This document shows, piece by piece, positions 1 to 56,825 of a stretch of DNA of 56,825 nt (position 1 is its first letter; each line of letters begins with the position of its first letter). Origin of the DNA: Verrucomicrobiota bacterium. Lineage in GTDB: Bacteria; Verrucomicrobiota; Verrucomicrobiae; Limisphaerales; UBA11358. Both the position numbers and the translations under genes were made by a program. The DNA is taken from positions 1-56,825 of the forward strand of contig JACZKP010000035.1 in assembly GCA_014860005.1 (NCBI GenBank), in the 5' to 3' direction. The notes beneath the pieces are model-generated. The model saw only the letters and a program-made list of their open reading frames with translations, was not told the DNA's origin and made no database searches.

Positions 1-554
1 AATGCCCGAAAAGCGCCCGAGGGTCCAGTGACAATTGTGTGACAAAACGTTGACGAATCGCTGACGCTCCCTCAACACACGCGCGTCCACCGCTCAACAC
101 TCCCCTCAGTCCTGCCACAGCATCACAATGAGAATTGCTGAGCGACTTCCGTTGACTCCGTTTGCCGTCTTTTTTCTGAAGGTAACCAGTCCAGTAAAGA
201 GACTCCTCTGACCACCGGAATTGGTCAGATTGTTCACCAACTTCCTCCAGATATTTTGTGCATCGCAACGACACCTGTTGAGGTGTAGCCAGACTTTTCG
301 TAAGGCGATCGCCGCTTCCTCATGTGGGGTAAACAGTTCCATCAGTCCCGAGACTGAACAACTCCGGAATCAAGCGACGGATTACTCCGCATTCGCCTCT
401 CCGTGCGCAGGAAGCTGCGCTTCTTGCAGGGCTAGCTCATACCAACGGCACCTGGTCTGCTTTGGATTTTATCGTGCGAGATTCTCTTCCTCCGGAGTGT
501 TTCTACGAGGAATGGAATGAAGGTTGGATGCGTTATCGAAATGGGAAATCCGGT
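1..554. other. Leader region without a convincing gene
   Basis: Apart from the phased TGAC array at 29-65 I see no supported gene before the secreted protein starting at 555. A 78-codon minus-strand frame (342 down to 106) is open but has no recognisable domain and no Shine-Dalgarno. Plus-strand frames look like chance. The array sits downstream of that minus frame, so it would not be its promoter. Confidence 0.5.
29..65 (-). promoter_or_regulatory. Phased direct repeats, PhoB-box-like operator
   Basis: TGAC occurs four times at an exact 11-nt period, beginning at 29, 40, 51 and 62. On the minus strand this reads as four GTCA cores, two of them in the form TTGTCA. Known PhoB boxes are TGTCA-core direct repeats with an 11-bp period bound by OmpR/PhoB-family response regulators, so both period and core fit. 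The orientation suggests a promoter reading leftwards, out of the window. No -10 can be judged because the window ends about 30 nt further on. The regulator identity is inference. Confidence 0.5.
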
Positions 555-1121
555 ATGAGAAATTCGTTACGGGGCGGGATGTTTTCAGGAAGCGAATTGT
601 TAGTGCTCTGTTGCGGGCTCGTTTGTCTTCACGCCGAGGGAATCAAGGCTTCGCCTTTGTCCGCCGTCCCCATCAAACTTGCGTGGGATGCGAGTCCTGA
701 TGTTAGGGTCACAGGCTATGCGCTCTACTACGGCCCGGCTGACTCGTCAGTTACCAATCGTCTTGATTTGGCAACAACACAAACAGTCACCCTCAACGGG
801 CTTGATGCTGGATCGAACTATTATTTCTATGTTGTCAGTTACACGGCTGAGGGCATTGAAAGCGAGCCGTCCAATGTGTTGTTCTACCGCCCGCCAGCGC
901 TTTCACGCCTCCAACTGAGTTCGCAGGCTGACGGCTCCATGCGCATTCAATTTCGATCCGCACCTGACTCGGATTGCCAAATTGAATGCACTTCAGGACT
1001 GGACGGTGATAATTGGCAACCTTTAGCCAGCGCAACCGCAGACACCAACGGAAATGTTGTGGTGTATGATTCGGCATCCGGGCGCCCTCCAGTCCGCTTC
1101 TATCGGGGGCTTCGTCGTTGA
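555..1121 (+). CDS. Secreted fibronectin type III domain protein
   Basis: This is a small protein of about 188 residues with a basic start, a hydrophobic stretch (LLVLCCGLVCL) and then a fibronectin-III-like beta-sandwich: 'IKLAWDASPDVRVTGYALYY' followed by 'YYFYVVSYTAEGIESEPSN', the usual A-B and F-G strand patterns. The last 60 residues are a second beta module ending 'VRFYRGLRR', similar in pattern to the C-terminal module of the giant proteins at 37-52 kb. The ATG at 555 is preferred because it puts the hydrophobic segment about 15 residues in; ATG 528 or TTG 462 are possible but give long N-regions. There is no lipobox with a small residue before Cys. It has no catalytic motif; a surface binding role is inference. 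Confidence 0.7.
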   Translation: MRNSLRGGMFSGSELLVLCCGLVCLHAEGIKASPLSAVPIKLAWDASPDVRVTGYALYYGPADSSVTNRLDLATTQTVTLNGLDAGSNYYFYVVSYTAEGIESEPSNVLFYRPPALSRLQLSSQADGSMRIQFRSAPDSDCQIECTSGLDGDNWQPLASATADTNGNVVVYDSASGRPPVRFYRGLRR

Positions 1122-1131
1122 GCTTTGCTCC

Positions 1132-1159
1132 CTCCTGAGCAACCTCCTGAGCAACCTCC
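1132..1159 (+). repeat. 12-bp tandem repeat
   Basis: The unit CTCCTGAGCAAC occurs twice head to tail and is followed by a partial third copy (CTCC). It starts 11 nt after the stop codon of the fibronectin protein. No dyad or T-tract accompanies it, so I do not call it a terminator. Confidence 0.6.
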
Positions 1160-1643
1160 GGCTGCCGAAAGCATCAAGGTGCTGACTAATTGGCCGGCGG
1201 CAGAAGCGATGGAATTGGTGTCGAGACCGTCGCTGAGTTCTTCCAAAGTTTGCCACGTCTGCTTGCAGTCACCGTGATTGGAGCGGTGGTTGTGCTTTAT
1301 ACCTTTCCACAATGCACGGGTGGCTTCCGGCTTGCACATCCTGAATCTCCCAGATTTGATGGGCATCGCTGACCAAGTCGCCCGACTTTCTCCGCAACCG
1401 ATTCCCAACTCCTATGCATCTGCGACGCAGTCCTTGTGGATATCCAGTCAGTCGCCAGTCGTTCGCCGATTTCGCTTGCCCTTGCTTGGAGCGCTGGAGC
1501 GCTATGGCTTTTTTGTAGGCGGGCTGCTCAATGCACTTTTCCAAACGGATCATTCTTCGATCATTTACTACTGGAATGTGGTGATCGCAGTAATCCAGGG
1601 AAAATTTCTTCCGTAATTCAACCGACATCCCTTCCGTAATCAG

Positions 1644-1659
1644 TGGCGAAGTCTTTGCA
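1644..1659 (+). promoter_or_regulatory. Possible sigma-54 (-24/-12) promoter
   Basis: TGGCGAAGTCTTTGCA carries GG and GC separated by exactly 10 nt, with TGGC at -24 and TTGCA at -12, against the RpoN consensus TGGCACGNNNNTTGCW. The ACG after TGGC is not matched. It lies about 230 nt upstream of the first gene of the polysaccharide locus. Several bacterial exopolysaccharide loci are known to be RpoN-controlled, which makes the position sensible. No enhancer-binding protein gene is visible in the window. Confidence 0.35.
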
Positions 1660-1730
1660 CTGTTGTCACTTGCTACTAGTGCGCACTCGGCCGAACATGT
1701 TCTCGCGCGAAAGCTTCATTGGATCAACCA

Positions 1731-1853
1731 ATGAGTATCAGCGCCCGTATGCAGGACTTGGTTGAAACGACAGCCGCCGCATTTAGCAGCCAAGTGATGA
1801 GGTTGCGGGTGGAAGAGCAATGGGCTCAGACAACTTTGCGAGGAGGCGGATAA
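1731..1853 (+). CDS. Possible 40-residue small protein
   Basis: An ATG-started frame of 40 codons begins MSISARMQDL and ends QTTLRGGG, with a helix-friendly, amphipathic middle. It lies 72 nt after the possible sigma-54 promoter and 36 nt before the sugar transferase start. There is no Shine-Dalgarno and no family I recognise. It could be chance; I list it because it is the only frame in this leader that begins with ATG just downstream of the promoter candidate. Confidence 0.2.
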   Translation: MSISARMQDLVETTAAAFSSQVMRLRVEEQWAQTTLRGGG

Positions 1854-1889
1854 CGACTGGGGCTGTCATACGGTGGGCGATACAGAATT

Positions 1890-2615
1890 ATGTTTACTCA
1901 GGATTATATTGTGGGCAACGCGACAGAATTGCAGGTGACGGGGCTTCCGGCTTGGAAGCGCCTCCTTGATTTTATCCTTATTCTGGTGTTGGCACCCGGG
2001 CTGCTTTTGCTCGCGAGCATCGTGGCGCTGGTGGTGCTATGCGGTTCGCGCGGCCCGATCTTATTCCGGCAGCAGCGCGTTGGCCACCGCGGGCGCGAGT
2101 TTACCTGTTTCAAGTTCCGCACGATGCATGTTGACGCTGAGACAGATTCGCATCGGGGTCACGCAACGCAATTGATCAAGTCTGAGACTCCGATGACAAA
2201 ACTGGACACCTGTCGCGATCCACGCGTTATCCCGTTTGGCGCGTGCCTGCGCGCCACGGGTCTCGACGAGTTGCCGCAATTGATTAATGTGCTGCGCGGG
2301 GAGATGAGCTTGGTGGGACCCCGACCCTGTATTCCCTACGAATACGCGCTCTATGAGCCATGGCAACGCCGGCGATTCGAGGCCGTTCCTGGTTTGACCG
2401 GACTCTGGCAGGTGAGCGGCAAGAACCGCACGACCTTCAACCAAATGATCCGGTTGGACATTGAGTATTCGGAACGGATGAGCCTCTGGCTTGACTTGGT
2501 CATCATTCTTAGAACTTTGCCCGCCCTCTTGAGGCAGTGCTTGGACACGCGAGCGCTGAAGCGTAAGGAGGCCGCATCCTCGGCGGTGGGCATTGAAAAG
2601 CCGGTCCAAACATAA
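1890..2615 (+). CDS. Initiating sugar-phosphate transferase (bacterial sugar transferase family)
   Basis: A 241-residue small monotopic phosphoglycosyl transferase that would load the first sugar phosphate onto undecaprenyl phosphate at the inner membrane. Visible hallmarks: the N-terminal '[20 protein letters not shown]' re-entrant/membrane segment, then '[20 protein letters not shown]' and 'KFRTM', '[20 protein letters not shown]', and near the end '[15 protein letters not shown]' with a '[14 protein letters not shown]' tail. These match the ExoY/WcaJ catalytic core, without the extra N-terminal transmembrane bundle of WcaJ. It is the first gene of the locus and is followed after 5 nt by the dehydrogenase. 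The sugar specificity cannot be read from sequence. Confidence 0.92.
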
Positions 2616-2620
2616 CACTT

Positions 2621-3760
2621 ATGAAAACAAACAAGCGAATCATCAAGGCGGGAGTTGTGGGGTGTGGATACTGGGGACCCAATTTAATTAGAAATCTGCG
2701 GCAGTCGCCAGACTGCCAGCTCAAGGTCATTTGCGACGCGAGCGAACAACGTCTCCGGCACATGCAGCGGCTGCATCCGGATGTGGCGACTACTAATAAC
2801 TTCGAGGATCTATTGAAGGACCCGGAGTTGGAGGCTGTGGTCATTGCCACCCCCGTGCGATTCCACTTCGATATGGCCAAGGCCTGTCTTAATGCCGGCA
2901 AGCATGTGTTTATCGAGAAGCCGATGGCGCGAACTGTGGCCGAAGGTGAAGAGTTGGTTGCGCTGGCGGATCGTCAGGGCTTGGTCATCATGGTAGGCCA
3001 CACTTTCCTCTTCTCGCCGGCCGTGCGACGCATGAAAGAGATCATTGATTCCGGCGACATTGGCGAATTGCAGTATATCTCGGCCCGCCGCCTGAATCTT
3101 GGCTTGTTCCAAAAGGATATCAATGTGGCTTGGGACCTTGCGCCGCATGACATATCCATCATCCTCCATCTGCTGGAGGAACAGCCCGTGAGCGTCAGTT
3201 GCCAGGGGAACAGCCATGTGACGCGCGGTATTGAAGACGTCACCATGATGTATCTGAACTTCCGCAAGAACCGCTGCGCCTTTATTCAGAACAGTTGGCT
3301 TGATCCCAAGAAGGTGCGCCAGATGACGATTGTCGGCTCCCGGCGGATGATTGTTTATGACGACATTGAGCCGCTGGAAAAACTGAAAGTGTATGACTCC
3401 CGCGTCGAAGTGCCGCCTCATTATGATACGTTTGCTGACTTCACATACTCGTATCATTACGGCGACGCTTATGTCCCTTATATCAAGCAGGACGAGCCGC
3501 TGAAGCTGGAATGCCAGCACTTCCTGGAATGCATTCGCGAGGGAGCTACTCCAATTACAGGTGGCCGCCAAGGGCTGGAGGTGGTCCGCATTCTGGAGGC
3601 GTCCAGCATTTCTCTGAGACAACATGGCGGAGACATCGCGTTGAATTCGATGACAACCTGGACGAACGGCAGCCCCGCCAGCAACGGCAACGGTAATGGT
3701 GGTAATGGTCATGGCGAGGCGGTCATTGCCGCCTCCCGGCGCAGTCTCTTGGCCGCCTAA
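2621..3760 (+). CDS. Gfo/Idh/MocA-family sugar-nucleotide dehydrogenase (WlbA/WbpB-like)
   Basis: A 379-residue NAD(P)-dependent oxidoreductase. The Rossmann motif 'VGCGYWGPNLIRNL' is at the N-terminus, the family EKP motif is at about 99-101 (Lys100), and 'WDLAPHDISIILHLL' supplies the catalytic His176. Family knowledge: WlbA/WbpB oxidise C3 of UDP-GlcNAc(A) so that an aminotransferase can place an amine there. The gene 3 nt downstream encodes a WlbB/WbpD-like acetyltransferase, which supports that pathway; the matching DegT aminotransferase is at 35803. An odd feature is a low-complexity Gly/Asn-rich tail (roughly residues 348-366) followed by a basic end, not part of the fold. A generic inositol dehydrogenase-like role is less likely given the context. 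Confidence 0.88.
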   Translation: MKTNKRIIKAGVVGCGYWGPNLIRNLRQSPDCQLKVICDASEQRLRHMQRLHPDVATTNNFEDLLKDPELEAVVIATPVRFHFDMAKACLNAGKHVFIEKPMARTVAEGEELVALADRQGLVIMVGHTFLFSPAVRRMKEIIDSGDIGELQYISARRLNLGLFQKDINVAWDLAPHDISIILHLLEEQPVSVSCQGNSHVTRGIEDVTMMYLNFRKNRCAFIQNSWLDPKKVRQMTIVGSRRMIVYDDIEPLEKLKVYDSRVEVPPHYDTFADFTYSYHYGDAYVPYIKQDEPLKLECQHFLECIREGATPITGGRQGLEVVRILEASSISLRQHGGDIALNSMTTWTNGSPASNGNGNGGNGHGEAVIAASRRSLLAA

Positions 3761-3763
3761 ACT

Positions 3764-4258
3764 GTGAACACCCCAGACCAACTCCACCAGCGCATCGCTC
3801 CGGATGTGAAGCTAGGCCAGCGGGTCAAAATCTTCGCCTTCACCAATCTCTACGGTTGCGAGATTGGGGATGATGTCAAGATTGGGACGTTCGTGGAAAT
3901 CCAGAAAGGTGCGCGAATTGGAAATCGGTGCAAGGTTTCGAGTCACAGCTTCATCTGCGAAGGGGTGGCACTTGAGGATGAGGTGTTCATTGGCCACGGA
4001 GTAACGTTCATCAATGATCGTTTCCCGCGCGCTACTACCGCGGATGGCCAGCTCCAGACCGAGTCGGACTGGAGTTGCGTGCCCACCGTGGTGAAGCGTG
4101 GCGCCTCAATCGGTTCGGGTGCAACGATTCTCTGTGGCGTTACGATTGGTGCGCGGGCCATCGTTGGGGCCGGCAGCGTAGTCACGAGAGATGTTCCGGA
4201 TCAGGCTGTCGTGGCCGGCAATCCAGCACGCGTCCTACGTCGCCAAGATCCGGTTTGA
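3764..4258 (+). CDS. Hexapeptide-repeat N-acetyltransferase (WlbB/WbpD-like)
   Basis: A 164-residue left-handed beta-helix acyltransferase with GTG start, 3 nt after the dehydrogenase stop, so almost certainly cotranscribed and coupled. Hexapeptide repeats run from about 25 to 150 (for example 'IGDDVKIGTFVEIQKGARIG'). The segment 'IGHGVTFINDRFPRA' matches the active-site loop of sugar-nucleotide 3-N-acetyltransferases, and it ends 'VVAGNPARVLRR' as in this family. The inferred reaction is acetyl-CoA-dependent acetylation of the 3-amino group of a UDP-2-acetamido-3-amino sugar. Together with the dehydrogenase and the aminotransferase at 35803 this gives three of the five known steps to a UDP-2,3-diacetamido sugar. 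Confidence 0.85.
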   Translation: MNTPDQLHQRIAPDVKLGQRVKIFAFTNLYGCEIGDDVKIGTFVEIQKGARIGNRCKVSSHSFICEGVALEDEVFIGHGVTFINDRFPRATTADGQLQTESDWSCVPTVVKRGASIGSGATILCGVTIGARAIVGAGSVVTRDVPDQAVVAGNPARVLRRQDPV

Positions 4259-4350
4259 GCGCTTGCGCAAATGCTTCGTGGCGAGTCCGGCCCACTCCCC
4301 TTACCTCCATGGTGAGGCGGTTCAGCGTGTGGCCGGCCATGTTCCCGTCT

Positions 4351-4367
4351 AGCTTGCCATGCAAGCT
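4351..4367. repeat. Short inverted repeat, 7-bp stem
   Basis: AGCTTGC-CAT-GCAAGCT forms a perfect 7-bp stem with a 3-nt loop in the 294-nt spacer between the acetyltransferase and the Wzz-like gene. No T-tract follows, so it is not a standard terminator. Otherwise the spacer shows nothing I recognise. Confidence 0.4.
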
Positions 4368-4552
4368 CCCGTATGATACTTGATACAACTACCGACAAGT
4401 TTGGTGCGCGGAACCATGGCAGTACACGAATGGCATTGCTGACCCGGTGGCAGGGCGTTTCACGAGTTCATCTGCGAGCGTTTAGAAATTGAGCCGCAGT
4501 ATGGCAAGCCAAACTTCAGACAGGCGCTTTGAAACAGAACCATACAACCAAC

Positions 4553-6790
4553 ATGAATGCCGGAATCCATTCCGGTGATGGAGGTGAGCCGCTCGCCGCG
4601 GGCGGGTTGGGTGTGGATGATGTCTTCTTTACGCTATTTCGGCACAAGTGGCTCCTTTTGACATTTATGTGCCTGGGTATCGTGGCTGCTGGCGCGGTGC
4701 GTTTTGTCAAGCCACCCCTCTATCAGTCGAAGGCCAAACTTAATGTGCCCTACATTGTTGATACCAAGGCGGTCAACACCGCCAATCCAGAAACCCAAAT
4801 AATCTCTACCGCTTCCGGCGGCCTGGCTGCGATTGAAGCGGAGATTGAGATACTGCGGAGTCTGGATGTGTGTGCATTGGCGGCCGACAGCGTCGGACCC
4901 GAAAATGTATTGGCCAAGAAGGGCGGCGGCAGCGACCGTATGGCTGCGGCGGGCGTCATTGCCTCGGGTCTCCTTGTGGATCCTCCGCGCACCGCGACCA
5001 TCAGCGTTACGTTCCAGCATCCTGACCGGGAGATCGTCCAACTGGTCATGAACGCACTGATCAAGGCCTATGCGTTCAAGCATCGGCAGGTGCATAGTGG
5101 CGAGGGCATTTGGGATGACCATTTTATCGCCCAGCGCGACGACTGGGGTGAAAAGCTGGTCCAGACGGAAGCTGCACTCCGGCAACTCAGAAGCGAGGCC
5201 AAATTGATTTCAATGGATGAAACCAAAACCTCATATCAACTCCAGATCAGCAAGTTGCAGGAAAGGTTGTTTGACGCTACAACGGAACTCGCCGAGCGCA
5301 AAGCTCAGATGGGGGACTTGGACCTGGCGGTGGGTGCGGAGGGCGAGATCACCGCCTCGAACACCAACATTCCAAGCGAAACCCTTGAAGATTACGCCGT
5401 GACGGTAAGCAGGCTGGAGTACCTGACCCGGCATGTGCGCCAGTTGCTGTCTGAAGGAGGATTGAAGGAAGCCCATCGGCAGGTGCAAGCCGCCCGGGCG
5501 GAGATTGGGGAACGCACCGAACACAAAGCCGCGCTCGAGCAGGAATACCCCGCGTTGGCGGTTTATGCCGTTGATTCCGCTGGCGTCACCACCAACAGCG
5601 TCGTATCCACCACGGCGGAACTCAGACGACTCACCACCAGCGTAGCGGTGTTTGGAACACTCCTGAGCAATGTTCAGTTCCAGGCCGCTCAGCTCATGGA
5701 ACTCGAGCCGAAGATCACGGAACTGGAACGGCAGCGGGAACTTCAGGAGGCCAATTTCAAATTCTATTCGGGCCGGCTCGAGCAGGTGCGGTCCGGCGAG
5801 TCCAGTAACGAGGGAAAGATGATCAACCTGTCAGTGATTCAAAGTCCATCGCCGCCCGGCCTCGACAGTAAGAAGTTGCTCAAGTTGACGGGCATGGCGC
5901 TGGCGGGTTGCATCGCCGTGGGATTGGGGTTGGCGTTTTTCATTGACTTGGTCCTCGACCGGACGATCAAACGATCCACGGACGTGAAACGACTACTGCG
6001 CCTGCCGGTCATGCTCACGATTCCCCACACAAACTGGTCGGTCGGGTGGTGGCCGGCCCGCCTGGGGCGCGGTCGCAATGGCAAAGTTCAAAGCTATGAT
6101 CCCAAGTTTAATCAGAACGTGCCGGCGGGCGGGGCGGGAATCGCCCCGTGGAATCCCGTTCATCATTTGCGGCAATACACCGATGGCTTGCGCGAGCGCC
6201 TCATCACTTATTTTGAGGTCAATCAACTGACGCATCGGCCAAAGCTGGTGGCCGTGACCAGTTGCAGCGCGGGTGTGGGCGTCACGACGCTCTCCACCGG
6301 CTTGGCTGCGTCATTATCCATGACTGGCGATGGCAACGTGTTGTTAGTGGATATGAATGCGGGGGAAGGAGTGTCGCATTCGTTCCACAGGGGGAAACCG
6401 GGCTGCGGTCTTTCCGAAATGCCGGAGCCGGAGGATGCCCCGGCGGCCACAGCCTCGAATCATTACCCCGCCTCCGTCCCCGCCGGCGGCAGCGTTCCGG
6501 AGAATCCCTCGAGCGAATTGCCCACGGTTTTCAGCGACGTGATGCCCAAACTTAAAGTGAGCGGCTACGACTACATCGTTTTCGATATGCCGCTGGTCTC
6601 GCAAACCAGTGTGACGCCCCGCATGTCCGGCCACATGGACATGGTGCTGTTGGTGATAGAATCGGAGAAGACGAGGCAACATCTGGCGGTTGAATCAACC
6701 GCTTTGATGCGTGAAGCACAGGCCAAAGTGGCCACCGTTCTCAACAAATGCAAGGCGCATGTGCCTGCCGCCCTCTCGACGGGATTCTGA
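4553..6790 (+). CDS. Wzz/BY-kinase-like polysaccharide chain-length protein with degenerate Walker A
   Basis: About 745 residues. It has an N-terminal Wzz-type segment with one membrane helix after 'LFRHKWLLLTFMCLGIVAAG', a long periplasmic coiled-coil region (about 170-430, many Glu/Gln/Arg heptads), then a second membrane helix ('LTGMALAGCIAVGLGLAFFI') and a cytoplasmic CpsD/Wzc-like ATPase domain. The Walker A equivalent is 'SAGVGVTT' (572-579) with Val577 where the catalytic Lys should be; Walker A-prime 'VLLVDMN' (596-602) is kept, and the C-terminus has no Tyr cluster. The fold therefore looks kept but kinase activity is doubtful. I prefer ATG 4553 over TTG 4529, which would add 8 residues. 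Role: control of polymer length with the Wzy-like protein at 19151. Confidence 0.85.
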   Translation: MNAGIHSGDGGEPLAAGGLGVDDVFFTLFRHKWLLLTFMCLGIVAAGAVRFVKPPLYQSKAKLNVPYIVDTKAVNTANPETQIISTASGGLAAIEAEIEILRSLDVCALAADSVGPENVLAKKGGGSDRMAAAGVIASGLLVDPPRTATISVTFQHPDREIVQLVMNALIKAYAFKHRQVHSGEGIWDDHFIAQRDDWGEKLVQTEAALRQLRSEAKLISMDETKTSYQLQISKLQERLFDATTELAERKAQMGDLDLAVGAEGEITASNTNIPSETLEDYAVTVSRLEYLTRHVRQLLSEGGLKEAHRQVQAARAEIGERTEHKAALEQEYPALAVYAVDSAGVTTNSVVSTTAELRRLTTSVAVFGTLLSNVQFQAAQLMELEPKITELERQRELQEANFKFYSGRLEQVRSGESSNEGKMINLSVIQSPSPPGLDSKKLLKLTGMALAGCIAVGLGLAFFIDLVLDRTIKRSTDVKRLLRLPVMLTIPHTNWSVGWWPARLGRGRNGKVQSYDPKFNQNVPAGGAGIAPWNPVHHLRQYTDGLRERLITYFEVNQLTHRPKLVAVTSCSAGVGVTTLSTGLAASLSMTGDGNVLLVDMNAGEGVSHSFHRGKPGCGLSEMPEPEDAPAATASNHYPASVPAGGSVPENPSSELPTVFSDVMPKLKVSGYDYIVFDMPLVSQTSVTPRMSGHMDMVLLVIESEKTRQHLAVESTALMREAQAKVATVLNKCKAHVPAALSTGF

Positions 6791-6981
6791 TTGAGTTCTT
6801 TGTGGTATCAGGATTGCTTTTCTAATCGAGTTAGCGGGAACCGTTTCAAACTTGCCGCAATTATGTTCGCGGCGAGCCTTATGTGTATCAAAGTTGTCAA
6901 GCGTTGGCGTTTGTTTGCACAACCCGTGCGAATTGACGGGGACGAAGTCTGCCGGTCTTTGGTAGTGGTGCCGACCGCTTA

Positions 6982-8271
6982 ATGGCCGTCATGTCCAGTT
7001 GCATCCATTCAGCCGGCGAACAACTGCGTGGCAAACGCGTTGCTGTGGTTGTTTTTTCCCACTACCCCAGTGACCCCCGCCCCCGTCGTGAGGCTGAGGC
7101 ATTCGCTCAGGCCGGCGCCGAAGTGGAAGTTATCTCGCTCCAGCAGAACCAGGGCGAACCGCGGCGCGAAACGCACAACGGCGTCAGTATCATTCGCGTG
7201 CCCTTGAGGCATTGGCGCGGGGGCAAGCTTTCCTACCTGTTCCAATATGGATTCTTCATTCTGGCCGGCCTTCTGATTCTCACGATGCGGTTCGTGGTTC
7301 GGCGTTACGATTTGGTCCACGTGCATAACATGCCGGATGTGCTGGTGTTCAGCGCGCTCATCCCGCGGCTCCTTGGTGCAAAAGTTGTTCTCGACTTGCA
7401 TGATCCGATGCCGGAACTGATGGTGAGTATTTTCAACTTGGAGCAAGAAAGCCTGAGTGTGCGGCTGTTGAAGATGTTTGAAAGCTGGAGCATTGGATTC
7501 TCACACCTGGTTCTGACGCCGAACATTGCGTTCCAAAAACTCTTTGTCGCACGCAGTTGCCCGGCAGAGAAGCTTCGCGTGATCATGAACTGTCCGGACG
7601 AAGGCATCTTTCAGTACCGCGAATTGACTGATTATTCCTTGGTTGAACGGGACACAGCGAAATCCTTTGTGCTGATGTATCATGGCGCTCTGGTTGAGCG
7701 ACACGGCTTGGACATTGCTGTCAAAGCGTTTGCATCCTTCAGAGCTTCTGTTCCGAACTCGGAACTGCATGTTTTCGGCCGCCGGACCCCGTTTCTCGAT
7801 CAAGTCATGGATTTGGTGCGGGAGCTTGGTTTGGAGGACTCGGTAAAATACCAGGGAGCCAAGTCACTGGAGCAAATCGTCCAAGCAATTGATGACTGCG
7901 ACGCCGGGGTCATTCCCAATCGCCGGAGCGTATTTACTGAGATCAACATGCCCACTCGCATCTTCGAATATCTGGCTCGTGGTAAACCTGTGATTGCTCC
8001 CCGAACCGCAGGTATTCAGGACTATTTCAAACCTGACGAAATCGTCTTCTTTGAGCCGGATGACCGGGAGGATTTGGGGCGCAAGATGCATTATGTCTTC
8101 GCCAAACCCCGCGAGGTAAATGCCGTCGTCAAACGGGGGCAGGCCGTTTATCGGGCTCATCGCTGGAACGAGGAGCGGTCACGGTTTCTGCAAGGAGCAG
8201 CCGAACTCCTGGCGGGGAACGGCACCTGGCCGATCAGCCAGGCACAACCGTTTGTCAAACCAACTGACTGA
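6982..8271 (+). CDS. Glycosyltransferase family 4
   Basis: A 429-residue GT-B enzyme. The N-terminal domain has 'VAVVVFSHYPSDPRPRREAE' and 'DLVHVHNMPDVLVFSALIPR' followed by 'VVLDLHDPMPEL'. The C-terminal domain has the nucleotide-sugar site region 'INMPTRIFEYLARGKPVIAP', where the usual E-x7-E is replaced by E...E spacing around 'EINMPTRIFEYLA'. It would add a sugar to the lipid-linked intermediate on the cytoplasmic face. The gene is separated by 191 nt from the Wzz-like gene, a spacer with no supported feature, and by 117 nt from the next glycosyltransferase. Donor and acceptor are unknown. Confidence 0.9.
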   Translation: MAVMSSCIHSAGEQLRGKRVAVVVFSHYPSDPRPRREAEAFAQAGAEVEVISLQQNQGEPRRETHNGVSIIRVPLRHWRGGKLSYLFQYGFFILAGLLILTMRFVVRRYDLVHVHNMPDVLVFSALIPRLLGAKVVLDLHDPMPELMVSIFNLEQESLSVRLLKMFESWSIGFSHLVLTPNIAFQKLFVARSCPAEKLRVIMNCPDEGIFQYRELTDYSLVERDTAKSFVLMYHGALVERHGLDIAVKAFASFRASVPNSELHVFGRRTPFLDQVMDLVRELGLEDSVKYQGAKSLEQIVQAIDDCDAGVIPNRRSVFTEINMPTRIFEYLARGKPVIAPRTAGIQDYFKPDEIVFFEPDDREDLGRKMHYVFAKPREVNAVVKRGQAVYRAHRWNEERSRFLQGAAELLAGNGTWPISQAQPFVKPTD

Positions 8272-8388
8272 TGGTTTGCCGGGGGGGCGTGGCGGCTTCC
8301 GCGCAGCAGGTTGTGAGTTTATTTAGGGAACACGTTTGATCCCCACGGGCGGCATTCCATTCAGATTGGGATCGGATTCCAGAGTTTA

Positions 8389-9261
8389 ATGGCAAGCTTT
8401 GTCATCATCACCCCGGCGCACAACGAGGAAGCGTTCATTGGCTTGACCGCCAAATCCATGGTGGCGCAATCGATCCGTCCCCTAAAATGGGTGGTGGTAA
8501 ATGACGCGTCCACGGACGGCACGCGTGAAATTGTGGAAGGCTACGCCAACCAGCATTCATTTATAGAATTGGTGAACGTAAATCGGGCGGAAGGCCGCCA
8601 CTTCGGCAACAAGGTTCGCGCATTCAATGCTGGCTTTGAGCGGGTGAAGGACCTGGATTATGATCTTATTGGGAATCTGGATGCGGATATATCCCTTGAT
8701 TCAGCTTACTTCGCAAACCTTTTGAAAAGGTTTGCGGCCGATTCCAGACTGGGGCTGGCTGGCGGCATGGTCCACACCAGTATGAACGGTCAATTCGTCA
8801 GCCAGGACGTGGCACTGGACAGTGTGGCGGGGGCAGTACAATTGTTCCGGCGCGAGTGCTTCGCGGCGATTGGTGGCTATCGTCCAATGCCTGGCGGTGG
8901 GATTGACACCGCGGCCGAGATTGCCGTGCGAATGTATGGCTGGAACACAAAAACTTTTCCCGAACTTCCGGTGCGGGAGCACCGGCTTACCGGTACCGCC
9001 ACTGCGAGCCCGCTGGCCGCGTCTGTGAAATTAGGCATCCGCATGCATTCACTGGGGTACAGTCCGTCGTTTTTCTTGCTGCGGTGCCTGTATCGGATTA
9101 TGCAGCCACCCGCCGTGGTCGGCAGCGGAGCGTTACTTTACGGTTACGTCACGAGCGCCGTCCGTGGGCAGCCGTGGGCAATTTCGCCCGAAGCCGTGCG
9201 CTTTTTGAGAAAAGAACAGCACGGCAAACTGAAGCGTCTGCTTGGACTTCGGGCCGCCTGA
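8389..9261 (+). CDS. Glycosyltransferase family 2
   Basis: A 290-residue GT-A enzyme. It begins 'MASFVIITPAHNEEAFIGLT', has 'KWVVVNDASTDGTREIV' for nucleotide binding, and the metal-binding DxD as 'GNLDADISLD'. The downstream acceptor region 'GGYRPMPGGGIDTAAEIAVR' is the usual ED-like loop, here with TAAE. The stop at 9261 is only 11 nt before the AsnB start, so the two are likely one transcript. The linkage made cannot be inferred. Confidence 0.9.
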   Translation: MASFVIITPAHNEEAFIGLTAKSMVAQSIRPLKWVVVNDASTDGTREIVEGYANQHSFIELVNVNRAEGRHFGNKVRAFNAGFERVKDLDYDLIGNLDADISLDSAYFANLLKRFAADSRLGLAGGMVHTSMNGQFVSQDVALDSVAGAVQLFRRECFAAIGGYRPMPGGGIDTAAEIAVRMYGWNTKTFPELPVREHRLTGTATASPLAASVKLGIRMHSLGYSPSFFLLRCLYRIMQPPAVVGSGALLYGYVTSAVRGQPWAISPEAVRFLRKEQHGKLKRLLGLRAA

Positions 9262-9272
9262 AAGAACATTGC

Positions 9273-11225
9273 ATGTGTGGAATTTGTGGCATTTTTGATT
9301 TGAACGGCCTGCCGGTCAACCGGGACGTGCTCGACCGGATGACCCATGTGATCCGGCATCGCGGGCCTGACGGCGACGGCCAGTACATTGATGGAGAAAT
9401 CGGCCTCGGTCACCGCCGGTTAAGCATCATTGATCTTGGCGGCGGCGGACAACCCCTTGGCAACGAGGATGGGCGGCTTCAGATTGTCTTCAACGGTGAA
9501 ATTTACAATTTCATCGAGCTGCGCAAAGAGTTGGAGGCCTTCGGTCATGTGTTCAAGACCAGGTCGGACACGGAGGTAATCGTCCATGCCTACGAGCAGT
9601 GGGGCGCTGATTGTGTCAAACGCTTCAACGGCATGTTCGCGTTTGCCATTTGGGACACGCTCAAACACGAACTTTTTCTCGCACGCGACCATCTGGGGAT
9701 AAAGCCGCTCTATTACGCCGAAGTTGGCGGGCGACTGCTTTTTGCCTCGGAGATCAAAGCCCTGTTACAGGACCCGGATTGCCCGCGTGAAGTGGACCTG
9801 GATGCCTTGGCCCAACTGTTTACCTTCCGTTACGTTCCGTCGCCCAGAACACTGTTCAAGGGCATCTTCAAACTGCCGCCCGGTCATGTGATGCTTGCCA
9901 CAAAGAACGGGCTGCCCATCTCCCGCTTTTGGAACTGGGTTCCCCAACTGCGAAAGCAGTGGCGCGAAACGGATTTGATTGAGGAGTATCAAACCTTGCT
10001 CGAGGACGCCGTGCGACTGCAATTACGCAGTGATGTGCCACTGGGATTGTTTCTCAGTTCAGGCGTGGATTCCGGGGTGCTGCTCGCCATCATGAGCCAG
10101 TACGCGTCGGGCCCGGTGCAAACCTTTACCATCGGTTTTGAGGATGGCGAAAAAACGAACGAGGTGGAGGACGCCAGGGCCATCGCGCGGCGGTTCGGCG
10201 CGGATCATTACTCCCAAATGCTTGCGCCCGGCGACTACGTGAACTACTACGAGCGGTATATGCGCGATCTGGAGGAACCGGTCGGCAACGAGACCGCCGC
10301 CGCGTTCTACTTCGTCTCTCACCTCACCGCGCAGAAGGTGAAAGTGGCGTTGGCCGGCCAGGGTGCGGATGAACCCTGGGCGGGTTACGACCGTTACAAG
10401 GGCGTGAAGTTCTCGGGCACCTACAGCCGGCTGCCAAAGTTTCTAACGAACGACATGGCCCATCTTGTCTGCAAATTGCCGGGTCGGATGGAGCAACTGA
10501 AGCGCGGGATGGTTTCCCTCGGCGAACGGGACATGCTCACACGATTTACGAAAGTCTATTCGTTTTTCAACGAGGACATGAAGGCGCGACTTTACAAGGG
10601 CGTGTTGAAGCGGCAATTCGAGGCCGATCCTCATGGTTCACGCCACGCCCTGGCGCGGCTGCAATCCGATGTCCAGGGCCTCGATCCCCTCACGCAGATG
10701 CTCTACATTGACACCCGGGCGAACCTGCCGGACGACCTCCTGATGGTGGGCGACAAGACTTCGATGGCCAACTCGCTGGAGGTGCGCGTGCCTTTCCTCG
10801 ACTACCGGCTGGTTGAATTCATCGAAAGCTTGCCTACCCACCTGAAATTGAAGGGGTTTACCGGCAAGTATCTGCACAAGAAAGCCTGCGAAAAATGGCT
10901 TCCCAAGGAAGTGGTTCACCGGAAAAAGAAAGGCTTTGCCAACCCCGTTGAAAAATGGTTCCGCGTCCGCATGCGCTCGTTCGTCGAAGATTGCCTGCTC
11001 GGGCCGGATTCCTCGATGGGGCGCTATTTCGACCAGGATTATATCCGGCGGATTTTGGAATTGGACCGCGAAGGCAAGGAACAATATCGCCGACACATTT
11101 ACCTGCTTGTCTCACTGGAGTTGTGGCATCGGGCGTTTATGGGAGCACGAACCAGCACGGAGAGCGCGGCTTTATGCGGGAAAGGTGCCGCGGTTGAGCT
11201 TCGCGAAACGCCTGAAAGTATTTGA
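9273..11225 (+). CDS. asnB: Asparagine synthase (glutamine-hydrolysing), AsnB-type
   Basis: A 650-residue class-B amidotransferase with both domains. The true start is fixed at 9273 by the family N-terminus 'MCGICGIFD', which exposes Cys2 as the glutaminase nucleophile; a frame open from 9084 would bury it. The synthetase P-loop is 'LFLSSGVDSGVLLA' (Ser262-Ser267). The C-terminal 'NSLEVRVPFLDYRLVEFIES' and 'HRKKKGFANPVEKWF' are typical. Known chemistry: ATP-dependent transfer of glutamine ammonia to a carboxylate. Inside a polysaccharide locus such paralogues often amidate something other than aspartate, possibly a uronic acid; that is inference. The stop overlaps the start of the next gene (TGATG), showing translational coupling. 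Confidence 0.93.
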   Translation: MCGICGIFDLNGLPVNRDVLDRMTHVIRHRGPDGDGQYIDGEIGLGHRRLSIIDLGGGGQPLGNEDGRLQIVFNGEIYNFIELRKELEAFGHVFKTRSDTEVIVHAYEQWGADCVKRFNGMFAFAIWDTLKHELFLARDHLGIKPLYYAEVGGRLLFASEIKALLQDPDCPREVDLDALAQLFTFRYVPSPRTLFKGIFKLPPGHVMLATKNGLPISRFWNWVPQLRKQWRETDLIEEYQTLLEDAVRLQLRSDVPLGLFLSSGVDSGVLLAIMSQYASGPVQTFTIGFEDGEKTNEVEDARAIARRFGADHYSQMLAPGDYVNYYERYMRDLEEPVGNETAAAFYFVSHLTAQKVKVALAGQGADEPWAGYDRYKGVKFSGTYSRLPKFLTNDMAHLVCKLPGRMEQLKRGMVSLGERDMLTRFTKVYSFFNEDMKARLYKGVLKRQFEADPHGSRHALARLQSDVQGLDPLTQMLYIDTRANLPDDLLMVGDKTSMANSLEVRVPFLDYRLVEFIESLPTHLKLKGFTGKYLHKKACEKWLPKEVVHRKKKGFANPVEKWFRVRMRSFVEDCLLGPDSSMGRYFDQDYIRRILELDREGKEQYRRHIYLLVSLELWHRAFMGARTSTESAALCGKGAAVELRETPESI

Positions 11226-12223
11226 TGGACCTCTCCGTTATCATCGTCAATTGGAACTCCAGGGAGTACCTTCGCAAGTGTGTCGCTTCAATCGTGGCCC
11301 AGACGCATGGCTTGGAATACGAGATTATCGTGATTGATTCGGCCTCATACGATGGTAGCGATCAGATGCTCCGGGACGAATACCCGCAAGTCCGCTTCAT
11401 CCAGAGCCGTGAGAACCTCGGTTTTGCACGCGCAAACAATCAGGCTTACGCGATTTCCCGGGGGGAATATCTGCTGTTTCTCAACCCGGATACAGAGGTC
11501 GTCGGTCCGGCGATCAATGTGCTCCATTCAGCCTTGAAATGTCTGCCGGACGCCGGGGCTGTCGGGGGCAAACTTCTGAACACCGATGGAACACTGCAGA
11601 CCAGTTGCGTGCAGGCGTTTCCCAGCATTCTCAATCAACTTCTGAATGTCGAGGCATTCCGCCGCCTGACTCCGCGTGCCCGGCTTTGGGGCATGCGGGC
11701 AGTTTTTGAAAGCAACGGGAAGCCTTCAAAAGTTGAAATGATTTCAGGGGCGTGCCTGATGATGCGCCGTTCGGTCTTTGAGAGGGTCGGGCGGTTCAGC
11801 CCCGATTACTTCATGTACGCTGAGGATGTGGATCTTTGTTACAAGGCGAGGCAGGCCGGTTTCACCAACTACTATCTTGGCGATGCGGTGGTCGTTCATC
11901 ATGGCGGCGGAAGCAGCCAGCAGGCGCGCAGCAACTTTTCAAATATCATGATGTGTGATTCCGTTTGGCGACTATTCAAGAAGACGCGTGGAAGACTGTA
12001 TGGCTTGGCTTACCGGGTAGCCATGTTGGTGTCTGCCGTGGTGCGTCTGGCGGTTTTGGTTGTATTATTTCCCGCAGTGCAGGCACGCCGGCATAGGCAG
12101 GCTTGGCGGGCAGCCATCCGGAAGTGGAATGCTGTCATGGCCTGGAGTCTCCGGGGAAGGGGTGATAGGTCAATGGCCACACAGCCAATCAGTCACAAGG
12201 AGAGTCCGGTGAATCTAACATGA
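11225..12223 (+). CDS. Glycosyltransferase family 2 (rhamnosyltransferase-like)
   Basis: 332 residues. 'DLSVIIVNWNSREYLRKCV' and 'YEIIVIDSASYDGSDQML' form the nucleotide fold, 'LLFLNPDTEVV' is the metal site, and 'GACLMMRRSVFERVGRF' with 'YFMYAEDVDLCYKARQAGF' is the acceptor/base region seen in WbbL-type rhamnosyltransferases. A C-terminal hydrophobic segment ('AMLVSAVVRLAVLVVLFPAV') suggests membrane association. I start at the ATG 11225 that overlaps the asnB stop; a TTG one codon earlier is possible. Its own stop overlaps the next start by ATGA at 12220. Confidence 0.92.
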   Translation: MDLSVIIVNWNSREYLRKCVASIVAQTHGLEYEIIVIDSASYDGSDQMLRDEYPQVRFIQSRENLGFARANNQAYAISRGEYLLFLNPDTEVVGPAINVLHSALKCLPDAGAVGGKLLNTDGTLQTSCVQAFPSILNQLLNVEAFRRLTPRARLWGMRAVFESNGKPSKVEMISGACLMMRRSVFERVGRFSPDYFMYAEDVDLCYKARQAGFTNYYLGDAVVVHHGGGSSQQARSNFSNIMMCDSVWRLFKKTRGRLYGLAYRVAMLVSAVVRLAVLVVLFPAVQARRHRQAWRAAIRKWNAVMAWSLRGRGDRSMATQPISHKESPVNLT

Positions 12224-14106
12224 ACGGATTTGCGGCTTACCTGGCGAATGATCCATTTGACCTGAAGAGAGGATTGCCTCCAGAACTGGGCAACTTCTCA
12301 GGGCTTGTCCATCTGGATAAAGGGGCAATAGCTTTTTGGGGGGAGGGTGGCGGAGACATCCACTATTTTCAGGAGTCGGGAACGACAGCGCTCACGCTCT
12401 CCGGCTACATTTACGGAATGAAAGGCGGACCTGACTTCATTTCGCAGCAGGAAGCGTGTCGGTTTATTATGGAGGCCATTGGGAATTGCAAGTCACATGC
12501 CGTCTTGACCGCGCTATTGGCCTGCATCCGGGGTTCGTTCGCCATGTTCTACCGCGATACCGCTAGTGATACGACGATATGCGTTTCTGATCGAGTGTCC
12601 TCACGTCCCCTGTGGATAGGGTTGGCAGAGCGAGGCTGGATTGTTTCTTCTCACACAATGGCGGCCGCCTTGATTATGGGAGCAGCACGCTTCAACCCGG
12701 TGGGTATCGGAGCTTTTCTGCTATATGGAGGGCCGATTAACCCATCACACTCAGTGTTCAGCAGCGTTTGCGCCGTTCCGCCAGGGACTGTCATGCGCCT
12801 TTTGCCTAATGGAAGAATTGAGCAACAAACCTGGTACGCGTTCCGTCATGAGCCGCAAGACCGTGTGCCCCGTGCGGAGTGGGTGGACGTGATTTGCGAG
12901 CGACTGGTCAGTGCGTCCGCAACGCTGCTTAAGCATTGCCGCCGCCCTTGTGTGTTTTTCAGTGGCGGAACCGATTCACGCTTGGCGGCGGCAGCCCTGA
13001 AAGCCGCCGGGGGAGATCCATTGCTGCTCACGCTCTCGGACGGTCCCAACTTGGAAACACGAGTTGCCGCCATGGCCGCCAAAGCCCTCCAATTAGAACA
13101 TCGTGTCATCATCCGGGATAAACACTGGTATCTCCGGAAACTGCGCCGGACAGTGTACGAAACCGGTGGTGTCTATCTTTGGTCTCATGGCCATTTCGCA
13201 CTTGCGGCGCAAGAAGTGGCGTCCCAAGACCCCGTGGACGTGTTTGTGCTAGGCGACTTCTGTGAAGCGTTCAGCAAGTTGTTCTGTAGTCTGGGCAAGA
13301 CTCCCAATTCACTGTGGAGGACAACTGAGTTTGTGCGGGTGTTTGATTCCATCCGTCTGCCATTGTACCGCCCGGAAAGCAGGGAGGGGACATTGTCGCT
13401 CCTGAAGCGGGGCATCCGAATTGAAGTGGATCATGCATTGCAGCAACAGATCGCACAATTCTATGAGCATCTCGTAACTCTCGCGGATGATCCCATGATT
13501 GTGGGAGATCTGGCCTTTCGCTGGGATGCCGTTAATCTATTACCGACGTTTTTCATGTTTCTCGATCTGCGGAGCGCCGCTGCTGAACGAAATGTTATGT
13601 TTGATCCGGAGGTGCATGACCTGCTCCAGCAAATCCCTGCAACCATGCGAAACGGCTGCAACCTCGGAGCTCAGCTAATCAAACGTTTGTCACCTCGTGC
13701 AGCATGGGTCGTAAATTCAAATAGTCTGGTACCCATGTGCTGGCCCCCGACGCTGCATAGGAGCGCCAGACGAGTCAAACCCTTGCTAGGCAAATTTAGA
13801 AGGGCTGTTTTGGGGAAATCCCACCGAACTACCGGGTCGTGGCAGGAGCGGGCGCACCTTTACTTGGCCGACCCGCTGTGGCGTGGTGCTGTGCAGTCGC
13901 TGCTGAATCAACTAGACCATTTTGATGAAGAGCTTTTTGATCGGGACAACCTCAGAGCCCTCTGTCGCCATTTTATGGAAGGCGATCTGACACGCGCAGT
14001 TGGAGTCGAAAAACTTCTCCAAATCGGAATGCTTAACCAAATGTTGCTGAATGGGCGGTCCAGTTCAGAAGACGAAGGGGCTCGCATCGTCGATTTCCCA
14101 GCGTAG
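12220..14106 (+). CDS. Asparagine synthase-related protein lacking the glutaminase cysteine
   Basis: 628 residues. The C-terminal synthetase-type PP-loop is clear: 'CVFFSGGTDSRLAAAALKAA' (Ser248-Gly-Gly-Thr-Asp-Ser253). The N-terminus, however, begins MNGFAAYL instead of MCGI, so the Ntn nucleophile Cys2 is absent, although the glutaminase-like fold ('FAMFYRDTASDTTICVSDRV', 'PLWIGL') is still traceable. It may use free ammonia or ammonia from AsnB next door, or perform a different adenylating amide synthesis as in beta-lactam synthetase relatives. The start overlaps the previous stop (ATGA). Coupling to asnB, GT2 and DUF362 suggests one shared step. The function is not established. Confidence 0.8.
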   Translation: MNGFAAYLANDPFDLKRGLPPELGNFSGLVHLDKGAIAFWGEGGGDIHYFQESGTTALTLSGYIYGMKGGPDFISQQEACRFIMEAIGNCKSHAVLTALLACIRGSFAMFYRDTASDTTICVSDRVSSRPLWIGLAERGWIVSSHTMAAALIMGAARFNPVGIGAFLLYGGPINPSHSVFSSVCAVPPGTVMRLLPNGRIEQQTWYAFRHEPQDRVPRAEWVDVICERLVSASATLLKHCRRPCVFFSGGTDSRLAAAALKAAGGDPLLLTLSDGPNLETRVAAMAAKALQLEHRVIIRDKHWYLRKLRRTVYETGGVYLWSHGHFALAAQEVASQDPVDVFVLGDFCEAFSKLFCSLGKTPNSLWRTTEFVRVFDSIRLPLYRPESREGTLSLLKRGIRIEVDHALQQQIAQFYEHLVTLADDPMIVGDLAFRWDAVNLLPTFFMFLDLRSAAAERNVMFDPEVHDLLQQIPATMRNGCNLGAQLIKRLSPRAAWVVNSNSLVPMCWPPTLHRSARRVKPLLGKFRRAVLGKSHRTTGSWQERAHLYLADPLWRGAVQSLLNQLDHFDEELFDRDNLRALCRHFMEGDLTRAVGVEKLLQIGMLNQMLLNGRSSSEDEGARIVDFPA

Positions 14107-14143
14107 GAAACTGAGCAGAGCACGCCGAATTCAAACCAATTGC

Positions 14144-15592
14144 ATGATAGCTTCTGTAGTTGTGGATCCGCGGATTAAGTATCCCTCCCACCACGACTTT
14201 TTTTCCCCTGATCGCGCTTGGCCGGAGTATCGTTGCGGCCACTTGTCATCCCGGCCAAACCCGGTTTACAATGCGGTGAGAGAATGCCTTGCCAACTCGG
14301 GACTGGATCAAGAGAATCTGGGAACGTCGAATTGGAATCCACTTCGTAACTTCATTCGACCGGGAAACAAAGTTTTTCTTCTGTGCAATTTTGTAGAGCA
14401 GAAGGTTGGACGCGTCAGTGATGAAGAATTCAACGCAAAGTGTACGCACGGTTCGGTCATTCGTGCGCTGATTGACTACGTTTTGCTTGCGTTGAATGGC
14501 CAGGGGTCCGTGACTTTTGGTAATGCCCCGCTGCAATCGTGCGACTGGGCAGCGGTGACGCAGCAGACAGGTGCCACACGTGTAGCTGAGTTTTATTCGC
14601 AGGTCTGCAAGGGGGCCGTGCCCGTGGTGCTGACGGATTTGCGCCAACACATCATCCGCCGGGATGCTCTGGGAGGGGTGACCACTGATTTACACGTAGA
14701 GAAAAATGGTCTGTGGGTTGAGGTGGATTTGGGAGCCGCCAGCCTGCTAGATGAACTGTGCGGCCATGGAAGTATTCCGAAGTTTCGCGTGCTAGATTAC
14801 GATCCGCGGCGTATTGAGCGCTGCCACGAGAAATCCCGTCATTTGTACCTTATGAGTCGCCACATTATCGAAAGCGACGTGGTTCTCAGTGTTCCTAAGC
14901 TTAAGACCCATGAAAAGGTGGGAATCACGTGCGGCATCAAGGGTTGTGTGGGTACCATCGCCCACAAGGATTGTCTGGCGCACCACCGACTTGGCCCACC
15001 CAGACAAGGTGGCGACGAGTTCCCGGACAAGCTTGCTCCGTTGTCCTTCTTTTCCAAGATTCACGATCGCGCCTTTAGCAGCGCGCCGGGGGTTTATCGG
15101 GGTCTGTTGCACGCTGTTAACTATGTCTCCCGCAAAGTTATTCGGCGTTTCACGCGATCTATGAGCGGCTCGTGGCCGGGCAACGACACCTGTTGGCGCA
15201 TGGCCGTTGATCTGGCCCGTATCATCGAGCATGCTGATAAGACTGGTCAACTCCGGCAGGAGAAAGTCCGCACTCACATTATGTTGACTGATGGCGTGAT
15301 TGGGGGCGAGGGTGATGGGCCATTGTCACCAAAACCCGTCCAGCTTGGACTACTCGCGTTCAGCGATAACATAGTATTGGGAGACTTTGTGAACAGCTTA
15401 TCCATGGGTTACGATCCTGACTCAATTCCCATGATTCGCGAAGCTTTCAAGTTGAGGGATTACCCGTTGACGAGTAGGGGCATCGCGGATCCCATCATCG
15501 GCTTGAACGGCGAGACTCTGTCTATGGGAGATTATAGATTACGTTTCGGCCGGAAATTCCGACCTCCAAGAGAATGGCGGCGTGCTTTATAA
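14144..15592 (+). CDS. DUF362 domain-containing protein
   Basis: About 482 residues. Recognisable DUF362 features are 'DVVLSVPKLKTHEKVGITCG' followed by the 'IKGCVGTIAHKDCLAHHRLG' loop rich in Cys/His, and 'IMLTDGVIGGEGDGPLSPKP' with a Gly-rich acidic site. The ATG at 14144 lies 37 nt after the preceding stop and is preferred; an upstream ATG at 14051 would overlap the previous gene by 56 nt and adds a basic tail without homology to the family. DUF362 proteins are widespread and poorly characterised; some are iron-sulphur linked. Its place directly after the AsnB-like pair suggests a role in the same modification. No reaction can be assigned from sequence. Confidence 0.8.
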   Translation: MIASVVVDPRIKYPSHHDFFSPDRAWPEYRCGHLSSRPNPVYNAVRECLANSGLDQENLGTSNWNPLRNFIRPGNKVFLLCNFVEQKVGRVSDEEFNAKCTHGSVIRALIDYVLLALNGQGSVTFGNAPLQSCDWAAVTQQTGATRVAEFYSQVCKGAVPVVLTDLRQHIIRRDALGGVTTDLHVEKNGLWVEVDLGAASLLDELCGHGSIPKFRVLDYDPRRIERCHEKSRHLYLMSRHIIESDVVLSVPKLKTHEKVGITCGIKGCVGTIAHKDCLAHHRLGPPRQGGDEFPDKLAPLSFFSKIHDRAFSSAPGVYRGLLHAVNYVSRKVIRRFTRSMSGSWPGNDTCWRMAVDLARIIEHADKTGQLRQEKVRTHIMLTDGVIGGEGDGPLSPKPVQLGLLAFSDNIVLGDFVNSLSMGYDPDSIPMIREAFKLRDYPLTSRGIADPIIGLNGETLSMGDYRLRFGRKFRPPREWRRAL

Positions 15593-15902
15593 GCCTGAGA
15601 AGGCGGCTGGCCGTTCCCAAAAGTGAACACTCGCATTGACGCAGTTAACCAATTCTGGACGCTGATAAACTTGCGGGCCTATGTGCAAGTTGGGGCTGAA
15701 GACAAGGAATTTCCTAGCGTTGGCAGGGAAGCCCCTCTTTGCAGTCCCACAAGGCAAAGGCCAGATTTCCAGCATGCTAAAACAATTACCAGGAATGGAA
15801 TGGAGGAGGACGCCCCACCCGGCTACCCGCTTGGTGGAGGCCCAAACCGGTCGGTCTGCCGACCGGTTGAAAACATGGCGTAGTTCTTGCATCCGGCAAG
15901 GC
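15593..15902. other. Spacer with one strong inverted repeat
   Basis: This 310-nt spacer precedes the secreted beta-helix protein. A plus frame is open from 15681 into that gene, but the codons before 15903 show no domain and would hide the signal peptide, so I treat them as noncoding. The only structure I see is the inverted repeat at 15845-15868. Confidence 0.5.
15845..15868. promoter_or_regulatory. Perfect 10-bp hairpin in the 5' leader
   Basis: AACCGGTCGG-TCTG-CCGACCGGTT is a perfect 10-bp inverted repeat with a 4-nt loop, ending 34 nt before the start codon at 15903. No T-tract follows on either strand, so it is not a normal intrinsic terminator. It could be an operator dyad or an RNA hairpin in the leader of the secreted protein; which one is unknown. 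Confidence 0.5.
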
Positions 15903-18776
15903 ATGATGAAAAGGATTTCCTCCGTTTACGCCGCGGTTGTCGCCCTCTTGGTCCTTTGTTTGGGAGCAATGACCGCCAGCGCCGCTACGATCTGTGTGGG
16001 TCCGTCCGCCACCGGCAACGGCAGTGGCAGTGATTGGAACAACAAGGCGCAATGGTCCAGTGTGACGCTGACGCGGGGCAACACTTATTATCTGGCCGAC
16101 GGCACGTATGCCGGGCGCACGGTCAACACCGCCGCCAGCGGCTCGACTTATATCACCATCAAGAAAGCCACCGTGGGCGATGCCACGGTGGAAGGCATCA
16201 CGGGCTGGAATAGTGCCGATGGCGACGGGCAGGCGAGCTTTACCGGCGTGATGCAGTTCCAGTCCAGTTACTGGATCTTTGACGGGGTAAAGGGTTCGAT
16301 GAGCCGCACGATGACTGATTACGGGTTCACCTTCACCACGGCCACGCGCTACGTGGTGCGGGCCTTCAACACGAGCCAGAACATTTCGGACATTACCATC
16401 TCGCACATTTCCTGGACCGCGCCCAGCGGCGATCAGGAGAAGCATTTCTTCCAGACTCACAATGAGACGCGCTCGGTGCATCGGTTGACGATCAGCCATT
16501 GTCTTTCCGACGGCCACAGCAATTTCATCTGGGGCACTTCGCCGGGCGTGGGCACGCCGCACGATGACTGGGTCACGGAGCATTGCATCATGCGCCGGAC
16601 CTATTCCTCGGCGGCGATTCACGGGGAGGACCTGAACAATAATTACGGCAACATCCGCAACTGGCACATGCGCTACAACATTTTTGAAGTGGACGGCCCC
16701 GGCGGCGGGCCGACGGGCGTGATCGTGGTGCTGAACGGGTCCGCCGGGCCGTGGTATATTTACGGCAACGTGTTCAAGGATTTGCAGTGGGCGGAAGTGG
16801 GCGTGGGTGGAATTCATCATCCGATGACGGGCGGGTTCTACAACAACACCTTCATCAACTGCCGGTCGGATTACAACCATGTGCAATGGGTGGGCGGCGG
16901 TGGCCAGAACCGGATGACCGTGCGCAACAATCTCATCGTCAATATGCAGGCGGATCGCACGGTGAGTTCGCCGGGCACCATCAGTCACACGACCTACGCC
17001 AATTGCACCAGTGTCCCGACGGAAACCAGCCGCGAAGTGCTGGGCAGCAGTCCGCTGGTGAACATTGCCGGGTTGAACTTCCGCCTGGCCACCCCCACGG
17101 CGGCGGGCGAGCCATTGGCCGCACCGTTCAACCTTGACCCGGACGGCAAAGTGCGCGGCGCGGATGGCAATTGGGATCGAGGTGCGTTCGAGTTTGGGAC
17201 GACCAGCGGCGGCAATCTGACCGTCAACGCCGGGTCGGACCAATCCGTCACTCTGCCAAACAGTGCAACACTTGCTGGCTCTTATGTTAATCCCTCAGGC
17301 GGTATTGTCAGCCTGGGTTGGTCGAAGGTCAGCGGCCCGGGGACAGTGACTTTTTCAGCGCCGTCGGCAGCGACGACCAGCGCGACCTTTTCCAGTGCGG
17401 GTACCTATGTGCTCCGGCTTACTGCCAGTACTTTGGCTTCGGTTTCGGACGATGTCACCGTGACTGTCCTCGCTGCTGCCGATACAACCGCACCCACAGT
17501 CAATCTGACGGCACCGGCAGCGGGAGCCGTAGTTTCCAACTCGATCACCTTGAGCGCCACGGCGAGCGACAACACGGGCGGCTCCGGTGTGGCCAGTGTG
17601 ACATTTTTGGTGAATGGAGTGGCCGTGGGGACAGACACCAGTTCCCCCTACAGTCTCACTTGGGACAGTCAGACGCTGGCAAACGGCTCGCACTCGATTG
17701 CCGCGCGGGCACAGGACGTGGCGGGCAACCAAACCACCTCTGTTGCCAGAACGGTGACGGTCCAAAACCCGGTGGCGGACACCACTCCCCCCAGCGTGGG
17801 CCTGACGGCGCCAGCAGCCGGCGCAGTAGTTTCCAATTCGATTACTTTGAGCGCCACGGCGAGCGACAATGTGGGCATCGTTGGAGTGAGATTCTTTGCC
17901 AGCGGGAGTGAAGTTTTCGACGATACCATTGCGCCCTATTCATACGCTTGGGATTCACGCGGGGTGAACAATGGGTCGCATCAAATCTATGCCCAGGCCC
18001 GGGATGCGGCAGGCAACATCCGTTGGAGTGGCACGAACACCATCACGGTTGCCAATCCGCCGGCGGCACTACCTGATCCAGTCGCGTATTGGAATTTCAA
18101 TGAAGGCAGCGGAACGACCGCGATGGACAGCCAGGCCAATAACAATCTGACGTTGCGCAATGGAGCGACCCCGTCCGCAGTTGGACGGTTCGGTACTGGA
18201 TTGCTGCTGGATGGCATAAATGATCGGGCCGACGCGCCTGATAGCGCGAGTTTGAATATCACTGGCGGTGCCATCAGCGCTGCCGCTTGGGTGAAACTCG
18301 AGAGCCAGGGCACATGGCAGCAGATCATCGCCAAGGTCAAGGAAACCGGCGCGTTCACCTCGCCTTACTTTGCGTGGCACCTCTTTGGCAGCCATGCTTC
18401 CACTACGCAGTGGACTCCCCGTTTCCAGCTCGTGAATGCGAATGGAATCAGCGTGGACGCAGGATCCTCGGTCAATGTGAACTACGGTGAATGGGTGCAT
18501 GTGGCTGGCGTTTACGACGGCTCGGCGGTGAGAATTTACGTCAACGGTGTTGATCAAGGCAGTGCCGCACAGACCGGCAACATCCTCAGCTACAATCAGC
18601 CGCTCTACATCGGAGCGCATGGGTTGCCGGGCGAATTCGCCAAAGGCGTGATTGATGAAGTTCGGGTTTATTCGCAAGCCTTGTCTGCCGCGCAAGTCCA
18701 AGCGCTTTACCAACAAAACGAGGCGCCGACTCCTCCATCTCCCCCAGTTGGACTTCGGATTTCGGACCCGGAATGA
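15903..18776 (+). CDS. Secreted beta-helix / PKD-like / Ig-like / LamG protein
   Basis: 957 residues. It has a signal peptide with hydrophobic core 'AAVVALLVLCLGAMTASA' and likely cleavage after ASA (the alternative ATG at 15906 changes nothing). Residues 24-430 look like a right-handed parallel beta-helix ('NNYGNIRNWHMRYNIFEVD', 'YIYGNVFKDLQ', 'VRNNLIVNMQADR'), the fold of polysaccharide lyases and chondroitinase-B-like proteins. Then follow a PKD-like domain (about 438-525), two bacterial Ig domains of 99 residues each (about 527-720), and a C-terminal LamG/concanavalin-type domain ('VAYWNFNEGSGTTAMD', 'VIDEVRVYSQALSAAQVQAL'). It could trim or bind the polymer outside the cell. I see no unambiguous catalytic set. 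Confidence 0.82.
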   Translation: MMKRISSVYAAVVALLVLCLGAMTASAATICVGPSATGNGSGSDWNNKAQWSSVTLTRGNTYYLADGTYAGRTVNTAASGSTYITIKKATVGDATVEGITGWNSADGDGQASFTGVMQFQSSYWIFDGVKGSMSRTMTDYGFTFTTATRYVVRAFNTSQNISDITISHISWTAPSGDQEKHFFQTHNETRSVHRLTISHCLSDGHSNFIWGTSPGVGTPHDDWVTEHCIMRRTYSSAAIHGEDLNNNYGNIRNWHMRYNIFEVDGPGGGPTGVIVVLNGSAGPWYIYGNVFKDLQWAEVGVGGIHHPMTGGFYNNTFINCRSDYNHVQWVGGGGQNRMTVRNNLIVNMQADRTVSSPGTISHTTYANCTSVPTETSREVLGSSPLVNIAGLNFRLATPTAAGEPLAAPFNLDPDGKVRGADGNWDRGAFEFGTTSGGNLTVNAGSDQSVTLPNSATLAGSYVNPSGGIVSLGWSKVSGPGTVTFSAPSAATTSATFSSAGTYVLRLTASTLASVSDDVTVTVLAAADTTAPTVNLTAPAAGAVVSNSITLSATASDNTGGSGVASVTFLVNGVAVGTDTSSPYSLTWDSQTLANGSHSIAARAQDVAGNQTTSVARTVTVQNPVADTTPPSVGLTAPAAGAVVSNSITLSATASDNVGIVGVRFFASGSEVFDDTIAPYSYAWDSRGVNNGSHQIYAQARDAAGNIRWSGTNTITVANPPAALPDPVAYWNFNEGSGTTAMDSQANNNLTLRNGATPSAVGRFGTGLLLDGINDRADAPDSASLNITGGAISAAAWVKLESQGTWQQIIAKVKETGAFTSPYFAWHLFGSHASTTQWTPRFQLVNANGISVDAGSSVNVNYGEWVHVAGVYDGSAVRIYVNGVDQGSAAQTGNILSYNQPLYIGAHGLPGEFAKGVIDEVRVYSQALSAAQVQALYQQNEAPTPPSPPVGLRISDPE
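17481..18056 (+). repeat. Tandem Ig-domain repeat, 297-nt period
   Basis: Two units start at 17481 and 17778. Both begin with an Asp-Thr-Thr-x-Pro peptide and share 'LTAPAAGAVVSNSITLSATA' almost unchanged, with many synonymous third-base differences. The unit is one Ig-like domain of about 99 residues. The synonymous drift argues for an old internal duplication kept under protein selection. Confidence 0.75.
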
Positions 18777-19150
18777 GTGGGCTGCTTATCACGAGCAACC
18801 GGGCAGGGTGTTGATTCGTTTGTAGGGCACGACGTAAGGAGTGCGTTACCAGAGGACTCGTCACCTCGTCGCCTATGGATTAGGACACTGTCGAAAACCG
18901 GAGGCGCTTGACGGCCTGACGATGGATTGGAGCATCGTTTGGGCGCTCTAAAGTAGTAGATACCCGTTGGTGATTCCGAGGATATGACTCGCGTGCCTTG
19001 GGTGTGACGATGGTCGGTTCGCTCTTCAGCACAGGCCAGTGGCGGGATTCCACCGTCCGCAATTTGGCCGCGATTTTGGAGTTTGGCAGGTTTATTGGGG
19101 ATATGGATTCTGAACGGTAGCAGCTTGGAAACGAGCTTCATTTCCTCCTG
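18777..19150. other. 374-nt intergenic region, no gene recognised
   Basis: No frame with family resemblance and no strong hairpin or T-tract. Part of it (about 18825-18870) resembles noncoding intergenic sequence rather than decayed coding sequence. It separates the secreted protein from the polymerase/ligase-like gene and may carry a promoter, but I cannot point to one. Confidence 0.4.
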
Positions 19151-20473
19151 GTGAGCCCCATTTTTCTCATATTATGTTTGGTCCTTCTGGTCGCCCAACT
19201 CAAGCTTCCTCGACCGTATGCCTTTGCGCCTCTGCTAGTGGCCGCCTGTCATTTCCAGAATGTACCGGTAGTAGAAATTGGCGGCGCGCTAACCATCACC
19301 AAGCTGGTAATCCTGGTAGGACTGTTTCGTGCAGTGCGAGAGCAGAGCCTGGCTTGGTCCTCACAGAAGCGATTGGACCTGTGGGTGGCCATCTGGGCCG
19401 GCGTGATGATCTTTAGTGGATTCCTGCACGATCCCAAAGATCACAATCCCATCACGATCCGTTTGTCTCAGGTTCACAATGTGCTTGGAGCTTATCTTTA
19501 CGCGCGCGCGTTCCTCAGGAGCCAGGACGATATTCTACGGTTCTGCAAGTGCCTCGCCGTCGTTTTGCTGCCCCTGGCGTTGATGGTGGCGGTGGAAAAG
19601 GCTACCACTTGGAATCTCTATCAGACGATTGGCGGCGGGACAGAAGGCTCGCAGATCCGGGAAGGCCAGGTGCGAGCTACCGGTCCTTTTAGCCACCCGA
19701 TATTGCTGGGGACATTCGCCGCGACCTCGCTCCCGCTCGTTGCGATATTGTACCGGCAACATCGTCGCTGGGCCATCGCCGGGGCCGCTGGTTGCGTAAT
19801 GGTGGTCTTTTGTTCGGCCTCGAGCGGTCCGATCATGACGTTGCTTTCAGGTTTGCTGGCGCTTGGCTTTTGGCGGTTTCGGGAAAGTGTGGGCTGGATC
19901 CGGAGGCTGGCTATTTGTGTAATCATTGTGCTGCACGTGGTGATGCAAGCGCCGGTCTGGTACCTGTTGGCGCGCGTCAATGTTGTCGGGGGGAGCACCG
20001 GCTGGCACCGGGCAGAATTGATCCAGAAAGCCGTGGATCACATCGGAGACTGGTGGCTTATCGGTACTGACTACACGCGCCACTGGTTCCCCTATGGGGT
20101 GGGGTGGAGCGAGTATCACACCGACATCACGAATCATTATCTGCACATGGGCGTGACGGGTGGTCTGCCGCTAATGCTGTGCTTCATCATGATATTGGTC
20201 AAGGCCTTCCAGTTGTTGGGATGGCGAATCCGCCTGATGAGGAGAGCAAGGGACGTGAGCGAATTCAACTTGTGGTGCGCAGGAGCGGCGCTCTTCGCTC
20301 ACTGCGTCACTTTCTTTTCGATTTCCTATTTCGACCAGAGTACCGTCACATTTTCCTTGCTGCTGGGACTGGTGCCGGGTTTGTGCGCCGCCAAGTTGAA
20401 TAGCGCGGCTGCACGAGATACCACATCGACTGGACCAAGTCTCCCAAGCAGCTCAAATGCCACCTCGGTTTGA
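19151..20473 (+). CDS. O-antigen polymerase/ligase-like membrane protein (Wzy/WaaL type)
   Basis: 440 residues, GTG start, with about ten hydrophobic segments, beginning 'FLILCLVLLVAQL' and including 'IAGAAGCVMVVFCSASSGPI', 'RLAICVIIVLHVVMQAPVWY' and 'TFSLLLGLVPGLCAAKL'. A large hydrophilic periplasmic loop lies between the last helices (about 270-325: 'STGWHRAELIQKAVDHI...', 'YHTDITNHYLHMGVTGGLPL'), the pattern of the O-antigen ligase/polymerase superfamily. With a Wzx-like flippase downstream, a Wzy-like polymerase is the likely role: joining lipid-linked repeat units at the periplasmic face. Ligase activity cannot be excluded from sequence. Confidence 0.8.
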   Translation: MSPIFLILCLVLLVAQLKLPRPYAFAPLLVAACHFQNVPVVEIGGALTITKLVILVGLFRAVREQSLAWSSQKRLDLWVAIWAGVMIFSGFLHDPKDHNPITIRLSQVHNVLGAYLYARAFLRSQDDILRFCKCLAVVLLPLALMVAVEKATTWNLYQTIGGGTEGSQIREGQVRATGPFSHPILLGTFAATSLPLVAILYRQHRRWAIAGAAGCVMVVFCSASSGPIMTLLSGLLALGFWRFRESVGWIRRLAICVIIVLHVVMQAPVWYLLARVNVVGGSTGWHRAELIQKAVDHIGDWWLIGTDYTRHWFPYGVGWSEYHTDITNHYLHMGVTGGLPLMLCFIMILVKAFQLLGWRIRLMRRARDVSEFNLWCAGAALFAHCVTFFSISYFDQSTVTFSLLLGLVPGLCAAKLNSAAARDTTSTGPSLPSSSNATSV

Positions 20474-20588
20474 ACGGATGAGACAGTTCGGTCAGCTATG
20501 AGTGAGCGTTTAATGATGGTTCGACGGTATTGTTTGAGGCGCGGTGTCTGGCGGTTCCTGCTCTTCGTTAAATAATAGTGCGAAAGAC

Positions 20589-21701
20589 ATGAGGATAACA
20601 TTTGTGCTGCCCTATGCCGGTTTGCAGGGCGGGATTCGGGTGATCGCGATCTACGCCAACATACTGAAACGGCGCGGACATGAATTGACGATCGTCTCGG
20701 ATCCAGAAGTTGTCACCCTGCGGCGCAAGGTGAAGTCGCTGCTGTTGGGTCGCGGATTGCCCAAGCCGGAGCCTTCTTATTTTGACGGAATTGATCTGGA
20801 ACACAGAGTTCTCGAACGGACGAGGCCGGTGACGGATGCGGATGTGCCGGACGCAGACGTTGTGATAGCCACATATTATACGACCGCCGAAGGTGTGTTG
20901 CGGCTGTCGCCAGCAAAAGGGGCCAAGGCAATTTTCATTCAGAATTACGAGGTTGAAGAAGGCAAGACCAACGCCAAGCTGGATGCGACCTGGCGCATGC
21001 CGTTTCACAAGATTACGATATCCAAATGGTTGGTGGAACTGGCACGGGACAAGTTCGACGATACGGTGGTTTCGCATGTGCCCAACAGCGTGGACATGAA
21101 GCAGTTTGACGCTGCTCCGCGAGAGAAGCAGCCCGTCCCCACAGTGGGCTTGCTATACAATACGTTCTCCTTGAAAGGGCTGAATACGAGTCTGGCCGCG
21201 CTGGAACGTGTGGCGGAAGTGCTGCCTTCGCTGCGCGTGATCGCTTTCGGTGCCGAGGAGCCGGATTTCAGATTTCCGCTTCCAAAGTATGCCCAGTTTC
21301 ATCATCGCCCGCCGCAGGACAGCATACGAAACCTCTATGCACAATGCGACGTGTGGATGTGCGGCAGCAACGTGGAGGGATTTCATTTGCCGCCGCTGGA
21401 GGCAATGGCCTGCCGGTGCCCGGTGGTTTCCACAAGGGTAGGGGGGCCGATGGATATCATTGAGGAGGGTGTGAATGGCCACTTGGTAGAGGTGAAGGAC
21501 GCGAGAGGGTTGGCGGATCGAACCCTGGGGGTATTGAATTTATCGCCGGAGAAGTGGAAGATGATGTCCGACGCAGCCTATGGCACGGCAACCCGCTTCA
21601 CTTGGGAGGAGGCAGCGACGCTGTTTGAGCAGGCTTTGGAATTCGCGATCGAACGCAATCGGCGCGGCGAGTTGCAGCCTCCACGTGAGGTGGTGGCGTG
21701 A
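20589..21701 (+). CDS. Glycosyltransferase family 4
   Basis: 370 residues. It starts 'MRITFVLPYAGLQGGIRVIA' (ATG 20589; an upstream in-frame TTG at 20544 adds 15 residues without homology). The GT-B C-terminal domain carries 'GSNVEGFHLPPLEAMACRCP' with the E-x7-E pair and 'VVSTRVGGPMDIIEEGVNGH'. The middle segment 'KAIFIQNYEVEEGKTNAKLD' resembles the acceptor domain of enzymes acting on rhamnan/mannan-type chains, but that is only a hint. It is followed after 117 nt by another glycosyltransferase. Confidence 0.9.
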   Translation: MRITFVLPYAGLQGGIRVIAIYANILKRRGHELTIVSDPEVVTLRRKVKSLLLGRGLPKPEPSYFDGIDLEHRVLERTRPVTDADVPDADVVIATYYTTAEGVLRLSPAKGAKAIFIQNYEVEEGKTNAKLDATWRMPFHKITISKWLVELARDKFDDTVVSHVPNSVDMKQFDAAPREKQPVPTVGLLYNTFSLKGLNTSLAALERVAEVLPSLRVIAFGAEEPDFRFPLPKYAQFHHRPPQDSIRNLYAQCDVWMCGSNVEGFHLPPLEAMACRCPVVSTRVGGPMDIIEEGVNGHLVEVKDARGLADRTLGVLNLSPEKWKMMSDAAYGTATRFTWEEAATLFEQALEFAIERNRRGELQPPREVVA

Positions 21702-21818
21702 CGATCTCAGAATGCAGGATCACGCGGATGAGTGGCGCGGTGATCCCGTCCAGGACAATCGCCGCATTTGGTGGCGGGGCGCGGCAATGCCAAGGCCATG
21801 AACAAAGAGGTGACGACC

Positions 21819-22829
21819 ATGAGTAAGTTAACAACCTTGCCGGCCAAGGCCGTCCAAGTGTTCAAGGCGGAGGGGGGGATGGCTTTGCTCCAGCGATTGG
21901 CAATGTTCCTGCGCGTGCGGGCTCATCGGTTATCGAGGAGAATGCAGAAGATCCGGTACGAAACCAAAGTCCAACCCGAATGGCCGGTTGAGCAGCCTTT
22001 GGTTTCGGTTATCATCCCGTGCTACAACTATGGGAAATATGTTCGAGGCGCCATTGAATCCGTGCTGAACCAGACTTTTCAGCGCTTCGAAATCCTGGTA
22101 GTCAATGATGGTTCAACGGACGATTACACGCGCCAGGTGTTGCAGGAACTCGGTTACGAGAAGACCCGGGTCATTCATCAAGCGAATCAGGGGCCGGCCC
22201 AAACTCGCAACAACGGCGCGGCGCAGGCCCGTGGGAAGTATGTCTGCTTCTTGGATGCCGACGACCTGATTGAGCCAACGTATCTCGAAAAAACTCTGAC
22301 TTTGCTGGAAGCGGATGAAAGTCTCGGGAGCGCCTACAGTTGGGTCCAGTGTTTTGGAGACATGGACTCGTTGTGGAAGACGTCTGATATGGAACCGTTT
22401 TTCTTGAGTCGAGGGACAACAGCCTCGGTTCATGGAGTGATCAGAAAGGAAGCGTGGGAATGTGTAAAACGTGAGAATGGAGCGGGATATCTCAGCAAGT
22501 ATGATGGAATTATTGAGGACTGGGTCTTCTGGATAGATATGGTGAGGTGCGGTTTCCGGGGGCAAGTCATTGAGGAACCCCTGATTCGTTATCGGGTTCA
22601 CAAAGACTCCATGAGTTCACAGAAGGAAGGGCGCAGTTCCTCACTTCACAAGCCAGGGTTCGAGCGAATGCTTAAGATTCTCCAGGATGAACGGCGCCCT
22701 TTCTTCCATGATCGGTCGTATCGCAAACAGTTGGAGGGAAAGTTGAACCGGAGAGTTTACATCGAGAATGCCCGGATCAATCTCGCTTCGCCGACCTACT
22801 ACAAAGCGGGCGCAACGCCGGTTGCCTGA
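21819..22829 (+). CDS. Glycosyltransferase family 2
   Basis: 336 residues. I chose ATG 21819 because an AAAGAGG Shine-Dalgarno lies about 8 nt upstream; ATG 21798 and TTG 21768 are in frame but have none. Motifs: 'VSVIIPCYNYGKYVRGAIES', 'FEILVVNDGSTDDYTRQVL', and the DxD region 'YVCFLDADDLIEPTYLEKTL'. The region 'GIIEDWVFWIDMVRCGFRG' is the usual acceptor-side ED motif. A basic N-terminal extension of about 55 residues precedes the catalytic fold and may be a membrane-surface helix. Confidence 0.9.
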   Translation: MSKLTTLPAKAVQVFKAEGGMALLQRLAMFLRVRAHRLSRRMQKIRYETKVQPEWPVEQPLVSVIIPCYNYGKYVRGAIESVLNQTFQRFEILVVNDGSTDDYTRQVLQELGYEKTRVIHQANQGPAQTRNNGAAQARGKYVCFLDADDLIEPTYLEKTLTLLEADESLGSAYSWVQCFGDMDSLWKTSDMEPFFLSRGTTASVHGVIRKEAWECVKRENGAGYLSKYDGIIEDWVFWIDMVRCGFRGQVIEEPLIRYRVHKDSMSSQKEGRSSSLHKPGFERMLKILQDERRPFFHDRSYRKQLEGKLNRRVYIENARINLASPTYYKAGATPVA

Positions 22830-22896
22830 CCTTGCGCGGACTTGCTCCCGAGCTGCGGGTGATGAATACGGGAATCGTTGATACGTTCGCGACGTT

Positions 22897-24078
22897 ATGA
22901 AGAGCAAAGCCAATTCGCCGCGGGTCATATTTGTCAGCACGTTGTGCCATAGCGCCTGGGGCGGATCGGAATTCTTGTGGCGGGACGCGGCATTGCAGCT
23001 GGTTGCGGAAGGTTGCCCGGTGGTGGCGAGCCTTCAGAAGTGGGCGAAACGGTCAACACATCTTGATGCCCTGACGCAGAGGGGCGTGGAGATCCATGAA
23101 CGCACCTTCACGGGGCCGGTCCCGGCTCCGCTTTGGTTCTGGCGCAACCTCAAGCCTTTCCGGCCACTCCTTTCCCGGTTGGCCTTCAAGTCTTGGTTGG
23201 CCCGACAAGAACCCGGGCTGGTCTGTTTCTCCAACGGCGATATTTCTGATGGTTTGGGATTTATGAGCCTGTGCCTGCAAGCTGGCCGACCCTATACGTT
23301 TATTGTCCATGCCAATGGTGAGCAGTGGTGGCCTTCAGACGCGGCTGCCAGAGTGCTTGCCAACATATATCTCAAAGCCAGGCGGGTTTTTCTTGTCTCC
23401 AAAGGAAACCTTGATTTGTTGGAAACCCAATTGGCGGTTCAGTTACCCAATGCAGAGATTGTCCGGAATCCATGTAATGTCAGTCGGGGCGATCCCCCAC
23501 CGTGGCCTGATTCATCGGTGCCAATCAGACTGGCCTGCGTAGGGCGGTTGGAACCGGTGGCGAAGGGCCAGGATTTGATCTTGAGATTGTTGGCGATTGA
23601 GCCCTGGCGTTCCCGCAGGATCACCGTATCGTTCTTCGGGCGCGGGGATTGCGAGGAGGGTGTGCGTCGTTTGGCCGAAAAACTTGGCGTCTCGCGGCAG
23701 GTCGAGTTTTTCGGGCACATGGACGACATCAGAGCCCTATGGGCATCGCATCATGCCTTGTTGCTCCCCTCACGCTTCGAAGGCCTGCCGCTTACGATAG
23801 TGGAGGCGATGCTATGCGGGCGGCCGGTGATTGTGACGGACGTGGCCGGGAATGCGGAATTCGTGACCGAAGGTGTCACCGGATTCATTGCTGAGGCGCC
23901 AACTGTAAACCATTTGAGCGCGGCCATGGAGCGGGCGTGGGAGCAGCGGCGCAATTGGGAACGCATCGGACAAGCGGCTGCCGCGGCAATCCGACAATTC
24001 ATGCCGGAAGATCCCGCAGGTGTCTTCGCGCGAAGATTGCTGGAGTTGGCGCGTGCCGAAGTGGATTCGATTCACTGA
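22897..24078 (+). CDS. Glycosyltransferase family 4
   Basis: 393 residues. The N-terminus has 'VIFVSTLCHSAWGGSEFLWR', typical of GT-B enzymes with the GGxE-type glycine-rich loop. The C-terminal domain has 'IRLACVGRLEPVAKGQDLIL' and 'PSRFEGLPLTIVEAMLCGRP', with the E-x7-E motif intact, then 'VIVTDVAGNAEFVTEGVTGF'. It lies 67 nt after one glycosyltransferase and 103 nt before the next. No sugar specificity can be inferred. Confidence 0.92.
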   Translation: MKSKANSPRVIFVSTLCHSAWGGSEFLWRDAALQLVAEGCPVVASLQKWAKRSTHLDALTQRGVEIHERTFTGPVPAPLWFWRNLKPFRPLLSRLAFKSWLARQEPGLVCFSNGDISDGLGFMSLCLQAGRPYTFIVHANGEQWWPSDAAARVLANIYLKARRVFLVSKGNLDLLETQLAVQLPNAEIVRNPCNVSRGDPPPWPDSSVPIRLACVGRLEPVAKGQDLILRLLAIEPWRSRRITVSFFGRGDCEEGVRRLAEKLGVSRQVEFFGHMDDIRALWASHHALLLPSRFEGLPLTIVEAMLCGRPVIVTDVAGNAEFVTEGVTGFIAEAPTVNHLSAAMERAWEQRRNWERIGQAAAAAIRQFMPEDPAGVFARRLLELARAEVDSIH

Positions 24079-24181
24079 ACGAATGACCTTCACTTTTCAG
24101 GCCTGGAGCGCGATTGGGAAATGTCCCTGCCCACTCGGGATGGCGACACGGGAGCCTTGCTGCTTTTGAAATCCTAACATT

Positions 24182-25159
24182 ATGCCTGCGCCCCGCGTCT
24201 CGGTCATTACTCCGATCTTCAATACTGAAGCGTACTTGTTCAAGGCGATTGACAGCATACTGCGCCAGACGTTTTTGGATTTTGAGTTGCTGCTTCTGGA
24301 CGACGGATCATCGGATCGCTCGGTGGAAATTGCCAGGCAGGCGGCCACGCGAGATTCGAGGATTGTTTTTGTTAATGGTGGTCGTCGCGGCGTAGTTCAT
24401 GCGCGTAATCTGGGAGTAGAGATGGCCCGGGGAGAGTTGGTCGCCATGATGGATTCGGATGATATTGCCTCGCTGGATCGTCTGGCGTGCCAGGTGCGCT
24501 TTCTTGATGCGCATCCGGAATGCTGTGCGGTTGGGGCTCAAGCCCTGCGTATTGATTCTGATGGAGCGCCGCTTGACCGGTGGATGGTGCCGGAACGCCA
24601 CGAAGACATTGACGGTGGCCACATGGCGGGCACGTCTGGTCTCATAATCAATCCTACCGTCATGATGCGCAGGCACGCCGTGATTCGGGTTGGCGGATAT
24701 CGAGCCGCCTTTCGAGATGGTGCTGAAGATTATGACCTCTTTCTGCGGCTTGCCGAAGTTGGTCAACTGATGAACCTCCCGGCCACGCTGCTGCAATATC
24801 GGGTGCATTCAAAGTGTCTGTCGTTCACCGGGGCCGTCGCTCAACGTGAGCTGGTCCGTTCGGCGCTCGAGGAGGCCTGGAAGCGGCGTGGCAAAACCGG
24901 GCGGCCGCCAGTGCTTCCAGACGTTTGCTCGACACCTTCAATCGAGGAACTCACTTGGGGTTGGGCTACGGCCGCTTATGCCGCCCGAAATTTTCGGACG
25001 GCAATAAAACATGCCTTTCGGCATGTGCGGAGACGCCCCATTGGGCTGCGCCGTTGGATATTGCTCCTTGCCGCCTGCATGGGCCTGTTGGCTTCTCAAC
25101 TCAGGCGAATTCTCCCCTGTCGAATCCGTTCAAAGGGATTGCCGAGTGGAAATCCATGA
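24182..25159 (+). CDS. Glycosyltransferase family 2
   Basis: 325 residues. 'VSVITPIFNTEAYLFKAIDS', 'FELLLLDDGSSDRSVEIARQ' and the DxD box 'LVAMMDSDDIASLDRLACQV' define a GT2 of the A fold. 'FRDGAEDYDLFLRLAEVGQL' is the acceptor-binding ED loop. A short C-terminal hydrophobic stretch ('WILLLAACMGLLASQL') could tether it to the membrane. The downstream gene starts 134 nt later. Confidence 0.92.
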   Translation: MPAPRVSVITPIFNTEAYLFKAIDSILRQTFLDFELLLLDDGSSDRSVEIARQAATRDSRIVFVNGGRRGVVHARNLGVEMARGELVAMMDSDDIASLDRLACQVRFLDAHPECCAVGAQALRIDSDGAPLDRWMVPERHEDIDGGHMAGTSGLIINPTVMMRRHAVIRVGGYRAAFRDGAEDYDLFLRLAEVGQLMNLPATLLQYRVHSKCLSFTGAVAQRELVRSALEEAWKRRGKTGRPPVLPDVCSTPSIEELTWGWATAAYAARNFRTAIKHAFRHVRRRPIGLRRWILLLAACMGLLASQLRRILPCRIRSKGLPSGNP

Positions 25160-25293
25160 GATGGAATCCCATTTCCCTTGCCATGAGGAAGAAGTCGGCA
25201 GCGTCCGTCCTTCGGCAAGGAGCAACACACATCTACACCTTCCACCAGGGTGGGACTTCATTACCTGCTTGAAACGGGTAGGTTCATTGGCCC

Positions 25294-26943
25294 ATGAGTA
25301 ACAACAAAACCCCCGCAGAGGAGTTGACCGCCCGCTACGCGCAGTTCGGTGGCATATTAAGCGTGGCCGAACGCTGCTTCGCCGATGGCAACCTCGACGC
25401 CTCGGCAAGGTTGGCGCAAATGGCGGCACGTCGCGCTTTTCCACACCATATAGGAGTTTTTGCATCGCCACGGCTTGAGCGACTGTTGCTCAACATAGGC
25501 AAGCGAGCAGCGAGCCGATCGGGTCCGACCTCACGCAGGAGCGACGCGGGGGTCCGGAAGGTCTTGCATGTTTTGACCTACGCCAGACCGATTGGTGGAG
25601 ACACTCGTTTTGTGTGGCGATGGATTCAACTTGACCGACAGAGCCAGCACTCCGTGGTCATAACGGCGCAGAATGAACTCGAGCACCTTTTCAGTGTTCC
25701 CGAATCCTTGAAAGACGCGGTGGCCAGGTCTGGAGGCTTTCTCCGAGCGTTGGCGGCACCTTCGTCGAATCCCTTGGAGAAAGCGGGCGAGTTGAGGGAG
25801 TTGTGCCAGGGGATGGACATGGTGATCCTTCATCTTTATCCGCACGACATTGTGCCCGTGCTCGCACTGGCGACCGGGTGTGATTTCGTGCGGGTGGCTT
25901 TCGCCAATCTTTCCGACCACACCTTTTGGCTGGGAGGGAGCGTTTCCGATCTGATCGTCCATCTTCGAAGTCAATCGCCGGACTTCCTGGTATCCAGGCG
26001 GGGATTGACGAGGGTTACGCCGGCAATTCTACCAATTCCGTTGGAGACTCATTGTTCAGCCATGACCTCGGCTGAAGCGAAGCACTCACTCGGATATGCA
26101 CCCGACAAAGTGGTGTTGCTAACCATAGCCTCCCCATTCAAATACAAATCCTTGGGCGATGACGCTTTCCTGGACCTGGTCACGCCCATTCTGCAAGAGT
26201 CACCGCAGGCGGTATTGCTAGCCGTGGGGCCTGACCCAAAAGGCGATTGGCAGGCTGCAAGCCTTCTGGCAGGCGGTAGAATCAAAGCTTTGGGCACTCG
26301 CTGGGATAATGCGTCGCTTTATGCGGCTGCGGATGTGTATCTGGACTCGGTACCGTTTTCCTCCATAACCTCCCTGCTGGAAGCGGGAAATCTTGGAATA
26401 CCTTTGCTGTCCAACGTTTCTCCGAATCCTGACTTGACGCTCCTTGGTCCGGGAGCGCCCGGGCTTGACGGTGCCATGGAGATCACGAAGGATGCTGAGG
26501 ACTACAGGCTTCGGCTTCGTCGTCTGATCAATGATTCGGAGTTCCGTCAGCGATGTGGACAGCGAGTGCGTGAAGACATCCTGGCTGCGCACGCAGAAAC
26601 CAACTGGGCCAGCTCTGTCACGGCGATCTATGAGCGGTTGGAGCAAAGCTCCGGCGATAAATGTCTGGCGGCGGAAAACGACGAATTCTGCAGCGGGCCG
26701 TTGGATTTGACGCTGACTCATTTGTATGACTGGGCGGATCGAAGAAGTTTCCGTCACGAAATCCAGGATTCACTCGGTGATCTGTCTTATGCATCCAGGC
26801 TTTCTGTTCTGCGACATTTGTTTCGTAATGGCTTCCAACCGCACTGGCGTAATCTGTTGCCGTTGCCCTTGGACAAAGTCCTTCGGTGTCTGGGGGGCTA
26901 CGTGAGATCTATCGCTCCGCGCTCCCAATCCTCATTCTCATAG
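25294..26943 (+). CDS. GT-B-fold glycosyltransferase (family 4-like)
   Basis: 549 residues, longer than a usual GT4. The core from about 88 is recognisable: 'VRKVLHVLTYARPIGGDTRF' at the start, 'VVLLTIASPFKYKSLGDDAF' opening the donor domain, and 'PFSSITSLLEAGNLGIPLLS' where the E-x7-E site is expected, here with only one Glu. The N-terminal 85 residues (TPR-like helices around 'VAERCFADGNLDASARLAQM') and about 100 C-terminal residues after 'IYERLEQSSG' are extra. The loss of the first Glu makes donor use uncertain. It lies 69 nt before the flippase. Confidence 0.75.
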   Translation: MSNNKTPAEELTARYAQFGGILSVAERCFADGNLDASARLAQMAARRAFPHHIGVFASPRLERLLLNIGKRAASRSGPTSRRSDAGVRKVLHVLTYARPIGGDTRFVWRWIQLDRQSQHSVVITAQNELEHLFSVPESLKDAVARSGGFLRALAAPSSNPLEKAGELRELCQGMDMVILHLYPHDIVPVLALATGCDFVRVAFANLSDHTFWLGGSVSDLIVHLRSQSPDFLVSRRGLTRVTPAILPIPLETHCSAMTSAEAKHSLGYAPDKVVLLTIASPFKYKSLGDDAFLDLVTPILQESPQAVLLAVGPDPKGDWQAASLLAGGRIKALGTRWDNASLYAAADVYLDSVPFSSITSLLEAGNLGIPLLSNVSPNPDLTLLGPGAPGLDGAMEITKDAEDYRLRLRRLINDSEFRQRCGQRVREDILAAHAETNWASSVTAIYERLEQSSGDKCLAAENDEFCSGPLDLTLTHLYDWADRRSFRHEIQDSLGDLSYASRLSVLRHLFRNGFQPHWRNLLPLPLDKVLRCLGGYVRSIAPRSQSSFS

Positions 26944-27012
26944 ATGACTGCCTCCCGAGCCAGTTGAAAGCGGTTTCAGCGAGGGTTTGGCATCCAATTA
27001 TTCTTCGCGTAA

Positions 27013-28596
27013 ATGTCTTCAAGTCCCAGGCAAACCAATATGGCGCTTCCTTCGGTGGAACCGGCTCTGCCGCCAACGAAGTCGGGCCAGAAGGGGAGCA
27101 CCTATGGCCAGATTCTCAAGTCGTCAGCATTGATTGGCGGTTCCTCGGTAGTCAATATCAGCATCGGGATTGTCCGGACCAAGGCAATGGCCCTGCTGTT
27201 GGGAACTGGGGGAGTTGGATTGATGGGACTTTACGGTTCGTTGCTCGAGCTCACCCAGAGTATCGCAGGCATGGGGATCAACAGCAGTGGGGTCCGGCAA
27301 ATTGCTGAAGCCGTCGGCTCGGGCGAAACCCGTCGGATAGCGCGAACCGCCTTCGTCCTGAAACGGACCGCCATTGTGGTTGGGCTTCTGGGGGCGATAT
27401 TACTCATTGCATTCGCCAGGCCTCTGTCTGTCTTGACCTTTGGCAACGATCAGAATACTGCCGCCATTCGCGTACTCTCATTGGCCGTTTTCTTTGCTTC
27501 TGTCGCAGGTGGTCAGGCAGCGCTAATTCAAGGAATGCGGCGCATCTCCGACCTGGCCAAGATGGGAGTGCTGGGCGCGCTGTTCGGCGCGGGGATCAGC
27601 ATTTGCTTGATCTACTTCTTCCGGGAAGAGGGCATCGTTCCCTCCCTTGTAGGCATTGCCGCAATGGCGATCCTGACTTCGTGGTGGTTCAGTCGCAAGG
27701 TGAGAATTGAGGCCCACCCATTAATGCTGCACGAGGTGAGGCAGGAAGCCAGTGCCCTGTTGAAGCTCGGCTTTGCATTTATGGCCAGTGGGGTGCTAAC
27801 CACAGGGGCCGCCTACTTAATCCGCCTTATTGTTCTCCGCAAAATCAGTCTTGAGGCTGCCGGATTGTACCAATCTGCCTGGGCTATCGGGGGATTGTAT
27901 GTCGGGCTGATTTTGCAGGCCATGGGCGCCGATTTTTACCCGCGGTTGACCGCGGTAGCCAAAGACAACGCTGAGTGCAATCGTTTGGTCAACGAGCAAG
28001 CCCAGATCAGTTTGTTGCTGGCCAGCCCTGGGGTTATCGGCACCCTGACCTTTGCGCCTTTGGTCATCGCGATCTTCTACACGACCAAGTTTGTTCCGGC
28101 AGTTGAGATTCTGCGCTGGATTTGTCTCGGAATGGCCTTGCGGGTCATTGCCTGGCCCATGGGTTACATTGTGCTGGCCAAAGGCGTACAAAAGATTTTC
28201 TTCTGGACCGAGGTTGCCGCCACCATTGTTCACGTGGCGCTGGCTTGGTTGTTCATTGAAAACTTCGGCCTCGCAGGTGCCGGCATGGCATTCTTTGGAC
28301 TATACGTTTGGCATGGATTTCTAATCTACTTTATCGTTCGCCGCCTCAGCGGATTCCATTGGTCAGTGGCAAATCGAAAGCTCGGTTTACTAACCTTGAC
28401 GCTTGTCGGTTTGGTGTTTTGCGGAATTGTTTTCCTCCCTTTCTGGCTTGCGACCACGATTGGGTTTTTGGCGGCGGTAGGGAGTGGCATTTACTCCGTC
28501 CGACACCTGCTCAAACTCGTCCCCATTGAGCGGTTTCCGTCTCCTGTGCGCCGGTTGCTGACGTTATTTCGTTTTGTAACTCAAGATTCCCGGTAA
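27013..28596 (+). CDS. O-antigen translocase / flippase (Wzx, WzxE-like)
   Basis: 527 residues with about 12-14 hydrophobic helices. The N-terminal block 'SSALIGGSSVVNISIGIVRT' followed by 'KAMALLLGTGGVGLMGLY' is the characteristic start of WzxE-type MOP-superfamily flippases, and 'AAGLYQSAWAIGGLYVGLIL' with 'MGADFYPRLTAVAKDN' is the repeated second-half motif. Expected role: flipping lipid-linked repeat units to the periplasm for the polymerase at 19151. Start ATG 27013; ATG 27040 is an alternative. The next gene begins 19 nt after its stop, pointing to cotranscription. Confidence 0.9.
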   Translation: MSSSPRQTNMALPSVEPALPPTKSGQKGSTYGQILKSSALIGGSSVVNISIGIVRTKAMALLLGTGGVGLMGLYGSLLELTQSIAGMGINSSGVRQIAEAVGSGETRRIARTAFVLKRTAIVVGLLGAILLIAFARPLSVLTFGNDQNTAAIRVLSLAVFFASVAGGQAALIQGMRRISDLAKMGVLGALFGAGISICLIYFFREEGIVPSLVGIAAMAILTSWWFSRKVRIEAHPLMLHEVRQEASALLKLGFAFMASGVLTTGAAYLIRLIVLRKISLEAAGLYQSAWAIGGLYVGLILQAMGADFYPRLTAVAKDNAECNRLVNEQAQISLLLASPGVIGTLTFAPLVIAIFYTTKFVPAVEILRWICLGMALRVIAWPMGYIVLAKGVQKIFFWTEVAATIVHVALAWLFIENFGLAGAGMAFFGLYVWHGFLIYFIVRRLSGFHWSVANRKLGLLTLTLVGLVFCGIVFLPFWLATTIGFLAAVGSGIYSVRHLLKLVPIERFPSPVRRLLTLFRFVTQDSR

Positions 28597-28615
28597 CGCC
28601 CGTGTCAATTTTCCT

Positions 28616-29338
28616 ATGACTACCAGATCTGCCAATAATTCTCGTCTCGCTCCTTCCGTCCACGGCAAGCAGCAAATGACGCCAGACCCTTCCTTCGAGC
28701 TGGCTTTGTCAAAGCATCTGCGGGCGAGTTACCCACCAGCAGCCCTGCTTGAACATTATTCCCGATTCGCGGAGGGAGACGGCGAGTTGGATAGTCTCAT
28801 GCGCCGTGCCATCTGGCGGGCGGTTGCCCGGGATTTCGGCAATCGGGTGCGGATTGGTAGCGGTGTCGGGTTCAAACATCTCGAAACCTTCGAGATTGGT
28901 GACGGTGTATTCATCGGAGCGCACGCTTACATTCAAGGTCGTTTCGACGGCACCACGAAAATCGGCAACCACGTCTGGATTGGGCCGCAGGCTTATTTCG
29001 ATGCCCGCGATCTCGTGTTGGAGGATTACGTGGGGTGGGGGCCCGGCGCCAAGGTGCTGGGTTCCGCCCACACCGGGCTGCCCGTTGACCGACCCATTAT
29101 TGAAACCGATTTGGAAATCAAACCGGTGCGTGTCGAGGCGTGGGCCGATGTGGGCACCAATGCCACGGTCCTGCCCGGCGTCACCATCGGCAAAGGCAGC
29201 ATCGTGGGAGCGGGGGCGGTGGTAACACGGGATGTTCCACCCTTCGCCATCGTGGCTGGGGTGCCGGCGAAATTCCTGCGCTGGCGGGATGGATACAAAC
29301 CGAAAAACCAAAAGGGTAATAGCCAAAAAAGAAAGTAG
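28616..29338 (+). CDS. Hexapeptide-repeat O/N-acyltransferase
   Basis: 240 residues. An N-terminal helical part (to about 75) is followed by left-handed beta-helix coils ('VRIGSGVGFKHLETFEIGDG', 'VFIGAHAYIQGRFDGTTKIG', 'GNHVWIGPQAYFDA') and the closing 'VGAGAVVTRDVPPFAIVAGV'. 'LGSAHTGLPVDRPIIETDLE' carries the His expected in the active-site loop of maltose/galactoside acetyltransferase relatives. It probably acetylates a sugar of the repeat unit. It is separated from the following epimerase by one base, so the two are coupled. The C-terminus is basic and low complexity. Confidence 0.85.
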   Translation: MTTRSANNSRLAPSVHGKQQMTPDPSFELALSKHLRASYPPAALLEHYSRFAEGDGELDSLMRRAIWRAVARDFGNRVRIGSGVGFKHLETFEIGDGVFIGAHAYIQGRFDGTTKIGNHVWIGPQAYFDARDLVLEDYVGWGPGAKVLGSAHTGLPVDRPIIETDLEIKPVRVEAWADVGTNATVLPGVTIGKGSIVGAGAVVTRDVPPFAIVAGVPAKFLRWRDGYKPKNQKGNSQKRK

Positions 29339-29339
29339 T

Positions 29340-30374
29340 ATGAAACATAAACGAGCATTGATTACGGGCGGGGCGGGATTGATTGGATCTCACATCGCCG
29401 ACCAACTTGTCTTGGAGGGAATTCAAGAGATTGTCGTACTGGACAATTTGACCCGTGGTCGCCGGCAGAATCTTGAATCCGCTATTGCCTCCGGCAAGGT
29501 GAGGATTGTGGAAGGCGACATCCGGGACCCGAAGGTGGTCGCACAGGCTATGGAGGGCGTTGACATCGTTTTTCACGAGGCGGCGATTCGCATCACGCAT
29601 TGTGCCGAGAATCCACGGCTGGCGCATGATGTTTTGGCAACAGGCACATTCAATCTCATCGAGGCAGCAACAGCGGCCAAGGTGAAGCGGTTTGTCACGG
29701 CATCATCCGCTTCCATTTATGGGCAGGCCGAGGAATTTCCCACTCACGAAAACCATCACGGTTACGGGAACCGGACGATTTACGGTGCAACGAAAATGTA
29801 CAGCGAAGGGTTGCTGCGCAGTTTCTACGAGATGCAGGGATTAAACTATGTCGCGCTCCGTTACTTCAACGTCTATGGTCCGCGGATGGATGCGTTCGGC
29901 GTTTACACCGAAGTGATGATTCGCTGGATGGAGCGGCTCGCGAAAGGCCTGCCGTGTTTGATTCTTGGTGATGGCGGTCAGACGATGGATTTCATCTTCG
30001 TGGAGGACGTGGCCCGAGCCAACCTCATGGCTGCCAATTCCTCCCTTACCGACGAGGTTCTCAACATTGCCAGCGGCACGGAAACCAGCCTTAACGAATT
30101 GGCCGAGACGTTGGGTCGGGTCATGGGAGTGGAACTTGCTCCGGAGTACGGGCCGGCGCGCAAGGCCACGCCGGTGTGGAGAAGGCTGGCGGACGTGCGA
30201 CAGGCGGAGCGCCAGATCGGATTCAAGGCGAGGGTATCGCTTGAAGAAGGACTGCGTCGGCTCGTGCAGTGGTGGTCGCGCGAGACGAAAACACCGGTGC
30301 CGGGTTTGGTCACCGGCAAATCCACCGTGTGTTTTGAGCCGAAAGAGCTTCAAGCTGGCAAAATGACCCGATAA
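29340..30374 (+). CDS. NAD-dependent epimerase/dehydratase (SDR, UDP-sugar 4-epimerase-like)
   Basis: 344 residues. The true start is ATG 29340, one base after the previous stop, preceded by AGAAAG; an upstream frame from 29232 overlaps the acyltransferase. 'RALITGGAGLIGSHIADQLV' is the GxxGxxG NAD site, 'VVLDNLTRG' follows it, and the catalytic YxxxK is 'YGATK' (Tyr148, Lys152) after 'TASSASIYGQ'. 'YFNVYGPRMDAFGVYTEVMI' is the substrate side. It likely supplies an epimerised or dehydrated sugar nucleotide to the locus. Residues 270-324 have a decayed copy at 35547-35714. The exact substrate is unknown. Confidence 0.9.
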   Translation: MKHKRALITGGAGLIGSHIADQLVLEGIQEIVVLDNLTRGRRQNLESAIASGKVRIVEGDIRDPKVVAQAMEGVDIVFHEAAIRITHCAENPRLAHDVLATGTFNLIEAATAAKVKRFVTASSASIYGQAEEFPTHENHHGYGNRTIYGATKMYSEGLLRSFYEMQGLNYVALRYFNVYGPRMDAFGVYTEVMIRWMERLAKGLPCLILGDGGQTMDFIFVEDVARANLMAANSSLTDEVLNIASGTETSLNELAETLGRVMGVELAPEYGPARKATPVWRRLADVRQAERQIGFKARVSLEEGLRRLVQWWSRETKTPVPGLVTGKSTVCFEPKELQAGKMTR

Positions 30375-30737
30375 CCCGCGGATGCGAGTATCCGGATCGG
30401 CGGGGCCGCCTCGCGGGTTTGCGCAACGCGCGACAATGCAAGGGCAGACTGTCCGGGTTTACACTTTTCTTGAGCGAGTCGCAGCGCAGCCTGTGTGGGG
30501 GAATCCCGGACAGCCGATAAGTAATCGTTCGCTATTGCGCAAGCGAACCGGGTGGCTGAAATATAAAGCGTCTGTCGGGGCGGGTTTATCTTGAACTTCT
30601 TCACCGGCAGATAAGACGCAGATGCCACGGAATGGGTTGGACCAAGTTGAAGCAAGATTCGGATGGGCTTGCAACGTCCCCGAGGAGGGTGAATTGAACA
30701 CGAGCCACGCGCAGCCGGAGCAAACAGGAAACCAACG
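30375..30737. other. 363-nt spacer upstream of the megaenzyme
   Basis: Short frames on both strands, none with a domain I recognise. I find no long dyad or T-tract. The final 20 nt before ATG 30738 ('CAAACAGGAAACCAACG') contain AGGA about 9 nt upstream, an adequate ribosome binding site. The base composition resembles noncoding sequence, possibly a decayed gene, but I could not identify one. Confidence 0.4.
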
Positions 30738-33700
30738 ATGTCGTTCAGCAGTTGCATAATTGGAGAGGGAACACTGCCCGTCCAGTGCGCGGAGATTTTG
30801 CTCCGGCGCGGCCACAGGATCAGGGGGATCATTTCACCCGATGCGGCCTGCATCCGCTGGGCGCAGGAGCGCAACATTCCCCACGCCGACACCAGACAAG
30901 ACCTCGTGGCCTTCCTCCGCGCGCAACCCTTCGATCTCCTCTTCAGCATCGTCAACCAGACGATTCTGCCCGGCGAAGTGCTGGCCCTGCCGCGCCAGGC
31001 CGCCATCAATTATCACGACGGCCCGCTGCCGCGCTATGCGGGCACGTATGCCACGTCCTGGGCATTGATGAATCGAGAGAGGATGCACGGCATCACTTGG
31101 CATCGGATCGTGGAGGAGGTGGACGCGGGCGAAGTGCTGAAACAGCGGCTGGTGGAGATCACCGAAGGCGAGACGGCCGTGACGCTCAATGTGAAATGCT
31201 ACGAGGCGGCGATAGCGGCGTTTGGCGAACTGGTGGAGGAACTGGAGGAAGGGCGGGCCGTCGGGCGGCCGCAGGATCTGTCCGAACGCACGTACAATGC
31301 GCGGCATCAACGACCCGCCAGTGCGGGTGTGATTTCATGGAAGCGAAGCGCTGAAGAGATCAGCGCGCTGGTGAGAGCGCTGGACTTTGGGCCGTATGAG
31401 AATGCCTTGGGCCTGGCGAAGGTGAAGGTGGGTGAAGCGTACTGGCTGGTGCGAGAGATGACGGTGACGGACACCCCATCCACGGCCACGCCCGGAACGA
31501 TGATCAGTCTCGCTGCCGGCGGCATCCGCGTTTCGACGGGGTCGCGGGACGTGGTGTTGAGGCGGGTGCAGAGCATGGAGGGCGCAGAAGAGCCGCTGGA
31601 ACAACTCATCAACCAGCACGGACTTCAAGTGGGCGCAGTACTGCCCGAATTGAGCGCCGAGGCGGCGGAACGATTGACGGCGTTGAACGGTGAGATCTGC
31701 AAACAGGAGCGTTACTGGGTAAAGCGGCTTGCGGGGTTGGAGGCGCTGCCAGTGCCCTACGGCAGCGGGGGCGTGCGGCAGACGGACAAGTCGGGCGGAG
31801 TCGGCAGTGTTGCGGTGCGGGTGCCGGAGTCGTGGCAACGAATCGGGGTCGGGGAGAATGTGGGCGGCAAGCGTGGCCACCTTTTGCTCGCTGCTTTCGG
31901 AGCGTTTCTGTCGCGCGTGGGTGGCATGGTTGAATTTGACATTGGCTGCAGTTCCACAGAGTTGCGCAACGAAACGACCGGCTTCCACGGTTTGTTCGCG
32001 CAGTGCGTGCCGTTGCATTTCGCCGTGGATGGATCGCAGCCGCTGGATTTGCTGTGGAGCGAACTCAAAGACCGGCTGGAGGCGCTCCATCGGCGCAAGA
32101 CTTTCGTGGCTGATGTCTGGGCGCGATTTCCTTCATTGCGCGCGAGCGCCGCGCGTTCGGCGCGGGGCGCGTTGCCGGTGGCGGTGGAGTTTGTGGAATC
32201 ACTGGAACGCCCGGGCGCGATCGCAGACGCCGCGCTGACACTCCGCATCGCGGAGGCTGGTGAGCCATGTCAATTGGAATTCAACCCGGCGCTCGTGGAT
32301 GAATCAACGGTGCGGCGCATCGCGGCTCACTTCGAAATTTTCCTTTCCGGTATCGCGGCCAATCCGACGATGCCCGTCGGCGACCTGCCGTTGCTCACCG
32401 AGGCCGAACGCCGGACGGTGCTGGGGGAATGGAATCAAACGGAGTCGCCGTTCCCAGCCGACGAGACGATTCATGCCTGTTTCGCCGGGCAATTGGAGCG
32501 GACTCCGGACGCTCCGGCGGTGACGTTTCGCAATCAAACCTGGACGTTCCGCCAACTGGACGCGCGCGCCGGGGAGATCGCCGGACGTCTTCGCGCGGCG
32601 GGCGCGCGGCGTGAAACCATCGTGGCTCTTTGCGTCGAACGCTCACTCGACATGGTGGCGGGTATTCTTGGCATTTTGAAAGCTGACGCGGGCTATCTGC
32701 CGCTTGATCCGGCGTATCCCGCCGGGCGCATTGCGGACATGGTCGAGGATGCCAAGCCCGTTGCGGTTCTTGCGAGCGGGAGCGCCGCCGCCGGGTTGGC
32801 CGAGATCAAATCGCCAATCATTCACGTTGCGGAATGTGGCCGCGAAACCTCCCCCACCGGTTTAACGATGCCGGAAGGGAGCGCGCCCGCCGCCGACGCC
32901 AGTTCACTTGCCTACGTCATTTACACATCCGGTTCGACTGGCAAGCCCAAGGGCGTGATGGTTGAGCACCGGAACGCGATGAATTTCTTCACGGCGCTGG
33001 ACCGGCTGTTCAGCTCGGAGCGGGGTGTGGTGCTGGGGGTGACGAGCGTTTCGTTTGACCCGTCCGTTCACGAGATATTGTGGTCGTTGACCCGGGGCTA
33101 CCACCTGGTGCTCTGGCCCGGCGTGGCAGGCGACGACGACGCGACCATCCCGGCGCTGATTCGCGAGCACCGTGTCACGCTGATGCTCGGGGTTCCGTCA
33201 CTTTACCGGATGATTCTCGGAATGTCTGGCGGACGGGATGCGTTGGCTTCCGTGCGGCATCTGGTTGTTGGCGGCGAGGCTTTGACCGGTGCATTGCTGG
33301 CGTCACTGGGCGATCCCGTGGCGCGCCGGATGGTCAATATGTATGGCCCCACGGAAACCACCGTGGCCGCCACCGCATGGAGGGGCGATCCCTCCGCCCC
33401 AACCATTCCCATCGGGCGTCCCCTTGCAAACACGCGCCTCTATGTCCTCGACCGCCGCCTCCAGCCCGTGCCGCCCGGGGTTGCGGGCGAATTGTTCATC
33501 GGCGGCGCGGGCGTGGCGCGCGGTTACTTGAACCGCCCCAAACTCACGCAGGAACGATTTGTCCCCAATCCCTTTAACGGCGCAATCCACGACCGCCTTT
33601 ATCGCACCGGCGATCTCGTCCGTTGGCGGCAGGATGGAATTCTCGATTACCTCGGTCGCGCCGACGACCAGGTGAAGATTCGAGGCCATCGCGTGGAACT

Positions 33701-35435
33701 CGGCGAAGTGGAGGCCAGACTTTGCAAGCATCCTGGTGTTCACGCCGGGGTGACTGACGTGCAGAGGGACAAGAGTGGAGAAAACCGTCTGGTGGCTTAT
33801 GTCGTGACGGGAACTGAAAACTTGCCGACGACGAAGGAATTCCGCGAATGGATGAGTTGTGAACTGCCCGCCTACATGGTGCCGGCAGCGTTCGTGAAAT
33901 TGGACGCATTGCCGCGCACCGCGAACGGGAAGCTCGATCGGCGGGCCCTACCGCCACCTGAAACCGTCCGTGCCCCGGCCCCGCTCAGGAGCCGGACCTT
34001 GACACCAATTGAAGCGGGCCTGTCTGAAATCTGGTGCGAAACCCTGGGTGTTGAACGCGTAGGTCTGGAGGAGACTTTCTTTGAAATTGGTGGTAATTCA
34101 CTCATGGCGGTTAACTTGATGCTGGCCATAGAGGAACGCCACGGCATGAGGCTTCCGCTGGAGGTGGTGCTGGAGGCGCCGACGGTGGCTCTTTTGGCCA
34201 GGAAGCTGGAGGAACTCACCGGTGGGCCTCGTCCCGCAGCGCCCGAAGTTTTCACTCCCGGCCCGGGACGTTATGTTGCCCCGCGGACTGCGACAGAACG
34301 CCGCCTACACGCAATCTGGGAGCGTTTGTTGAAAGCCCGTCCGCTCGGCATCCGGGACAGCTTTATCGAACTCCAGGAACATTCCACCATCTTGGATCAG
34401 ATGCTGATCGAAACCAAACGGGAGTTTGGCGGGAGGGCGGAGGGATTTCCCCTCGATGCCTTCAGTGAAGAGCCCACGATCGAAGCTCTCGCTCGAAACA
34501 TTGATGCCAATATCGAGCCCGCCGCGTCGCTGGTCATCTGCCTCCAACCTCACGGGTCCAAACCGGCGCTGTTCCTGATTCATGACGGTGGGGGCAATGT
34601 CTTTTTCTATCGCATATTGGCGGCCCGGCTGGGAACGGATCGTCCGATATATGGCATCCGCGCGGAATCGAACGCGGATGGCTTTCCATGCTACCGAGCC
34701 CACAGCGTGGAGGGAGTGGCGGCCCGCTACATTGCCGAAATCAAGCTCGCGCAGCCGCGCGGGCCTTATGCGCTCGGCGGCTATTGCCTGGGCGGTGTCA
34801 TCGCTTTTGAAATGGCGCGGCAGCTTCGGTTGCAAGGCGATGAGGTCAGCGATCCCGTGCTGCTTTTCGACGCCTATATGCAGAACAATCCCCACCTGCG
34901 CACGGAAGAGGGAGTTCCGATTCTGCAGCGCGCGGGACTCCTGCCGCCGGACACCCGTTGGACGGCTCTGCGTCGTCACCTCAGCAACCAACTCAAACGT
35001 GCGTCGCAGCTTGGGCTGATGAACATGGCCTGGCAGGTCGCGGGCAAAATCCTGCGCGAGGCTCCATCAAAAGCCGTTGTTGTCATCCGAGCGCTGACCC
35101 GCAGTCTGCGTGTTCTTCCCGCCCGACTGGCGGGCAAGTTTGGACCGAAAGCCGCCGCCACCCCAAGAACATTGGATGCCGTCGAGAGGATCCGACGGCG
35201 TTTAGTGGAAGAGTTCCAGCCGGCATCCGGTCATCTCCTGGCGAAGTATGTGCCAGATGTCTATCCAGGCAGCCTGGTCCTGTTCAAAGCCAAAGACACC
35301 GCCGATCTCGAGCGCTTGTGGACCGGCCTAGCACAGGTTGGCATGGTTGTGCATGAGATACCCGGTGGCCATCTCGACATGTTGGAAGAACCGGCAGTCA
35401 TCACCACGGCGGCGCTGGTTCAAGGGCATTTATAG
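30738..35435 (+). CDS. Formyltransferase / NRPS-like megaenzyme (F-half C-A-T-degenerate T-TE)
   Basis: 1565 residues in one frame. Residues 1-310 form a methionyl-tRNA/sugar formyltransferase-type domain with the Asn91-x-His93 ('NYHDGPLPRYAG') and Asp129 catalytic set. 318-550: only the second half of a condensation domain; the HHxxxDG half is absent. About 575-1075: an adenylation domain with 'AYVIYTSGSTGKPKG' and catalytic Lys1065 ('TANGKLDRR'). A carrier protein follows with phosphopantetheine Ser1121 ('FFEIGGNSL'), then a second carrier-like domain with 'ELQEHSTIL' (Ser1216, GG replaced by QE), and a C-terminal type I thioesterase with 'GYCLGG' (Cys1350), Asp1378 and His1545. F-A-T starts are known from gramicidin and anabaenopeptilide synthetases. 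Here the neighbours are all polysaccharide genes, so attachment of an (N-formyl) aminoacyl group to an amino sugar is inferred. Confidence 0.9.
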   Translation: MSFSSCIIGEGTLPVQCAEILLRRGHRIRGIISPDAACIRWAQERNIPHADTRQDLVAFLRAQPFDLLFSIVNQTILPGEVLALPRQAAINYHDGPLPRYAGTYATSWALMNRERMHGITWHRIVEEVDAGEVLKQRLVEITEGETAVTLNVKCYEAAIAAFGELVEELEEGRAVGRPQDLSERTYNARHQRPASAGVISWKRSAEEISALVRALDFGPYENALGLAKVKVGEAYWLVREMTVTDTPSTATPGTMISLAAGGIRVSTGSRDVVLRRVQSMEGAEEPLEQLINQHGLQVGAVLPELSAEAAERLTALNGEICKQERYWVKRLAGLEALPVPYGSGGVRQTDKSGGVGSVAVRVPESWQRIGVGENVGGKRGHLLLAAFGAFLSRVGGMVEFDIGCSSTELRNETTGFHGLFAQCVPLHFAVDGSQPLDLLWSELKDRLEALHRRKTFVADVWARFPSLRASAARSARGALPVAVEFVESLERPGAIADAALTLRIAEAGEPCQLEFNPALVDESTVRRIAAHFEIFLSGIAANPTMPVGDLPLLTEAERRTVLGEWNQTESPFPADETIHACFAGQLERTPDAPAVTFRNQTWTFRQLDARAGEIAGRLRAAGARRETIVALCVERSLDMVAGILGILKADAGYLPLDPAYPAGRIADMVEDAKPVAVLASGSAAAGLAEIKSPIIHVAECGRETSPTGLTMPEGSAPAADASSLAYVIYTSGSTGKPKGVMVEHRNAMNFFTALDRLFSSERGVVLGVTSVSFDPSVHEILWSLTRGYHLVLWPGVAGDDDATIPALIREHRVTLMLGVPSLYRMILGMSGGRDALASVRHLVVGGEALTGALLASLGDPVARRMVNMYGPTETTVAATAWRGDPSAPTIPIGRPLANTRLYVLDRRLQPVPPGVAGELFIGGAGVARGYLNRPKLTQERFVPNPFNGAIHDRLYRTGDLVRWRQDGILDYLGRADDQVKIRGHRVELGEVEARLCKHPGVHAGVTDVQRDKSGENRLVAYVVTGTENLPTTKEFREWMSCELPAYMVPAAFVKLDALPRTANGKLDRRALPPPETVRAPAPLRSRTLTPIEAGLSEIWCETLGVERVGLEETFFEIGGNSLMAVNLMLAIEERHGMRLPLEVVLEAPTVALLARKLEELTGGPRPAAPEVFTPGPGRYVAPRTATERRLHAIWERLLKARPLGIRDSFIELQEHSTILDQMLIETKREFGGRAEGFPLDAFSEEPTIEALARNIDANIEPAASLVICLQPHGSKPALFLIHDGGGNVFFYRILAARLGTDRPIYGIRAESNADGFPCYRAHSVEGVAARYIAEIKLAQPRGPYALGGYCLGGVIAFEMARQLRLQGDEVSDPVLLFDAYMQNNPHLRTEEGVPILQRAGLLPPDTRWTALRRHLSNQLKRASQLGLMNMAWQVAGKILREAPSKAVVVIRALTRSLRVLPARLAGKFGPKAAATPRTLDAVERIRRRLVEEFQPASGHLLAKYVPDVYPGSLVLFKAKDTADLERLWTGLAQVGMVVHEIPGGHLDMLEEPAVITTAALVQGHL

Positions 35436-35802
35436 CCCGACTCCCGACTCGCTCGCGTGCCAGTCCGTCGCCGTGGGATGCACGGCATGGAAGCCGTCCC
35501 AGTGTGATCGCCATGCTGCCGGGCAATTCCATTTCGTCAGTCAGGTTCCGATCCGGCGCGCAAAGCCAAGCCCGTTGGGCAGAGGCTGGTGGACGTGAGC
35601 CGGGCCGAGCCCCGGATCGGTTTCAAAACCCAAGTTTCACGCGCAGGCGGATTGCGTCGACTCGCGCGGTTGTGGTCCAAGGGGGCGAACATTCCGGACC
35701 CGGGTTGGCGGTGAACGGGAACATGGCAATCAACAGCTAACCCAAGTTGGTTTCTGGCAGCTTTATCACGGTTGAAATTCAAACCATGCAAACACGATTA
35801 CT
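35436..35802. other. Spacer containing an epimerase relic
   Basis: This spacer lies between the megaenzyme and the DegT aminotransferase. Its middle (35547-35714) is a decayed epimerase C-terminus, listed separately. The first 110 nt may be further remnant but I could not align it; the last 88 nt before ATG 35803 show no clear signal. Confidence 0.5.
35547..35714 (+). pseudogene. Relic of an NAD-dependent epimerase C-terminus
   Basis: Translated in the frame of codon 35547 this gives 55 codons and a TGA stop. It aligns without gaps to residues 270-324 of the intact epimerase at 29340: 'DPARKAKPVGQRL' against 'GPARKATPVWRRL', 'IGFKTQVS' against 'IGFKARVS', and 'GGLRRLARLWS' against 'EGLRRLVQWWS'. 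By eye about 29 of 55 positions are identical. No start codon, NAD-binding fold or active site remains upstream, so it is the tail of a second, diverged epimerase gene that has been lost. It lies 88 nt before the aminotransferase gene. Confidence 0.8.
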
Positions 35803-36972
35803 ATGATTCCAATTGCGAAACCTTTCCTGGGCGAGCCGGAGGCCGAGGCCGTCCGCCGCGTGATTCTTTCTGGCTGGATTACGCAGGGTCCTGAAGTGGC
35901 CGCGTTTGAACGTGAGTTCGCCAATTGTGTCGGGTCGCCGCACGCCTGTGCGGTCTCCAATTGCACCACGGCTTTGCACCTGGCGTTGCTGGCTGCTGGC
36001 GTCGGCCCCGGCGATGAAGTTATTACGGTCAGCCATTCGTATATCGCCACCGCGAACAGCGTGCGCTACTGCGGTGCGATACCTGTCTTTGTGGACATCA
36101 GTGCCGATACGTTCAATATCAAACCCGATCTTGTTGAGGCGGCGATTAGTCCGAAAACCAGGGCGATTCTATGCGTGCATCAAATTGGAATGCCGTGTGA
36201 CCTCGGACGGCTCGTCCGCATAGCTGAAAAACAATCCATGCCTCTGATTGAGGATGCCGCGTGTGCGATTGGCAGCGAGATCCTTTGGAACGGTAATTGG
36301 GAACGTATCGGCAAACCACACGGAGATGTGGCGTGTTTCTCCTTTCATCCCCGGAAGGTCCTGTCCACCGGTGATGGTGGGATGATCACCACGAAACACA
36401 AGGATTGGGACGCGAAGTTTCGCTTGTGGCGGCAGCACAGCATGTCGGTGCCGGACACCGTGCGCCACGGCTCGAACAAGGTGATTTTCGAGAGTTATCC
36501 GGAGATCGGTTTCAACTACCGGATGACGGATGTCCAAGCAGCCATTGGGCGAGAACAATTGAAGCGCCTTCCCGAGTTGGTAGCTCGTCGCCGGGAGTTG
36601 GCTGCCCGGTATCGTTCGCTGCTCGCTGGCACTTCGAATCTGGTTCTCCCGTCAGAACCGGAATGGGCGCGGAGCAACTGGCAGAGTTTCAGTGTTCGGT
36701 TGTCGGATTCCTCACTTCAGGTGCCGGTGATGCAGGCTCTGCTGGATCAGGGAATCGCCAGCCGCCGCGGAATCATGTGTGCTCATCGGGAGCCGGCCTA
36801 TCAAAAAGATTCTTGGCGATCTGCCGGACCACTTACCGAAAGCGAGCTTGCGCAGGATGAGTGCATACTCCTTCCGCTTTTTCATCAGTTAACGGTCGAA
36901 AACCAGCAGTTCGTGGTGTCCCAGCTTCAAGCGGTTCTCACGGCTGAGTCCAGTTTGGAACCCTCAAAGTGA
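35803..36972 (+). CDS. DegT/DnrJ/EryC1 aminotransferase (sugar-nucleotide type)
   Basis: 389 residues. It starts 'MIPIAKPFLGEPEAEAVRRV', has 'GWITQGPEVAAFEREFA' and 'CAVSNCTTALHLALLAAGVG' for PLP binding, 'PLIEDAACAIGSE' with the Asp that contacts the PLP ring, and the Schiff-base Lys185 in 'CFSFHPRKVLSTGDGG'. Known chemistry: transamination of a 3- or 4-keto UDP/dTDP-sugar using glutamate. It would fit between the dehydrogenase (2621) and acetyltransferase (3764) to make a 3-acetamido sugar, or make the amine that the formyltransferase domain upstream could use. The gene follows the epimerase relic and ends the biosynthetic part of the window. Confidence 0.92.
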   Translation: MIPIAKPFLGEPEAEAVRRVILSGWITQGPEVAAFEREFANCVGSPHACAVSNCTTALHLALLAAGVGPGDEVITVSHSYIATANSVRYCGAIPVFVDISADTFNIKPDLVEAAISPKTRAILCVHQIGMPCDLGRLVRIAEKQSMPLIEDAACAIGSEILWNGNWERIGKPHGDVACFSFHPRKVLSTGDGGMITTKHKDWDAKFRLWRQHSMSVPDTVRHGSNKVIFESYPEIGFNYRMTDVQAAIGREQLKRLPELVARRRELAARYRSLLAGTSNLVLPSEPEWARSNWQSFSVRLSDSSLQVPVMQALLDQGIASRRGIMCAHREPAYQKDSWRSAGPLTESELAQDECILLPLFHQLTVENQQFVVSQLQAVLTAESSLEPSK

Positions 36973-37303
36973 GTGAGGATTGTCCCAGCGTGCTTGCGAT
37001 TTGTTTTAGAGCAATAAGTGCAGACCGGTCTGGTCAGTGAGAGTTTGGTGTCAACGCGCGATATGAATGTTGACGCAAGCCGTTGCGAAGCTTCGCTAAG
37101 CTGAGCGAAGACTCGGCTACTTCCGTAAAGAACGTCTCCGCGAGTTGGGCGATGTGGGGTAAACACCCCATATCGCCCTAATGACTTTCTGGCACAATTA
37201 CTTGTCCCGGATGTGACTCCGGATTATCGTAAAACCGAATTAAACCAACAGAGCCGGCTGCTGCTTGCCGAGGTGCCGAATTTCGGATCCGGCCATATTA
37301 TTT
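36973..37303. other. 331-nt intergenic region with several hairpins
   Basis: No gene. It contains the 12-nt palindrome GCGAAGCTTCGC (37085-37096), an overlapping 7-bp stem CTTCGCT/AGCGAAG (37091-37110), and the larger hairpin at 37147-37178. It separates the polysaccharide genes from the giant secreted proteins, so a transcript boundary here is plausible. Confidence 0.5.
37147..37178 (+). terminator. Strong hairpin, possible terminator or attenuator
   Basis: The two arms, GGGCGATGTGGGGT and ACCCCATATCGCCC, pair over 14 bp with one G-U and an AAAC loop. A short TTT occurs 7 nt after the stem, not a proper T-tract, so termination would be weak or factor-assisted. Its position, 174 nt after the aminotransferase stop and about 125 nt before the next start, fits a boundary between two transcripts. 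Confidence 0.45.
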
Positions 37304-40300
37304 ATGAATGTGATGACGTATCGGTCGGTAATACTGGCCATGTTACTTTTGAATCCGACTCTGCGTGCCGCGACCTTGGACACGCACACGGTGGTGTTGG
37401 ACGGGGAGGGGAAGTTGATTCCGTGGACGGCGGATCCGGGCCAGGGGTATGACCGGGTCATGTATTTGTCGTGGGATTTGCTGAAGAATCGGGTGCCGAA
37501 CAACCCTGCCACCGGGTTGCCGGTGACCTACACGCACTCGGAGTATGATCCGGTCACCTTGAGCGGAAGCAGTTGGCCGAATAATCCCGCGGGCAAGCAC
37601 GCCATGCTGGCGGATTCGGCGGTGATGTATTATGCGTATTCCGGGGATTACGCGGTGATCAATCTGGTTCGCGGTCTGCTGGATCATCAACTACAATACG
37701 GGACGACGCCTGCCAATTATGCCTGGGCCAAAGTGCCTTGGTCCACGGCGGCCGCGGGTTCCATCAACTACGGCAACGACTCTACTGTGGAAGGCGTAGG
37801 TATCTTGGAGCCGGACAAGGTGGGGGAGTTGGGCTATCACGGTTACCTGCGGTTCTACCAGTTGACGGGCGAAACCAATTATCTGGATGCTGCGCTGGCG
37901 TGTGCGGATGCGCTGGCCTTGCATGTCCGGTATGGCAACGCGACTCAGTCGCCCTGGCCCTTCCGGGTTGTGGCCCAGACTGCGGCCACGGTACAGCAGG
38001 AGGAGTACTGCGCGGATGTGGTTGCTCCCATTCGACTCTTCGATGAGTTGATTCGCTTGGGCTTGGGGAACACGAGCGCTTACCAAAGTGCCCGAGCGAA
38101 GGCGTGGAACTGGCTGGTAACCTACCCAATGGTGAGCCGGGTGTGGGCCAATTATTTTGAGGATACCCCGTATGACATCGGTAACCTCAACCAGTACGCA
38201 CCAGGTCAGACCGCTCGTTACCTGCTGGAGCATCCCGAACTGGATCCAAATTGGTTTGGTTATGTGACCAATCTGTTGGGATTCATCGAAACGAACTTCG
38301 GAGGTACGGATAAGGGCGAGGCCGGCCTGCAGTACGGAGCTCGCGTTATTTCTGAACAGAACATGTACAAGTATAAAATGGCGAGTCACACCTCGCGGTT
38401 TGGTGCCGTGAACGCGCTCCTGTACGCTGCAACCGGGGATCTGGCAGCCAGAGAGAAAGCCTACCGCTCCTTGAACTGGAGCACCTACATGTGTCGCAGC
38501 AACGGAGTGGTGATTGAAGGTCCAGCCGAGTTTGCGAACAATAAGGCCTGTTGGTTCACGGATGGACACGGAGATTATGTACGGCACTTCATGCTGGCGC
38601 TTGGCGCCGTGCCCGAGTGGTCACCCGCGGGGCAGAATCACATCGTGCGTTCAACGTCGGTGATCAAGTCGGTGGCCTACACCACCAACAGTGTCACCTA
38701 CACCACCTTCGACAGTGCTTCGACTGAGACATTGCGACTGGGATTCACCCCGGGCAGTGTCCTGGTTAATGGCCAACCGCTGCTGCCGCGCATGGATCTG
38801 AGCCAGCCGGGGTGGATCTTTGTCGCCAGCAACGGCGTCTTGCGCATCCGGCACGACACGGGCACGGAGGTGCAGATTCTTGCGGGTAACGCGCCCCTCG
38901 CGATCACCACCGTTTCCCTGCCCAACGGAGTCGTGAACGAAACCTACACGACCACGCTGACGGCCAGCGGTGGCACTGCCCCCTACACGTGGTCGCTGGA
39001 TGGCGGGGCATTGCCACCCGGGCTGACGCTCAACGCGACTGGCAATCTTGGCGGGACGCCGACGGCCACCGGAACGTTCAATTTCACGGTTCAAGCGAGT
39101 GATGGCAGCGACCCAGTGCAGACGGCGACCAAAGCGTTGAGCCTACAGATTCTAGGAACGCTGCAATCCATTGCGGTGACCCCGGCCAATGCCAGCATTG
39201 CGGCTGGCGGCACGCAGCAGTTTACGGCAACGGGAACGTATAGCGACGGGAGTACCCAGAATCTAACCAGTCAGGTGACGTGGGTTTCCTCCAGCGCCAG
39301 TGTGGCAACGATCAGCGCCAGTGGTGTGGCCACGGCGCTCGCCCCGGGCACGACCTCGCTCTCGGCAACCTTGGGTGGGGTGACAGGCAACACGGTGTGG
39401 ACGGTGCAGACTTTGCCTTTGACCGTCACGACGACCTCCTTTCCCACCGGGACGGTGGACACGGCCTACGCGGCGACGTTGAGCGCCAGTGGCGGGGTCA
39501 CGCCGTACATGTGGTCCATCGCCAGCGGATCCCTGCCTGCGGGTTTGACCCTCAACCCTGGGAATGGAGTCATTACCGGCACGCCCAGCAGCGCGGGAGT
39601 GTCCAGTTTTGTGGCCCAAGTGACCGACGCGGCCAATCCGGGCGGGACGGTCACCCGGTCGCTTAATATGAGCGTGGTCAGCGCCGCCACCACGCCGCCG
39701 GGTCTGCTGGGCAACACGAACGAAGGGACGTTGACGGATTACATATGGGATAACGGGGCGTGGATCAACGCCGGGCGGTATCAGGCGGCCTCGAACCTGA
39801 CGGTGTCCACGATTCGGGCCAAGGTGGCGGCGATCTCGGGGCGGTATCGGTGTGCGCTCTACGCGGGCAGCAGCAGTGTGCCCAGCCGGCTGTTGGGGGT
39901 TACGGGTGAAGTGAGCAATCCAGGCACGGGCTGGCAGGAGTTTCCGTTGGGGGCGTCGCTGGCGCTGACCAACGGGCAGTATTACTGGCTGGCGATCTGG
40001 TCGGACAGTGCGAGTGCGCGGGTGTATTACTCGGGCACGGGCGGGACGCTGCGGTGGGGACGATACGACTACGGCACATGGCCCGATCCCCTCAGCACCA
40101 GTGGCGGGGGAAACCTCAATTACTGCATTTATGCCATCGGGACGATGGCGACTCTGAGTTCGATTGCAATCACGCCGACAAATCCGAGCTTGGTGACCGG
40201 GGGCACGCAACCGTTCGCAGCGACGGGGACTTACTCGGATGGCAGCACCCAGAACTTGACCAGCCAGGTAACTTGGACTTCATCCAGCACGGCGGTGGCC

Positions 40301-41377
40301 ACCATCAATGCAGGCGGGGTCGCGACGGCCGTCAATGTGGGCAGCACCATCATCTCCGCAACGCTTTCTGGTGTGAGTGGCGACGCCATGCTCACGGTAA
40401 CGGGAATCACCGCGCTGGTGCATTTGGATCAGTTGTACCAAGTCTATGACGGAACGGCCAAGAATGTTACGGTTACGACTGACCCTGAAGGGCTGGCGGT
40501 GAGCGTGATCTATGATGGAAGCGCGTCAGCGCCAACGAGCGCAGGCAGCTATGAGGTGATCGGCGCGGTGGTGGAAGCCGGCTACGCCGGGGCGACAACC
40601 AATTCGCTTACTGTTGACGTCCGGGCGATGAGCGCAGTGGCCAGCGACGCGTCCCGAGTCTATGGCCAGACCAATCCGGTGTTCACTGGTAATCTTGCTG
40701 GCGTACTTGGCCAGGACGAGATTACCGCCACCTACAGCAGCATCGCCACGCCGGCCAGCCCACAGGGAGATTACGAGATCGTGCCCATCCTATATGATCC
40801 CCAGGGCAAATTGTCCAATTACGCGGTGGCCCTCACCAATGGCGTCCTCACGATCTTCAACAACCCACCCACCTTGGAGGCCATCGCTGAGCAGCTCATT
40901 CTCGCCGGCAAACCGCTGAGTTTTTCAATGGTTGCGCACGATCCCGATGTGCCACCCCAGTCGCTTTCTCACAGTGTGGCTGCCGGGGCGCCCGCCGGGC
41001 TGACCGTGGACACGATAACGGGGCTTATCACTTGGACTCCACCGTCGGAATCAAATTCCAGCACGAATTTGGTCACGGCGCGAGTTTCGGATAATGCTGT
41101 GCCGGCAGGGAGTGCTGACCGGGTGTTCAAGATCGTTGTTGTGGCCCAACCCCGGCTGCTGGACATTTCCGAGTCTCCGTCCGGCACCTTCCTTGCGGTG
41201 TGGCAGGTCCAGCCAGGACGCATCTACCGGCTTCAGTTCAAGGAGAATCTCTCGACCCCGAATTGGACGCCCGTTGGCGACGACTTCATGGCTGAGGCGG
41301 TGACGGCAATACTGAGTGATAGCATGGGGACCAATGGCCAGGGATTCTACCGCCTGCTCGATGTTACGGTTGACTAA
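37304..41377 (+). CDS. Secreted alpha/alpha-toroid-like protein with Ig and MBG domains
   Basis: About 1357 residues. The N-terminus from ATG 37304 (or 37313) has a short signal peptide with core 'VILAMLLLNPTLRA'; a TTG at 37265 would lengthen it needlessly. Residues 20-440 look like a helical toroid as in glycan-active hydrolases and lyases ('GYHGYLRFYQLTGETNYLDA', 'HTSRFGAVNALLYAATGDLA', 'DGHGDYVRHFMLALG'). Then come putative-Ig (He_PIG) at about 531-615, Big_2, He_PIG, a roughly 145-residue module (800-945) shared with the next gene, Big_2, an MBG-type repeat and a cadherin-like domain. The end 'RIYRLQFKENLSTPNW...GFYRLLDVT' is the C-terminal module recurring in this window. The catalytic residues and substrate are not identifiable; action on the polymer is inferred. 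Confidence 0.75.
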   Translation: MNVMTYRSVILAMLLLNPTLRAATLDTHTVVLDGEGKLIPWTADPGQGYDRVMYLSWDLLKNRVPNNPATGLPVTYTHSEYDPVTLSGSSWPNNPAGKHAMLADSAVMYYAYSGDYAVINLVRGLLDHQLQYGTTPANYAWAKVPWSTAAAGSINYGNDSTVEGVGILEPDKVGELGYHGYLRFYQLTGETNYLDAALACADALALHVRYGNATQSPWPFRVVAQTAATVQQEEYCADVVAPIRLFDELIRLGLGNTSAYQSARAKAWNWLVTYPMVSRVWANYFEDTPYDIGNLNQYAPGQTARYLLEHPELDPNWFGYVTNLLGFIETNFGGTDKGEAGLQYGARVISEQNMYKYKMASHTSRFGAVNALLYAATGDLAAREKAYRSLNWSTYMCRSNGVVIEGPAEFANNKACWFTDGHGDYVRHFMLALGAVPEWSPAGQNHIVRSTSVIKSVAYTTNSVTYTTFDSASTETLRLGFTPGSVLVNGQPLLPRMDLSQPGWIFVASNGVLRIRHDTGTEVQILAGNAPLAITTVSLPNGVVNETYTTTLTASGGTAPYTWSLDGGALPPGLTLNATGNLGGTPTATGTFNFTVQASDGSDPVQTATKALSLQILGTLQSIAVTPANASIAAGGTQQFTATGTYSDGSTQNLTSQVTWVSSSASVATISASGVATALAPGTTSLSATLGGVTGNTVWTVQTLPLTVTTTSFPTGTVDTAYAATLSASGGVTPYMWSIASGSLPAGLTLNPGNGVITGTPSSAGVSSFVAQVTDAANPGGTVTRSLNMSVVSAATTPPGLLGNTNEGTLTDYIWDNGAWINAGRYQAASNLTVSTIRAKVAAISGRYRCALYAGSSSVPSRLLGVTGEVSNPGTGWQEFPLGASLALTNGQYYWLAIWSDSASARVYYSGTGGTLRWGRYDYGTWPDPLSTSGGGNLNYCIYAIGTMATLSSIAITPTNPSLVTGGTQPFAATGTYSDGSTQNLTSQVTWTSSSTAVATINAGGVATAVNVGSTIISATLSGVSGDAMLTVTGITALVHLDQLYQVYDGTAKNVTVTTDPEGLAVSVIYDGSASAPTSAGSYEVIGAVVEAGYAGATTNSLTVDVRAMSAVASDASRVYGQTNPVFTGNLAGVLGQDEITATYSSIATPASPQGDYEIVPILYDPQGKLSNYAVALTNGVLTIFNNPPTLEAIAEQLILAGKPLSFSMVAHDPDVPPQSLSHSVAAGAPAGLTVDTITGLITWTPPSESNSSTNLVTARVSDNAVPAGSADRVFKIVVVAQPRLLDISESPSGTFLAVWQVQPGRIYRLQFKENLSTPNWTPVGDDFMAEAVTAILSDSMGTNGQGFYRLLDVTVD

Positions 41378-41809
41378 ACACTCCTTGGTTGGATGCTGCG
41401 ACAAGTCAGGAGACCGCTGATGACAGGGTGGTGATATCAACGGTTGGCGGTTCTGGAGCCGTTACCACTTCAACTGCTGTAGCCCCTGAGTTTAAAGCGT
41501 CTGATTCCATCATCGCTGTGGGGGTTACTGCGGATACCCCGTCCGTATTCTCCGTCGCTTGTTTGATAAACCTCCCTGTTGGATACTCTTACAACGATGT
41601 ACGTGATTTGAACTTGGGTACAGTCTCCCGAGTGTTTGGGGCCAGTCTATCGCGGGTGAATGTGTGTTTTTTGAATGAATGGATTGAATCGGCGACGGTT
41701 TGCTATTTGTATGAAAGGTAGTTCTTCTGGAGAAATAACTCGCGGGTATCGGTATTGGTCGGAGTTGTTCATACCGGTGTCAGGGCTTCGTGCGCTTAAT
41801 CCTCCGGCA
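41378..41809. other. 432-nt region upstream of the PHP fusion gene
   Basis: No separate gene is supported. A TTG-started frame of 110 codons (41389-41721) has a beta-rich composition but no homology I recognise. ATGs at 41675 and 41711 are in frame with the giant gene but would add 33-45 residues in front of its signal peptide. The segment is more AT-rich than its neighbours, as expected for a promoter region. Confidence 0.4.
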
Positions 41810-44800
41810 ATGGGCCGTGAGGCGTGGCCAATTGGACAACTTCGCCAGCGTATTCGTGGCTGGTGGATGTTGTTCGGGCTTTTGATCGCTGTGGGCGCTT
41901 CAACGCATGCCGCGCCTGAGCCTCCTGGCTGGTATTCAGGGGACATGCATGTGCATCGGAGTTGCGGCGGCTCGCCGGTGTCCATGTCCACCATCTATGA
42001 CGCCATGACCGCGCAGAACCTTTCGGTTGTTTCCCTGCTGGCCGACATGGGCAATGGTGAAGTGCAGGATCCATTAACCGATCTGCCAAAAGTGAATGGG
42101 CAGGACGATCCAAACGCCCCGCCCGGACGAATTGTCCGCTGGGATGCGGAGTGGCATTGGGACGCGACATATTATCAATTCGCGCACCAAGCGCTCGGTG
42201 GCCATATCGTGGCACTGGGATTAACCAACGCCTATCAAATCTGGGACGAATCCACCGTTACAATTTTCGATTGGGCACGCGCTCAAGGGGGCGTTTCGGG
42301 CTTCGCGCACATGCAGTATTTGGGGGATGAATTTCCAACGACCCTGAATTGTTGCATCCCGATTGAGTATCCGGTCGAGGTGGCGTTGGGATCGTGCGAT
42401 TTCATTTCGCAAGACGTGGCGGGGAGCGACAGCGCCATGCGCGCCTACTATCGGTTGCTGAATTGCGGCTTTCGGCCCGGATTTGCGGCGGGTTCGGATT
42501 ATCCGTGCGAAGCCACCATTGGCGGAGTGCTGACGTATGTGCAGGTGGATGGGTCGTTGACGTATCGCAAGTGGATTGACGGCATTGCGGCGGGGCGGAC
42601 AGTGGTATCGCGCAATGGGCATCGGGAATTTCTGGATCTCAAAGTCAACGGCACCAATTCTCCGGGCGACGAGATTCAATTGCCGGCGAGCGGCAGTATT
42701 CCCGTGACGGTGCAATGGACCGCCAGCCAGAATTACTCCGGCACCATTGAACTGGTGCGCAACGGCGTGGTGGTGGCCAGTCAGGCGGCCTCGGTGTCCG
42801 CCGGAACTCCGTTCACCTGGAACACCAGTGTTGCGTTTACCAACAGCGGCTGGCTCGTGGCGCGGCGCTTGGGGGCGGGCGGGCATCAATCGCATACGGC
42901 CGCCTTGTTCGTGCTGGTCAACGGTGCTCCCATTCGCGCCAGTGCCACGGATGCGTTGTTTTATGTTAATTGGATGGACGAATTGCTGACGCGCACGGCC
43001 GTTGGGGGAGTTTGGGAATCCTACTTTACAACCAATCGAGCTTTGGCTCATTCGCGGTATCAGGCGGCCCGGGAGATTTTTCAGCAAATCGCGTTCGAGG
43101 CTGGCGCTGATGACCTGCCGCCGTCCACCGGAGATTATCGCAGTGCCGGCAGTGGGAACTGGGATACGCTTTCAACCTGGCAGCGGTGGAACGGCTCGAC
43201 TTGGGCCGAGCCAACCGTCGGGCAGCGTCCCACCAGCAGCAGCGGCGCCATTACGATTCGCAATGGCCACACGGTAACCGTTGCGGCCAACGTTACGGTG
43301 GATCAGGTGTTCGTTGCGGCGGGTGGGCAGATCACGGTGGGTGCCGCCACGTTGACCGTCGCGAACGGCGCCGGAACGGACTTGGTGGTATATGGAACGG
43401 TCGCGACGACCACCTCCACTTCGGCTGCCATCAACATTAACAGTGGCGCAACCATCGCTTTCAACTCCGGCGCCACCTATCGGCATGGCCGGAACAGCGG
43501 CACGGTGCCGACTGCCACTTGGAATCCAAACTCAACTTGCGAGATTGCGGGAATGACCTCCACCCATCCAGGCGGCATGGGGCAAACCTTCGGCCATGTC
43601 ATCTTCAACAGCAACATGGAGAACAACGCGACGGCCACGGTAATGTCGGCAAACCTGACCACCGTGGGGAATTTGACCATTGCCACCACGGGGACCCGGC
43701 CGCTTGAAGGGTCCGCGAGCAGCACTTCGCGAACAATCTCCGTTGGCGGTGATTTTATTTTTGAGAGCGGCAACTTTACGCTCAAGAACGGGTCGGGAAC
43801 CGGGGTGATCAATGTGGCGGGCAGTTATTCGCAGACCGGCGGAACCTTTACGTTGCGAGCCACCAGCACCTCCAACCCGGCGACGCTGAATGTGACCAAC
43901 ATCTTCAGCATGTCCGGCGGTACCTTGAACATGTCCGCCGTTGGGGCCGTGGGCACATTGAATTTGAGCGGGAGTTTTACCCATACCGGCGGCACGATTA
44001 CCGAGTCTTCAAGCAGCAGCGGCGCCATCAATTTCATCGGCACAGCGCCGCAGACCTACACCGGCGGCGGCACGATGTCGCAAACCATCAATTTTACGGT
44101 CGCCAATGGCGCGACGCTGCTGATGGGGACCAGCTTGGTGGGTAACGGCAGCATTGGGACGTTTACCCTTGCTTCCGGGGGCACGCTGGGGATTGGTGAT
44201 GCCCAGGGCATTACCACCTCCGGGACTTCCGGAAATGTTCGCGTGACCGGCACCCGCACCTACAACAATGCTGCCAATTATATTTACAACGGGACGAGCC
44301 CGCAGGTGCCCGGCAATGGACTGACAACGGCCAACAATCTGACCATCGCGAATGTTGCCGGCGTCACGATCAATACCACCCATACCGTGAACGGGGTCTG
44401 CACCGTTCAAAGCGGGGCGATGCTGTTGGGCACTGGCACGATCAACGGCCCGATCGTTTTCGACGGAACCGTTGCTCCCGGTGGTGCCGTGGGGACGTTG
44501 ACGACAGGCGCCGAAACCTGGAGTGGCGGGGGCACGTACCGGTGGGAGTTGAACAACGCCACAGGCGCGGCGGGAACTGGTTACGACCGCCTGAATGCGG
44601 GGGGCAATTCGATTACCATCGCCGCCACCAGCGAGAACAAGTTCACGCTGCAACTGGTGACGTTGAATGGCGCGGCGCCCGGGCTGGCGGCCAATTTTGA
44701 TCCCAACAATTCCTACACCTGGACCATTGCCTCTGGCGGAAGCGTCTCGGGCTTTGCGCCGGAAGAATTTGCGATTGATGCATCGGCGTTCCAGAACGAT

Positions 44801-47800
44801 CTCGGGGTTGGCGTCTTCAGCGTGGAACAAGTTGGCGGCAACCTCTTGCTCAAATTTACGAGCGAACTAATCGTCACCACCACCAATCTGCCCGGCGCGG
44901 TGACCAACATCGCGTACTCGGCCACGTTGACGGCCAGTGGCGGACCTCCGCCGTACACATGGTCCATCATTGACGGTTCATTGCCGCCGGGATTGTCGCT
45001 TAATGCTGGCAGCGGGGCGATCACCGGAGTGCCGACGGCGGCGGGAGTTTACGCTTTCGTTGCGCAGGTGGCCGATGCGACGTTGCAGACCACCAACAAA
45101 CCTTTAAGCATTACGATCGCACTGCCGGCGCCCATCCTTGTGCTGACCAATACGGCCAATCCATTCACGGCGTATTATTCCGAAATCCTGTTAACCGAGG
45201 GATTGAATTCCTTTGCGCTGGGAGACATTGCCGCGGTGTCCGAGGCAATGCTATCGCCGTACGATGTGATCGTCCTGGGGGAAATGGTTTTGACGACCCC
45301 CCAGGTGGAGACATTGAGCAATTGGGTGTATGCCGGAGGAAAGCTGATTGCGATGCGACCGGACAAGCAACTCGCCGGCTTGCTGGGACTCACGGATGCC
45401 AATTCCACGCTTGCTGAAGCATATCTCTCGGTGAACACCTCATCGGGTCCGGGTGTTGGAATTGTCAGCGAGACGATGCAATTCCACGGGGTGGCGGATC
45501 GTTACACTCTGGCCGGAGCTTCAAGCGTGGCGACCCTTTATTCCAACCCTTCCACCCCGACCGCGAACCCCGCCGTGACCTTGCTTAGCGTTGGCGCCAA
45601 TGGCGGTCAGGCAGCCGCGTTCACTTATGATCTGGCCCGCTCCGTGGTTTACACCCGCCAGGGCAATCCGGCCTGGGAGGGACAGGAACGAAATGGCGAT
45701 TCGGCCCTTCGTTCCGTTGACCTGTTTTTCGGGAACGCTTCCGGCGACCCGCAGCCGGACTGGGTTGATTTCGACAAGATTGCCATACCGCAGGCCGACG
45801 AGCAGCAGCGATTGCTGGCCAACCTGATCATCCAGATGAATGCCGATCGAAAGTTGTTGCCACGCTTTTGGTATTTTCCGGATGGGAACAAAGCCGCGAT
45901 TGTGATGACCGGTGATGATCATGCCAGGAACGGAACGACAGCCCATTTTGACCAGTTTATCGCCCTGAGCGGCACCAATGCTTTGGTGGATGATTGGAAG
46001 ACCATTCGCAGCACCTCCTACATTTTTCCGGACACAGTCAATGCCAATCCGCCCCTGACAGACGCCCAAGCGGCTGCGTATGTGGCGGCCGGTTTCGAGA
46101 TAAGCCTGCACTGCGACGGAAACTGCACCACCTATACGGCGAATCAACTCAATGTTTTTTTTCAGACGCAACTTCAACAGTTTGCCATCAATTACCCAAG
46201 CGTGCCTCCCCCCACCACCCATCGGATGCACTGCATTGCGTGGAGTGGCTATACGATTCTGCCCGAGGTCGGTCTGCTGCACGGGATCCGATTGGACACG
46301 AGCTATTATTACTGGCCGGCAGCCTGGGTCCAGAACCGGCCTGGTCTTTTCACAGGTTCGGGCATGGCCATGCGGTTTGCCACTACGAACGGCAATATGA
46401 TAGACGTCTATCAGGCAGCCACTCAATTGACGGATGAATCCGGCCAAAGCTATCCGTTCACGTCAGACGTGTTGATGGATCGGGCCTTGGGGCCGGAGGG
46501 GTACTATGGCTTTTTTGTAGCCAACATGCATACCGACCCGGACACCGATATTCCTGGCCGCGTCTCGTTAGTGTGGGCGAATGCGATCATCGCCTCCGCC
46601 CTTGAACGGGGAGTGCCGGTCATCTCGGCGCGTCAATTACTCACTTGGCTGGACGCCCGCAACCGTTCCTCCATCCAACCCATTAACTCCACCATCAACT
46701 CTGAGGTTTTTTCCGTGGTTGCTGACGCCGCAGCGCGCGGGCTTCAGGTGCTGGTGCCGGTGCGCCCGGGTTACAATGTGAGCAGCGTGAGCGTCAACGG
46801 CGGCGGCATCGAGCACGCCACGGTCGTCGTCAAAGGCGTCCAGTACGTCGTGGTTCCGGCCTTGAATGGCCACTACCAGATTGACTACATCCTGGATACA
46901 ACCCCTCCGAGCATCACCTCGGTCTTGCCGGAGGCTGGCGCCACCGGAGTGGCTTTGAGTCCGAGAATCAGCGTCGGTTTCAGTGAAGCCATGGCCGCAC
47001 CCACCATCAATTCAGACACCATTCAATTGCGCAATTCCTCGAACGTCGTGGTGGCGGCCACGGTGGCTTACCACCCCTCCACGTTTACGGCCGACCTGTT
47101 GCCCGCCGGCATCTTGGCGCTCACTGAAAACTACACCGTCACCGTAAAAGGCGGTTCCGGCGGAGTGACCGATTTGGCGGGTCTTTCCGTGGCCGAGGAT
47201 TTTGTCTGGTCATTCGGTACCATGAATCAATTGCCGTTTAGCCTGTGGGACGATTCTGCGGTGCCCGTCGTCACGCACGCCAGCGACACCAATGCCATCG
47301 AGTTGGGAATGAAGTTCCGAAGCGCCGTCGCCGGGCAGATTCTTGGGATTCGCTTTTTCAAGGGGCCAAATAACACGGGGCCACACGTGGGCAACTTGTG
47401 GTCATCGAACGGAACCTTGTTGGCCAGTGTGACATTTAACAACGAAACCGCCTTGGGATGGCAGTCCCAGGCGTTCGCCACACCTGTGGCCATCCAATCT
47501 AACACCACGTACGTGGTATCTTATCATGCGCCATCGGGTAGTTATTCGGAGGACGAGGGGTTCTTTGCCGGGGGCGGCCTGACGAATTTTCCGTTGCATG
47601 CCTTGGCGAATGGTGAGGACGGCGCCAATGGGGTTTATCGCTATGGCCCAAGCGCCTTCCCGACCAATTTCTTCAATTCTGAGAACTATTGGGTGGATGT
47701 GGTGTTTTCCGGCAACTTCGGCACCGATACGAAGGCCCCTCTGGTCAGTTCGGTGCTCCCGGCGCCTGACGCCACCGTGGGCGCGGGTTCGACCATGACG

Positions 47801-50800
47801 GTCAAATTCGATGAGCCGATGTCCGTTTCGAGCGTCAATACGAGCACGATTCAACTGCGCGATTCCTCCAACGCGCTCGTTCCGGCGACGGTTTCGTACA
47901 ATGCAGCCACCTTCCGGGCGACACTTACGCCCAACGCTTCGCTAGGGGCGGGGACGATGTACACCGTGACCGTCAAAGGTGGGGCCGGGGGTGTGACTGA
48001 TTTGGCCGGCAATCCACTGTTCAGTGATTACGCTTGGTCTTTCTCCACATTCGCCCAACCACCGGCGGGAATCTGGACCGACAGCGCCGTGCCAGCAATA
48101 CCGGCGGACGCCGACACGAATGCAACCGAGGTAGGGTTGAGGTTCAGAAGCGCTCTCGCCGGTTATGTCACCGGAATTCGCTTTTACAAGGGTTCGGGCA
48201 ACGTCGGTCCACACATCGGCAACTTGTGGACCTCCAGCGGGACACTGCTTGCCAGCGTGGCTTTCGCGAACGAAACGGCTTCCGGCTGGCAGCACCAGGC
48301 ATTGGCGGAACCTGTGCCGATCAGCCCGAATACGACATACGTGGTTTCCTATCACGCGCCAGCGGGCCGTTACTCGAAGAACGAGGGCATGTTTACCACG
48401 TCCGGTGTAACGAATCACCCGTTGTGGGCGCTTAGGAATGGGGAAGACGGTCTCAACGGAGTCTATAGCTATGGCCCGAGCGGCTTTCCGACGGACACAT
48501 TCAATGCGACTCACTACTGGGTGGACGTGTCATTCTCCCAAGATTCGGGGCCTGACGTTTTCCCGCCGATCGTGAGTTCTGTCACTCCGCCTGCCGGAGG
48601 CAACGCTTCAGGCATTGGATCCACCATCAAAGCCACCTTCAACGAGCAGATGAAGGTCTCGACCATCAATCCGAGCACGTTCACCTTGCGCGACGCATTG
48701 GACAATCCGGTGCCGGCAACCGTGTGGTACGACCCAGCCACGTTCACAGCCACGCTCGTGCCCGACAATTTGCTCACCTTGTCGGCAACCTATACGGCCA
48801 CGGTCAAAGGCAGCTCGACCGGTGTGGCTGACACAGCCACGAACTATCTGGCCAATGATTTCACCTGGTCGTTCACGGTTGGCACGACCACTTCGGGGAC
48901 AATCGGCAACACAACCGATGGCAGCGAAACCGACTACATTTGGTTCGAAGGCGCATGGATCAACGCCAATCGTTTCCAAGCCAACAACAACTGGACGATT
49001 ACCAATATCTTCGCCAAAGTAGGCGCCATTTCTGGCAATTACAAATGCGCCGTTTACGCCGAAGTCGGCGGGCAGCCAGGCCAACTCCTGCGTGCTACAA
49101 TCGAGGTCAGCAATCCGACCACTGGCTGGCACACCTTCCCGCTGGCCTCGGCTCTGAGCTTGACGAATGGCCAGTTCTACTGGCTGGCCATCTGGTCGGA
49201 TGACGCCAATGCCGAGGTCTATCACTCGGGTAACACCGGAACTCTGCGCTACGGGCAGTATAACTATGGCAACTGGCCGGACCCACTTGCCACGACTGAC
49301 GGCGGCACCTTCAATTACTCCATTTACGCCTCGGGCTACTTGGCCCCGGCTCTCGCTTCGATCGCAGTGACCCCGGCCAGTGCCACCATTGCCAACGGTG
49401 CGACGCAGCAGTTCACCACCACCGGACGGTTCACTGACGGCAGCAGCCAGAATCTCTCCAGTCAAGTGACTTGGAATTCATCAGACACCGCCGTGGCCAC
49501 CATCAACTCCGCCGGCCTGGCCACTGGCGTCTCGGGTGGCACGACCACGATCTCAGCCTCGCTCAACGGCATACCCGGGTTCGCCACACTCAACGTGGAA
49601 TCCATGACCTCCACGACGACTTCACTCGCCACTTCGGGCACGCCATCCAGTTATGGCGACGTCGTGACATTCACCGCCACCGTCACCCCCGACACCGCCA
49701 CGGGGACGGTGAACTTTTACGATGGCGTCACCTTGCTGGGGACGTCGCCGCTTACGGGCGCGACCACCAAAACCGCCGTCTATATCACGGCCGCCACCGA
49801 GCTCGCCGCTGGCACACACTCTCTCACCGCTGTTTACAGTGGCGACAGCACTCACGCTGGCAGTTCGTCACCGGCGCTTGCCCAGTTGGTGGACGCGCGC
49901 CCGGTTCAATTATCCGGTACGCGGGTTTATGATGGGACCAGATTGATCGCCGCTGATGACTTGACCATTGTCAACAATCTCGATGGCGCGAACCTGACCC
50001 TGGCGGGCACTGGTTTGCTCTCGGCTGCCGACGCAGGGTCGCAGACCCTTGCGGCCCCCGGCACTCCGGTGCGGGTGAATAGCGCCACGGGAAGTTCGGG
50101 GGATGATCAAGTGACATCCTTCGACCTCACCGTGCCGGTCGCGACCGGCGGCAATACGCTGATCGCGGTCATTTCGACTCGCGGTGCAAGTGAGGACCGC
50201 GTAACCGGCATCACTCAGACCGGGGCCGTGTGGACCCGCGCAGCCCAGTCCGTCAATGCCGATGGCACCACCGCGGAAATATGGTACGCCCCGAATGTTT
50301 CGGGGGCGGCGACTGGCATTACGGTCAATCTTGCAACGTCCCTTCGTGCGGCGGCGGTTGTGCTGGAGTACAGCGGAGTGTTGTCTGCCGATCCGGTGGA
50401 TCAGACCGCTGGCAATACTGGCTCCGGCAACACGGCCACCACCGGCGCCACCGCCATGACGACGCAACCGAATGAGCTTTGGGTTGGCGGAGTTGGCTTG
50501 GTTAGCAGCAGCATCAGCTTGTCCAGTCCGCAGAACTCATTCACGGCGGTTGCTGCAGCAGCTTCTACCAGTGGCCTGGCGGAGAATAACGCCAGAGTCT
50601 ATGCCTTGGAGCGGATTGTGACCGAGATTGGGACGGCGTCTTCGGGCGGCGTCGTGAGCAGTTCATCGCACTGGTCCGGTACCATGGCTGCATTCAAGGC
50701 CGCGCTCCCTTCCGGCAACCCGCTGACGCTCACAGACTCGGCGGCGGTGAACTACACGCTTGTCGGTTTGGTTGGCTCAGTGGAGATCACGGCCAAGCCC

Positions 50801-51724
50801 ATCACCGTGACGGCGGACGCGGGCCAAGTCAAGGTGTTCGGTGCGGTGGAGCCGGCGTTGACCTACACGCCGTCCGAGACGGTCACGTTCAGTGGCGCGC
50901 TGGCGCGGGCGGAGGGTGAAAACGTCGGCGTGTATGCGATCACGCAGGGCAACCTGAGTGCGGGCGGCAACTACAGCATTACATTTGTGTCGGCGGACTT
51001 TGCGATCACGGCCAAGCCGATCACGGTGGCGGCGGACGCAGGCCAGGGCAAGGTGTATGGTGCGGTGGATCCGGCCTTGACCTACACGCCGTCCGAAGCG
51101 GTCACGTTCAACGGCGCGCTGGCGCGTGCGGCGGGCGAGGACGTGGGCAACTACGCGATCAACCAGGACACGTTGAGCGCGGGTGCCAACTACAGCATTA
51201 CGTTTGTGCCGGCGGACTTCGCCATTACCCCGGCGGTGCTGGCGGTGACGGCGGATGACAAGAGCAAGGTCTATGATGGGGCGGTGTTCTCCGGCTTTAC
51301 CTCAACGATCACCGGGTTCGTGAACGGCGATGATGAGAACGTGGTGACGGGCAGCGTGAGTTACGGTGGCACGGCCACCACTGCAATGAACGTGGGCAGT
51401 TACCTGATCACGCCGGTGCTGACGGAACTGAACGCGGCCAACTACACCATCACGCCGGTCAATGGCAACCTGACGATTGTGGCGGTGCCGATGCTGGTCA
51501 GCATCAGTGAATCGTCCGAGGGTTCCGGGAATTTCATACTGACCTGGCGCGGTCATCCGGGCCGGACCTACCGCTTGCAGTTCAAGAGCAGCATCACCAT
51601 GCCGGCATGGACCGACTTGTTCCCGGAAGCGTTGGCGGATCCGGAATCGGGAACTGTCCAGTTCCTCCACAACGCCAACTCGGATTCCCAGGGGATCTAT
51701 CGTCTCCTGGATGTGACGCCTTGA
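41810..51724 (+). CDS. Giant secreted protein: PHP hydrolase + amidotransferase-like + deacetylase-like + Ig/DUF4082 repeats
   Basis: About 3304 residues from ATG 41810, chosen because it gives a normal signal peptide (core 'WWMLFGLLIAVGASTHA'). Order: PHP/CehA-type metallohydrolase at 40-430 (Asp45, His47, His49 in 'GDMHVH'; 'GFAHMQY'; Asp230 in 'GSDYPC'); a beta-helix/autotransporter-like region at 441-1015; a putative-Ig domain; a ThuA/glutamine-amidotransferase-like domain from about 1107 ('ILVLTNTANPF', 'YDVIVLGEMVLTT'); a polysaccharide-deacetylase-like domain with 'MTGDDH' (1366-1371) and 'THRMH' (to 1474); two Big_5-DUF4082 pairs (1696-2248); a third Big_5; the 145-residue module; Big_2; an Ig repeat; a YDG domain split by an insertion; MBG repeats; and the common C-terminal module. 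Residues after 441 parallel the next gene. It is likely a cell-surface or matrix protein. Confidence 0.82.
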   Translation: MGREAWPIGQLRQRIRGWWMLFGLLIAVGASTHAAPEPPGWYSGDMHVHRSCGGSPVSMSTIYDAMTAQNLSVVSLLADMGNGEVQDPLTDLPKVNGQDDPNAPPGRIVRWDAEWHWDATYYQFAHQALGGHIVALGLTNAYQIWDESTVTIFDWARAQGGVSGFAHMQYLGDEFPTTLNCCIPIEYPVEVALGSCDFISQDVAGSDSAMRAYYRLLNCGFRPGFAAGSDYPCEATIGGVLTYVQVDGSLTYRKWIDGIAAGRTVVSRNGHREFLDLKVNGTNSPGDEIQLPASGSIPVTVQWTASQNYSGTIELVRNGVVVASQAASVSAGTPFTWNTSVAFTNSGWLVARRLGAGGHQSHTAALFVLVNGAPIRASATDALFYVNWMDELLTRTAVGGVWESYFTTNRALAHSRYQAAREIFQQIAFEAGADDLPPSTGDYRSAGSGNWDTLSTWQRWNGSTWAEPTVGQRPTSSSGAITIRNGHTVTVAANVTVDQVFVAAGGQITVGAATLTVANGAGTDLVVYGTVATTTSTSAAININSGATIAFNSGATYRHGRNSGTVPTATWNPNSTCEIAGMTSTHPGGMGQTFGHVIFNSNMENNATATVMSANLTTVGNLTIATTGTRPLEGSASSTSRTISVGGDFIFESGNFTLKNGSGTGVINVAGSYSQTGGTFTLRATSTSNPATLNVTNIFSMSGGTLNMSAVGAVGTLNLSGSFTHTGGTITESSSSSGAINFIGTAPQTYTGGGTMSQTINFTVANGATLLMGTSLVGNGSIGTFTLASGGTLGIGDAQGITTSGTSGNVRVTGTRTYNNAANYIYNGTSPQVPGNGLTTANNLTIANVAGVTINTTHTVNGVCTVQSGAMLLGTGTINGPIVFDGTVAPGGAVGTLTTGAETWSGGGTYRWELNNATGAAGTGYDRLNAGGNSITIAATSENKFTLQLVTLNGAAPGLAANFDPNNSYTWTIASGGSVSGFAPEEFAIDASAFQNDLGVGVFSVEQVGGNLLLKFTSELIVTTTNLPGAVTNIAYSATLTASGGPPPYTWSIIDGSLPPGLSLNAGSGAITGVPTAAGVYAFVAQVADATLQTTNKPLSITIALPAPILVLTNTANPFTAYYSEILLTEGLNSFALGDIAAVSEAMLSPYDVIVLGEMVLTTPQVETLSNWVYAGGKLIAMRPDKQLAGLLGLTDANSTLAEAYLSVNTSSGPGVGIVSETMQFHGVADRYTLAGASSVATLYSNPSTPTANPAVTLLSVGANGGQAAAFTYDLARSVVYTRQGNPAWEGQERNGDSALRSVDLFFGNASGDPQPDWVDFDKIAIPQADEQQRLLANLIIQMNADRKLLPRFWYFPDGNKAAIVMTGDDHARNGTTAHFDQFIALSGTNALVDDWKTIRSTSYIFPDTVNANPPLTDAQAAAYVAAGFEISLHCDGNCTTYTANQLNVFFQTQLQQFAINYPSVPPPTTHRMHCIAWSGYTILPEVGLLHGIRLDTSYYYWPAAWVQNRPGLFTGSGMAMRFATTNGNMIDVYQAATQLTDESGQSYPFTSDVLMDRALGPEGYYGFFVANMHTDPDTDIPGRVSLVWANAIIASALERGVPVISARQLLTWLDARNRSSIQPINSTINSEVFSVVADAAARGLQVLVPVRPGYNVSSVSVNGGGIEHATVVVKGVQYVVVPALNGHYQIDYILDTTPPSITSVLPEAGATGVALSPRISVGFSEAMAAPTINSDTIQLRNSSNVVVAATVAYHPSTFTADLLPAGILALTENYTVTVKGGSGGVTDLAGLSVAEDFVWSFGTMNQLPFSLWDDSAVPVVTHASDTNAIELGMKFRSAVAGQILGIRFFKGPNNTGPHVGNLWSSNGTLLASVTFNNETALGWQSQAFATPVAIQSNTTYVVSYHAPSGSYSEDEGFFAGGGLTNFPLHALANGEDGANGVYRYGPSAFPTNFFNSENYWVDVVFSGNFGTDTKAPLVSSVLPAPDATVGAGSTMTVKFDEPMSVSSVNTSTIQLRDSSNALVPATVSYNAATFRATLTPNASLGAGTMYTVTVKGGAGGVTDLAGNPLFSDYAWSFSTFAQPPAGIWTDSAVPAIPADADTNATEVGLRFRSALAGYVTGIRFYKGSGNVGPHIGNLWTSSGTLLASVAFANETASGWQHQALAEPVPISPNTTYVVSYHAPAGRYSKNEGMFTTSGVTNHPLWALRNGEDGLNGVYSYGPSGFPTDTFNATHYWVDVSFSQDSGPDVFPPIVSSVTPPAGGNASGIGSTIKATFNEQMKVSTINPSTFTLRDALDNPVPATVWYDPATFTATLVPDNLLTLSATYTATVKGSSTGVADTATNYLANDFTWSFTVGTTTSGTIGNTTDGSETDYIWFEGAWINANRFQANNNWTITNIFAKVGAISGNYKCAVYAEVGGQPGQLLRATIEVSNPTTGWHTFPLASALSLTNGQFYWLAIWSDDANAEVYHSGNTGTLRYGQYNYGNWPDPLATTDGGTFNYSIYASGYLAPALASIAVTPASATIANGATQQFTTTGRFTDGSSQNLSSQVTWNSSDTAVATINSAGLATGVSGGTTTISASLNGIPGFATLNVESMTSTTTSLATSGTPSSYGDVVTFTATVTPDTATGTVNFYDGVTLLGTSPLTGATTKTAVYITAATELAAGTHSLTAVYSGDSTHAGSSSPALAQLVDARPVQLSGTRVYDGTRLIAADDLTIVNNLDGANLTLAGTGLLSAADAGSQTLAAPGTPVRVNSATGSSGDDQVTSFDLTVPVATGGNTLIAVISTRGASEDRVTGITQTGAVWTRAAQSVNADGTTAEIWYAPNVSGAATGITVNLATSLRAAAVVLEYSGVLSADPVDQTAGNTGSGNTATTGATAMTTQPNELWVGGVGLVSSSISLSSPQNSFTAVAAAASTSGLAENNARVYALERIVTEIGTASSGGVVSSSSHWSGTMAAFKAALPSGNPLTLTDSAAVNYTLVGLVGSVEITAKPITVTADAGQVKVFGAVEPALTYTPSETVTFSGALARAEGENVGVYAITQGNLSAGGNYSITFVSADFAITAKPITVAADAGQGKVYGAVDPALTYTPSEAVTFNGALARAAGEDVGNYAINQDTLSAGANYSITFVPADFAITPAVLAVTADDKSKVYDGAVFSGFTSTITGFVNGDDENVVTGSVSYGGTATTAMNVGSYLITPVLTELNAANYTITPVNGNLTIVAVPMLVSISESSEGSGNFILTWRGHPGRTYRLQFKSSITMPAWTDLFPEALADPESGTVQFLHNANSDSQGIYRLLDVTP
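46895..48553 (+). repeat. Tandem Big_5-DUF4082 repeat, about 830-nt units
   Basis: Units begin at 46895 (831 nt) and 47726 (828 nt), each an SbsA-like Ig domain followed by a DUF4082 domain; a third Ig domain without DUF4082 starts at 48554. Matching anchors are 'LGMKFRSAVAGQILGIRFFK' and 'VGLRFRSALAGYVTGIRFYK'. The downstream gene has one full unit at 55849-56676 and enters another at 56677. Confidence 0.8.
50051..50713 (+). other. Beta-sandwich domain inserted within a YDG domain
   Basis: About 221 codons (residues 2748-2968) interrupt a YDG repeat. The part before ends 'LSAADAGSQTLA' and the part after resumes 'NPLTLTDSAAVNYTLVGLVG', which normally follow each other. The inserted piece ('GNTLIAVISTRGASEDRVTG', 'AAAVVLEYSGVLSADPVDQT') is a beta-sandwich module seen on its own in other secreted proteins. 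Boundaries are by eye, within about ten codons. Confidence 0.65.
50786..51223 (+). repeat. MBG-type tandem repeat, 219-nt units
   Basis: Two 73-codon units start at 50786 and 51005, both beginning ATCACGGCCAAGCC and sharing long identical stretches ('LTYTPSE', 'GALARA', 'NYSITFV'). A third, strongly diverged unit starts at 51224 ('LAVTADDKSKVYDG'). High nucleotide similarity suggests a recent duplication and possible unit-number variation between strains. Confidence 0.85.
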
Positions 51725-52104
51725 GCGGCGATTTTGGAAGCAAGCGTCTGGCCGCAGACCCGCGGCGCGTGCGTTTCCCTTTCTTCACCCTGCCGGGCGT
51801 CTTTCCCGTCGGAACTGCGTGACCGTATTTTCACGGAGTTGTCATCCGTAGTCAGCGGAGATGCGCATCCCCAGCTTTGGCTTATTCTATAACGGTGAAT
51901 TCATGAGGCGCGAACTCTGGTGGTTACTTTGGAACTCGGACAAACATTGAGAGGGGCTGGCTCGGTTGCCGGCCGTCACAGAATGCTCGCTATGGAAGAC
52001 TTCGGACGGGACGGTGGAGCGGTAAGCTGGAATCCAGTGGTGGACGCATGTGCATTGTGGCGTCGTTTTAACGACAACCTGAGTTGGACGGTAGGATCTG
52101 ATTT
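51725..52104. other. 380-nt intergenic region
   Basis: No supported gene. A 15-codon frame from ATG 51903 is too short to judge. The notable element is the palindrome at 52061-52074. AGGA sits about 9 nt before ATG 52105 and can serve as ribosome binding site of the next gene. Confidence 0.5.
52061..52074. promoter_or_regulatory. Palindrome upstream of the last gene
   Basis: GTCGTTTTAACGAC is a perfect 14-nt palindrome, 30 nt before ATG 52105. It could be a small operator for a dimeric regulator or a short RNA stem. I saw no second copy near the other giant genes, so a shared regulon is not supported. Confidence 0.35.
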
Positions 52105-55100
52105 ATGAAAATAACACGCGTTATTGCGGGCGTGCTGGCGGTCTGTGGTGTTGCCTTCGCGCCTTGGACGGCGGTCGCTCTGGCAACAGGCGACTACCGC
52201 AGTGCCAGCTCGGGCAACTGGGAAACGACCGCTGTCTGGGAGGTTTACAATGGCTCCGATTGGATCGGAGCGTCAGGTTCACCCGATTCAATAACCGCTG
52301 GCGTCATCGCCATCCGGGCTGCGCACAACGTCACCGTCACCGCGAATCTGGCCGTTGACCAGGTGGTGGTGGAGAGTGGGGGGCAGTTGACGGTGGATGC
52401 CGCGACCCTCACCATTGCTGATGGCGAGGGGACGGACTTGGTCGTTCATGGAACCGTAAGGAATGCCGGCACAATGACAATGACCGGCGAGGGCGTCTTT
52501 GAATCTGGCGGCAAATACCAGCACGACTTCACAACGACAGCCGGTACGATTCCCATTGCAACTTGGGATGTTAATTCCACATGCGAAATCATTGGTTACA
52601 CAACTCAAACCACCGCGCCGACTGGCTTGGGGCAGTCCTTCGGTAATTTCACATGGAACTGTGCGAGCCAGACGGGAAACTTCCAGCTTGGCGGCGGTTT
52701 GACGACCGTTAACGGGGATCTCGCTATAGTCAGCACTGGTGGCGGCACGCTTCGCCTGACAACTTCGACGACATTTACGCTGGTAATCGGTGGTAATCTG
52801 GTCATTCAGGGCGGCACGTTGCAGGGCGCCACCACAACGGGCAATCCCACGATTAACCTTACCGGCAATCTGACGATGACTGGCGGTACTCTGGACATGG
52901 GTAACGGTGGTTCGAGTGGAACTGAAACAATTAACGTGGCGGGGAACGTCTCGATAGCAAATGGGGCAACGCTCAAGAAGACCACTGCCGCTCAAACGGG
53001 GAATATCAATTTTACCAAATCCGGTTTACAGACATTTACCAGTGCCGGCACCATCAGTGGCGCCATTAACTGGACGGTTAACAGCGGTTCAACGGTGGAC
53101 TTGGGAGGCAGCGTGATCAGCGGAACCGGCGCCACCTTCACTCTGAGTCCTGGTGGCGGACTGCGTTCAGCCCACCCGGACGGGTTGGATGGGAACCTCA
53201 CGGTTACCGGCGCCAAGACCTTTGATCCGGGCGCCGACTTCCTGTTCAACGGATCGGTGTCGCAGGTCACCGGCAGTCTGCTGCCGGCCACGCTGAATAA
53301 CCTGACCATTGCAAACACCGAAGGAGTCACCGTCAACGGCACGCACACCGTCAGCGGCGTTTGCACGGTGGAAAACGGCGCACTCTTGCTCGGCACGGGC
53401 ACCATCAACGGCCCGGTCATTCTCAACGGCGCGGTCGCTCCCGGGGGATCGGTCGGGACGTTGACAACGGGCGATGAGACGTGGAACGGTGGGGGCAGTT
53501 ACGTCTGGGAAATCAACGACGCCAACGGGCCGGCGGGTACGGGCTACGACCTGCTCGATGCCGGAGCCAACGCGATCACGATCGGCGCGACCAGCGAAAA
53601 CAAGTTCACCTTGAAGCTCGTGACTTTGAATGGAGCCGTGCCGGGGGCGGCGATCAATTTCGACGCCGAACAGTCATACACTTGGACCATTGCTACCGGC
53701 GGCAGCGTGGTTGATTTCGCGGCGGACAAGTTCATCATTGATGACACGACCTTTCAGAATGACACGAGCGGTGGGGTGTTCACTTTCGAACAATCCGGAG
53801 GCGACCTTCAACTCAAGTATGGTTTGCCGCCCGGCGGACTGGTGGTCGGGACCTCTGCTTTGCCCAATGGACAGCTCAATGCGGCTTATGCCGGCACGTT
53901 GACGGCCAGCGGTGGAGTCACGCCGTATGAATGGTCCGTGGTGGACGGTTCACTTCCCCCCGGCGTGGCGCTCAGTCCCGCCGGGGACTTCACGGGCACG
54001 CCAACAGCTGTCGGTCTTTACAGCTTTACGGTTGAGGTGAGCGATGCCGACGACCCTCCCGCAGTTGCAACGAAGCCTTTGAGTCTTGCGATTACGCTCC
54101 CGCCGCCAATTCTGGTCCTCACCAATGACACCAATCCGTTCACCGAGTACTACGGCGAAATTCTGTTGGCCGAAGGTTTGAATTCCTTTGAACTGCAAAA
54201 CATCTCCGCCATCAACAGTGTCATGCTGGCGGATTACGACGTGGTTATCCTGGGAGAGATGGCCCTGACCGGTGGACAAGTGACCGACCTCAGTGATTGG
54301 GTGACTGCGGGTGGGAATCTGATTGCCATGCGGCCGGACAAACAACTGGCCACTCTGTTGGGTTTGACGGATGCGGAATCCACGCTGTCCGAAGGCTATT
54401 TGTTGGTGAATAACTTGGAGCGTCCGGGAGTTGGAATCGTGGACCAGACGATTCAGTTCCACGGGACAGCGGATCGCTACACGCTGGATACAGCCACGAG
54501 CCTCGCCGCTTTGTATTCAGATGCGACAACTGCGACTGTCAATCCCGCAGTGACGCTGCGTAGTGTTGCCGGCAATGGCGGTCAAGCAGCAGCCTTTACC
54601 TTTGATCTCGCCAGGTCAGTGGCTTTGACCCGCCAAGGCAACCCGGCGTGGGTCGGGGATGAACGTGATGGCATTCCTCCACTTCGCTCCAGCGACCTCT
54701 TCTTTGGCAACAAAATAGGTGATCCCCAGCCGGATTGGGTGGATTTGAGCAAGATCGCCATTCCGCAGGCTGACGAGCAGCAACGGTTGTTGGCCAACAT
54801 GATCATCCAGATGAACGCCGACCGGAAGCTTCTGCCGCGGTTCTGGTATTTCCCGAATGAGCACAAGGCGGCGATTGTAATGACGGGCGACGATCATGGC
54901 AGTGGCGGCACGGTCGGGCGCTTTGACGATTTCATTTCTTATAGCTCAAGCGGTGCCTCAGTGGAGGATTGGGAAGCCATCCGGGGCACCTCGTACATTT
55001 ACACGAACACTCCCGTAACGGATGCTGCGGCTGCGGCCTACGTCGCGCTCGGTTTCGAAATTGGCCTGCATTGCGACAGCGGCTGTGAGGATTACACCGC

Positions 55101-56825
55101 GGAAGAACTCGATGTTTTTTTCAGCACCCAGTTCGAGTCCTTCACAAACCGCTTCCCAAGTCTCCCTTTGCCGACAACTCATCGGATGCACTGCATTGCC
55201 TGGAGCGGATATACCATCCTGCCGGAAGTGGGACGGCAGTACGGTATCCGGATGGATACGAGTTACTATTACTGGCCGGGCAACTGGGCGGCTGACTGGC
55301 CGGGGCTGTTCACCGGTTCCGGGATGCCCATGCGTTTTGCCACGGTCAATGGAAGTACCATTGATGTGTACCAAGCGCCCACCCAGATGACGGATGAGTC
55401 CGGACAAATTTATCCCTATACTGCAGATGTGCTGCTTGATCGGGCATTGGGGCAAGAAGGGTATTACGGCTTCTTCGTGGCCAACATGCATACTGATTTC
55501 AACGAGCCGACTACTCCGGGAAAACTGGGATCCGATGCCATCATAGCATCAGCCGTAAGCAGAAATGTGCCGGTCATCACCGCGCGCCAACTGCTGACCT
55601 GGGTGGATGGGCGTAACAATTCCATCATCCGGACCATCAGTTCGAGCCTCAGCACGGAGTCCTTTACGGTGGTGGCGGAGGCTGACGCCCGCGGGCTGCA
55701 AGTGATGGTGCCGTTGCGCGACGGTTACAGCGTGAGCAGTGTCACTTACAACGGCGATCCCGCGACGCACACGGAGCGCGTGGTCAAAGGCATTCTGTAC
55801 GCGGTCATTCCGGCGCAGAGCGGGAGTTACGAAGTTAATTTTGTGCCGGACAGCACACCGCCAAGCGTCACGTCCGTGCTGCCGGCGGATCAGGCGGAAG
55901 ACGTGAGTTTGAGCGCGAAAGTGCATGTCACTTTCAGCGAAGCGATGGACGTGGCGACGATCAATGGCAGTACCATTGAGCTGCGTGATAGTGAAAGCGC
56001 GCTGGTGGCGGCCACGGTTTCGTACGATGCCACCACCTTCACCGCAACGTTGGTGGATGGCCCGCTGTTGCTGGCGGAAACTTACACTGTCACCGTGTTG
56101 AGCGGTGCCTCCGGGGTGAAGGACCTTGCCGGCAATGGCTTGAACAACAATTTCATCTGGTCCTTTACCACTGCCGATCAAGTGGCTTCCAGCATCTGGG
56201 CCGACTCGGCGCTGCCGGCGATCACTTCGGCCAACGACAGTAGTCCGGTTGAAGTGGGGGTTAAGTTCCAGAGCGCCGTGCCCGGGTTCGTGACGGGGAT
56301 CCGATTCTATAAGGGGGCGGCCAATACGGGAACGCACGTGGGCACCCTGTGGTCGGCTGCTGGAAGCCCGTTGGCCAGTGAGGCCTTCGTTGACGAGTCC
56401 GGTTCCGGTTGGCAGTTCCAGGCGTTCTCCACTCCCGTGGCCATTGATGCCAACACCACCTACGTGGCCTCCTATCACGCTCCGGCGGGCGGCTATGCGG
56501 TGAACGGCGGATTCTTTACGGGATCGGGCGTGGACAATTATCCAGTGCGCGCTTTGGCGGATGGCGAGGACGGTCCCAACGGCGTATACCGTTATGGACC
56601 AAGCGGATTCCCATCGGATTACCACAATGCCAACAACTACTGGGTGGATGTGGTATTTGTGGAGAGCGTGGGGCCGGACGAGGAGCCGCCAACGGTGACG
56701 GGGGTCAGTCCCGCGGACGCGGCGACGGGGGCGAGTCTGGGGACGGTGGTGTGGGTGAGTTTCAACGAGGCGATGGCGGCGTTGAGCGTGACCAACGGAG
56801 TGAGCCTGACCAATGCGCTGGGCGA
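52105..56825 (+). CDS. Giant secreted protein, paralogue of the preceding one (3' end outside window)
   Basis: The frame is open from ATG 52105 to the window end, at least 1573 codons, so the protein is partial at its C-terminus. The start is supported by a signal peptide (MKITRVIAGVLAVCGVAF... ending near 'TAVALA') and AGGA upstream. The mature part begins 'GDYRSASSGNWETTAVW', matching residue 441 onwards of the upstream paralogue, and stays collinear: beta-helix region, putative-Ig, amidotransferase-like ('PPILVLTNDTNPF', 'YDVVILGEMALTG'), deacetylase-like ('AAIVMTGDDHG', 'THRMHCIAWSGYTILPEVG'), Big_5, DUF4082, then the start of another Big_5. It lacks the PHP domain. The two genes arose by duplication. 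A role at the cell surface with the polysaccharide is inferred. Confidence 0.85.
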   Translation, partial: MKITRVIAGVLAVCGVAFAPWTAVALATGDYRSASSGNWETTAVWEVYNGSDWIGASGSPDSITAGVIAIRAAHNVTVTANLAVDQVVVESGGQLTVDAATLTIADGEGTDLVVHGTVRNAGTMTMTGEGVFESGGKYQHDFTTTAGTIPIATWDVNSTCEIIGYTTQTTAPTGLGQSFGNFTWNCASQTGNFQLGGGLTTVNGDLAIVSTGGGTLRLTTSTTFTLVIGGNLVIQGGTLQGATTTGNPTINLTGNLTMTGGTLDMGNGGSSGTETINVAGNVSIANGATLKKTTAAQTGNINFTKSGLQTFTSAGTISGAINWTVNSGSTVDLGGSVISGTGATFTLSPGGGLRSAHPDGLDGNLTVTGAKTFDPGADFLFNGSVSQVTGSLLPATLNNLTIANTEGVTVNGTHTVSGVCTVENGALLLGTGTINGPVILNGAVAPGGSVGTLTTGDETWNGGGSYVWEINDANGPAGTGYDLLDAGANAITIGATSENKFTLKLVTLNGAVPGAAINFDAEQSYTWTIATGGSVVDFAADKFIIDDTTFQNDTSGGVFTFEQSGGDLQLKYGLPPGGLVVGTSALPNGQLNAAYAGTLTASGGVTPYEWSVVDGSLPPGVALSPAGDFTGTPTAVGLYSFTVEVSDADDPPAVATKPLSLAITLPPPILVLTNDTNPFTEYYGEILLAEGLNSFELQNISAINSVMLADYDVVILGEMALTGGQVTDLSDWVTAGGNLIAMRPDKQLATLLGLTDAESTLSEGYLLVNNLERPGVGIVDQTIQFHGTADRYTLDTATSLAALYSDATTATVNPAVTLRSVAGNGGQAAAFTFDLARSVALTRQGNPAWVGDERDGIPPLRSSDLFFGNKIGDPQPDWVDLSKIAIPQADEQQRLLANMIIQMNADRKLLPRFWYFPNEHKAAIVMTGDDHGSGGTVGRFDDFISYSSSGASVEDWEAIRGTSYIYTNTPVTDAAAAAYVALGFEIGLHCDSGCEDYTAEELDVFFSTQFESFTNRFPSLPLPTTHRMHCIAWSGYTILPEVGRQYGIRMDTSYYYWPGNWAADWPGLFTGSGMPMRFATVNGSTIDVYQAPTQMTDESGQIYPYTADVLLDRALGQEGYYGFFVANMHTDFNEPTTPGKLGSDAIIASAVSRNVPVITARQLLTWVDGRNNSIIRTISSSLSTESFTVVAEADARGLQVMVPLRDGYSVSSVTYNGDPATHTERVVKGILYAVIPAQSGSYEVNFVPDSTPPSVTSVLPADQAEDVSLSAKVHVTFSEAMDVATINGSTIELRDSESALVAATVSYDATTFTATLVDGPLLLAETYTVTVLSGASGVKDLAGNGLNNNFIWSFTTADQVASSIWADSALPAITSANDSSPVEVGVKFQSAVPGFVTGIRFYKGAANTGTHVGTLWSAAGSPLASEAFVDESGSGWQFQAFSTPVAIDANTTYVASYHAPAGGYAVNGGFFTGSGVDNYPVRALADGEDGPNGVYRYGPSGFPSDYHNANNYWVDVVFVESVGPDEEPPTVTGVSPADAATGASLGTVVWVSFNEAMAALSVTNGVSLTNALG

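Follow-up and report, generated by a model that had tools for sequence, protein, structure and literature searches.

Nonribosomal peptide synthetases (NRPS) and polyketide synthases (PKS) are usually regarded as makers of small molecules. AB3403 of Acinetobacter baumannii (PDB 4zxh/4zxi) is, as we understand it, a one-module enzyme of four domains, namely, a condensation domain (C), an adenylation domain (A), a carrier (T), and a thioesterase (TE), and linear gramicidin synthetase LgrA presumably lacks a half condensation domain before its first A domain and feeds further modules. Adenylate-forming enzymes also serve cell-surface polymers or polysaccharide loci, as do DltA and the exosortase-associated acyl-CoA ligases, which stand alone without a formylation domain (F) or a TE. 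The A domain of the MupA/Atu3671 family has a pocket that we take to be glycine-like. A literature search of titles and abstract openings, with few subscription journals among them, returned no description of an F-bearing synthetase of the kind discussed here in a polysaccharide locus. Among characterized thioesterases, that of Pks13 hands its acyl product to polyols, with trehalose preferred (PMC9210659). According to PMC11298585 and PMC6668435, the TEs of SulM and ObiF1, which use cysteine, close beta-lactam and beta-lactone rings, respectively, and in ObiF1 a cysteine-bound thioester reacts better with a hydroxyl than does a serine ester (PMC6668435).

The window analyzed here is a stretch of 56,825 nucleotides from a bacterium of the Verrucomicrobiota. 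It contains a single intact open reading frame (ORF) that starts with ATG and encodes 1,565 amino acids. This ORF is a true gene, with whole-length homology far beyond chance; among the best 120 of 720 homologs, P0002 (55% identical) and P0015 (45%) match it from end to end. The domains follow one another in the order F, half condensation domain (half C), A, T, a carrier-like domain that we call the pseudo-carrier, and TE, as listed here.

30738..35435, + strand: whole synthetase, F-halfC-A-T-pseudoT-TE, 1,565 amino acids (ORF list, Pfam, domain assignment)
30738..31637, + strand: F domain, residues 1-300, with N91 (31008), H93 (31014), and D129 (31122) kept (Pfam, alignment)
31662..32417, + strand: half condensation domain, residues 309-560, without HHxxxDG (Pfam, PDB alignment)
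32487..33953, + strand: A domain, residues 584-1072 (Pfam)
33993..34217, + strand: active carrier T, residues 1086-1160, GGNS, Ser1121 (34098) (Pfam, alignment)
34278..34523, + strand: pseudo-carrier, residues 1181-1262, motif QEHS (alignment, model)
34554..35432, + strand: TE, residues 1273-1565, with Cys1350 as nucleophile (34785), Asp1378, and His1545 (Pfam, alignment, model)

The original prediction, made from the sequence of this stretch, had described a plain F-A-T-TE enzyme. Those four domains stand, with Formyl_trans_N/C, AMP-binding and its C-terminal part, a single PP-binding, and Thioesterase all above the Pfam gathering scores, but the half C and the pseudo-carrier had been missed, and together they rule out the plain order. 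The full Asn-His-Asp set claimed for the F domain was borne out: Asn91, His93, and Asp129, which we take to be the catalytic trio, are invariant in 13 of 13 aligned proteins. In the condensation region, Pfam covers model positions 391 to 454 only. The corresponding match in the relative P0002 spans positions 192 to 456 of 456, and PDB chains with condensation domains align to the synthetase from their residue ~184 to 216 onward. These partial matches indicate that the synthetase holds the C-terminal lobe alone, and no HHxxxDG motif was found before its A domain. The pocket letters of the A domain, read at positions that we assume to be the appropriate ones, are DPHLVGMVAK, a code common only to P0132 among those compared. 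The related code DILQ.GM.WK, presumably glycine-like, does not fit the window synthetase.

The pseudo-carrier resembles a carrier and has no GGxS motif, yet it holds a serine (QEHS); it is 84% identical to that of P0121, above the values for T (69%) and TE (70%). The nucleophile of the TE is a cysteine (GYCLGG). In a model of residues 1161-1565 (mean pLDDT of 78), a small bundle of helices precedes an alpha/beta hydrolase, whose helical lid is long and modeled at low confidence. The best fold match of this model is AB3403, followed by EntF, a bifunctional TE, and SulM, with Pks13 appearing from rank 10. P0002, the closest full-length homolog, extends further at its C terminus; these additional residues (~1614-1848) include a hydrophobic stretch, lack a Pfam match, and could be a fused domain or an artifact of gene calling.

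The synthetase is found within a polysaccharide locus. An initiating transferase, a Wzz/kinase, glycosyltransferases, and a Wzy-like protein are followed by five glycosyltransferase-like genes (one weak), Wzx, a hexapeptide transferase, and an epimerase; the synthetase comes next, with a DegT aminotransferase after it, and all of these genes lie on the + strand. The principal neighbors are as follows.

1890..2615, + strand: initiating sugar-phosphate transferase, Bac_transf (Pfam, NCBIfam)
4529..6790, + strand: Wzz chain-length determinant with a kinase-like end (Pfam, NCBIfam)
19151..20473, + strand: Wzy/O-antigen ligase-like protein (Pfam, below gathering score)
27013..28596, + strand: Wzx-type flippase, Polysacc_synt_3 (Pfam, NCBIfam)
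28616..29338, + strand: hexapeptide-repeat acyltransferase (Pfam, NCBIfam)
29337..30374, + strand: NAD-dependent sugar epimerase/dehydratase, GalE/LegB-like (below NCBIfam cutoffs)
35803..36972, + strand: DegT sugar aminotransferase (Pfam, PDB match)

The flippase, glycosyltransferases, epimerase, and aminotransferase named in the original prediction were all recovered, and the combination of an initiating transferase, Wzz/kinase, Wzy (below its gathering score), Wzx, and several glycosyltransferases is that of a Wzx/Wzy locus. No match was obtained with one Wza query or for Wza in the 28 window ORFs scanned with Pfam; the Wza gene may lie outside the window. The solved chain closest to the DegT protein is perosamine synthetase, with ArnB near it and a PseC-like match below the NCBIfam cutoff, and this closeness makes a sugar 4-aminotransferase the likely identity. 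The absence of any other NRPS module nearby was likewise upheld: when 595 stop-to-stop ORFs of at least 50 amino acids were queried for F, half C, A, T, TE, monooxygenase, PKS, and phosphopantetheinyl transferase (PPTase), the synthetase was the sole match, leaving no second NRPS, PKS, or PPTase in the window. Neither a regulator nor a drug-type exporter was detected among the 28 ORFs scanned with Pfam. Elsewhere in the locus, at positions 9084-15592, lie genes for a DUF362 protein and a pair of asparagine-synthase-like proteins, the second of which is a weak match; they resemble exosortase-associated amidotransferases below the respective NCBIfam cutoffs. Bacterial Ig-like, LamG, MBG, or DUF4082 domains occur in three large proteins encoded at 15681-18776, 37265-41377, and 41675-51724, the last two with a similar C-terminal stretch (GRIYRLQFK and GRTYRLQFK).

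A search with residues 1165-1565 returned 565 proteins, the best 120 of which were examined by domain assignment. T, pseudo-carrier, and TE occurred in consecutive order in 40 of these best 120 of 565, the window included; because members were chosen by tail likeness and the other 80 were dropped, the order reflects selection, which does not apply to the residue counts. The pantetheine serine of the first carrier was present in all 40. At the same position of the pseudo-carrier, serine was found in 11 of 40, proline in 9, arginine in 8, alanine in 5, and other states in the remaining seven, although the domain is otherwise well conserved. An active tandem carrier is therefore an unlikely reading of the second carrier, even though the window copy has a serine. 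The TE nucleophile was cysteine in 38 of the 40 (serine in P0140; lost in P0154, whose end is broken or truncated), with the aspartate kept in 38/40 and the histidine in 37/40, the other three being gaps. For comparison, the TE motif had serine in 27, cysteine in 5, and no recognizable form in 11 of 43 F-bearing single modules; the counts for the 80 dropped hits were 49, 23, and 8. The window follows the tail family pattern, with an active T (GGxS), a carrier-like domain, and a Cys-TE in order. In P0124, P0127, and P0128, two PP-binding stretches were each scored by Pfam.

The heads that precede this tail vary. C-A heads are represented by, e.g., P0124; F-halfC-A heads occur in P0001, P0002, P0015, and P0154, and P0133 and P0139 begin with a weak F-like stretch; longer NRPS heads are found in P0123, P0136, and P0141; and PKS heads (KS-AT-KR) are found in P0127, P0129, and P0151. 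Records that start in A or end early (e.g., P0121, P0131, and P0154) may be truncated. The variety of heads on a kept tail is consistent with a single, constant transfer step that receives different acyl groups. P0136 and P0140, which are different T-pseudoT-TE synthetases, come from the same source with a longest contig of 76,904 bases in both cases; a single genome may hold several such enzymes.

A quick tree of A domains comprised 64 rows, of which 33 came from tail proteins whose A domain was long and 31 were selected for comparison; two rows were very long. In this tree the window A domain grouped with C-headed P0124, P0125, and P0132 (SH-aLRT of 98; 60 to 62% identity), and the four F-headed rows fell in three places, namely, P0001, P0002 plus P0154 (with P0121, which starts in A), and P0015. 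Labeling the F heads required four label changes with headless P0121 counted as not F, and F heads appear to have arisen in about three places in the tail family. Segment by segment, the F domain and half C of the window are nearest to F-bearing proteins, the A domain to C-headed P0125 and P0124, and the tail to P0121, P0130, P0154, and P0002. The half C of the window finds no match in P0124. On the basis of these differing nearest relatives, the F-halfC unit seems to take the place of a C domain in one piece. The F-domain tree was poorly resolved, and loss of an inserted monooxygenase in the window line gave an AU p of 0.137 (A trees without the tail family).

The original prediction considered an aminoacylated exopolysaccharide system the most novel candidate of the window. 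As a single-protein F-halfC-A-T-TE, the enzyme is not new: this order is common, occurring in 39 of 149 scanned proteins (the best 120 of 720 homologs, 25 from genome loci, and 4 from plasmids). A pseudo-carrier label was assigned in P0001, P0002, P0015, and P0085 among the 149, in P0085 on its only carrier. The synthetase is a true and unusual enzyme, a one-module NRPS with a T-pseudoT-Cys-TE tail. A whole-protein search of genome contigs returned three loci, with matches that did not cover F or TE, and a search of viral contigs returned two weak loci. Three homologs listed among the best 120 of 720 (P0009, P0014, and P0098) carry PilZ (PF07238), a c-di-GMP-binding domain.

In genome draws, a strong match to F-halfC was found in 14 of 398 Pseudomonadota, 11 of 369 Gammaproteobacteria, and 9 of 385 genomes of the class of genome G030, some of them common. 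Thirteen genomes from the Pseudomonadota draw and one from the G030-class draw encode F-halfC-A with a luciferase-like monooxygenase in A and a nearby PKS. Kinship with named plasmid cassettes makes it likely that these 14 genomes are Alphaproteobacteria. A glycosyltransferase gene of the GT2 type adjoins the cassette in 9 of 14, and a PPTase gene is present in 9 of 14. Polysaccharide markers (Wzx, Wzy, initiating transferase, Wza, Wzc, and WecG) were searched with queries from the window and two plasmid loci, which may miss distant types. At least two kinds of marker were found in 12 of the 14 cassette stretches (48 to 60 kb) and at least one in the central 20 kb of 9 of 14, compared to none in the controls, for which 20 stretches, each of 20 kb, were taken from 12 of the cassette genomes. 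Markers were also absent from 12 other F-bearing loci (one with two glycosyltransferases; seven spanning only 5 to 20 kb) and, with a smaller marker set, from three loci of genome G202; F-halfC matches in G506, G521, G699, and G958 lie outside these locus counts. Related cassettes lie by polysaccharide genes in 12 of 14 Pseudomonadota genomes, and the other F-NRPS loci do not (0/12). The original prediction had named homologs clustered with other NRPS modules instead of sugar genes as evidence against it, and part of the family does speak against it in this way; the cassettes themselves pair with a PKS.

Eight annotated plasmid loci encoding a protein with the PGAP name MupA/Atu3671 were read, with three further stretches without annotation left out. 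Six of the eight are surrounded by glycosyltransferase genes; of these six, four also have a flippase and five an initiating sugar transferase, and the match covered F in four; the other two were not among glycosyltransferase genes. No polysaccharide genes were annotated on the Calothrix, Nostoc, and Aliiroseovarius plasmids or beside the enzymes of Legionella lytica and Bradyrhizobium elkanii. This F-halfC-A module type is thus a component of polysaccharide loci in other bacteria, where both its partner and the release domain differ. A tail search of the 398 Pseudomonadota gave a match in 35 genomes, 8 of them at the cassette PKS (Ser-TE). The cassette of a PKS and F-halfC-A(monooxygenase)-T recurs by polysaccharide genes at loci L030-L042, L049, L050, L066-L094, L127-L129, and L131, and that of Ruegeria conchae lies near the exosortase gene xrtD and rfbABCD; titles and abstract openings searched contained no report of this Pseudomonadota cassette. 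For the tail family, one link to the locus concerns P0239, a DegT protein 85% identical to that of the window. P0239 and P0124 share a source code, with two contigs each and a longest contig of 42,305 bases in both, where about 0.07 to 0.2 exact coincidences were expected by chance; the P0239 DegT and the P0124 synthetase are probably on the same contig.

Within the window, the synthetase gene shows signs of separate arrival. It is separated from its neighbors by 363 and 367 bases, in which promoter- and terminator-like sites were not above shuffled sequence. Its GC content is 0.624; the remaining enzyme genes between and including those for the initiating transferase and DegT have 0.533 to 0.586, and the large Ig-repeat genes have 0.593 to 0.603. 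The gap between the synthetase and DegT holds the following remnant, and none was found in the gap upstream.

35553..35705, + strand: second epimerase, present as a remnant that aligns with residues 273-323 of the intact epimerase, which has 345 residues (57% identity; DNA 71%)

The position of this remnant indicates that the synthetase gene was probably inserted into the locus. An intact epimerase gene before it and a remnant after it suggest that the synthetase arrived with, or by recombination at, an epimerase gene. The simplest history would be an epimerase-DegT pair split by a piece carrying an epimerase and the synthetase, or recombination at the epimerase. An insert with raised GC and an epimerase remnant need not serve this polymer.

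That a one-module enzyme of this anatomy would make a single N-formyl-aminoacyl unit, as originally proposed, is well supported by its domains. We tentatively prefer, while stopping short of calling it probable, the reading in which it is a self-contained N-formyl-aminoacyl synthetase and transferase that passes this acyl group to a sugar of the locus. The A domain would activate one amino acid and load the first carrier, since both domains appear intact, and F, with its active site kept, would formylate the carrier-bound amino group. The half C would serve only to tie F to A, as the half with the catalytic motif is missing. The thioester would then move to Cys1350, and the Cys-TE, perhaps positioned by the pseudo-carrier, would hand the N-formyl-aminoacyl group to a sugar. 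The acceptor would most likely be a nucleotide- or lipid-linked precursor, acylated at an amino or a hydroxyl group, and may be the amino sugar that the adjacent DegT enzyme makes. In relatives whose heads differ, the same tail would transfer different acyl groups. The sugar acceptor is suggested by the locus, the conservation of the tail, and the Pks13 precedent. Transfer to a sugar is plausible and, as the best single reading, is partly supported: the polysaccharide locus, the Pks13-like tail kept under varied heads, the probable DegT link, and the Pseudomonadota loci speak for it. Against it stand the gaps, raised GC, and epimerase remnant, the lack of a PPTase match in the window, the differences of the Pseudomonadota relatives (monooxygenase in A, PKS partner with Ser-TE, and no pseudo-carrier), and the location of the other F-halfC-A-T-TE enzymes examined away from sugar genes.

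The same gaps, GC content, and remnant point to an insert and so favor a stand-alone maker of a small molecule, in which the TE would hydrolyze the thioester or couple it with a soluble amine. The product would then be an N-formyl amino acid in free form or an amide (a signal, metallophore, or antibiotic), and the location among sugar genes would be accidental. We consider this a real possibility. One-module F-halfC-A-T-TE enzymes are common and their examined noncassette contexts are not near sugar genes, and AB3403, the closest solved enzyme, lies in an operon linked to a lipopeptide-like compound (PMC5376624). However, if the contig match is real, a close relative also has a DegT neighbor, and the scanned ORFs include neither the regulator nor the exporter sought above. 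It is unlikely that the product is instead cyclized to a small ring or passed to a protein, a lipid partner, or a separate carrier. The ring-closing Cys-TEs of SulM and ObiF1 (PMC11298585 and PMC6668435) offer a precedent, and the SulM carrier-TE was among the fold matches, but one amino acid with a formyl-blocked amine would leave few ring closures, and no trans carrier was matched in the window. The F domain itself raises the question of whether a sugar, rather than an amino acid, is formylated, by an ArnA-type sugar N-formyltransferase fused to an aminoacyl synthetase. Its best E values were to ArnA (6e-21; also its best NCBIfam match, below cutoff) and GDP-4-amino-4,6-dideoxymannose formyltransferase (1e-18), closer than to the formylation domain of LgrA (~2e-4). 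Methionyl-tRNA formyltransferase is nearly as close (6e-17), however, so that likeness does not tell the acceptor, and loci free of sugar genes also encode this F-halfC unit joined to NRPS modules; we regard formylation of a sugar by this domain as very improbable.

If the tail does acylate polysaccharide, genes could be used to predict aminoacyl, formyl-aminoacyl, and polyketide substituents of bacterial polymers, and a conserved dead carrier would gain a function to explain. A broader proposal, which we put forward as rather doubtful, is a plug-in decoration system in which NRPS, formylating-NRPS, and PKS heads are exchanged before the fixed T/pseudo-carrier/Cys-TE tail, changing the acyl group of the polymer. 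Were that true, the pseudo-carrier would be obligatory, guiding the acyl chain, the Cys-TE would be an acyltransferase, and assembly-line enzymes would quite generally supply the side groups of polysaccharides, with two arrangements in two phyla.

Set beside the known systems, the window enzyme shares parts with each. Its A domain matches both DltA (TIGR01734; 236 of 560 bits) and the exosortase-associated acyl-CoA ligases (TIGR03098; 203 of 592 bits), far below the cutoffs. LgrA carries F, A, and T in one chain, as does the window, where F with its Asn-His-Asp is followed by A and T, and among PDB chains it matches the F-to-T part best, owing to A and T; the F domains themselves are remote (24 bits). 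The window departs from LgrA in the half C between F and A and in the lack of any other module in the window. The F-halfC unit is as in the MupA/Atu3671 family (Ruegeria, Paracoccus, Parasedimentitalea, Aminobacter, and Shinella), whose A domains form one clade with that of the window, both being beside polysaccharide genes. Unlike the window, however, that family has a luciferase-like monooxygenase in A, a PKS partner with a Ser-TE, and no pseudo-carrier; neither a monooxygenase in A nor a PKS partner was found in the window. AB3403 is the best solved match of the tail in both sequence and fold, and it is likewise a single module with a Cys TE nucleophile (PMC11298585), whereas its C head and one carrier without a pseudo-carrier (four domains; PMC5376624) differ from the F-halfC and pseudo-carrier of the window. 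The best NCBIfam match of the carrier-TE region is Pks13, at 79 bits versus a cutoff of 2,100 bits. Pks13 has a serine nucleophile and a polyketide head, in contrast to the cysteine nucleophile and F-halfC-A head of the window; the window TE might work like this sugar-acylating enzyme, as a possible parallel and not as a member of its family.
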